Shown here piece after piece: positions 1 to 64,000 of a DNA stretch of 64,000 nucleotides (positions within the stretch are counted from its first letter, which is position 1; the number at the start of each line of letters is the position of its first letter). The notes under the pieces were generated by a model. It ran no database searches, was not told the DNA's origin, and saw only the letters and a list, made by a program, of their open reading frames with translations. A program made the position numbers and the translations under genes. Origin of the DNA: Pseudobdellovibrio exovorus JSS (GTDB lineage Bacteria > Bdellovibrionota > Bdellovibrionia > Bdellovibrionales > Bdellovibrionaceae); assembly GCF_000348725.1 (NCBI RefSeq), contig NC_020813.1:2587563-2651562 (forward strand), read 5' to 3'.

Positions 1-2
1 TC

Positions 3-1019
3 GCAGCAGCTGGTGTTTATGTTCCTATGATTTCAGGTCGTGGCTTAGGACACACCGGCGGAACGCTGGATAAGTTAGAAAGTATTCCCGGTTTTAACAC
101 TCAACAAAGCCTTGAAAAATTTATCGAGATCACAAAAAAAATCGGTACGTGCTTCATCGGACAAACAAAAGACATCTGTCCCGCTGATAAAAAAATCTAT
201 GCTCTTCGTGATGTGACGGCCACCGTTGAAAGCTTTCCTTTAATCTGCGCCAGCATCATGTCGAAAAAAATCGCCGAAGGCATTGATGGTTTAGTTTTGG
301 ATGTCAAATACGGCACTGGCGCATTTATGAAAAGTGCACATGATGCAGAACTCTTGGCAAAAGATCTAATTCACATTGCAAAAAGTTATGGTAAAAAAAT
401 TACCGCCTTGATCACGTCGATGAATCAACCGCTCGGTCGTTACGCCGGAAATGTTTTAGAAGTCGTGGAATGTGTTGAGATCATGCAAAACAAAACCTCG
501 CTGGATCGCTTTGGTCGCGACCTGTACGAAGACACGCGTGAATTGTCGTTACAACTTTCTGCCCACATGATTCATCTTTCTGGAAAAACAAACTCTTTAG
601 AAGAAGCCTACACTTTAGCAAAAGAAATGCTGGTGTCTGGCAAAGCCTTGGAAGTGTTCAAAAAAATGTGCCGCGAACAAGGCGGAGACCTTAACGGGCT
701 TGTCTTACCAAAACAAAAACGTGATGTTCTTGCGCCCAAAAGTGGATACATCTCGTCTTTCAATGTGGAAAAAGTCGGCATTGCAGGAATTTTATTACAC
801 GCAGGTCGCCGTAAAGCGGAAGACACCGTCAATCCCACTTCTGGGATTGAGTTTCACGTCAAAATCGGAGACCAAGTCAAAGAGGGCGATGTGATTTACA
901 CAATTCTGGGTGATGAGCCGGAACTGTTTGATAATGCTCACAAAACCTTAACAGAATCCTTTGAAATCCACTTGCAAAAACCGGCTGATCACGTTTTGAT
1001 TGAAAATATCATTACTTAG
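3..1019 (+). CDS. pdp: Pyrimidine-nucleoside (thymidine) phosphorylase, 5'-truncated by window edge
   Basis: The reading frame is open from the first complete codon of the window, so the gene starts upstream. About 339 residues, roughly the C-terminal three quarters, are present. The segment VPMISGRGLGHTGGTLDKLE matches the phosphate- and pyrimidine-binding glycine-rich loop of the thymidine/pyrimidine-nucleoside phosphorylase family, followed by the family's C-terminal barrel-sandwich domain (GRRKAEDTVNPTSGIEF, GDQVKEGDVIYTI). The enzyme splits pyrimidine (deoxy)nucleosides with phosphate into base and (deoxy)ribose-1-phosphate in the cytoplasm. It lies 26 bp upstream of a purine nucleoside phosphorylase, which suggests a nucleoside-salvage operon. 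That would suit a predator living on prey nucleic acids, though this last point is inference. Confidence 0.93.
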   Translation, partial: AAAGVYVPMISGRGLGHTGGTLDKLESIPGFNTQQSLEKFIEITKKIGTCFIGQTKDICPADKKIYALRDVTATVESFPLICASIMSKKIAEGIDGLVLDVKYGTGAFMKSAHDAELLAKDLIHIAKSYGKKITALITSMNQPLGRYAGNVLEVVECVEIMQNKTSLDRFGRDLYEDTRELSLQLSAHMIHLSGKTNSLEEAYTLAKEMLVSGKALEVFKKMCREQGGDLNGLVLPKQKRDVLAPKSGYISSFNVEKVGIAGILLHAGRRKAEDTVNPTSGIEFHVKIGDQVKEGDVIYTILGDEPELFDNAHKTLTESFEIHLQKPADHVLIENIIT

Positions 1020-1045
1020 TTTATTTGCATCACGAGGGAGCTTTT

Positions 1046-1861
1046 ATGGTTATCGAAAAACTCACTGAAACCGTTGGTTTTCTAAAGTCTCGTATTAAAA
1101 ACAAACCTCGCATCGGTGTGATCTTAGGCTCGGGCTTAGGACATTTTGTACAGCACATGCAAATCGAAGTGGCCTTGCCTTTTGGTGACATTCCCAACTT
1201 TATCCCTCCGACAGTTGAAGGCCACTCGGGCAATTTGATCTTTGGTAAAATCGAAGGAATTGACCTTGTTGTTTTACAAGGACGTCTGCACTACTACGAA
1301 GGTCATTCGATGGAAACAGTGGTCTTTCCGGCGCGTGTGATGGCTCTTTTAGGAATTGAAATTCTAGTGGTGACCAACTCTGCCGGTGGTTATGGTGACG
1401 GCATGAAGGCCGGTGACTTTATGATCATCGAAGATCACATCAACTTGATGGGCAACAATCCATTGATGGGTCCGAACATTAAAGAGTTAGGTCCTCGTTT
1501 CCCAGATATGACTCAAGCTTATGATCCTGAGTTGATTGAAACAGCCGAGCGTATTTTCCGCTCACAAAAAACATTCTTCCACAAAGGCATCTACGTTGGC
1601 GTCACAGGGCCAACTTACGAAACTCCTTCTGAAATCAAAATGTTCAAAGCTATCGGAGGAAAAGCCGTCGGTATGTCGACTGTTCCTGAAGTGATCGCGG
1701 CGAACCACTTCGGACTTCGTGTCGCAGCGATTTCATGTATTACGAACTTAGCTGCAGGTGTTTCTGAAAAGAAATTAACTCACGACGAAGTAACCGAGAC
1801 AGCAAAAAAAGTAGAACAAAAGTTCTGCGCGTTTTTGACTGAGTTCGTGACGAAGATTTAA
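1046..1861 (+). CDS. punA: Purine nucleoside phosphorylase (type I, inosine/guanosine class)
   Basis: 271 residues. It cleaves purine nucleosides with phosphate to the free base and ribose-1-phosphate. Family marks are RIGVILGSGLG near the N-terminus (phosphate loop), GRLHYYEGH, VTNSAGG, and VGVTGPTYETPSE with a downstream VPEVIAANH purine-site segment. Length is normal for trimeric PNPs. The ATG at 1046 was chosen because GAGGGAG lies 5 nt upstream; an in-frame TTG at 1025 has no comparable site. It follows pdp closely and is probably co-transcribed. Its TAA stop is directly followed, without a spacer, by a REP-like repeat. Confidence 0.95.
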   Translation: MVIEKLTETVGFLKSRIKNKPRIGVILGSGLGHFVQHMQIEVALPFGDIPNFIPPTVEGHSGNLIFGKIEGIDLVVLQGRLHYYEGHSMETVVFPARVMALLGIEILVVTNSAGGYGDGMKAGDFMIIEDHINLMGNNPLMGPNIKELGPRFPDMTQAYDPELIETAERIFRSQKTFFHKGIYVGVTGPTYETPSEIKMFKAIGGKAVGMSTVPEVIAANHFGLRVAAISCITNLAAGVSEKKLTHDEVTETAKKVEQKFCAFLTEFVTKI

Positions 1862-1889
1862 GGTAGGCCGTACCTTATCCGGAAATATA
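1862..1889 (+). repeat. REP-like repeat, single arm
   Basis: The arm begins with GTAGGCCGTACCTTATCCGG (after one extra G) and ends in AAATATA. All 28 bases are identical to the left arm at 25778. The GTAG foot followed by GCCG...CGG resembles the foot-plus-hairpin organisation of REP sequences mobilised by RAYT (TnpA-REP) enzymes. It abuts the TAA stop of the purine nucleoside phosphorylase gene. No inverted partner was found before the next gene. Confidence 0.8.
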
Positions 1890-2238
1890 TGCGACTTGAA
1901 ATCGAATTACTTTTCGTAATTTAATTCACGTCGCGCACGCGCTCTACTACTACACACTCTCTGCTGCGCTCGAATACGCTCTTAAATTCATATTAAAAAA
2001 TTTTCATTTTCTTTCCACATTTCGAGGTGTTTTGTCTCGTAAATGTCTCGGTAAAATAGATAGTTTTATTCCTTCCATTAGCATTTGTTTTTATACCTAG
2101 CTCAATTCAAATAGCTGGACCTTTTCTCGACTAGTTCGCACTTATTTCTGCACCGAAGAGTTAACCATCCTGTGAGATGATAGATGTCACAGTTATACGG
2201 CTATCCCGTAACAGCGAATTATCTTTAAAGGAGTTAAT
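1890..2238. other. Non-coding gap with a stem-loop and an inverted repeat
   Basis: I see no gene here. A stem-loop occupies 1891-1934 (GCGAC/GTCGC, TGAA/TTCA and AATTAC/GTAATT around TTTTC) immediately after the REP arm. An inverted repeat CTGTGA (2170-2175) / TCACAG (2187-2192) separated by 11 bp lies 47 bp before the subtilase start and could be an operator. The spacing is longer than the 6 bp of a CRP site, so I do not call it CRP. The AT-rich remainder probably holds the subtilase promoter, but no convincing -35/-10 pair was found. Confidence 0.4.
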
Positions 2239-3543
2239 TTGAAATCGGAGTTTCGGATATTTTCAATCATCACAATCAGTATGCTGCTAGCAGCTTGTGG
2301 TGCGAAAACGACCGAAACAGTATTTCCGACTCAGGCCGCTGGAATGTGTGGACAAGGCGCCAGCGAAAATCGCCTTGAAGATCGCTTCATCGTTCAATGG
2401 GAAGATGGTTCCTTCACTATAGAAAATGCCTCATCAGCAGATGAGTTCCGCAGCGGCTTCGTCAGAAAAAATCTGGCTTACATCAAACACGTGGATCACG
2501 ACTACCGCGTGCAAATCCGCACTGTTGCCTCTGAAGACGCTTCTGAAAGCGGTAATGATACAGCTTCTGAAGCTGATAGTGGTAACGTGGATATGTTGTC
2601 CTCTTTAAACTGGGGACCTTATAGCATCCAAGCGGATAGCGTGTGGAATGACGGCGTCCTTGGCGATGGTGTCTTAGTTGGCGTTGTCGATGGCATGGTC
2701 GATGTCGGACACAATCAATTAGCTGATAATATCTATATCAACACAAACGAAATCCCTGATAATGGCATCGACGATGACGGCAATGGTTTTGTCGATGACT
2801 ACAAAGGCATTAAAGTGAATGCCGGAGTAAACAGCCCCGCATTAAACCGACACGGAACTCACGTGGCGGGGATCGTCTCTGCCGACCCTGACTTTGGTCC
2901 AGTTTCTGGAGTGGCTCCCCGTGCAAAAGTAGTCCCTGCTCAATTTATTGGTAACGACGGCAGTGGCTCGATCGGTGACGCCATCATCGCCTTAAATTAT
3001 GTGGCCAGTCGCGGTGCTAAAATCATCAACATGAGCTGGGGCTTGGGCTCTTGTGTACAAGTGCCAAACTTACAGGCGACCTTAAAACAACTGAATGATC
3101 GTGGGATTTTACTGGTAACCGCTTCTGGTAACGGCGACTCTAATGGTTTCGGTGTGAATATGGATGTGTCTCCGGCGTATCCATCGGCTTACAACTTCAC
3201 CAATCAGATCAATGTGGCCGCGTCTAGTCGCCAAAGTGCCTTACTGAGCTTTTCTAACTATGGCGTTAAAAACGTGCATGTGGCGGCTCCGGGTGGAGGA
3301 ATCTACTCGACAACTCCGAATAACCAAATTGAAACCATGAGTGGTACCAGCATGGCCGCCCCGATGGTTTCCGGCGCTGCTGCTTTGTTATGGAGCGCCA
3401 TCCCCTCAGCTACCGCGGCTCAGATCAAACAGGCTTTAATTAGCTCGGTGGAGCTGCCTCCATCTCCGCTAAAAGTTTACAGCGGTGGCATCATCAATGT
3501 TTACCGCGCGCTGTCTGAGCTGAAATCGTTGACCTCGCAATAG
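2239..3543 (+). CDS. Subtilisin-like serine protease, lipoprotein
   Basis: 434 residues. The N-terminus has a short charged stretch, a hydrophobic segment and the lipobox LAAC with Cys20 as the predicted lipidation site, so the protein is exported and lipid-anchored. A prodomain-like region and an acidic linker (about residues 96-118) precede the S8 catalytic domain. Asp151 (VGVVDGMVD), His205 (RHGTHVAG), Asn298 (ASGN) and Ser371 (SGTSMAAP) give a complete triad with oxyanion Asn. It starts at TTG 2239 with AAGGAG 5 nt upstream (2228-2233). It is monocistronic, between gaps. Extracytoplasmic proteases are abundant in predatory Bdellovibrio; a role in prey digestion is possible but is inference. 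Confidence 0.92.
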   Translation: MKSEFRIFSIITISMLLAACGAKTTETVFPTQAAGMCGQGASENRLEDRFIVQWEDGSFTIENASSADEFRSGFVRKNLAYIKHVDHDYRVQIRTVASEDASESGNDTASEADSGNVDMLSSLNWGPYSIQADSVWNDGVLGDGVLVGVVDGMVDVGHNQLADNIYINTNEIPDNGIDDDGNGFVDDYKGIKVNAGVNSPALNRHGTHVAGIVSADPDFGPVSGVAPRAKVVPAQFIGNDGSGSIGDAIIALNYVASRGAKIINMSWGLGSCVQVPNLQATLKQLNDRGILLVTASGNGDSNGFGVNMDVSPAYPSAYNFTNQINVAASSRQSALLSFSNYGVKNVHVAAPGGGIYSTTPNNQIETMSGTSMAAPMVSGAAALLWSAIPSATAAQIKQALISSVELPPSPLKVYSGGIINVYRALSELKSLTSQ

Positions 3544-3634
3544 TCACAGCCAGCATCGCCGCGCTCATCACTTCGTAAGCAGTAGATTCTTTAAGCGACA
3601 CCTTAACAAAACGAGTCAATTTCTTCCTCTGTTC

Positions 3635-3662
3635 TTGTTGAATAGCCCTGCCAGAGTAGAAT
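3635..3662 (+). promoter_or_regulatory. Candidate sigma-70-type promoter for asnS
   Basis: TTGTTG (3635-3640), a 16-bp spacer and TAGAAT (3657-3662) lie about 60 bp upstream of the asnS ATG in the 178-bp gap after the subtilase gene. The match is moderate (4/6 and 5/6). Confidence 0.35.
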
Positions 3663-3721
3663 AAAAAGTCTAATAAATTGTAACCGCGCTCAGGCGGAAC
3701 AAATACAGACAGCAGGAGCTT

Positions 3722-5011
3722 ATGAGAATCTATATCAGCGACTTGAAAGATCATGTCGGTCAGACCATTGAACTTAAAGGATGGGCTTACCAAACTCGCG
3801 CATCAAAAAAAGTAAAATTCCTAGAACTACGTGATGGAACCGGAATCGTTTCTTGCGTTTTCTTCCCAGCAGATTGCGGAGAAGAAAATTTCAACAACTT
3901 CGAACAAATCACTCAAGAGTCTTCATTAAAAGTAACAGGCGAAGTTCGCCAGCATCCGAAGCACGCCAATGTTTACGAAATCGCCGTGAAGCATTTTGAA
4001 ATCATCGGCAAATCAGAAAACTACCCGATCACTCCGAAAGAACACGGCACAGACTTCTTGATGGAAAACCGCCACCTTTGGATTCGCTCAAAACGCCAAC
4101 ACGCGGTTTTACGTGTACGTCACGAAATCGTGATGGCCATCCGCGATTTCTTTGATGGACGCGGCTTCACGTTGACCGATGCGCCGATCTTCACTCCTGC
4201 GGCCTGCGAAGGGACTTCAAATTTATTTGAAACAAAATACTTCGACGACAAAATGTACTTGTCGCAATCTGGTCAGCTTTACATGGAAGCCACAGCCCGC
4301 GCGTTCGGTAAAGTGTACTGCTTCGGCCCAACATTCCGCGCAGAGAAATCTAAAACTCGTCGTCACTTGATTGAGTTCTGGATGGTCGAACCTGAAGTGG
4401 CGTTCAACGACATGTACGACAACATGGACTTGGCTGAACAATTCACTGAGTACATCGTTCAACGTGTTTTGAAAAACCGCGCCGAAGAATTGCGTGTTCT
4501 TGAGCGTGACATAACAAAACTAGAACCGATCAAAGGACCTTTCCCTCGCCTTCACTACAAAGAGGCCTGTGAAATTATCAAAAAAGAAAATCCTGAGTTT
4601 ATCATCGGCGACGATTTCGGTGCGCCGGATGAAACGATTATCTCGTCACAGTTCGACAAACCGGTGTTCGTGCATCACTATCCTCAGGCGATCAAAGCTT
4701 TCTACATGAAAGAAGATCCAAAAGAGCCGGGATATGCTATGGGTTGCGACATGCTTGCAACTGAAGGTTACGGCGAAGTGATCGGCGGCGGACAACGTGA
4801 AGAGAGCGTTGAAGTTCTGATCCAAAGAATCAAAGAACATGGTTTAGATCAAAAAGATTTCGAATGGTACTTGGACATCCGTCGCTACGGAAGTGTTCCG
4901 AGTTCTGGATTCGGATTAGGTCTTGAGCGTGCTGTCACATGGATCTGCGGTCTTCCGCACGTGCGTGAAACAGGATCGTTCCCAAGATTGTACGGTCGCG
5001 CTTACCCATAA
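3722..5011 (+). CDS. asnS: Asparaginyl-tRNA synthetase
   Basis: 429 residues, class II aminoacyl-tRNA synthetase that charges tRNA-Asn in the cytoplasm. The N-terminal OB-fold anticodon-binding domain covers about residues 1-100 ([24 protein letters not shown]). The catalytic domain shows motif 2 ([21 protein letters not shown], split here as [12 protein letters not shown] and EFWMVEPE) and motif 3 ([20 protein letters not shown]). The [10 protein letters not shown] ending favours AsnS over AspS. AGGAG lies 3 nt before ATG 3722. A REP-like inverted pair begins 5 nt after the stop codon and may act as the transcript end. Confidence 0.95.
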
Positions 5012-5015
5012 AAAT

Positions 5016-5065
5016 GTAGGCCGTACCTTATCCGGTAATATAACGCCGGATAAGGTACGGCCTAC
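5016..5065. repeat. REP-like inverted pair (compact REPIN-type hairpin)
   Basis: GTAGGCCGTACCTTATCCGG at 5016-5035 and its exact reverse complement at 5046-5065 flank a 10-base loop. As RNA or single-stranded DNA this folds into a 20-bp perfect hairpin with both GTAG/CTAC feet at its base. It fills the gap between asnS and the carboxyltransferase gene and could terminate or stabilise transcripts. Confidence 0.85.
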
Positions 5066-5082
5066 CTCAAAAAGGAATTCCC

Positions 5083-6639
5083 ATGACGGAAATGATGCAA
5101 AAAAAGATCGCTGAGCTGGAAAAACGCAACGAGCTGGCTATGGCTGGCGGCGGTCCAGAGAAAAAAGCCAAACACAAACAAGGCGGACGCTTAACGGCCC
5201 GCGAACGTCTGGATGTTCTTCTTGATCCGGGAAGTTTTGTCGAGATGGATCGTTTCGTCACCCATCGCTGCACGAACTTCGGCATGGAAAAAAACAAACC
5301 TTACGGCGATGGCATCATCACGGGATACGGACGCATCAACGGCAAGTTGGTTTACGTGTCGTCGCAAGATTTCACTGTCACTGGTGGTTCGATGTCGCGT
5401 ACACAGGCGAACAAGATCTGCAAGGTCATGGACTTGGCGATCAAAAACGGTGCGCCTTTTATTTCTATCAATGACTCCGGCGGAGCTCGCATCCAAGAGG
5501 GTATCGAATCTTTGGGTGGTTACGCTGACATCTTCACTCGCAACGTGATGGGTTCTGGCGTGATTCCACAGATCACCGCGATCATGGGGCCATGTGCTGG
5601 TGGAGCGGTTTATTCTCCGTCCATTACTGATTTTGTTTTCATGGTCGAAAATACCAGTTACATGTTTGTGACCGGACCAGATGTGATCAAAGCCGTGACT
5701 CACGAAGAAGTGACAAAAGAACAACTGGGCGGAGCCGCCACCCACTCGCAAAAATCAGGTGTGGCTCACTTCACCGCGAAAGACGACAAGCACTGCCTGT
5801 TATTAATTCGCGAATTGATGGGCTTTCTTCCGTCAAATAATTTAGATGACTCAGCAGCACTGGCGACAAAAGATCGTCCAGACCGCATTGTAGATTCGTT
5901 GAATGCCTTAATTCCGGATAATCCAAAAAAGCCTTACGACATGCTTCAGTTGATTTCTGAAGTGGTCGACGAAGGTTATTTCTTAGAAATTCACAAACAC
6001 TTCGCACAGAACATCATTGTCGGTTACGCGCGCTTCAACGGACGTCCTGTGGGCATCGTGGCGAACCAACCACAGGTGCTGGCAGGGTGTTTAAATATCG
6101 AAGCCTCACGTAAAGCGGCGCGCTTTATCCGTTTCTGTGATGCTTTCAATATTCCAATTGTCAGCTTCGTAGATGTTCCGGGATTCCTTCCGGGTAAAGA
6201 TCAAGAGTGGAATGGTATTATCACTCACGGGGCTAAGTTGTTGTACGCTTACGCCGAAGCTTCTGTTCCAAAAGTAACGCTGATCACACGCAAAGCCTAC
6301 GGCGGAGCTTACATCGTCATGGGTTCGAAGCTTCTTAGAAGTGATGTGAACTTAGCTTACCCGTCAGCGGAAATCGCCGTGATGGGAGCCGAAGGCGCCG
6401 TGAACATCATTCAACGTGAAGCGATTGCCAAAGCCAAAGATCCAGCGACTGAACGCGCTCGCCTAACGGCTGAGTACGAAGAGATGTTCAGCAATCCGTA
6501 TGTATCCGCAGAATTGGGTTATACCGATGAAGTGATCGAGCCGGCGTTAACTCGTAAGCGCATTATTGATTCGCTTGAGATGTTAAAAAACAAACGCGAC
6601 ATCATTCCGCCGAAAAAACACGGCAACATTCCGCTATAA
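5083..6639 (+). CDS. pccB: Acyl-CoA carboxylase carboxyltransferase subunit (propionyl-CoA carboxylase beta type)
   Basis: 518 residues. It transfers CO2 from carboxybiotin to an acyl-CoA, most likely propionyl-CoA, in the cytoplasm. The two crotonase-like halves are visible: an N-terminal half with [29 protein letters not shown] and [12 protein letters not shown], and a C-terminal half with [17 protein letters not shown] and [11 protein letters not shown]. Length is normal. AAAGGA precedes ATG 5083. It is the first gene of a carboxylase operon with the biotin carboxylase (gap 17 bp) and the carrier protein. Substrate (propionyl versus acetyl or methylcrotonyl) cannot be settled by reading alone; the [16 protein letters not shown] and [11 protein letters not shown] segments fit PccB best. 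Confidence 0.9.
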
Positions 6640-6656
6640 GCGAAGGACGTGATATT

Positions 6657-8165
6657 ATGATTACTCCTCCATTTAAAAAAATTCTGATTGCCAATCGCGG
6701 TGAAATCGCGATCCGCATCACACGCGCTTGCCGCGAGCTGGGCATCGGTTCCGTTGCTGTTTTCAGTGACGCTGACCGCGACAGCCTGCATGTGTTTTTG
6801 GCCGATGAGGCCTACCATATCGGGCCGTCTCCGTCGAAAGAGAGCTATCTGAACTATCGTAAGATCTTAGACGTGGCGAAGCAGTCCGGAGCCGATGCAA
6901 TTCATCCGGGTTACGGATTTCTTTCGGAAAATCCAACATTTGCACGTGCCTGCAAAGAAGCTGGTATTGTGTTTATTGGGCCGACTCCAGAAAATATGGA
7001 GGCCATGGGCGATAAACTTTCAGCCAAAGCGCAGATGAAAAAGGCCGGAGTTCCTCTAGTTCCAGGGAGCGATGGCGCGATTGAAACTATCGAAGAGGCT
7101 CAGGAAGTCGTCAAAAAAATCGGCTATCCGATTATCATCAAAGCGTCAGCTGGCGGTGGCGGTAAAGGGATGCGTGTGGTCCGTGCTGATCACGAATTGG
7201 AAAGTGCGTTCCGCGCCTGCCGCTCGGAAGGTCTGAATTATTTTGCTAATCCTGCCGTTTACATTGAACGCTTTATCAACGATCCGAAACACATTGAAAT
7301 TCAAGTTTTCGGCGATACTCATGGAAACGTGGTTCATCTTTTTGAGCGCGAATGTTCTGTGCAGCGTCGTCATCAAAAGATTATTGAAGAGTCTCCGTCA
7401 CCAAGTGTGCCGAACGATGTTCGTTTAAAAATGGGTGATGCTTCTGTCAAAGCGGCGAAGTCGATCAACTACATCGGCGCAGGAACTATTGAATTTATTT
7501 TCGATAACAAAACCAAAGAATTTTTCTTCATGGAGATGAACACTCGCCTGCAAGTGGAACATCCAATCACGGAACAGGTCACGGGACACGATCTGGTGAA
7601 AGAACAAATCTGGGTGGCAAAAGGCAATCCTTTAAGTTTCACTCAGGATGAAGTGAAACAGACAGGTCATGCCATCGAAGCGCGTATTTGCGCCGAAGAT
7701 CCAGAGACCTATCAGCCACACCCCGGCGTCATCCGCGCCTGCCGCCATCCTCAAGGGCCGTTCTTGCGTATGGACTCTTATGCCTACCCTGGCTATGAAG
7801 TTCCTATTTATTACGATCCAATGATTGCGAAAGTGATCACATGGGGAGACACCCGCGAAGAAGCCATTGATCGTATGGAGCGCGCTTTATCTGAGTTTGT
7901 GTTAACAGGAATTAAAACCAATATCGTTTTACATAAAACTATCTTGCAACATCCGAAATTTTTAGATGGCAGCTACACGACTCAGTTTATTGAAAAAAAC
8001 TTTGAAGTGTTAGAACCAGAAATCTTTAAAGAGATCGAAGATCCGTTATTCTTAATTTCGGCGGCGATCACCGCTTATCAAGATCGTCAGTCAAAAGATG
8101 TAAGACGTTTAAATGTAGCCTCGAACTGGCGCCGTATTGGTCGCAAGATGCAATTGCGCACCTAA
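6657..8165 (+). CDS. accC: Biotin carboxylase subunit of acyl-CoA carboxylase
   Basis: 502 residues. It carboxylates biotin on the carrier protein using ATP and bicarbonate. The N-terminal domain starts with ILIANRGEIAIRITRACRELG. The ATP-grasp domain shows KASAGGGGKGMR (glycine-rich loop), HIEIQVFGD, RECSVQRRHQKIIEE and FMEMNTRLQVEHPITE, and the C-terminal domain includes EARICAEDP. It is longer than free-standing AccC (about 450) by a C-terminal tail ending in SNWRRIGRKMQLRT but lacks the fused biotin domain, which is supplied by the next gene 31 bp downstream. SD AAGGAC lies before ATG 6657. Confidence 0.92.
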   Translation: MITPPFKKILIANRGEIAIRITRACRELGIGSVAVFSDADRDSLHVFLADEAYHIGPSPSKESYLNYRKILDVAKQSGADAIHPGYGFLSENPTFARACKEAGIVFIGPTPENMEAMGDKLSAKAQMKKAGVPLVPGSDGAIETIEEAQEVVKKIGYPIIIKASAGGGGKGMRVVRADHELESAFRACRSEGLNYFANPAVYIERFINDPKHIEIQVFGDTHGNVVHLFERECSVQRRHQKIIEESPSPSVPNDVRLKMGDASVKAAKSINYIGAGTIEFIFDNKTKEFFFMEMNTRLQVEHPITEQVTGHDLVKEQIWVAKGNPLSFTQDEVKQTGHAIEARICAEDPETYQPHPGVIRACRHPQGPFLRMDSYAYPGYEVPIYYDPMIAKVITWGDTREEAIDRMERALSEFVLTGIKTNIVLHKTILQHPKFLDGSYTTQFIEKNFEVLEPEIFKEIEDPLFLISAAITAYQDRQSKDVRRLNVASNWRRIGRKMQLRT

Positions 8166-8196
8166 TATAGTGCTCATGAAAGAATAGGAATTCACC

Positions 8197-8727
8197 ATGT
8201 ACTTTGAAGCCGAACTTAGAGGTAGAAAATATAAAGTCGATGTGATCGAAGGCCGTCACAATTGGAAGGTGTCTTTACAGCAGGAAGGTCAAGAGTGGAA
8301 ACACTATGATATTCCTAAAAAAGACTTCCGTAACGCCGAGGAATACATCAGCTTTTTGTTTGAAGGCAAATCTTATCTGATTGATGTCTTGGGACAAGAT
8401 ACTGAATATACTGTATTTACTCGTAACTCATTCCGTATGATTAAAATTTTCAACGATGAAATGTTATTACATGAATCTTTGAAAAAAGGCGGAGGCTTCG
8501 GCGGAGACGACCAATTGAAGTCCGGCATGCCAGGAAAAATTATCGAAATCTTTGTAAAAGAGGGTGACGAAGTAAAAGCCGGCAAGCCATTATTAATTAT
8601 GGAAGCCATGAAAATGGAAAATGAAATGCGCGCCGCGAACGATGTCGTCATTAAAGAAATCTGTGTGAAACAGGGCGACTCGGTTGAATCAGGTGCGGTT
8701 CTAATTAAATTTGAAAAGAAAGCTTAA
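8197..8727 (+). CDS. Biotin carboxyl carrier protein of the acyl-CoA carboxylase
   Basis: 176 residues. The C-terminal third is a biotinyl domain with the canonical EAMKMENEM; Lys139 is the predicted biotin attachment site. A Gly-rich linker (GGGFGGDD, residues 98-105) joins it to an N-terminal domain of about 95 residues resembling the BT/linker region of PccA-type subunits. So the usual PccA polypeptide is split here into two genes. AGGAA precedes ATG 8197. It is the third gene of the carboxylase operon. Confidence 0.88.
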   Translation: MYFEAELRGRKYKVDVIEGRHNWKVSLQQEGQEWKHYDIPKKDFRNAEEYISFLFEGKSYLIDVLGQDTEYTVFTRNSFRMIKIFNDEMLLHESLKKGGGFGGDDQLKSGMPGKIIEIFVKEGDEVKAGKPLLIMEAMKMENEMRAANDVVIKEICVKQGDSVESGAVLIKFEKKA

Positions 8728-8756
8728 CAACACAGAAATTTTAACAAGGAGACATC

Positions 8757-9161
8757 ATGGACAGCATCAAGAAATTAATCAACAACCCAGATTTGGGTAA
8801 ACTTATCTTCCGCCTATTCGTCGGCTTAAGCATGGCTTTCGCTCATGGTTTGGGTAAATTACCTCCACCAGAACAATTAGTTCAAGGCGTAGCTTCTATG
8901 GGCTTCCCTGCAGCTGGTGTTTTTGCATGGTTGGCAGGTTTAAGTGAATTCGCCGGCGGTCTTTTAATCGCTGTAGGTCTTTTCACTCGTCATTCAGCCT
9001 TATTCTTAGGTTTCACTATGGCGACTGCGGGTTTTGTAGCTCACAGTGCAGATCCATTCCGCGTGAAAGAACTTGCCTTCCTTTACTTAGCATCATGCGT
9101 GTTATTGTTCTTCGCTGGTGCCGGCAAATACTCTTTAGACAGAATCATCAGAAAAAAATAA
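8757..9161 (+). CDS. DoxX family membrane protein
   Basis: 134 residues with four hydrophobic segments. The pattern LGKLIFRLFVGLSMAFAHGLGK, then GLSEFAGGLLIAVGLFTR, then a pair of C-terminal helices is that of DoxX/YphA-like inner-membrane proteins, whose biochemical role is poorly defined (linked to redox stress in some bacteria). AAGGAG lies before the ATG. It follows the carrier gene by 29 bp and is probably the last gene of that operon, since a strong terminator follows. Confidence 0.85.
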   Translation: MDSIKKLINNPDLGKLIFRLFVGLSMAFAHGLGKLPPPEQLVQGVASMGFPAAGVFAWLAGLSEFAGGLLIAVGLFTRHSALFLGFTMATAGFVAHSADPFRVKELAFLYLASCVLLFFAGAGKYSLDRIIRKK

Positions 9162-9197
9162 TTGGGATAACTTCCTAAATCGTTAACAAACGAAAAG

Positions 9198-9228
9198 CGC
9201 CTCTTTTTTAAGGGGCGTTTTTATTTTT
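9198..9228 (+). terminator. Rho-independent terminator after the carboxylase-doxX operon
   Basis: CGCCTCTT (9198-9205), a TTTT loop and AAGGGGCG (9210-9217) form an 8-bp stem with one G-T pair, followed by TTTTTATTTTT. Confidence 0.85.
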
Positions 9229-9256
9229 AAAGCTGAGTTCTACTGTAGATTCGCGT

Positions 9257-10048
9257 TTAGGCTTTTGGGACCAAAGATTTTTCAGCGTTTTCAGCTTCTT
9301 CTGCGGCTTTCTTTCTTTCGAAGATTCCAACCACAACAATCGAAACCTCATAAAGTGCCCACATCGGCACAAGAAGTAAAATCATACTCAGAGCATCCGG
9401 CGGTGCCGCTATTGCCGAAACGGCGGCAATCCCCACGACAGCAAAACGGCGCTTTTCTTTTAGGAAGCGCTGACTGACTAAACCCAACATTCCCAAGAAT
9501 GAAATTAAAACCGGAAGTTGAAAGCAAAGACCAAAAACAATCGCGGTACGAGTCACAAATCCTAAATAGTGCTCGATGGTGATCATCGGTTTATCGATGC
9601 TTCCACCAAAACCCATCAAGAACTTGAAGGCCATTGGAAATACGATGTAGTAACTGAAAGCAAGACCCATCACAAACTGAAGCGTCCCGAAGAAAATAAA
9701 TCCTGTCGCTAAACGCTTTTCGCGGCGGTATAAAGCTGGCGCGACGAAGCTCCAAATTTGATATAACCAAAATGGCGCCGACAATAGCAAACCCACGACA
9801 AAAGAAATTTTGATGTGAGCCATGAACTTATCCATCGGTGCGGTGAAAACCAATCCACCCGTAGGCAAGTACTGTTGGATCGGAGTTCTAATAAAATCAA
9901 AAACCTGTTCGCTGAATCCCCAGCAGATCAACATCCCAATAAAAATTGCATACGCAGAGCGTGTCATGCGAACGCGCAGTTCTGAAAGATGATCGATCAG
10001 CGACATATTTCTGTCTTGAGATTCATTTTGATTATCAAGATGGTTCAT
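9257..10048 (-). CDS. tatC: Twin-arginine translocase subunit TatC
   Basis: About 263 residues with six hydrophobic segments. The family N-terminus SLIDHLSELRVRM, the first periplasmic-loop region before FTAPMDKFMAHIKISFVVG, and FWLYQIWSFVAPALYRREK are present. TatC binds twin-arginine signal peptides and, with TatB, forms the receptor of the folded-protein exporter. The ATG at 10048 overlaps the last codons of tatB by 14 nt, suggesting coupling. A later ATG at 10006 (MSLIDHLSEL) is an alternative start; neither has a strong SD. The charged C-terminal tail ends in AEEAENAEKSLVPKA. Confidence 0.93.
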   Translation of the reverse strand: MNHLDNQNESQDRNMSLIDHLSELRVRMTRSAYAIFIGMLICWGFSEQVFDFIRTPIQQYLPTGGLVFTAPMDKFMAHIKISFVVGLLLSAPFWLYQIWSFVAPALYRREKRLATGFIFFGTLQFVMGLAFSYYIVFPMAFKFLMGFGGSIDKPMITIEHYLGFVTRTAIVFGLCFQLPVLISFLGMLGLVSQRFLKEKRRFAVVGIAAVSAIAAPPDALSMILLLVPMWALYEVSIVVVGIFERKKAAEEAENAEKSLVPKA

Positions 10049-10379
10049 CTTTTTTGTCCGCTTTATCTGCTTGTGCTGTAGTCGTTGACTCTTCAATAAA
10101 TGGCTCATGTCCATTCGATGGCTGAGTTGAAGGTGGTTGCGGTTGGCTCATTTGGGCATTCTGCTGTTGATAGGAGTCCGGAGACTTATTCGGATTATAT
10201 TTAAAAAGATCTTCTGGTTTTAACATCGCGTCGCGCTTGATGTCGTCCCAGATTCCACCCGTATGGCGTTTCAGATCATTCACGAAACGTGCAAACTGAC
10301 GAGCCACTTCTGGAAGCTTATCCGGTGGTATCACGATCACAGCAATGATGATCAGTATTAGCATGTGAGAAAAACTCAT
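10035..10379 (-). CDS. tatB: Twin-arginine translocase subunit TatB (TatA/B family)
   Basis: 114 residues: one N-terminal transmembrane helix (MLILIIIAVIVI), a PPDKLPEVARQ hinge in place of the usual GPERLP, an amphipathic helix, and a long polar tail rich in Q, S, P and T. Length and placement upstream of tatC favour TatB over TatA. The usual Gly before the hinge Pro is missing (VIPPDKLPE). It overlaps tatC. Confidence 0.85.
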   Translation of the reverse strand: MSFSHMLILIIIAVIVIPPDKLPEVARQFARFVNDLKRHTGGIWDDIKRDAMLKPEDLFKYNPNKSPDSYQQQNAQMSQPQPPSTQPSNGHEPFIEESTTTAQADKADKKDEPS

Positions 10380-10415
10380 AAGTATCCCTGTTCACTTTGA
10401 TGATCTCAGTATCTA

Positions 10416-11033
10416 TTAGGCTTTAGACAGTTTCAATCGTTCTTTTGACGATGTCGCAGGTAGAGCCACTCCCAGCTCTGTTAGCTTTTCACGGGCCAAA
10501 TCTGAGCCAGTGCGCAAATAGCGATCATAGAGGCGAAGCACGTTTTGATCGGCCTGCACCTGAGATTTTTCACTGATATAATTCAGAACTTCAACAAAAT
10601 CCAAAAAGCGTTTAGAAAAGGTCTGAAACACTAAAGACAGAGAGTCTTCTTTTGTCCAAACCGAAAGATTCGAATAGGCCGCAGAGCCAATTTCCACATA
10701 GTAATCCACATCGACTAGCTTACGTTGTAAAGAGTCCGAAAAAAAACCTGTCAGATACAACGCTCGATCACCGACGATCTTCATCAATTCTTTTTTCTTA
10801 TTCGCTTCTGAGTTCATGGCCTGAAGATAGATTTCGGCGAAGGTTTCCAGTGGTTTTTCACCATTGCCTTCGTTCACAGGGCGATGAAAATTGCGCGAGT
10901 CGAGGTAATATTGAAGTAACTGCACCAGATAAACTTCAACATGGGGCGGGGTTTTTACTTTTCTGTTTTCGCAGGCCTCTTTTACAGCTTCTGAAAAGTG
11001 GGCTTCCGGCGTTAAAAACACAAAAGATTTCAT
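10416..11033 (-). CDS. Conserved-looking protein of unknown function
   Basis: 205 residues, soluble, no signal peptide or membrane segment. It begins MKSFVFLTPEAHFSEAVKEACENRKVKTPPHVEVYLVQLLQYYLDSR (read in pieces) and is predicted largely helical. AAGGAG lies 10 nt before the ATG. It sits 36 bp upstream of tatB on the same strand and may be co-transcribed with tatBC. I do not recognise the family. The coding bias and SD make it a confident gene of unknown role. Confidence 0.75.
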   Translation of the reverse strand: MKSFVFLTPEAHFSEAVKEACENRKVKTPPHVEVYLVQLLQYYLDSRNFHRPVNEGNGEKPLETFAEIYLQAMNSEANKKKELMKIVGDRALYLTGFFSDSLQRKLVDVDYYVEIGSAAYSNLSVWTKEDSLSLVFQTFSKRFLDFVEVLNYISEKSQVQADQNVLRLYDRYLRTGSDLAREKLTELGVALPATSSKERLKLSKA

Positions 11034-11157
11034 TCTGAGACAACTCCTTTGTACCTGTTACTATTTTATCGGCATTTTCTTTAGACCGCTTAAAGTTTAA
11101 GACACAACACCCGAGTTTTCGACTTAAGGCCAGTCAAACAGAATCCGATAGGACCCT

Positions 11158-12240
11158 ATGGCTATAGATTTCGGTCCTATCAAAAGCTTAATGGATTCCA
11201 GCGATATTTCAGAAGTGATGATCAATGCATGGAGCAAAATTTACGCGGAACACAAAGGGCTTTTGATTGCAACAAGCGCCAAATTTATTGATGCCCGTCA
11301 GTTTGAAGAATTACTTCATTCCATCTTAGCCGCAGACAAAAAAGATCCGCAACAGGGGCTCTTCTTTGATGGCGTGATTCATCCCTATGGTTATCGCTAC
11401 AACATTACGTTTCCTCCGATGTCGCCTCGTGGACCGAGTTTAACTATTCGTAAATTCAACGTAAAAAACTTTACGTTACAGGATTTAATAAAGTCTGATT
11501 TTATCAGTGGCTCGGCGGCGCAGTTTCTACACTTTGCCGTACAAAGTCGTTTAAGCATTATTATTTCAGGTGGAACTGGTAGCGGAAAAACATCGTTCCT
11601 CAACACTTTAGGCTCGATGATTCCGCAGAGCGAACGCATCGTCAGCATTGAAGACGTGGCCGAGCTGCGCCTGAACCATCCTAACTGGTTACCCCTACAA
11701 GCTGTGCGGCAAGATGTACTGGGCGAAACGCGCTCGGTGACTCCGCGCGATTGTTTGGTGAATGCTCTGCGCATGCGACCTGATCGCATTATTGTGGGCG
11801 AGTGCCGTAAAGATGAAACTTTCGATATGTTGCAAGCGATGAACACTGGGCATGATGGCTCTATGACCACAGTTCATGGCAATACTCCGTCTGAGGCTCT
11901 GCTGCGCTTGGAAAGTCTGGTACAATTTTCTGGAATTGATTTGCCGATTCGTCATCTGCGAATGCAAATGTCGAAAGGAATTGATCTGGTCATTCAAATC
12001 CGACGACGTGCAGATGGAAAACGCGAAGTCAGTGAAATTATCGAGCTAACAGGAATGGAAGGCGAAGTGATTTCCAGATCGCCTATTTATGAAAGAAATA
12101 GAAACGGAGAACTGGCGTCTGTAGGTTATGTCCCGCGCAGTCTTGATAAAATCAACCGCGAAAAGACCCTACTGCCCGCTTCGCATTTTACGAAGCCTCC
12201 GACCTCTACAAATCCTACTGTAACGAAGAAGGCCTCTTAA
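11158..12240 (+). CDS. CpaF/TadA-type secretion ATPase (type II/IV secretion ATPase family)
   Basis: 360 residues. An N-terminal domain of about 100 residues (SDISEVMINAW, PYGYRYNITFPPM, RGPSLTIRKF) precedes the RecA-like core with Walker A GGTGSGKT (138-145), the Asp-box region RIVSIEDVAELRL, Walker B-like RPDRIIVGECR and the His-box region TGHDGSMTTVHGNTP. These ATPases power Flp-type pilus assembly or related secretion. It stands alone: no tad/cpa neighbours are visible. The C-terminal tail is Thr/Pro-rich (TKPPTSTNPTVTKKAS). AGGA lies close to ATG 11158. Its role cannot be assigned beyond the family. Confidence 0.9.
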   Translation: MAIDFGPIKSLMDSSDISEVMINAWSKIYAEHKGLLIATSAKFIDARQFEELLHSILAADKKDPQQGLFFDGVIHPYGYRYNITFPPMSPRGPSLTIRKFNVKNFTLQDLIKSDFISGSAAQFLHFAVQSRLSIIISGGTGSGKTSFLNTLGSMIPQSERIVSIEDVAELRLNHPNWLPLQAVRQDVLGETRSVTPRDCLVNALRMRPDRIIVGECRKDETFDMLQAMNTGHDGSMTTVHGNTPSEALLRLESLVQFSGIDLPIRHLRMQMSKGIDLVIQIRRRADGKREVSEIIELTGMEGEVISRSPIYERNRNGELASVGYVPRSLDKINREKTLLPASHFTKPPTSTNPTVTKKAS

Positions 12241-12307
12241 AATATCTTTAAAGGCCCTTAACAAATTAAATCAGTAAATTAAATTAGCGAATTAATCTAA
12301 AATCGAA

Positions 12308-13393
12308 CTAGCGGATATTCGATGCCCCGATAGTTAGATCCATCATGATTCTTTCTTTGAAGCGCTTGAAATCTTTTTCGGCCGAGTCTTGAATCATCGA
12401 TCCAAATGAGATTTTATCGTGGCTCCATTGGCTGTCTGTTCCGAAAAGTAAAATCCACTCAGCACTTTCTTTAATCACAACCAAGCCCGTGCTTCCCGCC
12501 ACTTGATTTTTTGAACGGCCATCTTTTGCAAACTCGGCGTGGTCACCAGTCGCTTTGATGTTGTAACTGCCCGTGTAGAAGTACTTCACATTTTGTTCCC
12601 CGCTAAGAACTTCGCCGGCACTGTAAAGAGCTGTAGCGCATCTCCAACCCAAGATTTGACGGCATTTCTTAATCGCCATGTCGGTGCCGATTTCAATAGA
12701 CGCAGGTGCCTGTGGTGGCTTCCACGTATCGTCATTACCACGCGTGTAACGAATGTCCGATTGTTGTAAGTTATCAACCATCGAGTACTCATAGGCGTGA
12801 TCGCTTGGACGGGCCGAACGACGATAGGAACTGAGTGTGTTCAATAAACTTTCCGCCGTCAGATTGGCCTTGTCGGCACTTTTATAGATCATCAAAAAAT
12901 TGCGGTTAACAGCCGCACTCGGTTCGCCGTTAGTGAACTGAATGTTCACTCCTTTATTCTTTATAATGTTGGAGTCAATTTGGTTGATCGCGGCCAAAAC
13001 AGCATTCAACTTGTCAGCCTCTGAGCTTGAATTAAACGCCGTCAACACGCGCTCAACATCATTTAAAATATTTTCGTTGGCTTGCATCGTGCGCTCGGAC
13101 TCACTTTGATTTTTATCTAAGGACTTCGCCGGAGAAATCACACGATTATAGAGTTCATTATTACCGACAGTGCGCTCGATCAGCATTTCGCGTAGAGCTT
13201 CGATTTCCATTTGAGTTGACGCCAATTGGCTGGATACATCTGACGTTCCAGACGCTTCAACAGTTCCACTCGCCGTCACCCCTGCCGGAGAGGCCACAGC
13301 AAAAACCAGCTCTCCAGCGAAAGCAGCTTGGGATTGAGCCGCGATAATAACAGACAAAATCAGCGCCTTACGGCCTTTTTGAATAGAAAACAC
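12308..13393 (-). CDS. Secreted protein of unknown function
   Basis: 361 residues starting at GTG 13393, with AAAGGAG 5 nt upstream. A Sec signal peptide is clear (KGRKALILSVIIAAQSQAAFAGE, cleavage likely after AFA). A predicted coiled-coil or helical region with ASTQMEIEALREML follows, then a long helical stretch and a C-terminal domain containing the Cys pair KKCRQILGWRCATA, which could form a disulphide. I recognise no family. It converges with the CpaF-like gene across a 67-bp AT-rich gap without a clear hairpin. Confidence 0.75.
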   Translation of the reverse strand: MFSIQKGRKALILSVIIAAQSQAAFAGELVFAVASPAGVTASGTVEASGTSDVSSQLASTQMEIEALREMLIERTVGNNELYNRVISPAKSLDKNQSESERTMQANENILNDVERVLTAFNSSSEADKLNAVLAAINQIDSNIIKNKGVNIQFTNGEPSAAVNRNFLMIYKSADKANLTAESLLNTLSSYRRSARPSDHAYEYSMVDNLQQSDIRYTRGNDDTWKPPQAPASIEIGTDMAIKKCRQILGWRCATALYSAGEVLSGEQNVKYFYTGSYNIKATGDHAEFAKDGRSKNQVAGSTGLVVIKESAEWILLFGTDSQWSHDKISFGSMIQDSAEKDFKRFKERIMMDLTIGASNIR

Positions 13394-13476
13394 GTGAACT
13401 CCTTTAAAAAATTAATTCCAACCGTGTTTTCCAAAAGCAAACTCAAAACCACCCTTATAACTGTTATAATGCATTA

Positions 13477-13501
13477 CAACTGTCTTAAAGTGAGACAGTT
13501 G
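13477..13501. promoter_or_regulatory. 9-bp inverted repeat upstream of the secreted unknown gene
   Basis: CAACTGTCT (13477-13485) and AGACAGTTG (13493-13501) flank a 7-base loop, 84-108 bp upstream of the GTG start. TA-rich -10-like hexamers (TATAAG on the minus strand near 13457) lie between it and the gene. It could be an operator or a leader hairpin; there is no T-run on either side. Confidence 0.35.
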
Positions 13502-13578
13502 ACGAAAAAGGTAGGCCGTACCGTATCCGGCGATATAGAGCATTTGAATGAATTTCTTTTTGTTCATATGAACCTTCT

Positions 13579-14034
13579 TTAAAGAGACTCCTCATATATT
13601 TTTTCAAGATTTCCCTGATGATCAAATGTCCATATAGAATATTTTTTGTATCTAAAGCTTTCCACAATCACAATTATCCGATAATTGGACTCATTTAAAA
13701 ATGGTCTGTAGCGTTCTTCGATCTTATCTGAGTAATCCGAGGGTATGTCTCGAAAGTAACTGTAGCCCTTTACCTCACTACCCATATTCAAATATCTATT
13801 GTTTTCTTCCGTGTTAAAATTATATTTTTCAAATTCTTTTTTGAAAGAGTCCTGAGAGACTTTAAACATTTCCATAATATGTTTCGCCGAACTTCGTTCG
13901 TAAACACTGAAAGCGAAGGATTTGTATTTCAGAGAAACAAAGACTGCTAAAAATACGACGATTGTAAGTAATATAACAATTCCCACTCTTTTGAAGTCGA
14001 CTTTCAATGAACTCGAAATTTGGGAAAATCTCAA
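13579..14034 (-). CDS. Small single-pass membrane protein inside the REP-bounded segment
   Basis: About 151 residues from a TTG at 14034 that has GAAGGAG nine nt upstream; an in-frame TTG at 14052 overlaps that SD and is less likely. One N-terminal transmembrane helix (VGIVILLTIVVFLAVFVSLKY) is followed by a hydrophilic, Tyr/Lys/Glu-rich domain ending YSIWTFDHQGNLEKIYEESL. The layout (N-terminal helix, small soluble domain ending in a W-x-D strand) recalls pilin-like proteins, but no prepilin cleavage site (G-F-x4-E) is seen. Base composition is clearly more AT-rich than its neighbours, suggesting transfer. Confidence 0.6.
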   Translation of the reverse strand: MRFSQISSSLKVDFKRVGIVILLTIVVFLAVFVSLKYKSFAFSVYERSSAKHIMEMFKVSQDSFKKEFEKYNFNTEENNRYLNMGSEVKGYSYFRDIPSDYSDKIEERYRPFLNESNYRIIVIVESFRYKKYSIWTFDHQGNLEKIYEESL

Positions 14035-14191
14035 TCTTACGTACTCCTTCAAACAGCGATATATTTTCGGAGTGCCCCTACGGGATCTAAAGCGTCTTTA
14101 TTTGAGAATACATAAAATATTAAGTGATCTTAGCTATTTATGAATGGAAACAATTTTTTATTTCTTCTTTATAAGGATTTTTTGAAGACTC

Positions 14192-14221
14192 AGCTCTGCT
14201 TTTAACAATAAAAACAGAGCT
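14192..14221. other. Stem-loop downstream of the M16 protease gene
   Basis: AGCTCTG (14192-14198) pairs with CAGAGCT (14215-14221), and TTTT pairs with AAAA inside, with a C/A mismatch. It lies 54 bp beyond the M16 stop on the minus strand and could end that transcript. It has no good T-run, so the call is tentative. Confidence 0.35.
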
Positions 14222-14274
14222 TAAAACGAACACGCTCTATCTGTAAGCGCGTATATTTCCGGATAAGGTACGGC

Positions 14275-16947
14275 CTACATTTTCTCTTTCCCCACAATGC
14301 TCACCACGTGGGGTTGGCTGAAGAGGCGCTCGGATAGTTCTAGGATTTTGTCGGCGGTGATTTTGTTGTACTCTTCGGCGATGTTCAGGCTTTGTTCGTA
14401 GTCATTGCCATAAACTTCGTCAAAGGCGATTAAATTACATAACGCCGATTTTTTCTGAAGACCGATGTCGTGCTGACCAATTAAGTATTTTTTAGCGCGA
14501 CTGATTTCGTCTTCACTGACTTTTTCTTTTCTGAGCTTGTTGAATTCCGCATGGAACATTTCAATCGACTTGTCGACTTTTTCAGGCGAGCACGCAATGT
14601 AACCGCCGAAGTAACCAGTCTCTAGTGATTCCATTTTTAGCGGAGACACCGAGTAAGCCAAAGAGTTTTTATCGCGAAGTTCAAAGAACAATCGTCCACC
14701 CTGCCCTGCCAATACCGCTTCAATCGCCTGTAGTGTGTAGCGATCTGGATCCGTTAAAGTTAATCCGCGCCAGCCGACGATCACATGGGATTGCTCTTTG
14801 TCTTTTTCAAGGAAGCGCTTTTTATTTTCTGTAAGCGCGGCCATTTTGTGTTCGCGCTTACCAGAGCCGTGACCTTGAATGTTTTTTTCGATTTTCTTCA
14901 ACGCCGACAGCCATTGTTTTTTATTGTAATCACCCACAACCACAACCGTTAGATCCCGATTATTTAAAGTATTATCTTTTAATTGCAGAATGCGTTCGCG
15001 TGTCAGATTCGGCAAAGTCAGCGCTGTTCCTACAGCCTCGTAAGAGAGTGGATGATCCCCGAAAATTTCTTTTAAGAACTGGCGCACACACAAGCTCGAA
15101 GGATGATCTTCACGCGAGCGAATGATTTGCTCGATCACTTCTTTTTCACGCTGAATGATCTGCTCATCAAATGTTGAATTTAAAATGGAATCCACCGCGA
15201 TCTCTAAAGCCTTGTCTTCAAAAGCAGACAAATAATCTAAAGAAAATCCATTGGTGTTTTTTCCAGAAAAGGCCGAAAAACCAATGGCAGACTCTTCTAG
15301 CTCTTGTAGAACTTGCTGTTCGCTACGTGTTTCTGTGCCGCTAACCCATACGCGTGACGTCAGTTCAGATAAACCCATTGTGTTTGGCTCTTCTAAACGA
15401 GCGCCACCGCGATAAACTAATTTTGCCGAAACAGTCGGTGTGTCTTTTGATTCTTTAAATAAAACTTTTATTCCTGAATCTAAAGTTACTGTTTCCACTT
15501 TTTTCTGAGCTGATGTTGTCGTGTTTTTTAACACCAAGTTTGGAATCTGCGGCTTTTTCGCTTTTTTCGCTGACTTCTGAGCCTTTGATTTTTTCGCACC
15601 TTTAGCGGCTAGGGCTGCTTCTTTTTTTGCAGCGGCTTTAGCCGCTTTTCTGGCTTCTAATTCGGCCTTCCACATGGCTGGAATTTTTGCCAGATGTGGG
15701 CCTGACTGTTTTTCGTCGATATCACCTAAAAAGGCCGCGCTTAGCGTTTCAATTTTCAAATATTTTTTAGCCACCGCTTGAACGTCTTTCGGCGTGACTT
15801 TACTTAAAGCTTTTAAATATTTCTTTTGAGCATTCTGATCGCCGAAATAGAACTCTTGCGATCCTGCCTTATTGGCTAAGCCATCAACTGTTTCAACCGA
15901 GTAAAATTGCTCGGAAGAAATGGCGACACGGGCCCTTTTGATTTCATTCCAATCCGGTTCGTTTTCTTGCAAGTGATGAATTTGTTGGAAGACCTCTTTC
16001 ACCACTTCGTCCATCTTGTTTCCTTGATAGTGAGCCGAAACAGCAAAAAGACCTTGATCCTGCGGATTGTAGCTGAAAGCTGAAATCGAACTGACCACTG
16101 GTTTTTCTAGGCGAAGTTTTTTGACTAACACCGAGCTGTCCCCTTGACCCAAAACCATCGCCAGCACATCAAGCGCCGGAATATCTTTGTGGCGCACGTT
16201 CGGTGCCTTAAACGCCAAATGCAAATGGCGATCCTGAATTTTGTACTGCTGTACTTTGTACTGAAATTTTTTCTGTACAGGTTCTTTGGCGCGGGTCACT
16301 TTACGAAGTTTGTAGGGTTTGAATCCGCCGAAATACTCAAGAACTTTCTTTTTCATTTCTGGCGTTTCAAAGTCTCCGCTAACCACTAGGAACATGTTCG
16401 ATGGTACATAACGGGACTGATAGAACTGTTTAATTTTTTTCGCAGACCAGCCACGCACATTTTTTTCGTAACCAATTACGGGAATACCATAGGCGTGTTT
16501 TTTAAACGCAGAAGAGAACAACAACTGCGAGGATCTGCGGCCCGGAGAATCCTGACCCATCTTGATCTCTTCACAAACCACTTCACGTTCGCTGTCGATC
16601 TCGGCCGGATCGAATGTTGGATAACCCATCATTTGACTGACCACATCTAGGGCCACATCGCTGAATGTTTTAGAAATCGTGACATAGAAAACTGTTTGAT
16701 CGAAAGAGGTATAGGCGTTTAGTTCGCCCCCCGACGCCTCTACTGTGTTGGCGATTTCGCCGACTTTGAACTTATCTGTGCCTTTAAAGACCAAATGTTC
16801 GATAAAGTGACTGATGCCCTCTTCTGATTTTTTTTCGTCGGCACTGCCAGTTTTAACCCACATCTGCACGCTGACCACAGGGGACTTCTTGCTTTCGATT
16901 AAGAGGACTTTCATTTTGTTTTTAAGTTGATATTTTGTCTGCTTCAT
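14275..16947 (-). CDS. M16 (pitrilysin/insulinase) zinc metalloprotease, two-domain
   Basis: 890 residues with two M16 repeats. The N-terminal repeat carries the inverted zinc motif HFIEH (His47, Glu50, His51) and the downstream EREVVCEE region with the third ligand. The C-terminal repeat (from about residue 485) lacks HxxEH (LSELTSRVW at that place), as expected for the inactive partner half. A very Ala/Lys-rich linker (about 425-467) joins them. No signal peptide is evident, so the protein is predicted cytoplasmic unless exported otherwise. AAGGAAC precedes the ATG. The TAG stop is formed by the foot of a REP-like arm. It is divergent from hemW with only 13 bp between the start codons. Confidence 0.9.
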   Translation of the reverse strand: MKQTKYQLKNKMKVLLIESKKSPVVSVQMWVKTGSADEKKSEEGISHFIEHLVFKGTDKFKVGEIANTVEASGGELNAYTSFDQTVFYVTISKTFSDVALDVVSQMMGYPTFDPAEIDSEREVVCEEIKMGQDSPGRRSSQLLFSSAFKKHAYGIPVIGYEKNVRGWSAKKIKQFYQSRYVPSNMFLVVSGDFETPEMKKKVLEYFGGFKPYKLRKVTRAKEPVQKKFQYKVQQYKIQDRHLHLAFKAPNVRHKDIPALDVLAMVLGQGDSSVLVKKLRLEKPVVSSISAFSYNPQDQGLFAVSAHYQGNKMDEVVKEVFQQIHHLQENEPDWNEIKRARVAISSEQFYSVETVDGLANKAGSQEFYFGDQNAQKKYLKALSKVTPKDVQAVAKKYLKIETLSAAFLGDIDEKQSGPHLAKIPAMWKAELEARKAAKAAAKKEAALAAKGAKKSKAQKSAKKAKKPQIPNLVLKNTTTSAQKKVETVTLDSGIKVLFKESKDTPTVSAKLVYRGGARLEEPNTMGLSELTSRVWVSGTETRSEQQVLQELEESAIGFSAFSGKNTNGFSLDYLSAFEDKALEIAVDSILNSTFDEQIIQREKEVIEQIIRSREDHPSSLCVRQFLKEIFGDHPLSYEAVGTALTLPNLTRERILQLKDNTLNNRDLTVVVVGDYNKKQWLSALKKIEKNIQGHGSGKREHKMAALTENKKRFLEKDKEQSHVIVGWRGLTLTDPDRYTLQAIEAVLAGQGGRLFFELRDKNSLAYSVSPLKMESLETGYFGGYIACSPEKVDKSIEMFHAEFNKLRKEKVSEDEISRAKKYLIGQHDIGLQKKSALCNLIAFDEVYGNDYEQSLNIAEEYNKITADKILELSERLFSQPHVVSIVGKEKM

Positions 16948-16954
16948 TTATAAG
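16927..16954 (+). promoter_or_regulatory. Candidate promoter giving a leaderless hemW transcript
   Basis: TTGATA (16927-16932), a 16-bp spacer and TATAAG (16949-16954) each match the sigma-70 consensus at 5 of 6 positions. The -10 ends 6 bp before the hemW ATG, so the predicted start of transcription falls on or next to the A of the ATG. The promoter lies partly inside the divergent M16 coding region. Confidence 0.5.
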
Positions 16955-16960
16955 TTCCTT

Positions 16961-18169
16961 ATGTCTGAGCTGTCTAAGCAATTTGGGATTTATATTCACA
17001 TTCCGTACTGTCTGCAAAGGTGCACCTATTGCGACTTTGCGACCTACGTGCATTCCGAAATTCGTCCTCCTGAAGTTTACGTGGCCGCTGTTAAAAAAGA
17101 AATTTCCAATAAGAAAAATCTATTTAGGCATCAACAGGACAAACCCATCGACACACTTTATTTTGGCGGCGGAACTCCAAGTCTGATTCCGGCTCATTTG
17201 ATTGTAGAACTGATTTCAGAACTCGCCAAGTTCGGATACAGAACTGGACCAAACACCGAGATCACGATTGAAATCAATCCAGCCACTGTAGATGAAAAAA
17301 AATTAGAAACCTATTTAGCTGCCGGAGTAAACCGCTTCAGTGTGGGCGCTCAGAGTTTTTCAGATCGTCTGCTTAAAATGGTGAATCGCGAGCACAACTC
17401 GGCCCAGACCATACAGACACTAGAGCTGCTGAAAAAGTATGATCTTAATTTCTCTTTCGATGTTCTGTTTGCTCTGCCAACACAGACTGTTAAAGAACTC
17501 ACCTACGACATCAAAGTCGCCACCGAGATGGGTTCCCGTCACATTTCGCCCTATTGTCTAACCGTTCCTGAGGGTCATCCTCTGTCTAAAAATCGCCCGC
17601 TAGATGATGAACAGATTGAAATGTTTCAAATCATCCATCGTGAACTGACGGCTAAAAAATTTCATCGCTACGAGATTTCCAATTACGCTTTGTCTGGATT
17701 TGAATCGCAGCACAATTTATTGTACTGGACAGATAAGGACTTTTGGGGTCTAGGACTCAGCGCCCACTCGTATGCGCGATCAGCGCAGCACGATATGAAG
17801 CCACAACAGTGGGGTTCGCGTTTTTGGAATATCAATTCGTTCGAGCTTTATTTACAGCAAATGGAAAGTGAGTCGGAATTGGCGGGGCTTGATCACTATA
17901 TTCCCCGTCAAATCGAACACTTACAGAAGCATGAATCCCTTTCTGATTACTGCTACACCTCCCTACGTCTAGACCGAGGTCTGTCTGTGGATAAGCTCGG
18001 GGAAAAGTACGGAAGCAAGACGAAAGACGCGGTTATCACACTGGCTGAAGATCTAGTAAACAGATCCCTTTTACAGAACTCGGAAGGCCATTATCGCCTG
18101 ACAGAAAATGGGGTTTTAATCAGCAATCAAATCTTTGAAAAATTCAGTTTTTCAGAAGACGACTTATAA
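16961..18169 (+). CDS. hemW: HemW-like radical SAM protein (heme chaperone, CPO-like)
   Basis: 402 residues. The N-terminus GIYIHIPYCLQRCTYCDF holds the radical SAM CxxxCxxC motif (Cys17, Cys21, Cys24), followed by YFGGGTPSL, TIEINPATV, NRFSVGAQSF and SFDVLFALPTQT, all typical of HemW/HemN-like proteins. The CTYC form with Cys rather than the HemN pattern, and the HemW-type C-terminal domain, favour HemW, a heme-binding protein rather than a true coproporphyrinogen oxidase. The ATG at 16961 has no SD, and in-frame alternatives would cut into the conserved IYIHIPYC strand. It is upstream of grpE-dnaJ on the same strand, with a 113-bp gap. Confidence 0.9.
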   Translation: MSELSKQFGIYIHIPYCLQRCTYCDFATYVHSEIRPPEVYVAAVKKEISNKKNLFRHQQDKPIDTLYFGGGTPSLIPAHLIVELISELAKFGYRTGPNTEITIEINPATVDEKKLETYLAAGVNRFSVGAQSFSDRLLKMVNREHNSAQTIQTLELLKKYDLNFSFDVLFALPTQTVKELTYDIKVATEMGSRHISPYCLTVPEGHPLSKNRPLDDEQIEMFQIIHRELTAKKFHRYEISNYALSGFESQHNLLYWTDKDFWGLGLSAHSYARSAQHDMKPQQWGSRFWNINSFELYLQQMESESELAGLDHYIPRQIEHLQKHESLSDYCYTSLRLDRGLSVDKLGEKYGSKTKDAVITLAEDLVNRSLLQNSEGHYRLTENGVLISNQIFEKFSFSEDDL

Positions 18170-18214
18170 GCCTATTTTACTCGCTTTACGGCTTGGTTTA
18201 TTGCCTGAGGCGCA

Positions 18215-18243
18215 TTGACATTTTCTGTAGTAGACTCAATGTT
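18215..18243 (+). promoter_or_regulatory. Possible grpE promoter
   Basis: A perfect TTGACA (18215-18220) is followed after 17 bp by a poor -10 (AATGTT, 18238-18243), about 40 bp before the grpE start. No CIRCE inverted repeat and no clear heat-shock sigma-32 pattern were seen. Confidence 0.25.
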
Positions 18244-18282
18244 TTAAAGATATCCAGAGAAGATAATTTAGAGGGTAATGCT

Positions 18283-18816
18283 ATGTCAGAAAATAATGAA
18301 AAAAAGGTCGCGTCTGAAGAGGCTCAAGAAAACGGAGCTACAGACGGAACTCAAAAAACGGAATTAGAAATTGCTATTGAAGAAGCCGCTAAATGGAAAA
18401 ATGATTTTCTGTATTTAAAAGCCGAATTCGAAAACTACAAACGCAACGCTTTGAAAGAGCGTTCTGATTTGTTGAAGTTTGGCTCTGAGCGTATTGCTCG
18501 TGATCTATTAGAAGTTGTGGATAATTTTGATCGCGCCCTTGAATTGGGCGTGACTCCTGAAACCGCGCAGACATTTAAAGTCGGCATGGAGATGACAGCG
18601 AAAGAACTGAAAGACATGTTAAATCGTCATGGAATTCAAGAGATTCCAAGTGCAGGTCAAATGTTTAACCCTCAACATCACGAGGCGATCAGTTCTGAAC
18701 CCACAACTGAGTTTCCTGATGGACACGTGGCGCGCGTTTTTAAAAAACCTTACAAATTGCACGACAAAATCATCCGCATGGGTCAAGTGGTCGTAGCCAC
18801 GACTCCGCAAAAGTAA
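18283..18816 (+). CDS. grpE: Nucleotide exchange factor GrpE
   Basis: 177 residues from ATG 18283, chosen for GAGGGTA 5 nt upstream and because earlier in-frame codons encode a non-family extension. The acidic N-terminus is followed by a long helix (EAAKWKNDFLYLKAEFENYKR) and the beta domain with GVTPETAQTFKVGMEMTAKELKDML, FNPQHHEAI, and VARVFKKPYKLHDKIIRMGQVVVA (read in pieces). GrpE drives ADP release from DnaK. dnaJ follows 9 bp later; dnaK and hrcA, which often flank this pair, are absent here. Confidence 0.95.
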   Translation: MSENNEKKVASEEAQENGATDGTQKTELEIAIEEAAKWKNDFLYLKAEFENYKRNALKERSDLLKFGSERIARDLLEVVDNFDRALELGVTPETAQTFKVGMEMTAKELKDMLNRHGIQEIPSAGQMFNPQHHEAISSEPTTEFPDGHVARVFKKPYKLHDKIIRMGQVVVATTPQK

Positions 18817-18825
18817 AGGATCTGT

Positions 18826-19899
18826 GTGGCCGCTAAAGATTTTTATCAACTTTTAGGCGTTTCAAGATCAGCCTCTGCGGACGAAATTAAAAAAGCCTAT
18901 CGGAAATTGGCGATGCAATACCATCCCGATAAAAATCCCGGTGACAAAAAGGCAGAAGATAAGTTCAAAGAGATCTCGGAAGCCTACGACGTCCTTAGCG
19001 ATACGACGAAACGTAAGAACTACGATCAGTTCGGCGCGGCCGGAATTAACGGAAACCCTTTTGGCGGTGGCAACCCCTTCGGTGGTGGAGGCTTCGGCGG
19101 ACAACGTCCACGCGGAGGCGCTGGTGGCGGATTTGGTGGAGCGGGCTCGGGCGGACCGGACCCTTTCAGTGATATCTTCGGGGATATGTTCGGCGATATT
19201 TTCAACCAAACAGGCAAAGGTGGCCGCGCAGGTGGTGCTGGCGGTGCCGGTGGAGGCTTCGGCGGAAATCCCTTTGGTGGATTCGGTGGACAGCGCTCGC
19301 AGCAACCGAATAAAGGTTCTGATTTAAAATACACTCTTTCTATTACTCTTGAAGAGGCCGCCGTCGGCTGCGAAAAGCTTTTGAGTTTTATGCGCCAAGT
19401 GGGCTCGAAGGAAGAGCGCGCGAAACTCTCTGTAACCGTCCCTGCTGGCGTAAAACAGGGGCAGCGCTTGAAGTTAGCCAAAGAAGGCGACAAGCCCTCT
19501 ACAGGGGCCGCTGGCGACCTTTACGTCATTATTGATTTACAAGAGCACCTTTTGTTCCGCCGTGAAGAAAACGATGTGATCCTAGATCTTCCTGTGGCTT
19601 ACACCGACGCGATCTTAGGAAAAACCGTAGAAATTCCTACTTTGTTTGGCAAAGCCGAAATTAAAATTCCTGCGGGAACGCATTCGGGTCAAAACTTCCG
19701 CCTTAAAGGCAAAGGCTTTCCGCGCATTGGCGCCACAGGCTCTGGTGATATGCTCGTGCGTGTGATTGTGGATACTCCGGCAAAAGCCAACCCCCGACAA
19801 AAAGAGCTCTTAGAAGAGTTGTCTCGTTACAACGAAGACACCCCTCTGGTGAAAAACTACAATGACAAACTACAAACGGTTCTTAAAGGCCGCAAATAA
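18826..19899 (+). CDS. dnaJ: DnaJ-family co-chaperone lacking the zinc-finger domain (type II Hsp40)
   Basis: 357 residues from GTG 18826 with AAAGGA 5 nt upstream. The J domain carries HPD (33-35). It is followed by a very long Gly/Phe-rich region (about 75-160, with [13 protein letters not shown]-type repeats). The C-terminal client-binding domains ([52 protein letters not shown]) come directly after, with no CxxCxGxG repeats; only one Cys is visible. That makes it a type II, CbpA-like Hsp40, although it sits where a classical dnaJ normally follows grpE. A true zinc-finger DnaJ may exist elsewhere. Confidence 0.9.
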
Positions 19900-19924
19900 G
19901 CAGCAGCACATGCTGTCTGCTTAT
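19896..19924 (+). other. Stem-loop overlapping the dnaJ stop codon
   Basis: ATAAGCAG pairs with CTGCTTAT, and CAGCA with TGCTG, around a 2-base loop and a single bulged T. The stem includes the TAA stop. No T-run follows, so it is more likely a transcript-stabilising or attenuating hairpin than a terminator. Confidence 0.4.
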
Positions 19925-19955
19925 GACACATTGAAACTGATACAAGGAGCCGTGA

Positions 19956-21719
19956 ATGACATTTCAGTCTGTTAAAAGATCCTCTGTAAAACCCGCGCTT
20001 TTATTGCTGGCGGGATTTTTTATTTTTGGCTGCGCGAGCAAACGAGTGGTTTACCACCCTTCTAGACAACAACAACGACCAGCCCAAAACCAAACAGGCA
20101 CCACAGGCTCACAGGGCGCAGTACAAAGTGGTCAAGCCTCTCCGTCAGGAAGTGCGCAAGGAAATGTTTCAGGAGCTGTTTCAGGAAATACAGCGGGAGC
20201 TTCCGGTTCAACATCTTTACCTGTCACCCAAAATCCAGCGCCGATGTTGCCGCCACTAAATACCACCCGTCCTACAGAAACGACGAACAATCTAACTGAG
20301 CTTAGAAAAAATCTTCCCAACAAAAAAATTGCAGAAGACCTCATTGAAAATAAACTTTCTGAAGATGAGCTTGCTATCGCAGCGGCCACCCCGTCTTTTG
20401 ACTCTGTTAAGCCACAGGTTCTTTTGAAGCTGGGTAAACTCAATCATAAAAATCGCAACTCAACGAAAGCCGCCGAGTACTACCGCGCGGTAAGCTCTTT
20501 ATATCCCAACACGCCACAGGGCACGCAAGCCACGGCTTTACTGGGAAGTATCCAAGCGTCTTATTCGGTGGATGCGCGCGTGATTGGCGCCGTATTGCCG
20601 CTGACAGGCCGCATGTCGAGCATTGGTCAACATGCTTTGAATGCAATTCGTATGGGACTTGAACTCAACAAGCCTGAAGCGAAATACCGCTTGGCTCTGT
20701 TTGATTCGCAAAGCAATGCCGAGATGGCCGCAAAAGGCGTTGATAAGCTGATCAAAGAAGATAAAGCCATTGCGATTTTAGGTGGCTTCACAGCGACAGA
20801 GGCGACAGCTATAGGTCATCAAGCGGAACTGTTCAATGTTCCTTTTATCGCCTTTTCACAAAAAACTGGTTTAACGAATATCGGCGACTATGTCTTCCGC
20901 AATGCTCTGACTCCGGAAATGCAAGTCGATAAACTCACTCAGTTTGCTTTTGAAAAACTAGGTGCGCGCAAGTTTGCTATCGTTTTCCCTAATGACTCTT
21001 ACGGAGTTGAATTCAGTAATATCTTTTGGGATCACGTCTTAGCTCGCGGCGGAGAAGTCACTGCAGCTCAGACCTACGATCCAAAAGAAACAGACTTTTC
21101 TGAAGTGGCGCAAAAACTTTTGGGAACTTATCACATTGAAGCCCGCGCCGAAGAATACAAGCAAAGACTGGCTCAACAAAAAGCGCGAAAGAAAAAACAA
21201 AAGAGCACACGTGATCACTGGGCCGATGACAATATCTTGCCGCCGATTGTGGATTTCGATGTGGTTTTCGTACCCGATAGCAGCCGTGCTTTAGGACAAA
21301 TTTTAGCGTTCATGAAATACTACGATGTTCGCCAAATGAATTACATCGGCACGAATATTTGGAATTCTCCGGATCTTCCGAAGCGTGTGGCTGATGAAAA
21401 TGCCGATCTTTATTTTGTTGAAGCGTTGGATGTTTCGCAGGGATCTACTCAGCACGAAAGCCCTTTTATTAAGGACTACAGCGCTCAGTTCAGTGAGTCT
21501 CCGACGATCGTGGAAATTCAGGCCTATGAAGCCGCTAGTATATTGAAGTCCCAACTGGATTCTGGGGTGAGCAGCCGTGAAAACTTGGCCTCTAGATTGC
21601 GTTATTTAGGGCGTTCTAATGGGGTTACAGGTGAACTGCGCATGTCTAACCAGCGGGAATTACAGCGCCCTTTACATATTTTAAGCCTAGATGCCGGTAT
21701 TATTAAAAAAGTTGAGTAA
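19956..21719 (+). CDS. LpoA-like lipoprotein with periplasmic-binding-protein fold
   Basis: 587 residues. A lipoprotein signal ends at the lipobox IFGC (Cys26). A Gln/Gly/Ser-rich low-complexity stretch (about 35-95) follows, then a short tetratricopeptide-like helical region (LLKLGKLNHKNRNSTKAAEYYRAV in parts). The C-terminal type I periplasmic-binding domain starts VIGAVLPLTGRMSSIGQHALNAIRMGLE. This order (lipid anchor, TPR, PBP fold) matches LpoA/YraM, the outer-membrane activator of penicillin-binding proteins, and also some ABC amino-acid binding proteins. No permease genes are near, which favours the LpoA-like reading. AAGGAG lies 6 nt before ATG 19956. Confidence 0.8.
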   Translation: MTFQSVKRSSVKPALLLLAGFFIFGCASKRVVYHPSRQQQRPAQNQTGTTGSQGAVQSGQASPSGSAQGNVSGAVSGNTAGASGSTSLPVTQNPAPMLPPLNTTRPTETTNNLTELRKNLPNKKIAEDLIENKLSEDELAIAAATPSFDSVKPQVLLKLGKLNHKNRNSTKAAEYYRAVSSLYPNTPQGTQATALLGSIQASYSVDARVIGAVLPLTGRMSSIGQHALNAIRMGLELNKPEAKYRLALFDSQSNAEMAAKGVDKLIKEDKAIAILGGFTATEATAIGHQAELFNVPFIAFSQKTGLTNIGDYVFRNALTPEMQVDKLTQFAFEKLGARKFAIVFPNDSYGVEFSNIFWDHVLARGGEVTAAQTYDPKETDFSEVAQKLLGTYHIEARAEEYKQRLAQQKARKKKQKSTRDHWADDNILPPIVDFDVVFVPDSSRALGQILAFMKYYDVRQMNYIGTNIWNSPDLPKRVADENADLYFVEALDVSQGSTQHESPFIKDYSAQFSESPTIVEIQAYEAASILKSQLDSGVSSRENLASRLRYLGRSNGVTGELRMSNQRELQRPLHILSLDAGIIKKVE

Positions 21720-21769
21720 TTTTTAACCTTCCCTCTATTCCCCCCTGTCTTAATAACCAACAAAACGGC

Positions 21770-21826
21770 GGTCCTCAACAGTGAAGACACTGTAAGGACC
21801 TCGTTAATTTAAGGACAGGAGGTCTT
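21770..21826 (+). promoter_or_regulatory. 5' leader with two mutually exclusive hairpins
   Basis: Hairpin 1: GGTCCT (21770-21775) plus ACAGTG (21778-21783) pair with CACTGT (21788-21793) plus AGGACC (21795-21800) around AAGA. Hairpin 2: GACCTC (21797-21802) is exactly complementary to GAGGTC (21819-21824), which contains most of the Shine-Dalgarno AGGAGG (21817-21822) of the next gene. The two hairpins share 21795-21800 and cannot coexist. Confidence 0.5.
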
Positions 21827-22249
21827 ATGGATTTAGTAAATGGTTCAAATCGTTCTAGCAATTCCACTGAAAATTCAGCTGAAAGTTCAACTGATAGTTT
21901 AGTTTCAGAATGTCGCAAAAAACTTTTAAAACTAAAATCTGATTTACTAAATCGTTCAAAACAGGCCGCTTCTGATTTCAATCAAATCGACAAAGCTGCC
22001 GGAGACGAAATTGACCAATCCTCTGCACACCAAGAAGAGCATTCGTTCTTGGTAAATCAAAATCGCATCAAAACTCAGCTGGTTGAGGTTGAATTTGCCT
22101 TAGCCCGAATCGAAAATGGAACTTACGGAATCTGCGAAGAAACCGAAGAAAAAATCGAGGCTGATCGACTATTAGCCATACCTTGGACTAGACTGAGCAT
22201 TGAAGGTGCAGAAATCCGCGAATCTGCTCAAAAAAGATATGCTTACTAA
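21827..22249 (+). CDS. DksA/TraR-family protein with degenerate zinc finger
   Basis: 140 residues. A Ser/Asn-rich N-terminus is followed by a coiled-coil-like region with DEIDQSSAHQEEHSFLVNQNR and the family signature ALARIENGTYGICEETEEKIEADRLLAIPWTRLSIEG. In canonical members this end reads YGxCxxCGxxIxxxRLxAxPxxxxCxxC; here only the first Cys remains (ICEETEE...TRLSIEG), so zinc binding is unlikely. DksA-type proteins enter the RNA polymerase secondary channel and modulate promoters with ppGpp. AGGAGG lies 4 nt before ATG 21827. A second family member with an intact finger follows. Confidence 0.85.
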   Translation: MDLVNGSNRSSNSTENSAESSTDSLVSECRKKLLKLKSDLLNRSKQAASDFNQIDKAAGDEIDQSSAHQEEHSFLVNQNRIKTQLVEVEFALARIENGTYGICEETEEKIEADRLLAIPWTRLSIEGAEIRESAQKRYAY

Positions 22250-22276
22250 GCCCTTAAAATAACTTCATCAATTGCG

Positions 22277-22324
22277 CGATGATTCGTCACCCCACAATCT
22301 AAACTTTCTTGGTGACATCGTTTT
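22277..22324 (+). terminator. Candidate terminator between the two DksA-family genes
   Basis: CGATG (22277-22281) and TCACC (22287-22291) pair with CATCG (22316-22320) and GGTGA (22311-22315), leaving ATTCG bulged on the 5' side, and TTTT follows. Strength is doubtful because of the bulge and the 19-base loop. Confidence 0.4.
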
Positions 22325-22342
22325 ACCCTTATAGGTAATTAT

Positions 22343-22378
22343 CCCTTAGAAATTTCGGAAACTTTTATCTAGGGGGGA
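22343..22378 (+). promoter_or_regulatory. Leader hairpin covering the SD of the second DksA-family gene
   Basis: CCCTTAGA (22343-22350) pairs with TCTAGGGG (22368-22375), an 8-bp stem with one G-T pair and a 17-base loop. The 3' strand includes the first G residues of the very G-rich SD GGGGGGAA (22372-22379) of the gene starting at 22386. Confidence 0.45.
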
Positions 22379-22385
22379 ATTAGAT

Positions 22386-22781
22386 ATGAAGAGCGCCGAA
22401 AACGACTCTGTTTTAACATCTGATTTTGATTTGATTAAAAAGTCTTTGCTCATGCAAAAGAGCGATATTCTTAACAAACACAAAGAGTTCAAAAGCTTGC
22501 AAACCGCTTCGGCGAAAGCAGCTGACGAAGCCGATGCTGTTGTTCAAAATTTACAAGACAATTTAAACATCCAATTGCACGAGCGCGATCGTCATTCTTT
22601 GATTTTGATCGACAAAGCTCTTTCTAAATTTTCTGAAGGTAGCTATGGCAAATGTGAAGCCTGTGAAGAGATGATCTCTTTACGCCGCTTACAAGCTCGC
22701 CCACTAGCCACTTTATGTATCGCCTGCATGGAAGAAAACGAAAGCGCCAACTCTTCCGCCGGCCGCAATATTCTTCAATAG
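22386..22781 (+). CDS. DksA/TraR-family zinc-finger protein
   Basis: 131 residues. A helical N-terminal half (coiled-coil region about 15-75) precedes the zinc finger KCEACEEMI...LCIACMEE with the CxxC...CxxC quartet and the family segment SEGSYGKCEAC. It is predicted to act on RNA polymerase in stringent-type control. It lies 136 bp after the degenerate paralogue and is preceded by its own structured leader. Whether the two bind the same target is unknown. The long hairpin locus begins about 70 bp downstream. Confidence 0.88.
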   Translation: MKSAENDSVLTSDFDLIKKSLLMQKSDILNKHKEFKSLQTASAKAADEADAVVQNLQDNLNIQLHERDRHSLILIDKALSKFSEGSYGKCEACEEMISLRRLQARPLATLCIACMEENESANSSAGRNILQ

Positions 22782-22851
22782 CAGTTTATCCTTTATACGA
22801 CTCCTTTAAGGCTCTGTTAAGGCTCAGTGGATGAGTGTTACTTACATGGAT

Positions 22852-22874
22852 GTGAGTCTTCTTTTTAGACTCAC
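22852..22874. other. Small perfect hairpin next to long-hairpin copy 1
   Basis: GTGAGTCT (22852-22859) and AGACTCAC (22867-22874) around a T-rich 7-base loop. It precedes copy 1 by 6 bp. Confidence 0.5.
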
Positions 22875-22880
22875 GTTAGG

Positions 22881-22956
22881 ATTTATTTTTATAGCCTTTA
22901 AAGCCTCAAACAGCCGCCGAAGGGCGGAACTCGTTTTAAAGGCTATAAAAATAAAT
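22881..22956 (-). repeat. Long-hairpin element, copy 1 (conserved 7x11 internal loop)
   Basis: The outer stem is 22 bp and perfect (22881-22902 with 22935-22956), the inner stem CCGCC/GGCGG (22914-22918 with 22923-22927) caps a 4-base loop. Between them lies an asymmetric internal loop; on the minus strand it reads ACGAGTT (7) opposite CTGTTTGAGGC (11). The same loop recurs in three other elements of this window. With copy 2 and the hairpin 22981-22999 between them (AGACTT/AAGTCT), it fills most of the 513-bp gene-free gap before lon. I see no gene in that gap. Confidence 0.85.
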
Positions 22957-23036
22957 CTACGACAACTCTCAAAAGAAAAAAGACTTCGAACCTAAGTCTA
23001 GCTTTTCTAGTTCAAATCTAAATTACTCTGCTGTTT

Positions 23037-23220
23037 AACTATTTAAATCTAGTTTCTTCATTTCTTTTTGGGGTTTTCCAAAACGAGTTCTGCGGATAGA
23101 AAGACTCTATATTCCTTATTACATCAAATCCCCAGACCGACGTAGAGTCTTTCTATCCCGCAGCTGTCTGAGGCTTTGGAAAACCCCAAAAAGAAATGAA
23201 GAACTGGTCCCAAAATAGTT
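23037..23220 (+). repeat. Long-hairpin element, copy 2 (conserved 7x11 internal loop)
   Basis: The outer stem is 29 bp and perfect (23054-23082 with 23175-23203). The internal loop is ACGAGTT (23083-23089) opposite CTGTCTGAGGC (23164-23174). The inner stem of about 20 bp (23090-23109 with 23143-23163, one bulge) carries a 33-base loop. A further outer stem AACTATTT/AAATAGTT (23037-23044 with 23213-23220) lies beyond a 9x9 loop. Next to the conserved loop, copy 2 has CCAAA/TTTGG where the other copies have TTAAA/TTTAA, a double compensatory change. It ends 74 bp upstream of the lon start. Confidence 0.85.
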
Positions 23221-23294
23221 CAAAACAGGACTAAGAGTGGATTTAGAGAATCTCAGAATGCACCGAATAATTCTGCAGGAAACAGGAGCAGAAA

Positions 23295-25706
23295 ATGACA
23301 TTTGATAATCAAGCAGTAGAAATTCCTCAAACACTACCAATGTTACCAGTAAGGGACATCGTTGTATTTCCATACATGATCATTCCTTTATTTGTTGGTC
23401 GCGAAGCCTCTATCCGTTCAGTGGAAGATGCGCTTTCGAAAAACCGCCTTATCTTCTTGGCGTCGCAAAAAGACATCACAGAAGAAAACCCAAATCCAGC
23501 CGGCATCTATGAGACTGGTACAGTGGCTAAGATCATGCGCATGCGCAAATTATCTGATGGCCGTGTTAAAATTTTAATCCAAGGTGAAGCTAAAGGTCGT
23601 ATCAAATCTTTCACTAAAACTTCAGGTTCATTTGAAGTTTCAGTTGAAAAAATTGAAGACACTGTAAAAGCAGAACATGCTGAAGAAGTACAAGGTTTAG
23701 TTAAAACAGCTAAATCTCATATCGAAAAAACAATCGCTTTAGGTAAAGCGTTATCTCCGGACATCTTATTAGTATTAGATGATGTTACTGAGCCAGGTCG
23801 TATCGCTGACTTAATCGCTAGCAACATGGGCTTAAAAGTAGCTGATGCTCAAAGAGTATTAGAAACAACTGATACTAAAGAAAGATTGTCTTTAGTTTGC
23901 CAATTATTACAAGAAGAAGTGGAAACGCTTACAGCGCAAGCAAAAACTCGTGGTCACAACCCGAACGATGCTCAACGCGGTCAACGTGAAAACTTCTTAC
24001 GTGAACAAATGAAGGCCATCAAAAATGAGTTGGGAGAACAAGGCGACTCTAAATCAGAAGAAATGGACGAGTTGAAAAACAAAATCCTTACTGCTGGTAT
24101 GCCAGAAGCTGTTCAAACTGAATCTTTAAAACAATTGTCTCGTTTAGAAAGAATGCACCCAGACGCAAGTGAAGCGACTATGGTTCGCACATACTTAGAC
24201 TGGATGGTTGATCTTCCTTGGGGCAAACAATCTGAAGATATCTTAGATATCCAACGTGCGAAAGCTATCTTGGATGAAGATCACTACGACTTACAAAAAG
24301 CTAAAGATCGCGTATTAGAGTTCTTAGCTGTTCGTAAATTGAAATCAACTATCAAAGGTCCAATCCTTTGCTTCAGCGGTCCTCCAGGTGTAGGTAAAAC
24401 TTCTCTTGGTCGTTCAATCGCTAAATCAATGGGCCGTGAGTACTTCCGTATCGCATTAGGCGGCGTAAAAGACGAAGCTGAAATCCGCGGTCACAGAAGA
24501 ACTTATGTTGGAGCAATGCCGGGTAAAATCATCCAAGCATTACGCCAAGCTAAAACACGCAACCCAGTTATCGTGTTAGATGAAATCGATAAAATGGCTT
24601 CTGACTTTAAAGGTGATCCGTCATCAGCAATGTTAGAGGTGTTGGATCCAGAACAAAATGCTTCTTTCCGTGATAACTACTTGAACGTGGACTTTGACTT
24701 GTCGAATGTATTATTCATCGCGACAGCAAACGTAGTAGAAAATATCCCTGCGGCACTTCGTGATCGTATGGAAATGATCTACATCCCAGGTTACACAGAA
24801 AACGATAAGCTTTTGATCACGAAAAAACATTTGATCGAAAGACAAATGGAAGCGAATGGCATCACATCAGAAAACATCCGTTTCACTGATGAAGGTTTGA
24901 AGTTCTTGATCGCTGGTTACACTCGCGAAGCTGGTCTTCGTAACTTAGAGCGCGAAGTGGGTTCTGTTTGCCGTAAAGTAGCAAAACAAGTGGTAATGAA
25001 TGAAACTAACTTCATCGAAGTAAATGCGAAAACAGTTCCTGAGTTATTAGGTCCTCCTCGCTTCACTCGTGATGACAAAATGTTGGAATCAAATGTCGGT
25101 GTGGTTCAAGGTTTAGCTTGGACACAAGCTGGTGGAGAAGTTCTGTTGATCGAAGCCTTGAAAATGAAAGGTAAAGGTCACTTGATGTTGACTGGTCAAC
25201 TAGGCGATGTGATGAAAGAGTCGGCTCATGCAGCGATGTCTTACGCCCGCGCCCACATGGACGAACTTGGTATCGACCAAGAAATGTTTGAAAAATTTGA
25301 TGTTCACGTTCACTTGCCTGCAGGTGCGATCCCTAAAGATGGTCCTTCTGCTGGTATCACTCTAACAACAGCTTTAGTGAGCTTGTTGACAGGAACCGCG
25401 GTTCGTAACGATATCGCAATGACTGGTGAAGTGACTCTGCAAGGACGTGTGTTACCTGTAGGTGGAATCCGCGAAAAATGCTTAGCGGCTTTGAACTTAG
25501 GTATTACAAACGTGATCATCCCAATGGCGAACGCGAAGGATTTAGAAGACATTCCGACGCAGTTCAAAGAAAAAATGAACTTTATCTTGGCTGAAAACTT
25601 AGACGAAGTGTTCGCGGTAGCCTTCGAAAAGTCAGAAAAGTTTATGAAAAAATTAGGTACTAAAAGACAAGAAAAGAAAGCTAAAGCCTCAACAGCTGCA
25701 GCTTAA
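23295..25706 (+). CDS. lon: ATP-dependent protease Lon
   Basis: 803 residues, normal length. The N-terminal substrate domain begins LPMLPVRDIVVFPYMIIPLFVGREASI (in pieces). The AAA+ module has Walker A GPPGVGKTS and Walker B VIVLDEIDKM, and the protease domain has the Ser-Lys dyad in KDGPSAGIT and GIREKCLAALN. It degrades misfolded and regulatory proteins in the cytoplasm. AGGAG precedes ATG 23295. A hairpin CAGAAT/ATTCTG lies in the leader. Codons are strongly uniform (TTA, GGT, GCT, GAA), as expected for a highly expressed gene. A strong terminator follows. Confidence 0.98.
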   Translation: MTFDNQAVEIPQTLPMLPVRDIVVFPYMIIPLFVGREASIRSVEDALSKNRLIFLASQKDITEENPNPAGIYETGTVAKIMRMRKLSDGRVKILIQGEAKGRIKSFTKTSGSFEVSVEKIEDTVKAEHAEEVQGLVKTAKSHIEKTIALGKALSPDILLVLDDVTEPGRIADLIASNMGLKVADAQRVLETTDTKERLSLVCQLLQEEVETLTAQAKTRGHNPNDAQRGQRENFLREQMKAIKNELGEQGDSKSEEMDELKNKILTAGMPEAVQTESLKQLSRLERMHPDASEATMVRTYLDWMVDLPWGKQSEDILDIQRAKAILDEDHYDLQKAKDRVLEFLAVRKLKSTIKGPILCFSGPPGVGKTSLGRSIAKSMGREYFRIALGGVKDEAEIRGHRRTYVGAMPGKIIQALRQAKTRNPVIVLDEIDKMASDFKGDPSSAMLEVLDPEQNASFRDNYLNVDFDLSNVLFIATANVVENIPAALRDRMEMIYIPGYTENDKLLITKKHLIERQMEANGITSENIRFTDEGLKFLIAGYTREAGLRNLEREVGSVCRKVAKQVVMNETNFIEVNAKTVPELLGPPRFTRDDKMLESNVGVVQGLAWTQAGGEVLLIEALKMKGKGHLMLTGQLGDVMKESAHAAMSYARAHMDELGIDQEMFEKFDVHVHLPAGAIPKDGPSAGITLTTALVSLLTGTAVRNDIAMTGEVTLQGRVLPVGGIREKCLAALNLGITNVIIPMANAKDLEDIPTQFKEKMNFILAENLDEVFAVAFEKSEKFMKKLGTKRQEKKAKASTAAA

Positions 25707-25739
25707 TTACTAACAACAAACCTGTTTCCTATGTTTCCT

Positions 25740-25775
25740 AAGCACCGGTCGAGTCATGGCCGGTGCTTTTTTTTT
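25740..25775 (+). terminator. Rho-independent terminator of lon
   Basis: AGCACCGG (25741-25748) and CCGGTGCT (25760-25767) form an 8-bp stem followed by a run of nine or more T. Confidence 0.95.
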
Positions 25776-25777
25776 GA

Positions 25778-26007
25778 GGTAGGCCGTACCTTATCCGGAA
25801 ATATAAAGCACTTGAGTGTTTTTATACTCGCCTTGAACCAAGTGTAAAACGGAACTCTTTGTCCTCAAAAAAATAGTCGTCGCTTATTTTTAAGACAGAA
25901 GATCAATAAAAGTATTTTTATCTTATAGAGTGTCAGGTCTGTGGAAAAGACGTCCGCTCCGTTAATATCTCAGATCGCGTATATTTCCGGATAAGGTACG
26001 GCCTACC
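25778..26007. mobile_element. REP-like inverted pair (230 bp)
   Basis: The two 28-bp arms (25778-25805 and 25980-26007) are exact inverted copies with their GTAG feet outward. The 174-bp centre is AT-rich and has no ORF. The left arm starts 2 bp after the lon terminator T-run. The right foot supplies the TAG stop of the HTH gene on the minus strand. The perfect terminal repeats and coding-free centre suit a REPIN or small MITE. Confidence 0.8.
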
Positions 26008-26557
26008 TTAAATCGCGCAGTCTTGAGTTTTCTGATTCTAGAACTTTGATGAGTGTTTTCAGGTCCACGACTTCTTCGCGAAGTTGCAGGATTTGCTCTT
26101 CTTTTTCTTGAAGAACTTGTGTGTAGGCTTTTTTCAGATCGGTTAACAGCTTGTTCGCTGCCGAGATCACAGATTCACCTGGTTCTAAACCCGAAGTGGC
26201 TCCGGCAGGAGCTTCGGTTCTTGCTGTTGCTTCCATTTTTACTGGAGCTGGCGCAGAAGAAGTCGCCAGGAGAGATCCCGTCATCATCGGTGACGACGCA
26301 ACTGTATTTGAAACTACACTTTGGATTTCGCTTCTTAGGGAGGGGCGATGGGCCATTGCGGGAGGGGCTGATTTAATAGCCTCTTGTTTCAAATCATGTT
26401 GAGACGCCTGTCTCATGGTTTGGTCGTACAGGAAGTATTTGCCATCCTGAAAGCGAAACTTAATGTCATCGGCTTTAATTCTACGTCTTAACGTAGATAT
26501 ACTCACTTGATGTTTAATTGAGTATTCAGCTAATGGTAACCAACCGGCAGTGGTCAT
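26003..26557 (-). CDS. HTH and coiled-coil protein, possible DNA-binding regulator
   Basis: 184 residues from ATG 26557, which has GAGGTG upstream; the in-frame GTG at 26566 lies inside that SD. An N-terminal helix-turn-helix of MerR/excisionase type (WLPLAEYSIKHQVSISTLRRRI, in pieces, then KFRFQDGKYFLYD) is followed by a Pro/Ala/Ser-rich linker (about 60-120) and a C-terminal coiled coil (EKEEQILQLREEVVDLKTLIKVLESENSRL, heptad-like). This suggests a dimeric DNA-binding protein. The TAG stop is contributed by the REP foot, so the original C-terminus may have been different. Confidence 0.75.
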   Translation of the reverse strand: MTTAGWLPLAEYSIKHQVSISTLRRRIKADDIKFRFQDGKYFLYDQTMRQASQHDLKQEAIKSAPPAMAHRPSLRSEIQSVVSNTVASSPMMTGSLLATSSAPAPVKMEATARTEAPAGATSGLEPGESVISAANKLLTDLKKAYTQVLQEKEEQILQLREEVVDLKTLIKVLESENSRLRDLR

Positions 26558-26648
26558 CTGTTTCACCTCGACTAATCAAAAGCCTAACATACATGAAAGT
26601 CGTGTCAATCGCCTTATGAGATTGATTTTTATATAGATATTCAAAGTG

Positions 26649-26681
26649 CTGACTAGGCCGACCAAGGTCGTGAGTAGTCAG
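26649..26681. promoter_or_regulatory. Two-part stem-loop in the divergent intergenic region
   Basis: CTGACTA (26649-26655) pairs with TAGTCAG (26675-26681), and inside it CGACC (26659-26663) with GGTCG (26666-26670), separated by a GGC/TGAG internal loop. It lies between the divergent HTH and patatin genes, so it could act on either leader or be a protein-binding palindrome. Confidence 0.4.
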
Positions 26682-26741
26682 ACTTTAGTCTTAATAAATG
26701 GGTTTATTTCGCTGTTTTTTCGTGGTTAACTAGCCCTTCAG

Positions 26742-27953
26742 ATGAATATCCAAGGTAAAAAGAAGATAGCTTTAGTATTGAGTGGAGGCGGGATCAAAGC
26801 CGCTGCCTATCATATTGGCGTCTGCATGGCGCTCCAAGAAAAAGGCTTCGTCTTTGCCGGAGGCTCTAAGGAACTTGTTCTTCAACGCTATCCAAATGGT
26901 GATGCTCAGAACTCAAACAAACCCACAATTCGCCTTTATGTGGGCTCCAGTGCAGGAGCTTTTGTTGCTTCTGTTTTGGCCTCTGGAAAATCGTTGGAAT
27001 CTTTAGTGACAGCCTTTCAAGTGGGGTTTGGTAACTCTCCGTTTTACAGTGTTCCCCACGATGAGCGTATTAAACCCATCGGTTATCGCCATCTGTTTAA
27101 TCTCAACTCAAAACGAATCCTCAGTTGGATGCCTGAAAGCTTGATGCAAAAGTCGCTGATTACTGGCGGACTTGAAGTGTTTTTAAAGCGCGGTTTTAAA
27201 TTAAATGGTTTATTCAACACCAACGGAGTTGAACGTTATTTACGCAAATATATTTTGGATGAAAATGAGTTTTCACGCTTAGGTGTCGAGCTTTATGTCA
27301 TTGCCACTCAGTTAAATCACTCACGAAAAAGCATCTTTGGACCCTATTTAGAAAGCTCAAAGAATTCGACGACGAAATATATCGGTTATTCTAAGATTTC
27401 CGAAGCGGTTGCCGCATCAACATCTTTGCCTCCGGTTTATGCACCTTATCCGGTAAAAAAGCCAAACGGCAAGATCATCTATCACTATGATGGCGAAATC
27501 CGCGACACGCTAAGTTCCCATGTGGCTTCCGATCATGGTGCAGATTTAATCATCGCCTCTTATTCCATGCAGCCCTATCATTTTAACTCGGAAGTGGGCT
27601 CGCTTCATACATTTGGTATGCCCGCGATTGTGAATCAGGCTTTGTATCAAGTTCTGGAGCAAAAAGTCGCACGCCATATACAAAATCAAAAAGAGAAAAA
27701 AGACACTTATCTTGCACTGAAAAAAACATGTGCCGAACTTAATCTAAATGCGAGCATGACAGAACAGATTCTCGGTGTCGCACGTGAAAAACTCTCGCAT
27801 CAACCAGATGTTGATTATATATATATTTCTCCCCGTCCGCAAAATTACGAAATGTTTTTTGCAGATCACTTTTCGCTGAACCCACAGATTTTAGAAAAAA
27901 TTCTGCGCGTTGGCTTCAAGTCGGGCTTACACGTTCTTCGCGAATATATATAG
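26742..27953 (+). CDS. Patatin-like phospholipase
   Basis: 403 residues. The oxyanion loop SGGGIKA (14-20), the nucleophile elbow VGSSAGAF with Ser70, and the DGE segment of YHYDGEIRD (the usual D-G-A/G Asp) make a complete Ser-Asp dyad. Such enzymes hydrolyse membrane phospholipids. No Sec signal peptide is seen; members are exported by other routes or act inside the cell. An insertion (about 36-60) separates the first two motifs. Patatins are plausible for prey-membrane attack in a predator, but this is inference. A GNAT gene follows at 37 bp. Confidence 0.88.
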   Translation: MNIQGKKKIALVLSGGGIKAAAYHIGVCMALQEKGFVFAGGSKELVLQRYPNGDAQNSNKPTIRLYVGSSAGAFVASVLASGKSLESLVTAFQVGFGNSPFYSVPHDERIKPIGYRHLFNLNSKRILSWMPESLMQKSLITGGLEVFLKRGFKLNGLFNTNGVERYLRKYILDENEFSRLGVELYVIATQLNHSRKSIFGPYLESSKNSTTKYIGYSKISEAVAASTSLPPVYAPYPVKKPNGKIIYHYDGEIRDTLSSHVASDHGADLIIASYSMQPYHFNSEVGSLHTFGMPAIVNQALYQVLEQKVARHIQNQKEKKDTYLALKKTCAELNLNASMTEQILGVAREKLSHQPDVDYIYISPRPQNYEMFFADHFSLNPQILEKILRVGFKSGLHVLREYI

Positions 27954-27990
27954 ACGACCTTGCCATCGCGGGGTGAAGGATAAAACGGTT

Positions 27991-28491
27991 ATGATTAAAT
28001 ATCGCCCCTCAGACTTTTCCGAAGTAGCTCCTGTCTGGAGGGAAAAGCTCTGGAGTGCAGAATATGATTTTCAATCCACCAGTTGCATGATCTATCCGTC
28101 TGGTTATGACATTGATATTCCTAAAAAATATTCTGCTGTTTTTTTCGTGGCAGAAGATGAAGGCAAAATCGTTGGTGTTTACAGTGGTCATTTGACTTCG
28201 CCAGAGCACTTTCGCGCGCGCGGTCTTTACGTCGATCCCGATTATCGCGGACAGGGAATTTCAAGACAGCTGTTCAATTTAATTTTAGCTGAAGCCAAAA
28301 AGCAAAAGGCCACGCTGTTGTGGACGACTCCGCGCCAAAGCAGTTGGGCGACCTACGCTAGTTTTGGATTTACACAAGATTCAGAATTTACTCACGAGGG
28401 TTTTCGCTATGGTCCCAACTGCTATGCCAGCATGAAGGTTTCCACAGATAATCGCCTCATCAGTTTTTTAAAGAATTATTTTTTGTTGTAA
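27991..28491 (+). CDS. GNAT-family N-acetyltransferase
   Basis: 166 residues from ATG 27991 (GAAGGA upstream). The acetyl-CoA binding motif A is visible in LYVDPDYRGQGISRQLFNLIL (in pieces), preceded by AEDEGKIVGVYSGHL. Substrate unknown. It follows the patatin gene closely and may share its transcript. Its 3' end overlaps the convergent small gene by 16 bp. Confidence 0.85.
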   Translation: MIKYRPSDFSEVAPVWREKLWSAEYDFQSTSCMIYPSGYDIDIPKKYSAVFFVAEDEGKIVGVYSGHLTSPEHFRARGLYVDPDYRGQGISRQLFNLILAEAKKQKATLLWTTPRQSSWATYASFGFTQDSEFTHEGFRYGPNCYASMKVSTDNRLISFLKNYFLL

Positions 28492-28700
28492 CGAATGCTG
28501 CCGGGACCGCGTGGGCGCGAATCATCCATTTTGTCACCGAAACTTAAGAAGACTTTATATTCCTCTTCATCAACCTTAAGGTTTTTAAAAATCTCGTCCC
28601 ACTCTTTTTCGATCATAGATCGCTGAGCCTGTTTGTAAAGATCTGCTTCCGTCTGTTCCGATTTTGGATCGACGTTTTTGTTAACTTGGTTTTTTTTCAT
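28476..28700 (-). CDS. Small hydrophilic protein of unknown function
   Basis: 74 residues from ATG 28700 with GGGTGAAA upstream. Very polar, rich in Lys, Glu and Asp (MKKNQVNKNVDPKSEQTEADLY), ending in a basic tail SRPRGPGSIRYNKK. The start overlaps the end of the preceding exported-protein gene by 20 bp, so translational coupling is likely. I recognise no family. Confidence 0.6.
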   Translation of the reverse strand: MKKNQVNKNVDPKSEQTEADLYKQAQRSMIEKEWDEIFKNLKVDEEEYKVFLSFGDKMDDSRPRGPGSIRYNKK

Positions 28701-29223
28701 TTTCACCCGCACCTGAAAAGTTAATTGCAAATGTCGACATCTCGCTATCTAAGCGGTGGAACATTTGCGTCATGGCCGTACTGCGTGCTTTGAAGACTTT
28801 ACCCATTAAAGAGCCCACTTCAGGACCGTGATCTTTAAGGATTTTTGTTAAAAGCTTTTTTTCTGAATCTGTCAGACTCGCAATTGTGTTTTCTGCAAAC
28901 TCGGTTTCGATAGATTTTAAAATTTCTTGTGCGGCAGGAACATATTTAGCTTGAAGTGCCTGCAAGCAAACTTCTGGTTGAGTTGATTTTTGTGCGTGGT
29001 GAGCCATTCCCTCTGTTAGCTGATGGCCGAAGTCTTTACGGAACGCGCGAAAAAGCTCTGCGTGTTCACCAAAACGCTCAATATCGGCTTTCGAAAGATC
29101 AAAAGCTGTTTCAAGGTCAAATGCTTTCGCAGAAGATGAAAAACTCAATCCCGCGACGCCGGCGAAAATACTGAAGACATTTCGTACTGCTGATCTGCGA
29201 TTTTGCGGTTTTGACCACTGCAT
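28681..29223 (-). CDS. Exported protein of unknown function
   Basis: 180 residues. The N-terminus WSKPQNRRSAVRNVFSIFAGVAGLSFSSSAKAF (in pieces) is a signal peptide with cleavage likely after AKA. The Arg pair is not a full twin-arginine motif, so Sec export is as likely as Tat. The mature part is helical with one Cys, and ends in a polar tail. It forms a two-gene unit with the small gene downstream. No family recognised. Confidence 0.65.
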   Translation of the reverse strand: MQWSKPQNRRSAVRNVFSIFAGVAGLSFSSSAKAFDLETAFDLSKADIERFGEHAELFRAFRKDFGHQLTEGMAHHAQKSTQPEVCLQALQAKYVPAAQEILKSIETEFAENTIASLTDSEKKLLTKILKDHGPEVGSLMGKVFKARSTAMTQMFHRLDSEMSTFAINFSGAGENEKKPS

Positions 29224-29316
29224 ACAACCCCCTTTAGGCCACTCACGATTTTTTGTATCTTTCTGTATATTTTAGAAGAACCCTACACATTTCGCAAAGA
29301 GTTTTATTGGGGTAAG

Positions 29317-30216
29317 TTGGGGAAGATCACTGTGTCTCAGAATGGTCAGTTTACACAAACTGGGGGGTCTGTTACCCTAAATTACGTGTCACACTCTTCC
29401 GCGTCTTTTTCTGCCTCTGGACTAAACAAACAAGGTTTCTCCTCTGTCTTCCGTGGAGTTGCGGGACAAATTTGGGAAACGCCATTTCTTTCGGCCGACG
29501 AGCTTTCTGCTGTTAAAAAGTATCTTTCTCAAAACGTCTCTGTAGAAAAGTCAGACGTGTACACCATCGGCCAGCCCCTTTATAAAAATTCTGCTGATGA
29601 AAATGCACTGCAATTTTATTTACAAGAAGCACAGATGTTTCGACAAACTCATTTTGCCGCACTGGATTGGCTATATTCCAGAGTACAAAATTCACTGCAG
29701 CAATTTTTATCGTACTCAAATGTCCATTACCATTCAAAGTTAGCTCCGCCTGGCTTTTTGCTTTATAAAAGCAATGCTCCCTTATCAAAACCTCACTTTG
29801 ATTTTCAGGCACGGCGGGTTCCAAAGTCATGGCGTGAAGGTTCCGATCTAAATCGCATTATCACATTTACTTTGGCTATTGATGTTCCTTCTGCTGGCAG
29901 TGGTCTTTACTACTGGTCCACTCCTTTTAAAGATTTAATTTCTTCTTTAGAAAAAACTGAGCCCAGTACAGACCTCGACGGCGCGCGCGAATGGGGTTTT
30001 GATTCAAAGAAGATGTCGGACTTACAGTTCTATAATTTTTTAAAAACACAAGAGCGCCACTTTTTACCCTATCAATCCGGACACCTTTATCTGACGATTG
30101 GCGGTCTTTTACATCAAGCGGGTCCTACCAATATCTTGCGGGATGGCGAAACACGAATCACCTTGCAAGGACATGGGCTTTACCATGAAGTTAATGGCTG
30201 GGAGCTCTACTGGTGA
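29317..30216 (+). CDS. Putative 2-oxoglutarate/Fe(II)-dependent oxygenase
   Basis: 299 residues from TTG 29317; a GTG at 29332 with GGGGAAG 6 nt upstream is an equally good start. The double-stranded beta-helix iron triad is readable: His160 and Asp162 (PHFDFQ), His266 (LLHQAGPT), with Arg280 (ETRITLQGHG) placed to bind 2-oxoglutarate. Enzymes of this kind hydroxylate peptides, amino acids or lipids. The N-terminal 45 residues are Ser/Gln/Gly-rich and not part of the fold. The stop overlaps the next start (GTGA), so the two are translationally coupled. It is the first gene of the island. Confidence 0.7.
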   Translation: MGKITVSQNGQFTQTGGSVTLNYVSHSSASFSASGLNKQGFSSVFRGVAGQIWETPFLSADELSAVKKYLSQNVSVEKSDVYTIGQPLYKNSADENALQFYLQEAQMFRQTHFAALDWLYSRVQNSLQQFLSYSNVHYHSKLAPPGFLLYKSNAPLSKPHFDFQARRVPKSWREGSDLNRIITFTLAIDVPSAGSGLYYWSTPFKDLISSLEKTEPSTDLDGAREWGFDSKKMSDLQFYNFLKTQERHFLPYQSGHLYLTIGGLLHQAGPTNILRDGETRITLQGHGLYHEVNGWELYW

Positions 30217-31169
30217 AAACAGATTCTATTTCGTTTCAAAAAATTTTTGATCTTCATACTCAGTTTGCAAATGAAGAAATGGCTCTGTCTAAGTCTTTAC
30301 TAGATGGAGCATTTTTACACCTGTCACCAATTGCCCGCAGAGTGCGCCGTGAATTTTTAGATTCTACGTTTTCTTTAGTTGAGTTACGAGATGGCCTTGA
30401 AAAAGATATTTTGTATCAAAGCCACTTGTTTGTATTGCCGTTGCAATATGAACAGCGTGAGCTTTTTTATAAAAACAATGTCGATAGTTTTTCTTTTTTA
30501 TGTGAAAAATTCCCGACATTAAAAGATCTCGATGTGCGCCTTGTTCTTCCTTTACAGTCTGGTCAGACAGAAAACAAATTGCTTCACGAGTCGATTCACT
30601 TGCTGACTTTTGATCAAATTTTTAAAAAAGAGACCTACTTTTATAATTCAGACTTTTCTTTAAAAGAAAAACACGACTGGCTTTTACGTCACTTAGCGAC
30701 CGAAGGAACTGTGTTGGCTTTAGAGCTGATGTCGACCATCGTTCCGCCAACCTATGAAAACACCTACATCACCCATTTTTCTTGTCATCAGGTGGCCCAA
30801 CATCCGAGTGATTATCAAGTTCTTCTTGAAGCAGCAAGTGCCTTCGGTATGACTCGTCTTTATCGACTTTTAGCGCGGGGTTTTCTAAGCGCAAATCTTC
30901 TTCCAGGAAAGAACCTCCTTGAACAAGGTGAAGTGAATTTGATTTGCGAAGATTTAGCCGACTCTCCGCTGGCATGGAGAGTTTGTAAGCGCAGTCAGGA
31001 TTTAGGAAATGGCTTCCGCATTGGCTCAAATACGCGTTACTTTACCTCGTTAGGTTTAGCCGAAAACTATGAAAAGACTATTTCCAGTTGGCAGCTAGAA
31101 AACCATTTGTCTAATCCTATAGTCGACCAGATCATCACTTTAAACGAACGCTTTTTGAAAGATTCCTAA
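30213..31169 (+). CDS. Unknown protein with HExxH-like motif, island member
   Basis: 318 residues, soluble, GTG start overlapping the stop of the oxygenase gene. LLHESIHLL contains His125-Glu126-x-x-His129, and 31 residues later RHLATEG (His160, Glu164). The same arrangement (HDYIH, then HLLTE) is found in the 405-residue protein of this island, so they seem to be distant paralogues. HExxH can be a zinc-protease motif, but the paralogue has Asp in the Glu place, so a metal-binding non-peptidase is also possible. Its 3' end overlaps the convergent SGNH gene by 35 bp. Confidence 0.6.
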   Translation: MKTDSISFQKIFDLHTQFANEEMALSKSLLDGAFLHLSPIARRVRREFLDSTFSLVELRDGLEKDILYQSHLFVLPLQYEQRELFYKNNVDSFSFLCEKFPTLKDLDVRLVLPLQSGQTENKLLHESIHLLTFDQIFKKETYFYNSDFSLKEKHDWLLRHLATEGTVLALELMSTIVPPTYENTYITHFSCHQVAQHPSDYQVLLEAASAFGMTRLYRLLARGFLSANLLPGKNLLEQGEVNLICEDLADSPLAWRVCKRSQDLGNGFRIGSNTRYFTSLGLAENYEKTISSWQLENHLSNPIVDQIITLNERFLKDS

Positions 31170-32265
31170 GCGGCTTTTCTAATTGTGTTCCCATATAGTG
31201 AGCAAAATCTTCTGAGCCTTTTCCGTTGAAGTGCACATGATCATAAAAAATCTCTGTTCTTCCCGAAAGATCTTTGTCCGCATCAACCAGAATCAATTGT
31301 CGTGACTTAGCGACCTGTCGGATTTCATTTTGAATTAATTGCGAGGCTTTTAATATTCCGTCAAAATTCAGCTCGACAAAACGATAGTTCACTTTTTTTC
31401 TATCTTCGTCTTTTAGATGTTTTACGGGCAACATCGCCTGCGTTGCTAAAATGGGCGTTACCCCTGCGCTTTTAGCTATCTGGACAAAAGCTTCATAGTT
31501 GATTTTAATTTGATTTTTGAAATCTTCTTTTATTTCTGCGCCGTACATTTCGTCGTTGCCATAGTTCGCACGGCGATTTTCTATGGCGTTTTTGTTGTCT
31601 TCTGAAAAATAAATATCGAGGAACTTATAGCGTGCCAGTAAGTATAAATAAGAGTGCTCTGAAAGAAACTCGTCCACTTTGTTTGCGGGATAAATGTAGA
31701 CATTTCTTTGTTCCTGAAAAGAGGGAATAAACGGAAGTTGTGGCGCGCTTTTATTGAAAAACCGAATGTCATTCCACGCTTCATAAAGCAGAACCGCATC
31801 TGGCTTTAAAAACTCTACCTCTGAAAGGAATCTGGCGGTGATTTCTGCACTTGAGGCCCCAGGGATTCCTGCATTGATCACTTCGATAGGAAGACCTTTT
31901 GCTTCTAACTCTTTTTGCAGTTGCTCGGGCCAGCTGACCGCGACTAAGGGATCAAAAACGGTGGACCCGCCGTAGATCACCAGACGAAATTTCTTTTTGG
32001 GTTCCTCAATTTCAGCCCCGCGATAGCCATAGCTATTGATTTGAACCCATAACCCTTCATCTTTATGTATCAGTCGTTTTTCACGCTTGATTCGCTGTCT
32101 TGAAAAGGCGCTAGGCTCGTACTCTAACGATTCGGCTTTGATTTGTGCGGGTGTGAGGAGTGGCTCCTCGGTCAACGCTAAAACGACAGGATCTAGCACC
32201 GCCAGAAACAGCAAGAAAACAAGCGTCGTCGTTACTAGTATTTTACACTTCTGACTTATCAACAT
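31135..32265 (-). CDS. SGNH/GDSL-family hydrolase, membrane-anchored
   Basis: 376 residues. An N-terminal transmembrane or uncleaved signal segment (ILVTTTLVFLLFLAVLDPVV) places the catalytic domain outside the cytoplasm. SGNH blocks: Ser101 in IYGGSTVFD, Gly in INAGIPGASS, Asn in YEAWNDIRF, and the Asp-His pair in YDHVHFNGKG near the C-terminus. Family members are esterases or O-acetyl-handling enzymes on sugars and lipids. The 5' end overlaps the 3' end of the upstream subtilase gene by 23 bp, suggesting an operon of two. Confidence 0.82.
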   Translation of the reverse strand: MLISQKCKILVTTTLVFLLFLAVLDPVVLALTEEPLLTPAQIKAESLEYEPSAFSRQRIKREKRLIHKDEGLWVQINSYGYRGAEIEEPKKKFRLVIYGGSTVFDPLVAVSWPEQLQKELEAKGLPIEVINAGIPGASSAEITARFLSEVEFLKPDAVLLYEAWNDIRFFNKSAPQLPFIPSFQEQRNVYIYPANKVDEFLSEHSYLYLLARYKFLDIYFSEDNKNAIENRRANYGNDEMYGAEIKEDFKNQIKINYEAFVQIAKSAGVTPILATQAMLPVKHLKDEDRKKVNYRFVELNFDGILKASQLIQNEIRQVAKSRQLILVDADKDLSGRTEIFYDHVHFNGKGSEDFAHYMGTQLEKPLRNLSKSVRLK

Positions 32266-33310
32266 AAATCTCCACAGAGTTTATCATGTTTTGATCAAGA
32301 GTCGCCTCTTCATAAAAAAGTAAGCGATTGGGGGCCAATACCTCTTGAGGAAATAACAAAATGTCTTTTGTCGATTCTGCAATCAACATTTTCTTCAGCT
32401 CGCTATGTGTTTGACTATGCGTCTGACTGTGCGTTTGTTGGTTTGCGCTGCCCTTTTGAATTTTGTTGGCGCACGCGGACGCCACAATCATGGCTGCGGT
32501 GCTGGTTCCACTGCAGAGGTTGTAGTCCTTTTCTGTATTCCATGCCGCGTGAATGTATTTCGCTGGCGCTAATAGAGTCAGACCTTCCCCATAATTGCTT
32601 CTCAGTTTTTCTTCCCACAGAAATGAATCCGAAAAAGAGGTGCCGCCCACGGTGATCACGTCTGAATTGCGTGTCGGCGAAAACTCGCTAATAGGGCGAC
32701 CTTGGTTTCCAGCAGCCCAAATAACCGGAGCGCCATAACCCAAAAGCTCTTCTATCTTTTTATCTACAAAGGTTGAAGCCTCGGCCAGAAATGTACCGAC
32801 AAAGACGACACGTCCTTGATATTTTTTAACAAGATCCGGTAGGAATTCAAAAGCGTGCTGTAGATTTTTCTCAAATTGATTTTTATTCGAAGAAATGACC
32901 GGAGCAGAAAACAGCTCTGCCGAGCAAAAGCCGGTGGTTTTTCCCACCGCAATCGAAGCCATCGCCGTTGCATGATCCACAGTGGCCATGCGCTCTTCTG
33001 TTTCAGGATTGAAAAGCAATTGTGTGCAGCCTTGTAATTCAGAATGCTGAGTTTCTACCACACCATCAAACAACACGATCGCTGTCGGTGGTTTTGCAAC
33101 AGCTGCCATAGTTGCCGACGTCTGAGGTTTGCTTGTGGATTCTGTTATTTTTCTATCAACAAAATTGTGAGGAAATTTTTCTCGGGATGAGACACGAAAT
33201 CGGGCCCAATTTTTTCTCCATGCTGGCCACGCAGAGGAGTCAGGATACAAAGAGCTCTCTTGTCTTGCGGGGGGCGTCAGCTCTAAAAAACTGGTATCGT
33301 TCTTTGTCAT
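32243..33310 (-). CDS. Subtilisin-like protease without signal peptide
   Basis: 355 residues. The S8 triad is Asp82 (IVLFDGVVE), His113 (TVDHATAMASI) and Ser270 (LCSGTSTAAM), with Asn202 (AAGNQG) as oxyanion residue. No signal peptide or membrane segment is visible, so it is predicted cytoplasmic, unlike the lipoprotein subtilase at 2.2 kb. A tandem QTHSQTHSQTHS lies near the C-terminus (DNA about 32400-32440), a short in-frame repeat. Cytoplasmic S8 enzymes occur in peptide-maturation clusters, where they trim leader peptides; that is a hypothesis here, as no precursor was found. Only 30 bp separate its start from the divergent 405-residue gene. Confidence 0.8.
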   Translation of the reverse strand: MTKNDTSFLELTPPARQESSLYPDSSAWPAWRKNWARFRVSSREKFPHNFVDRKITESTSKPQTSATMAAVAKPPTAIVLFDGVVETQHSELQGCTQLLFNPETEERMATVDHATAMASIAVGKTTGFCSAELFSAPVISSNKNQFEKNLQHAFEFLPDLVKKYQGRVVFVGTFLAEASTFVDKKIEELLGYGAPVIWAAGNQGRPISEFSPTRNSDVITVGGTSFSDSFLWEEKLRSNYGEGLTLLAPAKYIHAAWNTEKDYNLCSGTSTAAMIVASACANKIQKGSANQQTHSQTHSQTHSELKKMLIAESTKDILLFPQEVLAPNRLLFYEEATLDQNMINSVEIYVDKSEV

Positions 33311-33340
33311 GGCTATATACTACGTAAAGCAGGTAATTTT

Positions 33341-34558
33341 ATGCAAACGAAATTGATCAATCAAGACATCAGCTTAGAAAGTCCGATGCGTATTCCTTTG
33401 ATACGCAAAGCTTTAACTGATCCTTTGATTCAATTAAGTCCGCGCGCGATCGATCATCGCTGGCAAAGCGAGGCTAGCTTGCCTGCAGCTACGGGATTTA
33501 ATCCCTACAGCATGAAGATCTACTTGCCCTTCAACAGCGTTGTTTTTGATTGGCTAAAAAATCCAGCGCAATCGGCTCGCCCTTTTAACGAAGACGATGC
33601 TCTGATTAAAAAACTTTTGCTGGTGGTGCATGACTACATTCACTGCTGGTCTATTCTGGCGGTACGCCAACTGCGTCCAGACCTCAACTTTGGCTGCGCA
33701 GAAATCACCTCTGAAAATTTTGAAGACATGGTGTTCTGCCATTTGTTAACAGAGGCCGCCGCCGTTGCCGGAGCCGACTACTGGTATTGGAGTCAAAACA
33801 AAATTAACGATCTTTGCCCGATTGGCACCAGAACAAATTCTTTTGCTGTTTCTTATCAATCCAGTGAACTTGGCGAGTTCCGCAAATTTAATCCTGACTT
33901 CAATCCCTTTCATAAAGACTTCCTGTCTTATTTGACGAGCAACTACTGCCGTGGTGATTTTGCAGGCTTTGATTTACTTAAGATCAAAGAAAGCCCCATG
34001 GTCTCCCATACGATTTTTCACGAAGTCAGCTATTCTCATTCCCAACGACTTTATTCACGTCGGATTATTTCTTCTTTTTCTAAGATGCCGGATAACTTTC
34101 ATCTGTCCGAAATGGCTGAATCTTTAAAAGCACCCGTTTCTTTTCGTGAAGACTGGAAAAAAGATCTGACCTTGCGCCTAGCTAATTTATTGTGGAATTA
34201 TATTTTGGATTTAGAGCCACAATTAGATTTTCAGTTAGACTCTCATACTGATCCACTTCAAGAAGAAACGCGCTGGCAAAGCCATAAAAATCACTACATG
34301 TACACCAATGTCAACTCCCTCACGGAAGAACAGCTTCAAGCCGAACTGAGCCACATGGAATGGAACGAAGACAAGTATTGGTTTTGGACACAGTATATTT
34401 CGACGTTTGAGTTTTCACAGTTTACCAAACTAGAACTAGATAAAATTCGCCTTGGTCTTTTAATTAAAAGCCAAGAGCGCCTTTTAGAAGTTGTGGATGG
34501 AAAAACGCGTTTAGCTTTGAATACCTACGAACCACAAACACTTTTTATTCCAAACTAA
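33341..34558 (+). CDS. Unknown protein with HDxxH...HLxTE motif, island member
   Basis: 405 residues, soluble. LLLVVHDYIHCW (His97-Asp98-x-x-His101) and CHLLTEAAAV (His134, Glu138) reproduce the motif pair of the 318-residue island protein with a 32-residue spacing. A pattern of His/Asp/Glu on predicted helices would suit a metal centre. AGGTAA precedes ATG 33341. A -10-like TATACT (33315-33320) lies in the 30-bp divergent gap. It is followed after 12 bp by the NIS-synthetase-like gene. Function unknown. Confidence 0.6.
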   Translation: MQTKLINQDISLESPMRIPLIRKALTDPLIQLSPRAIDHRWQSEASLPAATGFNPYSMKIYLPFNSVVFDWLKNPAQSARPFNEDDALIKKLLLVVHDYIHCWSILAVRQLRPDLNFGCAEITSENFEDMVFCHLLTEAAAVAGADYWYWSQNKINDLCPIGTRTNSFAVSYQSSELGEFRKFNPDFNPFHKDFLSYLTSNYCRGDFAGFDLLKIKESPMVSHTIFHEVSYSHSQRLYSRRIISSFSKMPDNFHLSEMAESLKAPVSFREDWKKDLTLRLANLLWNYILDLEPQLDFQLDSHTDPLQEETRWQSHKNHYMYTNVNSLTEEQLQAELSHMEWNEDKYWFWTQYISTFEFSQFTKLELDKIRLGLLIKSQERLLEVVDGKTRLALNTYEPQTLFIPN

Positions 34559-34570
34559 GGACGTTGACAC

Positions 34571-36283
34571 ATGAAGAACGTCCGCCAACAGGCTGAACTC
34601 AAAAAACAAATCGCGAAGACCTTTGTGATGGCTCAGCAAGAGCTCAATTCAATGTCTTCGCGCTCTGTGGCCTTAAATGATTTTCAAAATGATGTGACGG
34701 GTGCCCGTGTACAGAAAAACTCTTTTGTTGAAAATGGATTCCTGCCTTTAAAGAAAACCTTAGCCGCCCAAAAAGGGCTGCACGGAAAGACTCCCTATTG
34801 GCAACTGACTCCGCAAAGATTAAAACATCCAGCGGTATCAAGTGTTGTCGACAATCCCTTTCCCTATTTGAGCGCCCATCTTTGGGATCGCAGCGCTTTA
34901 CGTTTGCTAGAAAAAACCTTCGGGCCCGCGGATGGGTTTTTAACACAAGAAGTCCTTGTGAACCTTCGGACCATCTGTGCTTTTGCTGAAGATGCACCGA
35001 GAGGCTCCAACAAAGGAGTTTTCTGTGACCCGACCTTACTGAAGTTTTCCCATTATCAAAAAGATGAAGCGCGCGATTTGAGTCCCGCCGTTAGAAAAGG
35101 AATTTTTTTAGCGAATATCGAAATGTCGCATCTGTTAAAAGATAATCCTGTTTTTTTAAACGAACATAGCGGCACCACTTTTGATTTGCCAGACGAGAAT
35201 ACTTTTTTCTATCAGCTGCAACGTCAACTTCCCTTTGAACAAATGCAGTTAGACGGACAAGATCTGTATTTGCCGATCTTTGCTATCTACTCGCAGCAAC
35301 TGCGCCAGACGGCTTTAGAAAAGTTGATCTTTGGTGCTACTGTTTCTAGCGCTCAGTCTTCGACTGATTATCTAGCTTGGTTCAAACAGAATGTGGCGCG
35401 GCCGTTAATGCGTGTGATTTTTGATTCCTTTTTTAAATACGGAATTCACTTTGAATTACATCAGCAAAACCTCACTGTGCTTTTGCGGCAAGCGCAAACG
35501 GAATCGTTATTTGTTCAAGACTTCTATGATGTCTTGGAAGATCCGGTCGCACAGGCGTTGTTAAAACCCTTTGATGCAGAAGCGATCGTCACCCGCCAGC
35601 GTGCTCCGCTAGGGCTCTGTAATGAAATGGGTTTTGCTAGCGACGAACAGGGGCCAAAAAGTCTTTTAGCCATTGGTAGCTGGTATCGTCTTTTCTTGCG
35701 CGACTTCGGACAACATGAAAAGTGCGTTCGCGATGGCTTTTTATCTTTCTGCAAGGGCAACTCTCAGGACGGCGATTCAATTCCCACTCTGAGCTTTAAT
35801 GATATTTTTTCTGAGGGCATTGCAGAGGAACTTAAAAAATTCACTCAACAACATCAGATCGATTTTGATCTGTCTACCTTCCGTGAGCATGATATTGTTA
35901 TCGATTCTACCGCGGATTTTTATGCGCGCCTAACCGCTTTGCGAGAATTGATTTGTTTTTCTTTACTTAAGAAGCTGTCTCTGTCTGAAGCCACTAGCTC
36001 TTTAGCCGGAGCCTCAGGGGAAAATGCTTTGGATCGCTTTTATCAAACATTACGGGATGGCCATGGCATACTTCTGAGCTATGGCAGCGTCGTTCCCGAA
36101 AATCAAGACGAGCTACGCCTTGGATGGAATAGCTGGCTTTTATCGCCGCATCCTCGCCTGCAAGTTTTATTTCAAACGGACAAAGATAACCCGCGAAAAG
36201 CCCGCTATTTTGCAGCTCTTTTTCCGCGTCAACCTTCGGCTTTTTATTTAGAGTATTTTAAGGCTGTAAACTCAATTTCTTAA
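34571..36283 (+). CDS. Large unknown protein, distantly like NIS (IucA/IucC) synthetases
   Basis: 570 residues, soluble. The segment FFKYGIHFELHQQNLTVLLRQ (in pieces, about 287-306) followed by LFVQDFYDV closely resembles the central block of IucA/IucC-type siderophore synthetases (yG...E.H.QN...l, then RDF.G). The N-terminal ATP-binding signature of that family was not recognised, so the similarity covers only part of the protein. If real, it would form an amide or ester from a carboxylate. AAGGA precedes the ATG. It overlaps the convergent 120-residue gene by 26 bp. Confidence 0.5.
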   Translation: MKNVRQQAELKKQIAKTFVMAQQELNSMSSRSVALNDFQNDVTGARVQKNSFVENGFLPLKKTLAAQKGLHGKTPYWQLTPQRLKHPAVSSVVDNPFPYLSAHLWDRSALRLLEKTFGPADGFLTQEVLVNLRTICAFAEDAPRGSNKGVFCDPTLLKFSHYQKDEARDLSPAVRKGIFLANIEMSHLLKDNPVFLNEHSGTTFDLPDENTFFYQLQRQLPFEQMQLDGQDLYLPIFAIYSQQLRQTALEKLIFGATVSSAQSSTDYLAWFKQNVARPLMRVIFDSFFKYGIHFELHQQNLTVLLRQAQTESLFVQDFYDVLEDPVAQALLKPFDAEAIVTRQRAPLGLCNEMGFASDEQGPKSLLAIGSWYRLFLRDFGQHEKCVRDGFLSFCKGNSQDGDSIPTLSFNDIFSEGIAEELKKFTQQHQIDFDLSTFREHDIVIDSTADFYARLTALRELICFSLLKKLSLSEATSSLAGASGENALDRFYQTLRDGHGILLSYGSVVPENQDELRLGWNSWLLSPHPRLQVLFQTDKDNPRKARYFAALFPRQPSAFYLEYFKAVNSIS

Positions 36284-36620
36284 GATAGGCTTCCGCCTTA
36301 TCGAAAGAGTCCACCAAAACTGTATCTTGATACTTAAAGTTTTCAAAAAGTGCTGTTGAGGTTCCTTCGCAAATCACCACAGCAAATTCGTCCTTCCATA
36401 TTTTTTGAGCCTCTGACCACTCAGCACCATCTGCTTTTTTAAAAAGTCGTTCGCAAACAAGCTGTTCATAGGGTCCAAGAACCACTTCGCTTAAACGGCT
36501 ATCTGAGGTGCGATATAACGACAGTTTGTCTTGCTTCCATGTGGACCAAAACTCTGTCAGTTGCTTTTCCGCAATGGCACTTGAGGGTTTAGATAGAACG
36601 AGAACACGCAGTTGCCGCAT
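36258..36620 (-). CDS. Small protein of unknown function, island member
   Basis: 120 residues, begins MRQLRVLVLSKPSSAIAEKQL and contains FAVVICEGTSTALFENF, so an alternating beta-alpha fold is likely. No signal peptide. The start is 3 bp after the stop of the PP-loop gene, so it is in the same transcript. I recognise no family. Confidence 0.6.
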   Translation of the reverse strand: MRQLRVLVLSKPSSAIAEKQLTEFWSTWKQDKLSLYRTSDSRLSEVVLGPYEQLVCERLFKKADGAEWSEAQKIWKDEFAVVICEGTSTALFENFKYQDTVLVDSFDKAEAYLKKLSLQP

Positions 36621-36623
36621 GGA

Positions 36624-37580
36624 TTAACTTTCTGCCTCTGAATGATAGAAAAAATTTTCTTCCGCTGTTTTTGGTAATAGTGTTCTAACAGATGTTTTTA
36701 ATGGAAAGATTCGTTGTAGTGGCTCGCGGAATAGTTTTTCGTAAGCATCACCAATTCCATATCTGTTGGCATAGTACTCTTTTACTTTTTCAAAGCCTGT
36801 GTACTTTTGAGATCGTCCTGTTACGATTTTCGTGTCGAAGCCGCCTTGGTCAAAGGCATATTCTTTCATGTCATAGTGAGTAGCGAGTTTTAATTCCATA
36901 CGCTTCTTTTTCGAAGAGCCAGCAATGGTATGAGTTAAAAAAGAGAAGTAGAGTTCGGGTGTATATTGAAAAAAATGGCCGACTCCACTTTTTCCTGTCT
37001 GTTGGAAAAAGCGATCCACGCCGTATTCTTTGTCTTCTGATGTATATAAATAGCTTTCCTCTAACTCGTTGCCCTCGCGGTCGAAGTAGTTGATATAGGG
37101 AAAGCTTCCTGCAAAGACAGGAAGACCTTGAATCTGCTGTGCCAGCCAAAGATGCGTTGCAAATTGTGGCGAATTTGTTCGGTATTTTAATGCGTATTCA
37201 AGGTATTCACCGGACTCATAAAAACGGACAATACTTAAATCGATAAAGATTGGTTTTTTACCAATCTTTTCACAGAACTCCAAAGCATAGATTGTATCAT
37301 GATCATTAAACTCAGGTTGAAGTCGCATGATCACCAGCTCAAAAGGGACTTTGGCGGCCAACGCTGCCTGCGCTACGCATTCGCTATCAATTCCGCCGCT
37401 AAAGCAAATCATCAACGGAGTCTTATATTTTTCGTATATCAACTGGCACGCGCGCTGCGCTTCCACAAATGGCAACTGCGGACGCGAATTAAAGAGTTTA
37501 AAGTGTGTGAGCTGATGACCTTCTTTAGGTTCTGAAATCGAGTAATGCGAAAGATGAGATGCGGGATAGAATAGTGTCAT
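36624..37580 (-). CDS. PP-loop (asparagine-synthetase-like) ATPase
   Basis: 318 residues. The PP-loop SGGIDS (61-66, in MICFSGGIDSECVA) identifies the AANH superfamily, which adenylates a carboxyl or carbonyl oxygen before amide formation, thiolation or ligation. The glutaminase domain of true AsnB is absent. The remainder does not match NadE, GuaA or TilS that I can tell. It stands 6 bp after the HTTM gene and 3 bp before the 120-residue gene in a three-gene minus-strand unit. Confidence 0.7.
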   Translation of the reverse strand: MTLFYPASHLSHYSISEPKEGHQLTHFKLFNSRPQLPFVEAQRACQLIYEKYKTPLMICFSGGIDSECVAQAALAAKVPFELVIMRLQPEFNDHDTIYALEFCEKIGKKPIFIDLSIVRFYESGEYLEYALKYRTNSPQFATHLWLAQQIQGLPVFAGSFPYINYFDREGNELEESYLYTSEDKEYGVDRFFQQTGKSGVGHFFQYTPELYFSFLTHTIAGSSKKKRMELKLATHYDMKEYAFDQGGFDTKIVTGRSQKYTGFEKVKEYYANRYGIGDAYEKLFREPLQRIFPLKTSVRTLLPKTAEENFFYHSEAES

Positions 37581-37586
37581 CGTGAT

Positions 37587-39029
37587 TTAATTGTAACGGC
37601 CCATATGTCGTGCGATCAAGTCGTGACAGATATATTCTTGTTCGTCGGCGTAGGTAATGGTTGGCTTTAGTGGTGGTTCATCTGAAAACTTTCGGATGTA
37701 TCGCTTAACCACGATGCTGTAAATTTCAACTTTTCTTTTTTCACTATGATCCAGACAAAGTGCGGCCACCCATCTTTCTTTTTCATAGGTGTTGTGTATG
37801 GCCCGTTTCATCACGTGAAAGCGGCCCGCAATTAAGGAATCGGCTCGATCCACCCGTGGCAACAGAAATAGTTCGGTGTCGTCCTTGTGCTCTTTTACAT
37901 AAAAGAAGTAGTTGTTGTGCTGTGGGGAAAAATCTGAAAAGACAAACCAAAACTGATACAAAAAAGTCCGACTGAGGATTTCAAAATATTTTTGCATCTT
38001 TGGGTTTTCATCATGGTAAAGCGAAAGATAGTTACTAGACACGATCACAAGACAAGCCAAGATAGCTAAAGTGGCTTTCACCTTTCCGTAGGTTTTTTTG
38101 ACAGCAGAGGCTTTTGGGTTTTTTGACGGATCTTCCACTGTCTTTTCCTCTTCGGAAAAGCTGGCGTAGCGCCAACGACCAAGGGCATTCCAAAACTCTT
38201 TTGGAATCAACACCATCAGTGGCACCATTAAAAACCAGTACATCGTGGCATCTGAAACTAATAAATAACCAATGAAATGAAAAAAGGCCCAAAAAGCAAA
38301 AATTCCTCCATGAATCCACGCTTTTTTCCACGGAGCCAATAGCAACAGACTCAATAAAATCTGTAACAGAGGAAGTGCATAACTGATTCCTTGCAAGAGC
38401 CACGGAAACTGCGCCACAAACCCATAGCTTTCAAACACACCTTCAGACTGAATATTTCTAACAAAAAATAATCCCTGCTGCCAACTGTCGTGCGCTAACT
38501 TCGTGAAACCGGCAAAAAAGTAAAGACTGAAAAGCTGTACGAAATACGGCAAAGTCACAGGCCATGACCATGACGACTTCACCACTTCGGTTTGCTTTAA
38601 AAAGCTTCCTGTAGAAGAAAACTTTAATGGTAGGAATAGAATCCAATAACAAAAAAACGTAAAAACTAAATCACCGATGTGTGCGGCTAGATCATTCCTT
38701 CGCATCGTTAGGCGTAAAATAATCAACCAAACAACCAGCCAAACTTTCGGGCGCCAACCGATTATAAGAAAAATTCCCGCAATCGCCTGAAGGCCGATTA
38801 ACATCTGCCATTGCTGTAAACTCAAATTAGCAATCAGTTGATGAATCCACAATGAGCGACTGAAGAACTCGGCTGAAAAATCACGATAGCCATCTGTGCT
38901 GTACAGCCAACGAATATGGGGAAACTTAATTAGGGCGTCGTAAAGTGCTAGCAGTCCCGCGGCAATACGAAAAGCCACCAAAGAGCGTAGATCTATATCA
39001 AATAGAGAATTTAAAGTTCGCTTTATCAC
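37587..39029 (-). CDS. HTTM-domain membrane protein (vitamin K-dependent carboxylase-like)
   Basis: 480 residues with about eight hydrophobic segments. The N-terminus FDIDLRSLVAFRIAAGLLALYDALI and GYRDFSAEFF, then LIIGWRPKVWLVVWLIIL and YFFAGFTKL, follow the HTTM pattern found in bacterial relatives of gamma-glutamyl carboxylase. The bacterial members mostly lack a known substrate. A cytoplasmic or periplasmic C-terminal domain of about 140 residues (FYVKEHKDDTELFLLPRVD) follows. GTG start at 39029. It is the first gene of the three-gene unit. Confidence 0.75.
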   Translation of the reverse strand: MIKRTLNSLFDIDLRSLVAFRIAAGLLALYDALIKFPHIRWLYSTDGYRDFSAEFFSRSLWIHQLIANLSLQQWQMLIGLQAIAGIFLIIGWRPKVWLVVWLIILRLTMRRNDLAAHIGDLVFTFFCYWILFLPLKFSSTGSFLKQTEVVKSSWSWPVTLPYFVQLFSLYFFAGFTKLAHDSWQQGLFFVRNIQSEGVFESYGFVAQFPWLLQGISYALPLLQILLSLLLLAPWKKAWIHGGIFAFWAFFHFIGYLLVSDATMYWFLMVPLMVLIPKEFWNALGRWRYASFSEEEKTVEDPSKNPKASAVKKTYGKVKATLAILACLVIVSSNYLSLYHDENPKMQKYFEILSRTFLYQFWFVFSDFSPQHNNYFFYVKEHKDDTELFLLPRVDRADSLIAGRFHVMKRAIHNTYEKERWVAALCLDHSEKRKVEIYSIVVKRYIRKFSDEPPLKPTITYADEQEYICHDLIARHMGRYN

Positions 39030-39083
39030 GGGTTTCTTTAATATCTTGGCTGACTCAGTAAAAAAAGACTAGAGTTATATAGA

Positions 39084-40406
39084 GTGAACCCGACTTATAT
39101 TCTAGATTTCAAATCCGCTGTTCTCAAGTTGGCTCAAATTAAGATTCGTAGTCAAAGGCCTCGCTATGAGCGCGTTGCTTTTTTTCCCCGCCACGAAATG
39201 CGCGGCAGTTTGTTTGTCGCTATCACTCACTACGATTGGTCCGGATACGATTATCTAAAGACAGCGCTTGAAGCTGGTGTGGCCGGAGTCGTTCTAGAAA
39301 CCTCCCACGAACACTTAGCGGCCTTAATTCCCAACAATGTCGACGTCTATCTTGTCGAAAGTCACCGCGCCTTTTTAGCCTCTATGGCCCATGAATCCCG
39401 TCAAGAGTTTGATGGAGACGTCATTGCCATCACGGGAAGCACCGGAAAAAGCCAACTCGGCACGTGGCTGCAATACGCTTTAGATTTTCATTTTAAAACT
39501 CAGTTTAACGATGGCAATCGCAATAGTTTTTTCGGACTGTGTGAGTTGCTTCTGCATATTCGTCGAAGCACACAAAAGCTTGTCGTCGAATTAGGTGCCC
39601 GTCAACTCGGAGAGCTTTCTGCCTTAGGTGAAATTCTTCAGCCACAAAACGTCGTGCTGACCAACATTCAGCACTCGCATTTAAAATATCTTAAGAATTT
39701 ACAGAATGTCTTCGCCCTAAAAACAGAGCTGTTACAGGTTTCTTCTGTAGAAACTGTTTTTTTAAATGCTCTTGATCCCCTACAAAGTCCACTTCCCGAT
39801 CAGTTTCCAGATAAGACTTTTATATTTTATCATCCTGAAAAAGTTTCGTCTGAGTTAGGCTTGTCTGGCCCCCATGAAGCGCAAGCTTATGCCGCTGTCG
39901 ATGCAATAACAGACTTTCTTGGTGCGACCCCGATGCCAGAGTTTTCATTTTGGCCAAAGCTTCCTTTTAGCTTGTCGCAAATGCACACACGAAATGGCCA
40001 ACTGGCTTTGTTGGATGGGCGCGTGACAACACCGGAAAGTTTAGAAAACTTCCGTAAGATTTTTTCTACCTTGTTAGCTCAGCAGAAACCGCCAACATCT
40101 TTTGCTTTGATCTCTGGCTTTGTCGATTTCGATCCTGTACACGAGCTGGCCTTTATCAAGACTGCAGCCCAGCGGTGGGCTGAATTACCTTTGAAGAAAA
40201 TTTACTATGTTGGGCCACATGGTGAGTCTTTAAAAAAATTATATCTAGAAAATGGTGGACACGCCGAAGTGACTTTAGGAAAAAAAGAAGATGTGCAAAA
40301 AATTCTTGAGGAAATTCAGAGTCTAAGCCCCGAAGCTTTACTGGCGATTCAAGGACATCAAGAAGAGTGGTTTTTTAAATTGATGACAGAGCTAACGAAA
40401 AGTTAG
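39084..40406 (+). CDS. MurF-like ATP-dependent amide ligase
   Basis: 440 residues from GTG 39084. An N-terminal MurF-type domain (GSLFVAITHYDWSGYDYLKTALEAGVAGVVLE in pieces) precedes the P-loop ITGSTGKS, the NDGNRNSFFG segment (GNxNNxxG in MurF) and the TNIQHSHLKYLKNLQN / ALKTELL central region. Mur ligases join an amino acid or peptide to a carboxylate through an acyl phosphate. The genuine MurF normally sits in the mur/fts cluster, so this is probably a paralogue used by the island pathway. Its last codons form a strong hairpin. It converges with nuoN 23 bp away. Confidence 0.72.
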   Translation: MNPTYILDFKSAVLKLAQIKIRSQRPRYERVAFFPRHEMRGSLFVAITHYDWSGYDYLKTALEAGVAGVVLETSHEHLAALIPNNVDVYLVESHRAFLASMAHESRQEFDGDVIAITGSTGKSQLGTWLQYALDFHFKTQFNDGNRNSFFGLCELLLHIRRSTQKLVVELGARQLGELSALGEILQPQNVVLTNIQHSHLKYLKNLQNVFALKTELLQVSSVETVFLNALDPLQSPLPDQFPDKTFIFYHPEKVSSELGLSGPHEAQAYAAVDAITDFLGATPMPEFSFWPKLPFSLSQMHTRNGQLALLDGRVTTPESLENFRKIFSTLLAQQKPPTSFALISGFVDFDPVHELAFIKTAAQRWAELPLKKIYYVGPHGESLKKLYLENGGHAEVTLGKKEDVQKILEEIQSLSPEALLAIQGHQEEWFFKLMTELTKS

Positions 40407-40412
40407 CTCTGT
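40386..40412. terminator. Hairpin shared by the ends of the Mur-ligase-like and nuoN genes
   Basis: ACAGAGCTAAC (40386-40396), loop GAAAA and GTTAGCTCTGT (40402-40412) form a perfect 11-bp stem that includes the stop codon of the ligase gene. T-runs are short on both sides. A bidirectional terminator between convergent operons is the likely role. Confidence 0.6.
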
Positions 40413-40429
40413 TGTTAGAAAAATTCAGA

Positions 40430-41920
40430 TTAGCCTAAGCTTTTTTCGATCATGCTGAAGATCGGACCCGAGATCAAACCTAAAGCTAAAATCAACAATG
40501 CTGAAATCACCACAACAACTGTTGTTCCGTAGTGACCTTCTTCTTTTGTCGTACAATTTCCTTCTTTCATGTACATGACCACGATTGGACGTAAATAGTA
40601 GTACGCACCTAGAACCGAGTTCACAACACCCCAGAAAGCTAACCACAGAAGTCCTTCGTTAACCGCCGCACTGAATAAGTACAGCTTACCGAAGAAACCT
40701 AAAGCTGGTGGAATACCCGCTAAAGACAACAAGAAGATCGTAAAGCATAAAGCTAAAACTGGTTTTTGCTTTGCGAATCCAGCAAGGTCTTCTGTTTGAA
40801 CAAAGTGATTTTCATCTTTTTCAATCATGCTTAACACCGCAAACGCACCCATTGTCATAAGAGCGTACGTCATAATGTAAAACACGACGCTAGAAGCACC
40901 ATAAGCTGAGTTTTCACTGATACCCGCGGTGATCACACCCACCAAAACATAACCCGAGTGAGCTACTGACGAATACGCCAGTGTACGCTTCAAGTTGTTT
41001 TGAATTAATGCAGCCACGTTACCTGCTGTCATCGTGATAACGGCAAACCATTGCAAGATCATCAGTAAGTTCTCGGAACCCACTAGGCCTTTAGAGGCCA
41101 CAATTCTTAAGAACGCTGCAAATGAAGCGGCCTTAATCGCTGTCGCCATAAAAGAAGTGATCGGAGTCGGTGATCCCTGATAAACATCCGGTGTCCATGC
41201 ATGGAAGGGAGCAATCGAAACTTTAAAGCAGAAGCCCAGAACGATGAACGCAAAACCAAAAATAAATAGGTAGTTACTGCTTTTCAAAAGCATGTCAGCG
41301 TTTTGAATTAAAGCCAATGTGCTGACTGTTCCTGTTGTTCCGTAGATAAACGAAACGCCATACAAGAAAATCGCAGAAGCAAATGATCCCAATACGAAGT
41401 ATTTGATCGCCGCTTCTTTTGAAATGCGCTGTTCATGTGACATCGCGATCATTAAGTAAAGTGATAATGACATCAACTCTAATCCAATGAAAACCGTGAT
41501 CAGGTTCACCGCTGAAATCAAGATCAGCGCACCTAATAGCGAGTTCATTGCTAAAAACAACAATTCTGAAAACTGTTTACCACGAGTCGATGGGTTTTCG
41601 TACATCATCACCATTGCGCCACCCGCGATCACAACAGCCACAACACCTAACCACTGTGTTAATCCGTCAAAGATCAACTGGCCATTAAATGCCGTTGGGG
41701 CGCCCGAAGCTCCTTCGCCGCCGAAGACCATTAAAAGTCCCGCCGTCAAAGTTAAACCGATAAGAGCCTCAATGATTGTGGCTACAGGGTTTTGTTCGCG
41801 ATTGCCGCGCAACACTTTGATGGCGATTGGCAACAAGCTGAACAAAAACAACACGATCATCGGAGAGATCAGTAATACATCAGAAAGACCGACGGTTACG
41901 ATATTATTAATAGAAGACAT
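40430..41920 (-). CDS. nuoN: NADH-quinone oxidoreductase subunit N
   Basis: 496 residues, about 14 transmembrane segments, antiporter-like proton channel of complex I. The family core is visible: LISAVNLITVFIGLELMSLSLYLM, KEAAIKYFVLGSFASAI, FKVSIAPFHAWTPDVYQGSPTPITSFMATAIKAASF (in pieces) with the functional Lys and Glu residues. It is the last gene of the nuo operon, 3 bp after nuoM. Confidence 0.97.
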   Translation of the reverse strand: MSSINNIVTVGLSDVLLISPMIVLFLFSLLPIAIKVLRGNREQNPVATIIEALIGLTLTAGLLMVFGGEGASGAPTAFNGQLIFDGLTQWLGVVAVVIAGGAMVMMYENPSTRGKQFSELLFLAMNSLLGALILISAVNLITVFIGLELMSLSLYLMIAMSHEQRISKEAAIKYFVLGSFASAIFLYGVSFIYGTTGTVSTLALIQNADMLLKSSNYLFIFGFAFIVLGFCFKVSIAPFHAWTPDVYQGSPTPITSFMATAIKAASFAAFLRIVASKGLVGSENLLMILQWFAVITMTAGNVAALIQNNLKRTLAYSSVAHSGYVLVGVITAGISENSAYGASSVVFYIMTYALMTMGAFAVLSMIEKDENHFVQTEDLAGFAKQKPVLALCFTIFLLSLAGIPPALGFFGKLYLFSAAVNEGLLWLAFWGVVNSVLGAYYYLRPIVVMYMKEGNCTTKEEGHYGTTVVVVISALLILALGLISGPIFSMIEKSLG

Positions 41921-41923
41921 TTT

Positions 41924-43480
41924 TTACTTCTCCTCAACCTGTGCGTGTTGCGAACCACTTACTGGAAACGAATAATTACTTTTGTTTGCAATCAAGTGAT
42001 CCACGCTGACTTTTGAATACTGCATGAAGTGATTCGGGAAGATACCCATCCAGAAGATCAACACAACCAAAGGAACTAGCACAGCGATTTCACGCGCACT
42101 TAAGTCATGTAGCGGATGCTCAGCATCTTTTTCACCAGCTAATACCAACTCACCTTTAGGACCGAAGAAAACTCGTTTCACCATCCACAACATATAAGCC
42201 GCACCCAAGATCACACCGCTGACCGCAAAAACAGCCACTGCCGGAGAATAATAGTACGAGCCCAACAAAATTAAGAATTCGCCGACGAAGCCGTTCGTTA
42301 ACGGAACCGCGATAGACGACATCGTCACGATAATAAAAGCTATCGTGTAGATCGGAAGAACTCCGGCCAATCCGCCGTATTTTGCAATATCACGCGAGTG
42401 TGTTCTTTCGTAGATCATACCGATCAAGATGAACAGAGCTCCTGTTGAAATACCATGATTCAACATTTGGTATAAAGCGCCGTTTAAGCCGTATGTATTC
42501 ATCGCGAACAATCCCACCACGATGTAACCCATGTGCGACACTGAAGAGTACGCTACAAGTTTTTTCACATCTGGCTGTACCATCGCCACCAAAGCACCAT
42601 AGATAATACCAATCACACCTGCAGCCACGAAAATCCAGCCGTAGTGCTCAGTTGCTTCAGGGAACATCGGAATCACCCAACGGATGAAACAGTATGTACC
42701 CATCTTTAACATCACACCCGCAAGAACCACAGAACCTGGCGTCGGTGCTTCCACGTGGGCATCTGGTAACCATGTGTGAAGTGGGAACATTGGAACTTTA
42801 ATCGCGAAGGCCAAAGCAAAAGCGAAGAACAACAACGTCTGAGCTGTAAAGAAATCACCGCCCACGAATGGAATGTGTAATTTATAGAAGTCTAAAAGGC
42901 TGGCGCTCATCGTGCCGCCTGTTACTTCTGGTGTTAAGCGCATCATGTAGATGATCGCTAACAACATCAAAACCGAACCCGCCATCGTGTAGATGAAGAA
43001 CTTAACGGTGGCGTAGATACGGCGCGCGCCACCCCAGATACCGACCATGAAGTACATTGGAACCAGTGAAAGCTCCCAGAACACATAGAACAGAATCGCA
43101 TCTAAAGCTAAGAACGAACCGAGCATTGCGGTTTGCAATACAAATAGCGCCGCATGAAAGCCACGAACACGATTATCAATCGAGTTCCAAGACGCCAGTA
43201 CAATCACCGGAATCAAGAACGTTGTTAGAACCACGAGCATTAGCGAAATACCATCGACGCCAAGGAAGTAAGAAATTCCGAAGCGTTCGATCCACGCGGT
43301 TTTTTCAACCATTTGCAGAGCCGCAGTGCCTGTGTCGAATTTTTGTAACAACACAAGAGACAGCGCGAACTCAACTAAGGCTAAACCTAGAGCCAAGTGG
43401 CGAACCGTGCTTTTTTGCGGCCAAATCATTACTAGGGCCGCGAACAGTACTGGTAAAAATATTAAAAGCGACAATATCAT
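41924..43480 (-). CDS. nuoM: NADH-quinone oxidoreductase subunit M
   Basis: 518 residues, about 14 transmembrane segments. YFLGVDGISLMLVVLTTFLIP, FYVFWELSLVPMYFMVGIWGG, and AIKVPMFPLHTWLPDAHVEAPTPGSVVLAGVMLKMGTY (in pieces) are diagnostic. It is a proton-pumping subunit of the complex I membrane arm. GAGG precedes the ATG. It lies between nuoL (10 bp) and nuoN. Confidence 0.98.
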   Translation of the reverse strand: MILSLLIFLPVLFAALVMIWPQKSTVRHLALGLALVEFALSLVLLQKFDTGTAALQMVEKTAWIERFGISYFLGVDGISLMLVVLTTFLIPVIVLASWNSIDNRVRGFHAALFVLQTAMLGSFLALDAILFYVFWELSLVPMYFMVGIWGGARRIYATVKFFIYTMAGSVLMLLAIIYMMRLTPEVTGGTMSASLLDFYKLHIPFVGGDFFTAQTLLFFAFALAFAIKVPMFPLHTWLPDAHVEAPTPGSVVLAGVMLKMGTYCFIRWVIPMFPEATEHYGWIFVAAGVIGIIYGALVAMVQPDVKKLVAYSSVSHMGYIVVGLFAMNTYGLNGALYQMLNHGISTGALFILIGMIYERTHSRDIAKYGGLAGVLPIYTIAFIIVTMSSIAVPLTNGFVGEFLILLGSYYYSPAVAVFAVSGVILGAAYMLWMVKRVFFGPKGELVLAGEKDAEHPLHDLSAREIAVLVPLVVLIFWMGIFPNHFMQYSKVSVDHLIANKSNYSFPVSGSQHAQVEEK

Positions 43481-43490
43481 AACAACCTCA

Positions 43491-45428
43491 TTAACCCATC
43501 AACATATAAGATAAAGCGATGACAACACCGATAACGACATACATCGCGTATGTCTGCATATTGCCGTTTTGTAATGACTTCACAATCGCGCCGCCACCAC
43601 GAACTAAATCCGTAGCTTTGTACGTTGCTTTATCAATTACGTTTACATCCACGTATTGCCACAAGTTGCGGCTCGCATTTACTAGCGGATTGATGATCCC
43701 ACCGAAGTAAGCTTCATCTACGTAGTATTTGTTATTCACAACATTGTAAACCGGAGCAATCGCTGTTGCGACTTTATCTGCTGCACCTGTTTTACGTGTG
43801 TACATGATAAAGGCCACTAAAGCGGAAACAGAAGCCAAGGTCACTGACACGCCCATCAAGATCCACTCTTCAGTTGCTGAGTGCACGATGCCCTCTGCTT
43901 CAGGAAGAGTTTTGATTAACGGAGACAACCACTCAGCCCAGAAGTTCGGAAGGTGTCCTAAGTAGTGTCCAATAACGTGAGGAATACCGATCCATCCACC
44001 AATCACGGATAATAGACCTAAAACCATCAGTGGAATTGTCATCACCAATGGGCTTTCATGAGGATGAACGCTTTTGTCCACACGAGATTTTCCCCAGAAC
44101 GTCAACGCCATCAAACGAGTCATATAGAACGCTGTTAACGTCGCACCAATGGCTCCAGCTAACCACAATAGAATGTGTCCGCGCGGAGACGAAAAGGCAT
44201 AATATAAAATTTCATCTTTCGAGAAAAACCCTGCAAATGGCGGCATCCCGATAATCGCCAACCATCCTAAGAAGAATGTGAAGTGTGTGATCGGCATGTA
44301 CTTACGCAAACCACCCATTTTACGGATGTCTTGCTCTTCGTGCATAGCATGGATAACAGAGCCAGAACCCAAGAACATCAACGCTTTAAAGAAAGCGTGA
44401 GTCATCAAGTGGAACATCCCCGCACCGAAAGCTCCTACGCCCACAGCTAAGAACATGTAGCCCAGTTGAGATACTGTTGAATAAGCCAAAACTTTTTTGA
44501 TATCGGTTTGAGTTAAACCTATTGTTGCCGCCATAACCGCAGTTGCCGCACCGACAATCGCAATCACCATCATCGTGTTCGGAGCCGCAACAAAAAGCGG
44601 ATTCAAACGCACGATCATGTAAACACCAGCTGTTACCATCGTCGCCGCATGGATCAACGCTGAAACCGGAGTCGGACCTGCCATCGCATCTGGTAACCAA
44701 ACATAAAGTGGAATCTGTGCCGATTTACCAGTCGCTCCGATAAACAACATCAACGTTCCCAGCGTTACCATTCCCAACCAGCTAGCTTCCATTGTTGTCG
44801 GAGCCAGCGCGTTTAATTCGTACAAATTCAATGTGCCGAATGTGGTGAAAAGGATGAACATACCGATAATGAATGCCGCATCCCCGACACGATTCGTGAT
44901 GAAGGCTTTCATGCCCGCGGCTGCTTTAGCTGAGTCATTGAACCAGAAACCGATTAACAAGTAACTGCAAAGACCCACGCCTTCCCAACCTACGAACATC
45001 GTCAACAATGAATCCCCTAAAACAAGGATCAACATGTTGAACAAGAAAAGATTCAGGTAAGCGAAGTATTTGGTAACACCTTTATCGTGGTGCATGTAAC
45101 CAATCGAAAACAAGTGAATCAAAGAACCGACACCTGTGATGATCAAAATCATGATCGAGCTGATCTGATCGACAACAAAGCCCATATTGATCTTAAACTT
45201 ATCTACGGCCATCCATTCAAAGAATGTCACCGCTAATTTTCTTTGATCAGGTTGTAAACCCAACAACTGAGTGAAAAGCGCAATGGCACAAGCAAAAGAA
45301 ATAACTACGGCTCCGGTCGCAATGCTTCCAGCTAGTAAATAGTTCGTACTACGAAAGCGAACACCATTCAGAATAAAACCCACAAGTGGGCTTAGAAGTA
45401 AAACAGCTATTAGTATTTCGTGACTCAT
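43491..45428 (-). CDS. nuoL: NADH-quinone oxidoreductase subunit L
   Basis: 645 residues, about 16 transmembrane segments including the lateral C-terminal helix. FVVDQISSIMILIITGVGSLIHLFSIGYM, FVGWEGVGLCSYLLIGFW, and GKSAQIPLYVWLPDAMAGPTPVSALIHAATMVTAG (in pieces) are canonical. It is the distal proton-pumping subunit. The gap to nuoK is 3 bp. Confidence 0.98.
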   Translation of the reverse strand: MSHEILIAVLLLSPLVGFILNGVRFRSTNYLLAGSIATGAVVISFACAIALFTQLLGLQPDQRKLAVTFFEWMAVDKFKINMGFVVDQISSIMILIITGVGSLIHLFSIGYMHHDKGVTKYFAYLNLFLFNMLILVLGDSLLTMFVGWEGVGLCSYLLIGFWFNDSAKAAAGMKAFITNRVGDAAFIIGMFILFTTFGTLNLYELNALAPTTMEASWLGMVTLGTLMLFIGATGKSAQIPLYVWLPDAMAGPTPVSALIHAATMVTAGVYMIVRLNPLFVAAPNTMMVIAIVGAATAVMAATIGLTQTDIKKVLAYSTVSQLGYMFLAVGVGAFGAGMFHLMTHAFFKALMFLGSGSVIHAMHEEQDIRKMGGLRKYMPITHFTFFLGWLAIIGMPPFAGFFSKDEILYYAFSSPRGHILLWLAGAIGATLTAFYMTRLMALTFWGKSRVDKSVHPHESPLVMTIPLMVLGLLSVIGGWIGIPHVIGHYLGHLPNFWAEWLSPLIKTLPEAEGIVHSATEEWILMGVSVTLASVSALVAFIMYTRKTGAADKVATAIAPVYNVVNNKYYVDEAYFGGIINPLVNASRNLWQYVDVNVIDKATYKATDLVRGGGAIVKSLQNGNMQTYAMYVVIGVVIALSYMLMG

Positions 45429-45431
45429 GGA

Positions 45432-45767
45432 TTACCCCTTAAGATGTTCAAAGAAACGGATGTTAACTTCTTTAAAGCGCTTGAAGACCGCAACTGCTAG
45501 CGCCAAACCAACCGCCGCTTCAGCAGCAGCAATCGTCATCACAAAGAAAACCATCACTTGCCCGTCCACTTGGCCTGATTGATAGGAAAAGGTTACGAAG
45601 CTGATATTAACTGCGTTTAGCATTAGCTCAATCGACATAAAAAGAACGATTAGATTTCTTCTTAACAAGACCCCGGCCATACCGATGCTGAAAAGAATCG
45701 CGGATAGAATCAAATAGTGATTGGCTGTGATAGTGGTGAAGATATTAGTTTCCAACATGTGTTCCAC
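45432..45767 (-). CDS. nuoK: NADH-quinone oxidoreductase subunit K
   Basis: 111 residues with three transmembrane helices. LSAILFSIGMAGVLLRRNLIVLFMSIELMLNAVNISFV (in pieces) contains the conserved membrane Glu of NuoK. Two ATG codons (45767 and 45758) are possible starts; both overlap the end of nuoJ, indicating coupling. Confidence 0.97.
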   Translation of the reverse strand: MEHMLETNIFTTITANHYLILSAILFSIGMAGVLLRRNLIVLFMSIELMLNAVNISFVTFSYQSGQVDGQVMVFFVMTIAAAEAAVGLALAVAVFKRFKEVNIRFFEHLKG

Positions 45768-46281
45768 CTTTACTTCTTGAAAGAGCTACCGCTCCGACCG
45801 CGATAACTAGCAACAACACACCCAAGGCTTCAAAGCTGAAGACGTGAGTTAAGAATAAATGTTCAGCTAGAGGTTTTGTCGCCTCAGTTGAAGTCACAGT
45901 TTGTTTGATCGGTGTTGCGTTGTTTTCTAGGTAAACCGCCGCTGTTCCAACAGCTCCCACGATCAAGCCAGAAAGGATGCCGACCGCAGCCAATTTAATC
46001 CCACCAGTTAAACGACCTCTAGAAAAGGCCTGTAGTTCGTGTTTTAAGTCGAAAAGCATCAGAACCATCACAAACAGAACCATCACGGCTCCGGCGTAAA
46101 CAATCAACTGAACGCCTGCCAAGAAGTACGCCTGTAGTGTTACAAAAAGTCCTGCGATACTGACCATCGTCATCACAAGGCTAAGAGCGCAATAAACCGG
46201 ATTGGTCATAATCACGACTGAAAGCGCGCTGACCACGGTGATAAAGGCTAGAAACCAAAATATAAAAACATCTGCCGTCAT
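45745..46281 (-). CDS. nuoJ: NADH-quinone oxidoreductase subunit J
   Basis: 178 residues with five hydrophobic segments. FWFLAFITVVSALSVVIMTNPVYCALSLV and AYFLAGVQLIVYAGAVMVLFVMVLMLFD (in pieces) are typical, including the helix with the pi-bulge Tyr. It follows nuoH by 30 bp; nuoI, which often lies between H and J, is not here. The 3' end overlaps nuoK. Confidence 0.97.
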   Translation of the reverse strand: MTADVFIFWFLAFITVVSALSVVIMTNPVYCALSLVMTMVSIAGLFVTLQAYFLAGVQLIVYAGAVMVLFVMVLMLFDLKHELQAFSRGRLTGGIKLAAVGILSGLIVGAVGTAAVYLENNATPIKQTVTSTEATKPLAEHLFLTHVFSFEALGVLLLVIAVGAVALSRSKGGTHVGN

Positions 46282-46311
46282 TTTATTTCTCCAATTAATT
46301 TACCGCTCAAA

Positions 46312-47454
46312 TTAAAATACAAAATACGCTGTAACAAAAATCACAATCGCTGTGATCATCGTGTTCGCTAACGCCCATGGAAGCATTGTCTTCCAGCCTA
46401 GATCCATCAGTTGGTCATAGCGGAAACGAGGCAACGTCCAACGAACATGGATGAAGATCCACAAGAAAATTGCAAATTTAACATTGTACGATAGAAAGTG
46501 AGCCACTGTGTTCAAGATGTTCGCCGTCTGTTCAGAGCCTGTTAGGCCATAGAACCATTGGTACACTTGATCCGGAGTTAAACTCCAAATGCTGTATCCA
46601 CCGAAGAAGAATGTCGTCATCAAACCTGCTGCGATCATCATGTGAGCGTACTCACCGATGAAGAACATCAACATTTTGAATCCGCCGTACTCCGTGTGGA
46701 AACCCGCAACTAGCTCGGCTTCACCCTCTGCTAAGTCGAATGGAAGACGATTTGATTCAGCAAATGTTGCTGCAAAAAACAAAATCATCCCTACGGGTTG
46801 GAAGAAAACGCCCCAGTTGGGAATCAGTGCAGAAGCGGTAATGGTGTAACCAAACGCTGCGAATGTTAAAGGCCCGTGCTGAGCCGCAATCATATCGCCT
46901 AGGTTGAAAGTACCATACATCAAGATCACGCCCACAACAGAAAGACCCAAAGCTAATTCGTAAGAAATGATCTGAGCCGACGCACGCATCGCACCCATTA
47001 ACGAGAACTTACTGCCAGAGCCCCAGCCCGCCATTAAAATCGTGTATGCCGCCAAAGACGAGATACCCAAAATGAAAACGATACCCACGTTGATTTCAAA
47101 GCCTTGAATCAGGAACGTGTAGTTTTCCAGTTTTAGCGGCACTGACATTGGAATCGCCATGTACGCAATAGCACCCGGAATTAATGCAAAAACCGGAGCT
47201 GCATAGAACATGAAGCGATTGCCTTTTTCAGGAAAGAAATCTTCTTTTGTTAAGAATTTCACCGCATCGGCCAACAACTGCATCAATCCCAAAGGACCAA
47301 CACGATTTGGACCGAAACGATTTTGAATAAAGCCTGAACCTCGGCGCTCAAGCCAAACCAATATAGGTACCGCTTGTACCATCATCAAGAACACTAAAAG
47401 TGTTTTGATTACATTGATTGTAATTTCAAAAGTTGTGCTACCCATTGACATCAT
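46312..47454 (-). CDS. nuoH: NADH-quinone oxidoreductase subunit H
   Basis: 380 residues, eight transmembrane helices. VPILVWLERRGSGFIQNRFGPNRVGPLGLMQLLADAVKF (in pieces) and ESNRLPFDLAEGEAELVAGFHTEYGG (in pieces) form part of the quinone chamber and E-channel. It follows nuoA by only 3 bp, whereas in most operons B-G lie between them. Confidence 0.98.
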   Translation of the reverse strand: MMSMGSTTFEITINVIKTLLVFLMMVQAVPILVWLERRGSGFIQNRFGPNRVGPLGLMQLLADAVKFLTKEDFFPEKGNRFMFYAAPVFALIPGAIAYMAIPMSVPLKLENYTFLIQGFEINVGIVFILGISSLAAYTILMAGWGSGSKFSLMGAMRASAQIISYELALGLSVVGVILMYGTFNLGDMIAAQHGPLTFAAFGYTITASALIPNWGVFFQPVGMILFFAATFAESNRLPFDLAEGEAELVAGFHTEYGGFKMLMFFIGEYAHMMIAAGLMTTFFFGGYSIWSLTPDQVYQWFYGLTGSEQTANILNTVAHFLSYNVKFAIFLWIFIHVRWTLPRFRYDQLMDLGWKTMLPWALANTMITAIVIFVTAYFVF

Positions 47455-47457
47455 AAA

Positions 47458-47829
47458 CTAGTCCCACTCCAAAGCTTTTGATTTGATCTCCCACCAAAGA
47501 CCGAAAATGAAAATGGCAAGAAACACAAACATAGAAATAAACACGAAAGGACCAGCACCAGAGGCGATGAAGTTTTTGAAATTAACTGCCCATGGGTACA
47601 TGAAGATAATTTCGATATCGAAAAGAATAAAAAGAATCGCAGTTAGGTAGAACTTTACCGAGATTTTTGTGTCTTTCTTTTCTTCGCCTGGGATACCACA
47701 TTCGTAGATATCAAATTTAGCCTGACTTGTTTTTTTCGCGCGACCACCGGTCAAACGCGCTAAGCGAATCAGAATAAATCCGAAAACGGCGATAAAGATC
47801 GTGATGAATATGACTCCACCAAGTGGCAT
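47458..47829 (-). CDS. nuoA: NADH-quinone oxidoreductase subunit A
   Basis: 123 residues with three transmembrane helices. YECGIPGEEKKDTKISVKFYLTAILFILFDIEIIFMYPWAV (in pieces) is the family block; the cysteine loop of YECG contacts the quinone site. It is the first gene of the A-H-J-K-L-M-N operon and is divergent from mfd. Confidence 0.97.
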   Translation of the reverse strand: MPLGGVIFITIFIAVFGFILIRLARLTGGRAKKTSQAKFDIYECGIPGEEKKDTKISVKFYLTAILFILFDIEIIFMYPWAVNFKNFIASGAGPFVFISMFVFLAIFIFGLWWEIKSKALEWD

Positions 47830-47905
47830 GAGCCCTCCTGTTGTTCAAGATCGTAACGCAGACATTTGCGCCAGATCTTTTCGTTTTTTTCATTTAATTT
47901 TCAAC

Positions 47906-47934
47906 TATATAGTTATACAAAGCTAAACTGTAAA
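47906..47934 (-). promoter_or_regulatory. Candidate promoter of the nuo operon
   Basis: Read on the minus strand, TTTACA (47934-47929), a 17-bp spacer and TATATA (47911-47906) lie about 77 bp upstream of the nuoA ATG. The -10 is part of the palindrome AACTATATAGTT, so the divergent mfd promoter may overlap. Confidence 0.45.
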
Positions 47935-47962
47935 AACCAATGAAAAATCGTTACTCAGAAGG

Positions 47963-50900
47963 ATGCGGAATTACTCTGAAAAAATGGCAAATAAGTGGCA
48001 AGTAAGTTCCACGCGACTTGAAGACTTCATTCAACGTGGACTTGAAAAAAACAAAAGACTGTTCAACATTTTGGGCGCTTCTTCAGGCGTTGCTGCTTCT
48101 TATTTTTTGTCTCAATCTTTATCTAAAGAAATTAAGGGCTTGCCGCAAGTTGTTGTTGTTTCTGGTTTATCACAGGCCTTAGCTTTTCAGCAGGAATTGA
48201 TGTTCTTTTCGGATCAACTGCGTACACACATCCTGTATCCTTGGGATATTTCGCCTTTTTCTGGGCTTTTTCCATCTCCGGAAGTTCGGCGTTCACGCGC
48301 GAGCTTTCTGTATTGGAGCGCCAAAGCTCAAAAAAACGACATTTTTATTGTCCCTATTGCCGCCTTAATGCAGCTAACGGCTCCGTTTTATAATTTCAAT
48401 CAGCGCTGCCGTAAACTGATTGCAGGTGACGAGCTGCCTACAGATCTAGCACAATACCTCAACTCCTTAGGTTATCAGTCGGCTCCAATTGTAGAAGATG
48501 TCGGGCAGTACAGTATTCGCGGTGGCATCGTGGATATTTACTCACCAGCAGAAAAGCAGCCCGTTCGCTTAGAGCTTTTCGGAGATCAGATCGAATCACT
48601 GCGCTATTTCTCGGTGGTGGATCAGCGCAGTTTAAATGAAACCAAAGAGCTGCATCTAGTTCCCACTTACGAGTTCGAGCTTTCTGACGAAAACATCGAA
48701 GATATCATTAAAAACTTACGCGCCGACTTTAAGCGCCGTGAAGTCACACCGACCGAAGCCGAAGAGGCTGTTCGTTCTATTTCTTTGAAAAACTATTTCG
48801 CTGGCTGTGAACTTCTTTTGCCTTATTGCTATAAGTCCTTGTCTTCTGTGCTGGATCATTTCAGTTCGGACTTAAATGTTTTTATTTTAGATCCCTCTGA
48901 AGTTTCCCGCGCGGCGGATGAGTTCCAACAGGAAATCGAAAGCGATTATCGTAACAACTTAAACAATCCCTCCGTTCTATTTTGCCCAGAGCCAGAACGC
49001 ATTGTTCAAAGTTACGAAAAAATTCCGTGGTCTTCTGACTCACGCTTTTTTAATTTTTCAAACTTAGCTTTTGTTGAAGACGAGCGGGCCGACGAAGAGC
49101 GCATCACCTATTCGTCTTTACCTTTAACTGAGTTTTCCTTGCTAGCGCAGAATTTGACTCCGGCTTCAGACGCATGGATTAATGCAGCTAAACCAAAAAT
49201 CACCACATGGTTGAATTCTGGTTTTAAAATTTTTATTGCCGCCAAAAATCACACGCAGATTGATCGCCTGAAAACTCTATTGCAAAAAATGGAGCTTAAC
49301 TTCGATCTGGCCACCGAAGATGAATATCTTTGGGACACATGGATTGAAAACAAAACTACTATCACGGTTGTTCCCCGCCTGTTTTCAGAAACATGCCTAC
49401 TGTCAGAAGAAAAGTTAGTTGTTTTACGCAGTGATGATTTCTTCGGAAAAAAACAGCGCGCCACTACATCTGCCAATGCCTACGAGCAGTTTTCTTCTAA
49501 AGCGAAAAGTCTGGCTTTCGGTGATTTAAAACCGAACGACATGGTCGTGCACGTCAAGCACGGCATCGGCCTATACGAAGGCTTAAAAATCATGAATATC
49601 GGCGGAGTCGAATCCGAATTTATTCAGATCGCCTACAAAGATAAAGACAAGTTGTATCTGCCAGTCTACCGCGTGGGCCAGCTCCAAAAATTTTCAGGCT
49701 CAGCAGCACAGACCGGTTTACTTGATAAGCTGGGCGGCACCGCTTGGGAAAAAACTAAAATCAAAGTTAAAGCTCATTTGCGTGATATCGCCGCTGAGTT
49801 GTTACAGCTTTATGCTAAACGTAGCGAGCTGACTCGACCGCCGCTGCCCGTAGATGAAATCGCTTACAACCAGTTTGAAAAAGGTTTCCCCTACGAAGAA
49901 ACCGACGATCAACTGCGCGCTATTACCGATATTCAAAAAGACTTCACCTCGGGTAAACCTATGGATCGCTTGGTGTGCGGTGATGTGGGCTTTGGTAAAA
50001 CCGAAGTTTCTATGCGCGCGGCCTTTCAGGCTGTTCACAACCGCAAGCAAGTGGCGGTGCTGGCTCCGACGACAGTTTTAACCTTTCAGCACTTAGAAAC
50101 GTTCCGCAAACGTTTTGCCGGATGGAACTTTGAAATCCGCTCACTCAATCGCTTCGTTAGCACTGCTGACCAAAAGAAAACCCTTGCTGATTTAAAAGAG
50201 GGAAAAGTTGATATTCTGATCGGCACCCATCGTCTGTTAAGCAAAGATGTCGCTTTCCGTAACCTTGGCCTTTTGATTATCGACGAAGAGCAAAAGTTCG
50301 GAGTAATTCATAAAGAAAAAATTAAAAAGATGAAGACCGAAGTCGACACGTTAACTTTATCCGCGACTCCGATTCCGCGAACATTGAATATGAGCTTCAC
50401 GGGTATGCGCGATCTTTCGATCATTAACACGGCTCCCGTCGATCGCGTTCCTACGCGTACTTTTATTTCCAAGTTCGATACGGAATTAATCCGCAAAGGC
50501 ATTCAGTCAGAAATCGCACGTGGTGGGCAGGTTTATTTTATCCACAACCGCGTACAAAGCATTTACGGCCTAGCAGACGAGCTTCGCAAAATCGTACCTG
50601 ATGCTCGCATGCGTGTGGCTCACGGACAAATGGGTGAAGAAGAGTTAGAGTCCGCAATGCTCGCTTTCTTCAATCATGAAATAGATGTATTAATTTGTAC
50701 GACCATTGTGGAATCCGGCATGGATGTTCCACGTGCGAATACCATGTTTATTGATCAGGCCCACATGTACGGCCTGTCACAGCTTTATCAACTGCGTGGT
50801 CGCGTGGGACGCAGTAAAGCTCGCGCCTTCTGTTATCTGCTTTTACCAAAAGACAAACGTATCGAAAAAGATGCGCAAGAGCGCCTGAAAGTGATTCAGG

Positions 50901-51514
50901 AAAACTCAGCTTTGGGGTCAGGTATCCGCATTGCCCAATACGACTTAGAACTGCGCGGAGCCGGAAATATTTTAGGTGACGATCAGTCCGGACATGTGAA
51001 CTCAGTCGGCTATGAACTTTATATGGATTTACTTAATGAAGCCTTAGCTGAAGCTAAAGGTGAGCCTTTGGCAGATCGCGATTTAGATCCGGAAATTAAC
51101 TTGCGTGTACCAGCTCTGATTCCAGACGCCTATATTTCAGATATCCGCATTCGCTTAAGTTATTACAAAGCTTTGTCTGAAATTTCATCCCATGAAGAAT
51201 TAGATCGCATTGAAGAAGAGCTAAAAGATCAGTTCGGACCAATTCCTGAGCCGGTTGTGAACCTGATGGGTTTGATGCTGATTCGTAAACAGTGTAAAGA
51301 TTTAGGTGTGCGCGATATCAGCGCCGGAGCTAAAAATATCTCGCTTATCTTCACTGAAAAAACAAAGTTAAAACCAGAAACAGCCATTCAGCTTGCTATG
51401 CGTGAAAACAAAAAGTATTCGATCACTCCGGATCAGCGCCTGAATATCCGCATGAATAACATCACTTGGTCGAATGTGTACGAAGAGCTGAATTACTTAC
51501 TGACGTTGATTTAA
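47963..51514 (+). CDS. mfd: Transcription-repair coupling factor Mfd
   Basis: 1183 residues, normal length. The UvrB-like N-terminal module (DISPFSGLFPSPEVRRSRASFLYW, GQYSIRGGIVDIYSP), the RNA-polymerase interaction domain (KPNDMVVHVKHGIGLYEGL), the RecG-like helicase motor with Walker A CGDVGFGKTEVSMRAAFQ and the DEEQKFGV box, the TRG segment and the C-terminal TRCF domain are all present. It removes RNA polymerase stalled at lesions and recruits UvrA. The start is uncertain: ATG 47963 overlaps its own AGAAGGA, and ATG 47984 (MANKWQV) is an alternative. Confidence 0.97.
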   Translation: MRNYSEKMANKWQVSSTRLEDFIQRGLEKNKRLFNILGASSGVAASYFLSQSLSKEIKGLPQVVVVSGLSQALAFQQELMFFSDQLRTHILYPWDISPFSGLFPSPEVRRSRASFLYWSAKAQKNDIFIVPIAALMQLTAPFYNFNQRCRKLIAGDELPTDLAQYLNSLGYQSAPIVEDVGQYSIRGGIVDIYSPAEKQPVRLELFGDQIESLRYFSVVDQRSLNETKELHLVPTYEFELSDENIEDIIKNLRADFKRREVTPTEAEEAVRSISLKNYFAGCELLLPYCYKSLSSVLDHFSSDLNVFILDPSEVSRAADEFQQEIESDYRNNLNNPSVLFCPEPERIVQSYEKIPWSSDSRFFNFSNLAFVEDERADEERITYSSLPLTEFSLLAQNLTPASDAWINAAKPKITTWLNSGFKIFIAAKNHTQIDRLKTLLQKMELNFDLATEDEYLWDTWIENKTTITVVPRLFSETCLLSEEKLVVLRSDDFFGKKQRATTSANAYEQFSSKAKSLAFGDLKPNDMVVHVKHGIGLYEGLKIMNIGGVESEFIQIAYKDKDKLYLPVYRVGQLQKFSGSAAQTGLLDKLGGTAWEKTKIKVKAHLRDIAAELLQLYAKRSELTRPPLPVDEIAYNQFEKGFPYEETDDQLRAITDIQKDFTSGKPMDRLVCGDVGFGKTEVSMRAAFQAVHNRKQVAVLAPTTVLTFQHLETFRKRFAGWNFEIRSLNRFVSTADQKKTLADLKEGKVDILIGTHRLLSKDVAFRNLGLLIIDEEQKFGVIHKEKIKKMKTEVDTLTLSATPIPRTLNMSFTGMRDLSIINTAPVDRVPTRTFISKFDTELIRKGIQSEIARGGQVYFIHNRVQSIYGLADELRKIVPDARMRVAHGQMGEEELESAMLAFFNHEIDVLICTTIVESGMDVPRANTMFIDQAHMYGLSQLYQLRGRVGRSKARAFCYLLLPKDKRIEKDAQERLKVIQENSALGSGIRIAQYDLELRGAGNILGDDQSGHVNSVGYELYMDLLNEALAEAKGEPLADRDLDPEINLRVPALIPDAYISDIRIRLSYYKALSEISSHEELDRIEEELKDQFGPIPEPVVNLMGLMLIRKQCKDLGVRDISAGAKNISLIFTEKTKLKPETAIQLAMRENKKYSITPDQRLNIRMNNITWSNVYEELNYLLTLI

Positions 51515-51558
51515 GTGTTTTAGGTATTAATTCTCAGTATCCGTTCTGGTGCGTGTGT

Positions 51559-52380
51559 CTAGAATTCGACTTTCAGTCCCAATCCGATTTCACCTGTTGA
51601 GTACATATTCGGATCGCCTTCATTGCTGGGGTCTGCGGGGTCGATGGCGCGACTTGATGCTAAGTGCTCAGAAAAATAAATTTCAATAAAGGTATTCTGT
51701 AAGCCTGATGATGTCAGTCTTTGTGCGCGAGCCGAATCATCAAACATGTTCTCTAGCCAATCCAATTGAAACATCAAACCTGCGCGATAGTTCATCGCCA
51801 TCGAGGCTGTTGCCGAGGCACTTTGAGCCGCGTCGGCTTCGCTGACCGAAAACTGATGAACTCCACCCTGAATAAAGGGCACAATCCACGGCTCATCAAA
51901 TAAGGCATCCATAGCATAATTCACACCGATACCCACGCGTGAAATGGTCACTTTGCGGTCCACATTCGCTACGGCTCCTTCAATACTGCCGTAGGCATAA
52001 TTTCCCATAAGGCCAATACTTCCCGCGCTGAAATTGTATTTATAACCAATCGTCACATTGTAAAGATTCACGCGCGTAGAACCCACAATATCATCAAAGT
52101 AGGCGTCTTCCAAAATCGAGCGGTAACTGGTGGGATAAAATCTTTCGGCTCCCAGTCCAAAGATAAATCCATGGGGGCCTCGGCGTTCGCGGTAGTTTTT
52201 GCTGAGGTCACGCGGTCTTTCTAGAATGACATTTCCTTCAGGATAAGCGGTCGTGGTATCAAGTGCGCCCATAACCAGAGCTTGTGCTGTGGACGTAAAA
52301 AGTGTCGCGGCAAAAAGAGTGCTTAATACAAACTGTCGTTGAATTTGGATGAAAATCTTTGAGGACATGCTGCCGACCAT
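51559..52380 (-). CDS. Predicted outer-membrane beta-barrel protein
   Basis: 273 residues; a second ATG at 52368 (MSSKIF) is the more likely start of the signal peptide, with cleavage likely after AQA. Alternating hydrophobic strands (VNLYNVTIGYKYNFSAGSIGLMGNYAYGS, ISRVGIGVNYAMDA) and the C-terminal strand ending GLGLKVEF with a terminal Phe fit insertion by the BAM complex. The barrel is small (8-12 strands). It converges with mfd across 44 bp. Family not recognised beyond OmpW/OmpA-like size. Confidence 0.7.
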   Translation of the reverse strand: MVGSMSSKIFIQIQRQFVLSTLFAATLFTSTAQALVMGALDTTTAYPEGNVILERPRDLSKNYRERRGPHGFIFGLGAERFYPTSYRSILEDAYFDDIVGSTRVNLYNVTIGYKYNFSAGSIGLMGNYAYGSIEGAVANVDRKVTISRVGIGVNYAMDALFDEPWIVPFIQGGVHQFSVSEADAAQSASATASMAMNYRAGLMFQLDWLENMFDDSARAQRLTSSGLQNTFIEIYFSEHLASSRAIDPADPSNEGDPNMYSTGEIGLGLKVEF

Positions 52381-52420
52381 GACCCATCTTACTGAGATTC
52401 CCTACGTCTGTCCCCGCCCT

Positions 52421-53929
52421 TTAGTCTGGTTTGCTGTAAAAATCTTCTAGCTCAGGGAATGTGGTTCTGAAATCAGTTCCGCGACGGCGATCTAACTCGT
52501 CCACGTATTGTCGGAATTTTTTCTGATTCAGCATTTGTGTTTCAGGATCAAAAGGTTTTTGGATAACGCCCAAATCCCGCTTTAGTTTCGTCACTTCATG
52601 CGCTCGAAACCCAGCGACCATCCTGTCGCCCTCTGTTTTTTGAGGGTGTAACTGCATAAAATCAATTGCCTCGGCGATTGTGTTTTCCCATTTTGAATTT
52701 GAAAGCAGGCGTGCATTCAGCCATGTTGGATACACCAATAACGGAAAATCTAACCAGATATTTCGCACATTTTCCACAGCACCTGAGCTATAGGTTTGGC
52801 GCAGCTCTAAGACCCACTTTAAATATTCCGTCAGCTTCGGTAGGCTTAACGCCGTGACTGTATTGATAAGTCCAATAGAAACTGTTTTCGTATTTCGCAT
52901 CACTTCGTGGATATTTTTCTTTAACAGATTAAAGTTCATTCCACTACGAATGTACTCGGCCTGTTCGCCTACACTGTCACAACTGACATACAAAGAAAAA
53001 CTTTTGATCGCCTTTTCATTTTCTAGACGCTGTAGATATTGAATAAAGCGTTGAAGAATTTCGGGTTTGGGCGGACATAAATTACTGGTGATAGAAAGCT
53101 CTAAAGACGGATTGGGATGGGCCAATATGTAATCCATCACTTTCCATGTGTTCGCATCCAGAAGAGGTTCGCCTCCGGTCATGCGGAAGATTTTTAATTC
53201 GGGATAAAGCTCGGGCCACCACTTCCAGAATGTCTGCACGTAGGGATTTTCACTGGTCGGAACCTGCAATGGAAATAGTGACATTTGTTTTAGGGTTTCA
53301 AAATCATGATGTAAGTGGCCTTCAAGATTGAACGGGCCGAACTTTTCCACTTCACGCTGCCACTCGGTGCTGAGGTGCGGACTGCAGTAGATACACTTCA
53401 GGTTGCAGGCCTGATTGAAATTCACTTCGACGTGCGAAGGAATGACTTTTTGATCGTAAATTTGTTTTTCAACAGCATCGCCAGATGAAATTTTTTCTAG
53501 TTCGCCCTTTGCCCACCACTCGCTGCTGCGAAAATGCCGATCGGACAAATGAGGCTTGCTATCTGATGAGGGCACAGATGAGGACCCCGATAAGGGCGCA
53601 GCGTCTTCCACATTCCAGCAGTACTGACAGCCGGAGGGGCGCTCACCATCGCGCATCTGTTTGCGCTCTTGAATTTTATGATCGGTGTTGTGAAGTCGGC
53701 TGGGATATTCAGAAAGACTTTCTAGCGGTATCGGATGGGCCACAGGGTGATGGCAACTGTGAGTGTTTCCGGTTGTTAAATGCAACGTCAGCATCTTCCA
53801 TTTAGCCACACAAAGACTGGGGCTGATGGCATTCAGGCGGTCACGCATTTGCTCTGCCCCAACTTGGTACAAGTTTGAGTTTGGGGGCAAAGCTGATGGT
53901 TTTATTGACGGCTCTTTTGGATCACTCAC
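52421..53929 (-). CDS. Twitch-type radical SAM protein
   Basis: 502 residues. CNLKCIYC (about residue 174-181) is the CxxxCxxC cluster motif, followed by RMTGGEPLL and SITSNLCPP. The N-terminal 120 residues contain extra Cys (LCVAKW, SCHHP, CQYCW), as in twitch-domain family members where they flank the SAM barrel. Substrate unknown; relatives act in peptide or cofactor maturation. It stands alone between the barrel protein and atpC, on the same strand as both. Confidence 0.82.
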   Translation of the reverse strand: MSDPKEPSIKPSALPPNSNLYQVGAEQMRDRLNAISPSLCVAKWKMLTLHLTTGNTHSCHHPVAHPIPLESLSEYPSRLHNTDHKIQERKQMRDGERPSGCQYCWNVEDAAPLSGSSSVPSSDSKPHLSDRHFRSSEWWAKGELEKISSGDAVEKQIYDQKVIPSHVEVNFNQACNLKCIYCSPHLSTEWQREVEKFGPFNLEGHLHHDFETLKQMSLFPLQVPTSENPYVQTFWKWWPELYPELKIFRMTGGEPLLDANTWKVMDYILAHPNPSLELSITSNLCPPKPEILQRFIQYLQRLENEKAIKSFSLYVSCDSVGEQAEYIRSGMNFNLLKKNIHEVMRNTKTVSIGLINTVTALSLPKLTEYLKWVLELRQTYSSGAVENVRNIWLDFPLLVYPTWLNARLLSNSKWENTIAEAIDFMQLHPQKTEGDRMVAGFRAHEVTKLKRDLGVIQKPFDPETQMLNQKKFRQYVDELDRRRGTDFRTTFPELEDFYSKPD

Positions 53930-53951
53930 ATTATGAGTGTAGGATGATTTC

Positions 53952-54356
53952 TTAGATTTTTACTAGCGCAATTGCGGCACGGGCTTTTTCTGCCTCATTC
54001 ATAGCCGTTTCATACTCTGAATCAGAAAGAACTTCTGTGGTTAGCTTTTTCTCGACAGTTTGTAATGCTGCCTGAGCTGCTTCCGCACTTGTTTCTTCTG
54101 GAGTTTGCAAGAACTCAGCTAGAACATTCACGCCTTCCGGAGACACTTCACAGTACCCCCAGCTGATAACCGCTTTAAACGCCTTTTCTTGATTTTTAGC
54201 TTTGTAGCGCAGGATACCTGTGCCCAAAGTTGTGATCATCGGAGCGTGGCCTGGCAAGATCGTCATTTCGCCAGAGTGAGCTGGTACGCTCACTTCTGTG
54301 ATCTCTTGATCAAACACCGCTTTTCTTTCAGGAGTTAAAACATTCAGTTTAAACAT
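53952..54356 (-). CDS. atpC: ATP synthase epsilon subunit
   Basis: 134 residues. The N-terminal beta-sandwich (LNVLTPERKAVFDQEITEVSVPAHSGEMTILPGHAPMITTLGTGIL, in pieces) and a C-terminal helical pair (TVEKKLTTEVLSDSEYETAMNEAEKARAAIALVKI) are present. Part of the F1 rotor and a regulator of ATP hydrolysis. Last gene of the atp operon, 2 bp after atpD. Confidence 0.97.
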   Translation of the reverse strand: MFKLNVLTPERKAVFDQEITEVSVPAHSGEMTILPGHAPMITTLGTGILRYKAKNQEKAFKAVISWGYCEVSPEGVNVLAEFLQTPEETSAEAAQAALQTVEKKLTTEVLSDSEYETAMNEAEKARAAIALVKI

Positions 54357-54358
54357 TA

Positions 54359-55768
<1,410 letters not shown>

Positions 55769-55827
55769 TTACCTCTATATCTTTAAAAAACTTTAATTTT
55801 AAAACTCAGCCCGCCTTCGGCAGGACC

Positions 55828-56700
55828 TTAACCTTTTAAGGACTCAGCACCACTGACGATCTCAGTAAGCTCTGTCGTAATTTTTTCTTGTCTTAACTTA
55901 TTGTAAGTTAACGTCAGCTTGTTGATCATGTCGCGCGCGTTGTTAGATGCATTTTCCATCGCCGTCATACGAGCTCCATGCTCAGACGCAACCGATTCAG
56001 ACATAGCTCTGTAAACTTGTAAGTTAAAATTCTTTTTAAGTAGTTCTTCAATGATCGCTTCCGGAGACGGATCAAAGATCATGTCCGGTGCGAAGTTTGT
56101 ACCTTCGAAAGAAGATTTCTCTAATTCCACAGGTAACAATGTTTCACAAACCACCTTTTGCGAGATCGCTGATTTGAATTCATTATAAATCAAACGAATT
56201 TCGTCATAATTGCCATCTTGGTAGTGAGCAATTAGGTTTTCAGCGATGCCTTTTGCCATATCGTAAGAAATATCTTTATCTAACTTCGTGATGTTTTCGA
56301 TACCCGTAACTTTTTTACGAGCAAAGAAGTCAGCGCCGCGTTTACCGATAAAAATAAAGTCGATTTTTTCGTACTTGTGTTTATTGTCAGCCAAGTAACG
56401 ATCAGCAAATTTATTGATATTACTGTTGAAACCACCGCAAAGACCGCGATCCGAAGTTAGGACCACAAGTAAAACGTTACGCACGCTTTCTTTTTTAGTC
56501 ATTAGCGGATGGCTCACCTTTTGTGTCGCCGCGATGTTCGCAATAACGCCTTTAAGCGTGATTGCGTACGGGCGCATATTGGTGATGTTGTGTTGCGCTT
56601 TACGAAGTTTCGCCGCAGAAACCAGCTTCATCGCTTTCGTGATTTGCTGAGTATTCTTTGTCGACTCAATTCGTAGGCGTATGTCTTTTAAGCTTGCCAT
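55828..56700 (-). CDS. atpG: ATP synthase gamma subunit
   Basis: 290 residues. N-terminal LKDIRLRIESTKNTQQITKAMKLVSAAKLRKAQ and C-terminal ARMTAMENASNNARDMINKLTLTYNKLRQEKITTELTEIVSGAESL (both in pieces) form the central coiled-coil shaft; SDRGLCGGFNSN is the core block. Connects the rotor with the catalytic hexamer. Confidence 0.98.
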   Translation of the reverse strand: MASLKDIRLRIESTKNTQQITKAMKLVSAAKLRKAQHNITNMRPYAITLKGVIANIAATQKVSHPLMTKKESVRNVLLVVLTSDRGLCGGFNSNINKFADRYLADNKHKYEKIDFIFIGKRGADFFARKKVTGIENITKLDKDISYDMAKGIAENLIAHYQDGNYDEIRLIYNEFKSAISQKVVCETLLPVELEKSSFEGTNFAPDMIFDPSPEAIIEELLKKNFNLQVYRAMSESVASEHGARMTAMENASNNARDMINKLTLTYNKLRQEKITTELTEIVSGAESLKG

Positions 56701-56717
56701 CTTTCAGCTTTCTTCAA

Positions 56718-58238
56718 CTATTTAGTTGGTTGAAAAACCGCAGCGAATTCTTTCAAAGCCGCTACTAATTCTGCTTTAACGTCATCAGAGATTTGTTTTT
56801 TCTCTTCGATTGTTTTCAAGATGTTCGAGTATTTTTGTTTCAAGAACTGTAACAATTCTTTTTCGAAACGATTTACGTCTGCATCTTGCAAGCTGTCCAT
56901 GTAGCCGTTAGTAGCTGCATAAATAGCAACGATTTGATCTTCAACGCGGAAAGGTTGGTACTGACCTTGTTTCAACAACTCAACTAATTTACGACCACGC
57001 GCTAATTGTTGTTGAGACGCTTTATCTAGATCAGATGCGAAAGCTGCGAAAGCCTCTAAAGCACGGAACTGAGCTAGTTCAAGTTTGATTGAACCGGCAA
57101 CTTGTTTCATCGCCTTAATCTGAGCCGAACCACCCACGCGCGATACTGATTTACCTACTGATACCGCTGGGCGAATACCTTTATAGAATAAGTCAGACTC
57201 AAGGAAGATCTGTCCGTCAGTGATCGAAATCACGTTCGTTGGGATATATGCCGAGATATCGCCCGCTTGAGTTTCGATGATTGGAAGAGCTGTTAATGAA
57301 CCAGCACCTTTATCATCAGACAACTTAGCAGCACGCTCTAATAGACGGCTGTGTAAATAGAAAACGTCTCCTGGATACGCTTCACGTCCTGGAGGACGAC
57401 GCAATAATAAAGACATTTGACGGTAAGCTTGAGCTTGCTTTGTTAAATCATCATAGATGATCAAAGCATGTTTGCCTGTATCACGGAAGTATTCCGCCAT
57501 AGCTGTACCTGTGTACGCTGCCAAGTATTGCATTGGGGCTGGATCAGAGGCACCAGTTGAAATGATAGTTGTATATTCTAAAGCGCCAGCTTCACGTAAT
57601 TTTTGAACAACCACAGATACTGTAGATTGTTTTTGTCCGATAGCTACGTAAAAGCAGTGAACGTTTTGACCTTTTTGATTGATGATCGTATCGATCGCAA
57701 TCGCAGTTTTACCAGTTTGACGGTCACCGATGATCAACTCACGTTGTCCGCGTCCGATTGGAATCAAAGCATCGATTGCTTTCAAACCAGTTTGTAATGG
57801 CTCATGTACCGATTTACGATAAACGATACCCGGAGCTTTTAACTCAACTTGACGAGAGTGAGGTGTATTGATTGCGCCCATACCATCGATAGGTTGACCT
57901 AAAGCATCGACTACGCGACCCAATAAAGCTTCACCTACAGGAACAGAAACGATTGTTTTTGTTCTTTTAACAACGTCGCCTTCTTTGATGTTGCGGTCTT
58001 CACCGAAGATAACCACACCCACTTGAGATGACTCAAGATTCAGGGCCATACCTTGAACGCCATTCGAAAACTCAACCATTTCACCGGCCATTACGTTTTC
58101 AAGACCATAAACGCGAGCAACACCGTCACCTACTGATAACACGCTACCAGTTTCGGCCACTTCAACGTTTTTGTTGTATTTAGCGATTTGTTCTTTAAGA
58201 ACGCGTCCGATTTCGTCGGCTCTGATTTGAGCTTCCAT
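56718..58238 (-). CDS. atpA: ATP synthase alpha subunit
   Basis: 506 residues. [15 protein letters not shown] is the nucleotide-binding loop (non-catalytic subunit form), with [21 protein letters not shown] further on. It begins with [17 protein letters not shown], the helix that contacts the delta subunit. The start is directly adjacent to the atpH stop. Confidence 0.99.
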
Positions 58239-58781
58239 CTATATACCTCTCTTTGAAATGTCTTCTTTAATCTTGTTTAAATGAAATTGTGCCGAATCAT
58301 CCAAAGTCCATCCGCCGACCATAACTTTATAGCCAGACAATAACGAACTGTCTTTTTCGACTTTTAATTTTACTTTTTTATTTAATACGCCAGAAACTTT
58401 CGCTTCTACTTGTGACTTGAAACCTTCAGAAATATCTGAAGCCACAACAAGAGTTCCCTCTGTTTCGCCACCTTGTGCGCGAACCAAAGTTTGGAAAGCT
58501 TCGTTGATTTGAGCTAAGAACGCCACGCGCTCTTTCTCTACAACTGTGATCATAAAGTTAAATGTTTCCGGAGAGCATTTTCCTTCTAAAGCTGATTTCG
58601 CCACCATTAAACGAGTGTCTAAGCTGTTAAATGGGCTGCTAAAGAAAGTCACCGCATCGGCTTGAGTAAAAATTTGAACTACTTGTTGAAGTTCTGCCGC
58701 CACGGTTGCCGTTGTTTTATTGGCTTCAGTCGCCTCAAACAATGACTGCGCATATTTTGTTACTAATACATCTGCACTCAT
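58239..58781 (-). CDS. atpH: ATP synthase delta subunit
   Basis: 180 residues. The helical N-terminal domain (LVTKYAQSLFEATEANK) and the C-terminal domain ending KVMVGGWTLDDSAQFHLNKIKEDI fit the OSCP/delta family, which joins the F1 head to the stator. It overlaps the end of the b-subunit gene by 4 bp. Confidence 0.95.
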   Translation of the reverse strand: MSADVLVTKYAQSLFEATEANKTTATVAAELQQVVQIFTQADAVTFFSSPFNSLDTRLMVAKSALEGKCSPETFNFMITVVEKERVAFLAQINEAFQTLVRAQGGETEGTLVVASDISEGFKSQVEAKVSGVLNKKVKLKVEKDSSLLSGYKVMVGGWTLDDSAQFHLNKIKEDISKRGI

Positions 58782-59341
58782 GCTTTCACCTGATCTAATT
58801 GTTTAACAAACGCCGCCTCTTGAGCTGTGCCTGACTGCGCGTTTGATGAAAGTTTTTGTGTTGCTGACGCTAAAGCTTGATCCAAGATAGCCGCATTGAT
58901 TTCTGCACGAGCTTTTGAAAGTTCGTTAGCAATAATCAATTGAGCATCTTTTTTCATTTTCTCAGCGCTGTGTTCAGCATCTTTAATAATGTTAGCTTTC
59001 AACACATTCGCTTCGTGTTGTGCGTTCTCTAAAGATTTCTTTTCGCCAGCTTCAAGGTTCGACAATTTGTCTTTGATCCCAGACAAAGCGGCTTCCGCTT
59101 CTTTCAACGCGCTTTTTGTCTGTTCAGATTTAGCTAAGAAATCTTCACGACGATTTTTGAACGCTTCAACAATAGATTTGCGGATGAAAAAGAAAATACC
59201 GATTAAAAGGATTCCTAGGTTAATCGCTTGAAACGCGATTTTATCAAAAGGAATGTGATCATCATGGTGACCACCAGCTGCGAAAGCTGCGCTTGAAGAA
59301 AGTGATACTAATAAGATAGCGGCTTTGATTGAGCGGCTCAT
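58778..59341 (-). CDS. atpF: ATP synthase b subunit with cleavable-type N-terminus
   Basis: 187 residues. It starts with a signal-peptide-like segment (SIKAAILLVSLSSSAAFAAGG), a short His/Asp stretch (HHDDH), then the membrane anchor (INLGILLIGIFFFI) and a long charged coiled coil of the stator stalk. A signal-like extension on b is known from some deltaproteobacterial relatives. The start overlaps the stop of the upstream b-type gene. Confidence 0.93.
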   Translation of the reverse strand: MSRSIKAAILLVSLSSSAAFAAGGHHDDHIPFDKIAFQAINLGILLIGIFFFIRKSIVEAFKNRREDFLAKSEQTKSALKEAEAALSGIKDKLSNLEAGEKKSLENAQHEANVLKANIIKDAEHSAEKMKKDAQLIIANELSKARAEINAAILDQALASATQKLSSNAQSGTAQEAAFVKQLDQVKA

Positions 59342-59778
59342 TAAACAGCTCCCGTTAATTTTTTAGAAATTTCGTCAGCTACGCTTTGAGAAACGTTTTG
59401 GATATCACGAGCTGCATTTGATTTTTGCGCTTCGATATCTTGGCGAGCTTTTTCTGTAGTAGCAGAAACTTCTTCGCGTGCTTTATTTAAAATAATCGCT
59501 GAAGATTCGCTAGCTTGCTTTTTTTCGTTTTCAAAAATGTTTTGGATGCGACCATTGATTTCACGTGCGCGCACTTGAAATACAGCTTCCAATTTTTTTG
59601 CTTCATCTTGTGTTTCGGCTGCAACTTGATCTGCACCTTTAGTTTGTTTTAAACGCTGATCATAGGCACGGTAGAACGGACCATATACATAGACAGTTAA
59701 AAACGTTATTGAAACCACAAACAGTATAAACTGTATGAATGCACTCTTGTTCGCGCCAAGCTGTAATAAGATTTCCAT
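59341..59778 (-). CDS. ATP synthase b'-type subunit (second b subunit)
   Basis: 145 residues from ATG 59778, chosen for AAGGGA just upstream and because earlier codons encode no family sequence. One N-terminal membrane helix (SAFIQFILFVVSITFLTVYVYGPFY) and a polar coiled coil (LKQTKGADQVAAETQDEAKKL) give the b/b' architecture. With the next gene it would form a heterodimeric stator. First gene of the atp operon here; genes for subunits a and c are not in the window. Confidence 0.92.
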   Translation of the reverse strand: MEILLQLGANKSAFIQFILFVVSITFLTVYVYGPFYRAYDQRLKQTKGADQVAAETQDEAKKLEAVFQVRAREINGRIQNIFENEKKQASESSAIILNKAREEVSATTEKARQDIEAQKSNAARDIQNVSQSVADEISKKLTGAV

Positions 59779-59805
59779 ACTGATCCCTTGTTTTTTGAAC
59801 CTTTT

Positions 59806-59835
59806 CAGATAGCACTCATTGCTTTTGAGCGTCAA
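59806..59835 (-). promoter_or_regulatory. Candidate promoter of the atp operon
   Basis: On the minus strand TTGACG (59835-59830), an 18-bp spacer and an extended -10 TGC-TATCTG (hexamer 59811-59806) end about 28 bp before the b' ATG. Confidence 0.45.
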
Positions 59836-59894
59836 GACTATAAAAAGCACGGGTCTGTAGGACTTTTAATCGAATACGAAATGATATTAAATGC

Positions 59895-60236
59895 TTAGAC
59901 TTTGGGAACGTAAGAAGCACCTTCGAAGACAACTCCCTCTTCAATTTTTAAACTAGGAGTTGTTACTGTGCCTCGGAAGGTTGCAGGTGGCATCATGGTG
60001 ACCTTTTTACTAGCAACGATGTTGCCCTCGAGCGCGCCCATGATGGTCACGTAGCCCGCTTCGATTTCGGCATGCACCTGTGCTGTTTCTGTAATCACCA
60101 CATGATCTTTAGTGTAAATCTCGCCTTTGAACTGTCCGGCAATCTTAGCTGTTCCACTGAAAGAAAGGCGGCCCTCGAAAGCGCTGCCCTCTTCTATTAG
60201 TGTTGAAACATAAAGTTCTTTTTCAGCTGATGCCAT
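59895..60236 (-). CDS. Bactofilin
   Basis: 113 residues. A short polar N-terminus precedes the repetitive right-handed beta-helix (EGSAFEGRLSFSGTAKIAGQFKGEIYTKDHVVITETAQVHAEIEAGYVTIMGALEGNI, in pieces), which polymerises into filaments. In myxobacteria and other relatives a bactofilin next to parAB organises the chromosome segregation machinery at the pole; its position 25 bp after parB suggests the same here. Confidence 0.95.
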   Translation of the reverse strand: MASAEKELYVSTLIEEGSAFEGRLSFSGTAKIAGQFKGEIYTKDHVVITETAQVHAEIEAGYVTIMGALEGNIVASKKVTMMPPATFRGTVTTPSLKIEEGVVFEGASYVPKV

Positions 60237-60261
60237 GTTCTTGTTAGGCTCTCTCTATATA

Positions 60262-61236
60262 TTAGTCTTTTAATTTTTCGTAAATCTGAGTCAGTTGGTC
60301 ATCGCTGTAGAAGTGAACCTGAACCTGTCCTTTACCTTTTTTATAGGTAATTTCCACTTTCGTGCCCAAGGCTTTCTGCAATTGATCCGCTAGCTCAGCC
60401 GCTAGTTTTCCAGCTAGATCCACTTTCGTCAATGCAGTGGCGTTATCAGTCTCAACTTTATCTGCTGTCGGTTTTTGTAAGCCTTTGATTTCATTCTCTA
60501 AAGAACGAACAGACATCCCATTTTCAGAAACTTTTTTAGCTAGACCTATCTGACGCGCTTTATCCGTCAACGAAAGGATCGCTTTTGCATGTCCGACGCT
60601 GATTTGCTTCGCCGTTAACATTTCACGAATTTCAGAAGGAAGACTTAATAGACGTAGAGCATTGGCAACTGACGATCTTTCCTTACCTACTTTTTCTGCG
60701 GCCTCTTGCTGAGACAACGCAAACTCTTGAATCAAGCGCTGATAACTTTCAGCTTCTTCGATGGGATCTAAATCTTCACGTTGAATATTTTCGATCAAAG
60801 CCACTTGTAGAGCTTCACGATCTGTCAGAGTTTTAATGATTGCAGGAACTTCGTGAAGACCCGCCATCTGAGCCGCTCTCCAGCGACGTTCACCGGCTAG
60901 AATTTCAAAGCCACCCTCTTTACGTTTTCTAACAGTAATAGGTTGGATGATGCCGTTCTCTTTAATAGAACTGGCTAATTCAGCAAGACTTTCTTTTTCA
61001 AAATTTTTACGAGGTTGGTAAACACCTGGAACTAATTTGTCGATGGCAATCGTCCAAACACGGCTTTCAGGTGGAACTTGAGATTCTACATTTGCTGCTG
61101 CCTTTGCGCTTTGGGGAGGGGCGATGGGTGCCGCAACAAATGTATCTTCAGTGGCCTCAGTGGCAGGTCCGCTTAACAACGATCCTAATCCTCTACCAAG
61201 TCTTTTTTTGTTCAAATTATCTTTATTGATTTCCAT
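60262..61236 (-). CDS. parB: Chromosome partitioning protein ParB (CTPase, parS-binding)
   Basis: 324 residues. The N-terminal LGRGLGSLL, the CTP-binding/ParB box (QPRKNFEKESLAELASSIKENGIIQPITVR and GERRWRAAQMAGL), the HTH region with ALSQQEAAEKVGKERSSVANALRLL (in pieces) and a C-terminal dimer domain are all seen. It loads on parS near the origin and spreads. It follows parA by 10 bp. Confidence 0.97.
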   Translation of the reverse strand: MEINKDNLNKKRLGRGLGSLLSGPATEATEDTFVAAPIAPPQSAKAAANVESQVPPESRVWTIAIDKLVPGVYQPRKNFEKESLAELASSIKENGIIQPITVRKRKEGGFEILAGERRWRAAQMAGLHEVPAIIKTLTDREALQVALIENIQREDLDPIEEAESYQRLIQEFALSQQEAAEKVGKERSSVANALRLLSLPSEIREMLTAKQISVGHAKAILSLTDKARQIGLAKKVSENGMSVRSLENEIKGLQKPTADKVETDNATALTKVDLAGKLAAELADQLQKALGTKVEITYKKGKGQVQVHFYSDDQLTQIYEKLKD

Positions 61237-61246
61237 ATATTATACC

Positions 61247-62050
61247 CTATAAGTCAAAGCTTTTGTTTTCAGAAACTTGAGTGTTGGCTGTGCGCGCCAA
61301 AAGCTCTTTTGCCAGCTCAGCGTACATCAAAGCACCGATGGATTTTGGATCATATCCGAAGATCGAAACACCATGGCTCGGCGCCTCGCTCAGACGAACA
61401 TTTCGTGGAATCACAGCATTGAAAACTTTGTCTTTAAAGTGTGAACGAATCTCTTCTACAACTTGGTGACCCAAGTTATTTCTCTTATCAAACATCGTCA
61501 GCAAGATGCCTTCGATATGTAGATTTGGATTGATGCTTTTCTTCACTAAGCCCGCTGTATTCAGCAACTGACTTAATCCCTCTAGGGCATAGTACTCACA
61601 TTGAAGTGGCACTAAGAAACTGTTCGCTGCGGCCAATGAATTCAGAGTTAAAAGTCCCAATGAAGGGGGACAATCAATCAAGACATAGTCATATTGATCT
61701 GCAACTGTAGCTAAAGCATTTTTCAAGCGGTATTCACGTTGAGGCATATCCACTAACTCAATTTCAGCTCCCACAAGGTCTGGGTTAGCCGTGGCTACCC
61801 AAACGCCGTCTTTAGGGCTTTTGAATACAGCATCTTGAAGGTTTTGTTCGCCAATCAACACATGATAGATATTCGAGTCCTGAACTTCGTGCTTTTTGAT
61901 ACCCAAACCACTCGAAGCATTACCCTGAGGGTCCATATCAACCACCAAAACACGATATCCTTGCTGGGCCAAAGCCGCAGATAAATTGACAGTAGTAGTG
62001 GTTTTTCCTACTCCGCCCTTTTGATTGGATATGCAAATCGTCTTAATCAT
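61247..62050 (-). CDS. parA: Chromosome partitioning ATPase ParA
   Basis: 267 residues. The deviant Walker A KGGVGKTTT, the VDMDPQGNASSG segment and YVLIDCPPSLGLLTLN are typical of ParA/Soj. Moves ParB-parS complexes along the nucleoid. GGAG lies shortly before the ATG. The divergent lipoprotein gene starts 106 bp away, and parS sites lie in and just before it. Confidence 0.98.
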   Translation of the reverse strand: MIKTICISNQKGGVGKTTTTVNLSAALAQQGYRVLVVDMDPQGNASSGLGIKKHEVQDSNIYHVLIGEQNLQDAVFKSPKDGVWVATANPDLVGAEIELVDMPQREYRLKNALATVADQYDYVLIDCPPSLGLLTLNSLAAANSFLVPLQCEYYALEGLSQLLNTAGLVKKSINPNLHIEGILLTMFDKRNNLGHQVVEEIRSHFKDKVFNAVIPRNVRLSEAPSHGVSIFGYDPKSIGALMYAELAKELLARTANTQVSENKSFDL

Positions 62051-62136
62051 GGTGTCTCCTTATAGTTGCGCAGTCATATTGGCTTTTTGTCGAGTCCTGA
62101 GCAAGAAAAATTTCAGTTTTAGGACCTTTTAGCCGA

Positions 62137-62152
62137 TGTTCTACGTGGAACA
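62137..62152. promoter_or_regulatory. parS site 1 (one mismatch)
   Basis: TGTTCTACGTGGAACA differs from a perfect palindrome at one position and matches the widely conserved ParB target (TGTTNCACGTGNAACA type). It covers the GTGGAAC that is the only SD candidate for the ATG at 62157. Confidence 0.85.
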
Positions 62153-62156
62153 TTAC

Positions 62157-62657
62157 ATGAAACCTCTACTTTTTATAGCTTTTGCGCTTATTTTAGCCTC
62201 GTGTACGAAGAAAAATCCGAATCCGGAGCTTTCCGACGCTATTTATATGGATCTTCAAGAGGAATTATCTATTGCTGACAAGGCCCTTGAGGAAGAAACC
62301 AAGAATTTGGCTAGTCTACAGAAGGAAAAAGACGCTGTTGTTCCTCAGACTGGACAAGTTAAATACGCCCTCAAAAAGGTGGAAGATTCCCTAGCGAAAA
62401 TCGATCGCCTGAAACAGCAGAAACAATTCTTTGAAATTAGCCTTGAAACGCGAAAACATCTAGTAGCCGAGCGCTACGAAGAAAGCCTCACTGAAGGCGG
62501 TCGCCCATGGCCCGACGAAGCCGAAATTGCGGACTATCGCGCTATTATCAAGATCCAACGGGAAAAAATCGCCTACGACAAGGTCCAAGGCATGAGAAAA
62601 TATGTTCCACGTGGAACAACCGAGCCTGCTTCGGCGCCTTCCCCTTCTAAACACTAG
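62157..62657 (+). CDS. Small lipoprotein with coiled coil, parS inside the gene
   Basis: About 166 residues from ATG 62157: KPLLFIAFALILASC is a lipoprotein signal with lipidation at the Cys of LASC. The upstream ATG 62136 would add seven residues before the signal and is less likely. The mature protein is mainly a charged coiled coil (LQEELSIADKALEEETKNLASLQKEKDAVV, in pieces). A second parS site lies near the 3' end, encoding YVPRGTT. Function unknown; the conserved placement of parS suggests the locus is under constraint as DNA. Confidence 0.75.
   Translation: MKPLLFIAFALILASCTKKNPNPELSDAIYMDLQEELSIADKALEEETKNLASLQKEKDAVVPQTGQVKYALKKVEDSLAKIDRLKQQKQFFEISLETRKHLVAERYEESLTEGGRPWPDEAEIADYRAIIKIQREKIAYDKVQGMRKYVPRGTTEPASAPSPSKH
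62603..62618. promoter_or_regulatory. parS site 2 (perfect palindrome)
   Basis: TGTTCCACGTGGAACA is a perfect 16-bp palindrome of the ParB target class, inside the lipoprotein coding region and 553 bp from the parA start. Confidence 0.95.
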
Positions 62658-62658
62658 C

Positions 62659-62777
62659 GTCCTAGTCGGGAGTCCTTTTTCAATAGTACTTATGCGCTTT
62701 AAAGCCTCGGACAGCCGCCGAAGGGCGGAACTCGTTTTAAAGCGCATAAGTACTATTGAAATAACGATGACTAGGAC
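62659..62777 (-). repeat. Long-hairpin element, copy 3 (conserved 7x11 internal loop)
   Basis: The outer stem is 26 bp and perfect (62678-62703 with 62736-62761). The minus-strand internal loop is ACGAGTT opposite CTGTCCGAGGC (62729-62735, 62704-62714), and the inner stem CCGCC/GGCGG has a 4-base loop. A further stem GTCCTAGTC/GACTAGGAC (62659-62667 with 62769-62777) lies outside a 10x7 loop. It begins 2 bp after the lipoprotein stop. Its core is identical to copy 1 apart from two bases, but the outer arms are unrelated. Confidence 0.85.
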
Positions 62778-62834
62778 ATTAGAAGGGGAAATTCTGGCGA
62801 AAGATTGGTTGCATTGGTCCTGTTCACACTTAGA

Positions 62835-62856
62835 TCTAGTCCTGAGCAGGACTGGA
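62835..62856. other. Small hairpin in the spacer between copies 3 and 4
   Basis: TCTAGTCCT pairs with AGGACTGGA (one T-G pair) around GAGC. A comparable hairpin (22981-22999) lies between copies 1 and 2. The rest of the gap 62658-63082 holds only copies 3 and 4; I see no gene. Confidence 0.5.
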
Positions 62857-62914
62857 GCCTCGTCTGGATAAAGAAGCTATCAACAAAGACACCCCACCCA
62901 CTACAGCTATAGTC

Positions 62915-63076
62915 TTTTACTCTCGCGTGAAGATAATCTTTTTAGCCTTTAAAACGAGTTCTGTTAGAAAACAACGATCAACGCCGATTACGAAGAAAGG
63001 GTCGCAAGTTTTCTAACAGCTGTCCGAGGCTTTAAAGGCTAAAAAGATTATCTTCATTCCGTGACCGAGTAAAAGG
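62915..63076 (+). repeat. Long-hairpin element, copy 4 (conserved 7x11 internal loop)
   Basis: The outer stem is 26 bp and perfect (62929-62954 with 63032-63057). The internal loop is ACGAGTT (62955-62961) opposite CTGTCCGAGGC (63021-63031). The inner stem of 12 bp is perfect (62962-62973 with 63009-63020) with a 35-base loop. A further stem CTTTTACTC/GAGTAAAAG (62915-62923 with 63068-63076) lies beyond a 5x10 loop. It ends 6 bp from the stop codon of rsmG, which reads toward it. Confidence 0.85.
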
Positions 63077-63082
63077 CGAAAG

Positions 63083-63760
63083 CTAGTCCAACTTCAGGGT
63101 TTCCACCACAAACATCTTCGCGTTCGTGACAGGTAGAACGTATTCTCCTGCTAAAGTGGGTTGCCATGCCGAGCAGAGCTGTATGGGGATTTGGGAAATT
63201 TCGATAGCCCATTCTTCACCTTTCATGTGAAAAACAAGCGAGCCTTTCGGCATCATCTTTCTAAGAGTTAAAAGCATTTTCGGAATCTGAGAAAATCCGC
63301 GACTGATCACCTGCTCGATCGGGTCCTTGGCAAGAAGCTCAATCTGCTTATTGATTACTTGAACATTCGTTAATCCAGCTCGCTGAATAACATGTTTTAA
63401 AAATTCACATTTGCGCTCATCAGAGTCTGTCAGAGCTACTCTTTGATCTGGATAAAGGATTCCATAGACCAAACCCGGAAAACCATTGCCGCTACCAAAG
63501 TCATATAACACTTTGTTAACATTCAGTTTTTCTCGAACAATTCTTGAGGCGTAGACAGAATCTGCGAAATGGGTGGCATCAGCGTTAATCAACGTCTTCG
63601 CTGAAACTAAATTGATGACCTTATTGAACTTTTGAAGCTCTGTAAAATAAAGCTCGAGGTTCCTATAAACTGTTTCATCCAGTTCAGGAAACCAATTCTT
63701 CAAACGCCAATTAGGTGCTGCTTTGTCTGAGTTGTCGTGCTTGATTTCAGGTGCGCTCAA
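63083..63760 (-). CDS. rsmG: 16S rRNA (guanine-527-N7) methyltransferase RsmG
   Basis: 225 residues from a TTG at 63760, which has AAGGAG 7 nt upstream; the in-frame GTG at 63778 overlaps that SD. NLVSAKT, LYDFGSGNGFPGLVYGIL (SAM-binding) and LTDSDERKCEFLKHV are characteristic of GidB/RsmG. It methylates G527 of 16S rRNA. Paired with mnmG upstream, the usual origin-proximal arrangement. Confidence 0.95.
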   Translation of the reverse strand: MSAPEIKHDNSDKAAPNWRLKNWFPELDETVYRNLELYFTELQKFNKVINLVSAKTLINADATHFADSVYASRIVREKLNVNKVLYDFGSGNGFPGLVYGILYPDQRVALTDSDERKCEFLKHVIQRAGLTNVQVINKQIELLAKDPIEQVISRGFSQIPKMLLTLRKMMPKGSLVFHMKGEEWAIEISQIPIQLCSAWQPTLAGEYVLPVTNAKMFVVETLKLD

Positions 63761-63826
63761 TTCAACACTCCTTTTCACATTCCATGTGTGCCGCTACAGA
63801 CATTTATCGGATTAATTTTTTATCGA

Positions 63827-64000
63827 CTATAGCTCTAATTCTTTACGAGCCTTTAAGTATATCATAATTGCCTGTAACCCCGAAGGATTCACTCCGCTAA
63901 TACGCTGAGCCTGTCCCAAAGTGCGAGGTTTAACGGACTTGAGTTTACTGACTTCCTCTGCAGATAGGCCTTTGATTAAAGAGAAATCCGTTTGAGCGGG
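63827..64000 (-). CDS. mnmG: tRNA modification protein MnmG (GidA), C-terminal part only
   Basis: 57 C-terminal residues, continuing beyond the window edge. EEVSKLKSVKPRTLGQAQRISGVNPSGLQAIMIYLKAR (in pieces) matches the end of MnmG, the FAD protein that with MnmE modifies U34 of certain tRNAs. The stop codon is TAG at 63827-63829. Confidence 0.93.
   Translation of the reverse strand, partial: PAQTDFSLIKGLSAEEVSKLKSVKPRTLGQAQRISGVNPSGLQAIMIYLKARKELEL

Follow-up and report, generated by a model that had tools for sequence, protein, structure and literature searches.

The paired hairpins described here represent a new family of short repeats found in predatory bacteria that resemble Bdellovibrio. 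Members share the same core, but their stems seem to have been copied from neighbouring DNA, so that insertions look unlike each other. We consider it probable, by a modest measure, that the family is one of dispersed hairpins, similar to BIMEs when paired, with stems that originate in fold-back copying of flanking DNA and are kept matched by template switching. The family is not described in the literature we searched, and Rfam release 15 gives no match in the window, by which we mean the whole 64,000-nucleotide stretch analysed (positions 2587563-2651562 of the single-contig, 2,657,893 bp genome of Pseudobdellovibrio exovorus JSS); across 17 loci, tRNA and rRNA alone reach the gathering score.

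At both window loci (Table 1, with genes called as open reading frames) a minus-strand copy, a spacer and a plus-strand copy follow one another, as the original prediction had stated. All four hairpins are recovered, and the minimum free energies of the two minus copies stand at z = -6.6 and -7.9, with none of 200 shuffles as good. Their sequence as well as their structure lies well outside what chance would give. The four copies score 71-87 bits (E 1e-16 to 4e-13) with a covariance model that was built from them, so that these scores are not independent. The prediction had also counted a small hairpin in the spacer as a component. This part has to be given up: the spacer hairpins do not fold significantly better than shuffled sequence (z = -0.9, 39 of 200 shuffles as good, and z = -1.7, 13 of 200).

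Table 1. Elements, spacers and flanking genes at the two loci (window coordinates) and copies elsewhere in the genome (contig positions)
Feature	Position	Strand	Details
dksA/traR-type zinc-finger gene, left of pair 1	22386-22781	+	Pfam zf-dskA_traR 2e-11
Hairpin element 1, pair 1	22880-22957	-	core 22906-22933, containing short inner hairpin CCGCC-CTTC-GGCGG
Arms, element 1 of pair 1	22880-22905; 22934-22957		native, dksA side; copy
Spacer, pair 1	22958-23053	none	
Hairpin element 2, pair 1	23054-23203	+	core 23084-23171, long inner hairpin (72 nt gap)
Arms, element 2 of pair 1	23054-23083; 23172-23203		copy; native, lon side
lon protease gene, right of pair 1	23295-25706	+	Pfam Lon_C 2e-88
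ORF, left of pair 2	62136-62657	+	no Pfam family; parS-like site TGTTCCACGTGGAACA near 62603
Hairpin element 1, pair 2	62678-62761	-	core 62707-62734, short inner hairpin same as in pair 1
Arms, element 1 of pair 2	62678-62706; 62735-62761		native, ORF side; copy
Spacer, pair 2	62762-62927	none	
Hairpin element 2, pair 2	62928-63056	+	core 62955-63027, long inner hairpin (57 nt gap)
Arms, element 2 of pair 2	62928-62954; 63028-63056		copy; native, rsmG side
rsmG (gidB), right of pair 2	63083-63778	-	Pfam GidB 3e-33
Single copy	contig 23948	-	
Single copy	contig 400451	-	
Single copy	contig 2173582	+	
Single copy	contig 2535914	+	
All four pairs	dksA-lon; parS-ORF/rsmG; contig 2554685/2554866; contig 430622/430834	minus then plus	

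Genome-wide, 12 copies were found, eight of them in four pairs that are all arranged minus then plus, and four single; by our own estimate, chance would give about 0.01 pairs less than 300 bp apart. Each pair joins unlike partners, with an inner hairpin of 11-12 nt in one copy and 55-72 nt in the other. Exact patterns with a gap of up to 36 recovered short-hairpin copies alone, so that a covariance model, built from 12 copies, was required; its first pass misses copies with such long inner hairpins (the one at 2535914 scored E 4.2). An exhaustive hairpin scan covered 1.66 Mb (63% of the genome), the remainder being searched with the covariance model and patterns. It returned 18 long hairpins scoring 20 or more, nine of which contain the core; six and two of the others fall into two repeat families and the last is the inner hairpin of an element. 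No unique long near-perfect hairpin in the 1.66 Mb scanned lacks the core, and unique long palindromes and the core therefore go together in this genome. The prediction that two elements act together thus fares unevenly: fixed orientation and the paired state of eight of 12 copies speak for it, but copies in the rest of the class Bdellovibrionia are mostly single, and the element hence needs no partner. A minus-then-plus pair also occurs in genome G117, from a different family of the order (locus L319, 2964-3292), so pairing is not confined to the window genome.

What is conserved is small. The element proper is an asymmetric internal loop, CGAGTT opposite TGTYYGA, held between a variable inner hairpin and a core-proximal stem of about 6-15 bp. 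Read along the CGAGTT strand, a variable outer arm is followed by AAAA, CGAGTT, the inner hairpin, (N)TGTYYGA, the positions G/C, C/T and TTT, and finally the outer arm that complements the first. A Y-G-A-R word stands on each strand of the loop (CGAG on one, YGAG on the other); such words permit tandem sheared G.A pairs, a possible structure here. The outer stem is locus-specific and 20-133 bp long: in 133 distinct copies, unrelated arms surround the common core, with a median length of 33 bp (maximum 133), a mean identity of 94.8% and 40 perfect matches. Inner hairpins come as short GC stems, as long stems with loops of about 30 nt, as bidirectional terminators, or as type-specific stems common to several genera. 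There are also nested arrangements, with one element inside the inner hairpin of another (loci L111 and L099), and a minimal copy without inner hairpin, CTTAAACGAGTTGTGTGTCTGAGCTTTAAG, adjoins the main copy in L190; similar minimal cores occur in L085 and L102.

The covariance model finds copies in 21 of the 66 family genomes and in 42 of the 144 from the class as a whole, and detects as many as 18 in one genome. A scan of 84,980 species genomes for the core pattern gave 41 stretches, of which those with arms are nearly all from Bdellovibrionales. Of the stretches with arms, two MAG contigs labelled KSB1 and Omnitrophica fall outside this order, and they may be misbinned. Eight matches in other phyla have no arms, look like chance and were set aside.

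Does the hairpin form on DNA or RNA, and on which strand? We counted arm mismatches with symmetric scoring; an arm extension favouring G.T gave the same bias. On the CGAGTT strand, the first 20 bp of the arms contain 68 G.T and 9 A.C mismatches, versus 26 and 27 beyond 20 bp (Fisher p 2e-6). Twenty of 21 genomes agree and the high-scoring subset retains the bias (22 versus 3), so that detection bias is no explanation. Because the proximal stem keeps G.T but not A.C, it is strongly indicated that the CGAGTT...TGTYYGA strand folds single-stranded, as RNA or ssDNA; the plus strand is also the better folder in 98 cases versus 32. This singles out the core-proximal part as under selection for its fold on one strand; the distal arms look like DNA free of such selection.

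The distal arms appear to lead back to the flanking sequence. In five cases involving a tRNA gene, one arm includes the CCA end and reaches 3-8 nt into the tRNA 3' end, and the same fragment lies inverted in the opposite arm. All five tRNAs are on the TGTYYGA (3') side, as is a sixth located 22 nt away. Protein-coding genes follow suit as a tendency, in that gene 3' ends lie at or in (within 15 nt of) the 3'-side arm only in 27 copies and the 5'-side arm only in 10 (p 0.008), some CDS ends being found in the 5'-side arm. Where tRNAs or genes reveal which side is native, the stem reads as the inverse of that native flank on the 3' side. Mirror symmetry even extends beyond the arms: 26 of 125 copies show this where 1.25 would be expected, and in L209 the mirror image runs 70 bp further than the arms.

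Spacers of pairs carry related traces. In three of the four pairs they contain decayed inverted copies of a flanking CDS or leader, and four of eight flank-spacer tests on the four pairs reach p<=0.0033, the limit of 300 shuffles; the other four are not significant, both tests of pair L108 among them. The right half of the pair 1 spacer aligns with the inverted region upstream of lon (p<=0.0033, the test limit), and its left half has a non-significant likeness (p 0.42) to the inverted dksA terminator region. In pair 2, the left part of the spacer carries, inverted and decayed, about 115 nt from the 3' end of the ORF at 62136-62657 (p<=0.0033, again the test limit), part of the parS region included, and the right part compares with the rsmG end at p 0.18. 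Conservation in relatives shows which side is native at the lon leader and the parS ORF. The parS-like site TGTTCCACGTGGAACA itself lies inside the end of this ORF in the window and is kept inside the corresponding ORF in most relatives.

On these grounds we read a pair as L-E1-L'-R'-E2-R, where L and R are the flanks, E1 and E2 the elements, and L' and R' inverted flank copies. The earlier observation that arms and spacers are dissimilar between the two loci was right; each resembles the inverse of its own flanks instead. The suggestion that a pair marks the ends of a remnant mobile unit survives in part only, as the spacers have no common internal sequence and three of four hold decayed inverted copies of flanking genes. 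As judged from sequence, this suggests two separate hairpins back to back rather than the ends of one unit.

The orthologous gaps in the relatives examined are devoid of the pairs, as the comparison proposed with the original prediction now shows. The dksA-lon gap measures 513 nt in this genome, as against 118-372 nt in the 13 relatives of the genus, all of them without a core; the gap between the parS ORF and rsmG is 425 nt here and 0-592 nt in eight relatives, again without a single core. No empty site could be aligned base by base, the nearest relatives being 20-25% apart in DNA. In G013, a gap matching one copy of G004 truly lacks the element and is too short to tell the native arm.

How might such arms come about? 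Under the reading we prefer, the distal arms would be inverted copies of DNA on the 3' (TGTYYGA) side, outside the element proper, as the tRNA, gene-end, symmetry and spacer results together suggest. Fold-back synthesis, primed from the hairpin at installation or during replication, would make the arms, and template switching between them would later keep them identical or lengthen them. A pair would result when both sides of one site each receive a hairpin, giving flank L - E1 - L' - R' - E2 - R with a spacer composed of L' and R'. As a secondary effect, strong stem-loops would come to lie after gene and tRNA ends, some with a bidirectional terminator inside. Homogenised arms and inverted spacers are both described as template-switching products in PMC8604942 and PMC8794818, and we see both. 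In G113 and G127 whole copies are homologous, yet arms match better within a copy than between copies, and in G028 the inner part is flipped in some copies.

A bolder version, which we hold to be rather unlikely, is that of a new kind of mobile element, whose hairpin core attaches to 3' DNA ends past genes and tRNAs and primes fold-back there, with pairs marking double-strand breaks whose ends were both capped and then joined. If so, each insertion would build its own inverted repeat from target DNA.

More conventional mobility would take the form of a MITE-like DNA transposon family, mobilised by a transposase in trans, with the arms as terminal inverted repeats that look unique when old and co-evolved. 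Copies in G028 are in keeping with this, being palindromes of about 200 bp with conserved ends and, in two copies judged by eye (L219, L220), direct repeats of 11-12 bp. Arms are homologous between copies in G113, G127, G037 and G028, so that there the arms travel with the element, which speaks against the fold-back reading, and in G113 and G127 the homology runs along the arms. Copies in G000, G008 and G117, however, have in common just the core and about 6-15 bp and share no ends, and arms contain locus-specific tRNA and CDS ends, which makes this scenario quite improbable as a general account. MITEs are non-coding palindromic repeats as these are, but window genome copies lack common ends and have arms made of local DNA.

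A small retroelement, its plus-strand RNA reverse-transcribed from a nicked target 3' end and the cDNA snapping back to copy the flank, would account for a plus strand that folds, for native DNA on the 3' side, for the tRNA and CDS fragments and, by priming from both strands, for the pairs. We nevertheless rate it as very improbable: a reverse transcriptase (RVT_1) is encoded by 19 of the 42 element-bearing genomes and by 30 of the 102 others, and is found neither in element-rich G117 nor in G113. An association this weak led us to reject reverse transcriptase as a partner. The same fate befell a Y1/RAYT transposase, as Y1_Tnp occurs in 116 of 144 genomes regardless of whether they have the element, is missing from several element-rich ones (G108, G110) and does not track it; in the window genome we found no RAYT-like gene flanked by the element, and some 100 kb separate the best Y1 gene, at 529 kb, from the closest copy. 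Integron attC sites were discarded on account of the conserved boxes, which here do not lie at the ends of the stem.

Finally, the arms might be complementary by selection rather than by copying, the hairpin being a structured RNA of 3' untranslated regions, or a terminator or insulator, its sequence unconstrained apart from a protein-binding internal loop, and pairs serving convergent genes with one element for each gene end. Genomic context is where this idea, which we regard as unlikely, draws its strength. Convergent gene gaps hold 46 of 120 copies, against 13% of gaps of at least 50 bp (p 3e-12, with a baseline from the window genome alone), and divergent gaps are under-used. Most copies in the window genome lie within about 35 nt of a stop codon, and several inner hairpins are canonical bidirectional terminators; terminator-like sites are weak in the window copies and strong inner terminators occur in G008, G013 and L109. 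The gap between rpoD and tRNA-Met is occupied in G000, G008 and G130 with different arms and inner hairpins, suggesting preferred sites or repeated replacement. Orientation in tandem gaps, however, is even (31 versus 24) although one strand is the one that folds; a cis function in 3' untranslated regions gains no support from this and was dropped. Moreover, dksA retains a conserved terminator-like sequence upstream of the element, rpoD has its own separate terminator downstream, and structural selection would not copy tRNA and CDS ends across. As for the bidirectional boundaries originally proposed, the convergent-gap enrichment and the terminator-like appearance of some inner hairpins leave that role neither shown nor excluded.

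Known repeats offer partial parallels. REP/BIME repeats are GTAG- and CGTC-tagged palindromes (PMC3733652). Like them, the elements are short dispersed extragenic hairpins that occur singly or as inverted dimers, and dimers join unlike partners with differing loop lengths, as in all four pairs here. REP stems and their terminal GTAG/CGTC tags are conserved, whereas here conservation is limited to the internal loop, the stem is locus-specific, and the foot of the stem has no conserved sequence, arms being unrelated between copies. Bidirectional intrinsic terminators likewise sit between convergent genes, and some inner hairpins have their A-run/GC-stem/T-run form, but the conserved internal loop and long arms set the elements apart, and a T run is missing from many copies. 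Quasipalindromes and fold-back inverted duplications, as covered in PMC8794818, PMC8604942, PMC3820800 and PMC10622511, share the inverted copies of neighbouring sequence, the homogenised arms and the inverted spacers. Those events are sporadic mutations, whereas here the same core seeds every event in many species.

Should the arms be fold-back copies, they would account for the origin and persistence of long perfect palindromes in bacterial chromosomes, and one short core would provide dozens of natural independent events. The family also supplies a model with which to search for repeats that escape ordinary alignment, since each copy consists mostly of unique sequence.

Two further repeats came to light. 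The sequence GTAGGCCGTACCTTATCCGG occurs seven times in the window (among them at 1863, 5016-5065, 13511, 14259, 25779 and 25987), taking the form of a perfect palindrome in one place and, after lon, of an inverted pair spaced by about 190 bp. A third family of hairpins, GGTGCCAGGCC..TTTACGGAC, has a variable middle and a 7-nt loop and is found on the G000 contig at 34059, 83840, 384378, 483868, 2522256 and 2532056.

What the first reader, a model, noticed from the sequence alone, without database searches (positions are those of the whole stretch)
29317..40406. Uncharacterised enzyme island resembling a biosynthetic or peptide-modification cluster
Ten genes in 11 kb encode a 2OG-Fe(II) oxygenase, two unknown proteins with a shared HxxxH...HLxTE motif, a membrane SGNH hydrolase, a cytoplasmic S8 protease, a protein partly like NIS synthetases, a small unknown protein, a PP-loop ATPase, an HTTM membrane protein and a MurF-like ligase. 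Two or three different ATP-dependent carboxylate-activating types beside an oxygenase, protease and hydrolase are a combination I do not recognise from any named pathway. No obvious precursor peptide, carrier protein or transporter was found.
Basis: inference. Interest (0 to 1): 0.75.

Follow-up and report, generated by a model that had tools for sequence, protein, structure and literature searches.

The report
Predator's inserted peptide-modification gene island
A 12.5-kb block of 13 genes, inserted into the chromosome of a predatory bacterium between two otherwise neighbouring conserved genes, most likely makes and chemically modifies a small ribosome-made peptide, using an ATP enzyme whose close relatives sit in recognisable peptide-antibiotic-type clusters of related predators.

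Summary
The ten genes are present as described. The unit is larger. In ten relatives lon, a MerR-like gene, a patatin gene and nuoN follow one another. In this genome (2,657,893 bp, the size of Pseudobdellovibrio exovorus JSS) about 12.5 kb lies between patatin and nuoN (27,954-40,429). The PP-loop protein has six full-length paralogues, all near dnaA. In the tree it falls (100/100) in a Bdellovibrionota-only clade with all four loci carrying YcaO or SagB-like enzymes; two of these have Ser/Cys/Gly-rich precursor-like ORFs. Its sister locus encodes Tat-Cys peptide, PP-loop, small protein and NIS-like protein in one operon. A divergent cousin (L172) holds NIS-like, PP-loop, 2OG, degenerate S8-Hint and HExxH genes together. 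Unknown 1 carries HExxH...E; unknown 2 HDYxH. I judge it a RiPP-like (ribosomal peptide-modifying) island with an unusual enzyme set: about 0.5. Precursor, chemistry and product are untested.

The parts
27954..40429 (.). Inserted island, between patatin gene (ends 27953) and nuoN (40430-41920, - strand)
   Evidence: lon / MerR-like / patatin / nuoN order is shared by ten relatives; the island is absent from all
27988..28491 (+). GNAT acetyltransferase; family recurs beside PP-loop genes in Bdellovibrionota and phages
   Evidence: PF13508 2e-15; homologues L061_12, L065_8, L066_12, L079_14, L181_15 and 12 viral PP-loop loci, 37-39% identity
28476..28700 (-). 74-aa candidate precursor peptide, ATG at 28700, C-terminus DDSRPRGPGSIRYNKK
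   Evidence: overlaps the upstream stop codon (coupled); block DEEEYKVFLSFG resembles DEERFKVMLASG of the precursor-like ORF L071_6 (0 of 300 shuffles as good, post hoc); no homologue by sequence search
28681..29223 (-). Exported 180-aa protein with Tat-like N-terminus (NRRSAVRNVFSIFAG...AKA)
   Evidence: sequence; weak similarity to exported L049_9 near a PP-loop pair; an exported-protein gene followed by a short peptide gene recurs in L071, L078, L065, L052, L055
29317..30216 (+). 2OG-Fe(II) oxygenase-like protein (HFD...H...R)
   Evidence: phrog_24927 4e-10; no homologue in 60 relatives
30213..31169 (+). HExxH...E protein (unknown 1), putative metalloprotease/metalloenzyme
   Evidence: H125-E126-S127-x-H129 and E164 invariant in 4 homologues; neighbours of PP-loops in L172 and L070/L173
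31135..32265 (-). SGNH/GDSL hydrolase with N-terminal membrane anchor
   Evidence: PF13472 1e-9
32243..33310 (-). Cytoplasmic S8 subtilase with D, H and S motifs
   Evidence: PF00082 3e-6; profile search joins it to the S8-Hint protein L077_6 near a clade A PP-loop
33341..34558 (+). HDYxH...TE protein (unknown 2)
   Evidence: one homologue, 32% identity, 3e-62, adjacent to a 2OG-like gene (L175_8/9)
34571..36283 (+). NIS-synthetase/kinase-fold ATP enzyme (HxxxHQQN...D)
   Evidence: PF06276; profile hits SbnC 4e-5; fold search ranks NIS synthetases first although the model is poor; 6 homologues
36258..36620 (-). Small partner protein of the NIS-like enzyme
   Evidence: a 131-134 aa protein precedes the NIS-like gene in L050, L054-L057; sequence similarity shown only to the L050 copy
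36624..37580 (-). PP-loop ATPase (SGGxDSE) of the Bdellovibrionota clade A
   Evidence: 6 full-length paralogues in the genome; 18 invariant residues; tree
37587..39029 (-). HTTM-like membrane protein with C-terminal soluble domain
   Evidence: weak similarity to L066_10 (PF05090 HTTM) and L065_6 of PP-loop loci, about 5 sd above shuffles
39084..40406 (+). MurF-like amide ligase, divergent C-terminus; the genome has other MurF-like hits
   Evidence: TIGR01143 6e-39, below cut-off; inside the insertion; hits in relatives are MurF-type at about 22-31%

Best explanation
The island is a RiPP-like peptide-modification cluster. A short peptide (best candidate 28,476-28,700) is translated together with an exported partner protein. 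ATP-dependent enzymes with PP-loop and NIS/kinase folds (the latter with a small partner) activate groups on the peptide or a co-substrate; a MurF-like ligase, a GNAT and a 2OG oxygenase join, acylate or hydroxylate it. A cytoplasmic subtilase and/or the HExxH protein trims the leader, and the membrane HTTM and SGNH proteins act at or outside the inner membrane. Shown: one insertion; PP-loop clade linked to YcaO/SagB loci and Tat-Cys peptides; recurrence of NIS-like, PP-loop, S8-like, HExxH and 2OG genes in one divergent locus; candidate ORF overlapping the gene of an exported protein. Inferred: that this ORF is the substrate, every catalytic step, the order of steps and the product.
For: Insertion as a unit between patatin and nuoN. 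PP-loop in a 100/100 clade of 23 Bdellovibrionota rows holding all four YcaO/SagB-linked and all six Tat-Cys-linked members, apart from the viral/desaturase clade. YcaO PF02624 in L065, L071, L078 (6e-40 to 2e-54), TfuA in L078, SagB-like nitroreductase in L065 and L080. Precursor-like ORFs L071_6 (core SKVGPILTGSCCVGSILSSSGSAATGGSCT) and L065_17 (Gly/Ser/Cys-rich, then Hint). Sister locus L050: Tat-Cys peptide - PP-loop - small - NIS-like operon. Tat-Cys tails fused to three PP-loop proteins. L172: NIS-like, PP-loop, 2OG, S8-Hint, HExxH in 8.5 kb. Twin-arginine proteins enriched within 1.5 kb of PP-loops (odds 4.4, p 0.005).
Against: No YcaO, SagB, lanthionine or radical SAM enzyme, recognised RRE or exporter in the island. 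The candidate peptide has no Cys, no homologue at useful E-value, and its leader similarity to L071_6 was found after the fact; a leader motif common to five peptides was not clearly better than shuffles. The PP-loop superfamily also occurs in phage gene sets with desaturases and 2OG enzymes, so it is not RiPP-specific. Four genes have no clear specific relatives near other PP-loops. L172's S8-like protein lacks recognisable His/Ser motifs, so proteolysis is not a shared function there.
Confidence: 0.5

Rival explanations
1. A small-molecule (non-ribosomal) pathway: the NIS-like, PP-loop and MurF-like ligases build an amide-linked metabolite or siderophore-like compound from free amino acids, and the proteases are unrelated passengers.
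For: Three carboxylate/amide-activating folds and a 2OG enzyme; NIS fold; PP-loop relatives in phages lie with desaturases, 2OG and radical SAM genes.
Against: PF04183 (NIS N-terminal domain) not found; no siderophore receptor or exporter in the island; the window PP-loop is in the YcaO/Tat-Cys clade, not the phage/desaturase clade; S8-like and HExxH genes recur with it.
Confidence: 0.22
2. A post-translational modification system for the exported 180-aa protein (or a surface polymer) rather than for a diffusible peptide; the product stays in the predator's envelope.
For: Exported DUF2059-like proteins recur beside PP-loop and NIS-like genes in about nine loci; HTTM and SGNH membrane proteins; Tat-like signal on the exported protein.
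Against: The window protein was not recovered by the profile of those exported proteins when left out; YcaO loci encode short Cys/Ser-rich peptides, the usual RiPP layout.
Confidence: 0.15
3. A composite insertion: a PP-loop/NIS-like/GNAT core with unrelated passengers (SGNH, MurF-like, HTTM), so the ten genes do not form one pathway.
For: Four genes lack clear specific relatives near other PP-loops; gene orientations alternate.
Against: One block absent from all relatives, genes overlapping or separated by few bases; NIS-like, PP-loop, S8-like, HExxH and a 2OG gene reassemble in L172.
Confidence: 0.13

Closest known systems
Linear azol(in)e-containing / YcaO-type RiPP clusters (TOMMs), incl. 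YcaO-TfuA
   Same: PP-loop relatives of the same clade lie in such clusters in related bacteria, next to short leader/core ORFs
   Different: The window island has no YcaO, TfuA or SagB-like gene; its candidate peptide has no Cys
NRPS-independent siderophore (NIS) synthetases (AcsD, DesD, IucA/C, SbnC)
   Same: C-terminal ATP-binding part and HxQN...D motif; best folds in the PDB
   Different: No PF04183 match; about 200 residues of different C-terminus; partner protein; no siderophore genes
Lasso-peptide macrocyclases (asparagine-synthetase-like PP-loop enzymes)
   Same: A PP-loop ATPase in a peptide-type cluster with a protease
   Different: PF00733 match is insignificant (E 0.26); no B1/B2 proteins recognised
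Phage gene sets with PP-loop, desaturase, 2OG, B12-radical SAM, GNAT
   Same: Same PP-loop superfamily and same GNAT family
   Different: Separate 100/100 clade of the PP-loop; no desaturase or radical SAM gene in the island

Membership tests
RiPP cluster (any class) | Short ORF with leader/core layout adjacent to modifying enzymes | tested here: inconclusive
   74-aa ORF at 28476-28700 overlapping the gene of an exported protein within the same insertion; leader similarity to L071_6 post hoc
RiPP cluster (any class) | A modifying-enzyme family shared with recognised RiPP clusters | tested here: met
   PP-loop in one clade with all four YcaO/SagB-linked members
RiPP cluster (any class) | The encoded peptide is actually modified | not testable with these tools
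   needs expression and mass spectrometry
YcaO-type RiPP (TOMM / thioamide) | YcaO protein in the cluster | tested here: not met
   no PF02624 match among the scanned island proteins
NIS siderophore synthetase | PF06276-type C-terminal ATP-binding domain | tested here: met
   29.1 bits against cut-off 25.2; SbnC 4e-5 by profile
NIS siderophore synthetase | PF04183 IucA/IucC domain and siderophore pathway genes | tested here: not met
   no PF04183 match at E 1; FslA/SbnC NCBIfam models far below cut-off
Lasso peptide cluster | Asparagine-synthetase-like macrocyclase (PF00733) | tested here: not met
   E 0.26, 11.3 bits against 21
MurF | Full-length MurF scoring above the model cut-off | tested here: not met
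   134.2 bits against 288.6
Genomic island | Insertion absent at the orthologous junction of relatives | tested here: met
   ten relatives
Genomic island | Integrase, tRNA or flanking direct repeats | tested here: not met
   no tRNA, no flanking repeat pair, no integrase-like ORF seen among the island genes

The most novel reading that the evidence does not exclude
A new RiPP class of predatory Bdellovibrionota, in which a dedicated PP-loop ATPase together with a NIS/kinase-fold enzyme and its small partner is the primary peptide-modifying machinery, acting on Tat-exported or Tat-partnered short peptides, with the PP-loop diversified into seven copies around the replication origin of one predator.
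Probability: 0.33. Interest if true: 0.82.

Novelty: new variant of a known kind. Interest (0 to 1): 0.6.

Why it matters
Small-molecule weapons or signals of obligate predatory bacteria are almost unknown; earlier work only tallied RiPP-type clusters in Bdellovibrionota by antiSMASH (PMC8067016). A PP-loop enzyme clade that marks RiPP loci across the group, including loci with no YcaO, would give a search handle for peptide clusters that standard tools may miss, and new ATP-dependent peptide chemistry to test in a cultivated predator with a complete genome.

Tried and rejected
Scan of genome contigs with the NIS-like protein alone found nothing; viral scan with the 2OG protein found nothing. 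Siderophore pathway: rejected for lack of PF04183 and accessory genes. Defence system: PADLOC hits marginal only (IetS 1.7e-5 to the S8 region, DndC 0.01). Structure of the HExxH protein: pLDDT 60, all-helical, no PDB match above Z 5, so zincin membership is undecided. NIS-like model has pLDDT 44, so its fold ranking is only supportive. Shared leader motif across five candidate peptides: 8 of 300 shuffles as good, and the best block was the Lys/Asn-rich N-terminus, so not claimed (a first version of the script timed out). Best small-ORF match to the peptide by raw score was L058_14, not a precursor-like ORF. Membership of the 180-aa exported protein in the DUF2059-like set: not supported by leave-one-out. 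Genus-level orthologues of the S8 and HTTM proteins: none at threshold. Literature: no paper in the library holds PP-loop, YcaO and precursor peptide together; Bdellovibrio with YcaO gave one general survey.

Full report
WHAT IS THERE. All ten genes of the finding exist at the stated coordinates and are closely packed. Profile searches support SGNH hydrolase, S8 subtilase, a NIS/FhuF-type C-terminal domain, a Mur-ligase central domain and, weakly, a PP-loop of the NAD-synthetase/LarE type; the 2OG-like protein, the two HxxxH proteins and the small protein have no Pfam family. The genome is one 2,657,893-bp contig that begins with dnaA; the size matches Pseudobdellovibrio exovorus JSS, 2.658 Mb in PMC11656739. 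The name is therefore inferred from size.

IT IS ONE INSERTION, LARGER THAN STATED. lon and nuoN are close together throughout the order. In ten relatives the order is lon, a MerR-like gene (window 26,003-26,566), a patatin gene (26,742-27,953), nuoN, with at most a few unrelated genes between; in the nearest relative (nuoN 81% identical) one unrelated 279-aa gene lies between patatin and nuoN. Here 12.5 kb lie between patatin and nuoN. The insertion therefore also contains a GNAT (27,988-28,491), a short ORF (28,476-28,700, minus) and a 180-aa exported protein with a twin-arginine-like N-terminus (28,681-29,223, minus). The short ORF starts inside the last codons of the exported-protein gene, which suggests translational coupling. 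No tRNA, integrase or flanking repeat was found.

THE PP-LOOP PROTEIN IS THE KEY. It has six other full-length copies in this genome, and all seven lie within 136 kb left or 109 kb right of dnaA. A tree of 58 homologues splits with 100/100 support into a Bdellovibrionota-only clade (23 rows) and a clade of viral proteins and Bdellovibrionota proteins, several of them from desaturase/2OG/radical-SAM gene sets. The window protein is in the first clade, sister (99/93) to the copy at 94 kb. The same clade holds every PP-loop found next to YcaO or a SagB-like nitroreductase: L065 (YcaO + SagB-like), L071 (YcaO), L078 (YcaO + TfuA + ThiF), L080 (SagB-like). L071 encodes a precursor-like ORF ending SKVGPILTGSCCVGSILSSSGSAATGGSCT, and L065 one with a Gly/Ser/Cys-rich stretch before a Hint domain. 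Other members are next to, or fused at their C-terminus with, Tat-like signals followed by short Cys-rich tails (L049, L050, L051, L061, L064). Proteins with twin-arginine signals are enriched within 1.5 kb of PP-loop genes (odds 4.4, Fisher p 0.005).

THE OTHER ENZYMES. The NIS-like protein and a 131-134-aa protein form a gene pair in five further loci. In the sister locus of this genome the operon is Tat-Cys peptide, PP-loop, small protein, NIS-like. Seven NIS-like sequences keep H-x3-HQQN and the following Asp. The profile finds the staphyloferrin synthetase SbnC (4e-5), and a poor model (pLDDT 44) still ranks NIS synthetases first in the PDB, but the N-terminal NIS domain was not detected. 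Unknown 1 carries HES-x-H and a later Glu, invariant in four homologues; in two of the three other genomes it lies beside a PP-loop (L172, L070/L173). It is a candidate metalloprotease; the model gave no fold. Unknown 2 has HDYxH and one known homologue, beside a 2OG-like gene. The window S8 protein keeps D, H and S motifs by eye; its relative L077_6 carries a Hint domain, and the S8-like L172_8 looks catalytically degenerate.

A DIVERGENT COUSIN. L172 (same genus, a 64% complete genome) holds within 8.5 kb a NIS-like protein, exported DUF2059-like proteins, a PP-loop protein, a 2OG-type protein, an S8-Hint protein and the HExxH protein. This is the best evidence that these genes work together. 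SGNH, HTTM, MurF-like and this particular 2OG protein have no clear specific relative near other PP-loops, although HTTM-type proteins with a C-terminal soluble part occur at L065 and L066.

MECHANISM. Best reading: a RiPP-like pathway, with the 74-aa ORF as the most likely substrate, ATP-dependent activation by PP-loop and NIS-like enzymes, ligation/acylation/hydroxylation by MurF-like, GNAT and 2OG proteins, trimming by S8 and/or HExxH proteins, and membrane steps by HTTM and SGNH. Only the gene-level links are shown; substrate, chemistry and product are inferred. The leader block DEEEYKVFLSFG resembles DEERFKVMLASG of L071_6 (0 of 300 shuffles as good), but this pair was chosen after inspection, ranked second of 125 small ORFs by raw score, and no motif common to five candidates was clearly better than shuffles. 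Neither the ORF nor the exported protein has a convincing homologue in the genomes searched.

RIVALS AND NOVELTY. A small-molecule ligase pathway (0.22), modification of the exported protein or envelope (0.15) and a composite of unrelated genes (0.13) remain. It cannot be filed as a YcaO RiPP, lasso peptide or NIS siderophore cluster, because a defining feature of each was tested and not met. It works, most likely, like a RiPP cluster with an enzyme set I could not match to a described class; the literature library gave no paper joining PP-loop, YcaO and precursor peptide, but most subscription papers are not in that library. Hence 'new variant of a known kind', with about a one-in-three chance of being a new class.

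Noticed in passing
G000:C1 2,522,343 to 109,120 (across the origin; window copy 36624-37580): All seven full-length PP-loop paralogues of the genome lie within about 245 kb around dnaA, 9% of the chromosome.
   Followed up: partly
L049:8127-10582: Two tandem PP-loop proteins end in a Tat-like segment followed by a short Cys-rich tail (also L064_13 in another genome): enzyme and precursor-like tail in one chain.
   Followed up: partly
L057:2725-5973: Two proteins with an N-terminal degenerate PP-loop-like domain fused to a C-terminal 2OG-oxygenase-like domain, beside NIS-like and small genes.
   Followed up: no
L065:12304-12993; L077:3350-5194; L172:5804-7549: Hint-type (self-processing) domains in PP-loop loci, once after a Gly/Ser/Cys-rich stretch, twice at the end of S8-like proteins (the L172 one read by eye).
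   Followed up: partly
viral loci L086-L165: PP-loop homologues in 80 phage-type contigs recur with stearoyl-CoA-desaturase-like (38 loci), B12-radical SAM (27), 2OG, GNAT and Rieske-like genes: an uncharacterised phage gene set.
   Followed up: partly
L176:12776-13015: Acyl-carrier-protein-like ORF between desaturase-like genes in a clade B PP-loop locus.
   Followed up: no
L197 (G004, lon-nuoN junction): The lon-patatin-nuoN neighbourhood is variable in relatives: here it holds what looks like an imelysin/iron-permease gene set between lon and the MerR-like gene, so it may be an insertion hotspot.
   Followed up: no
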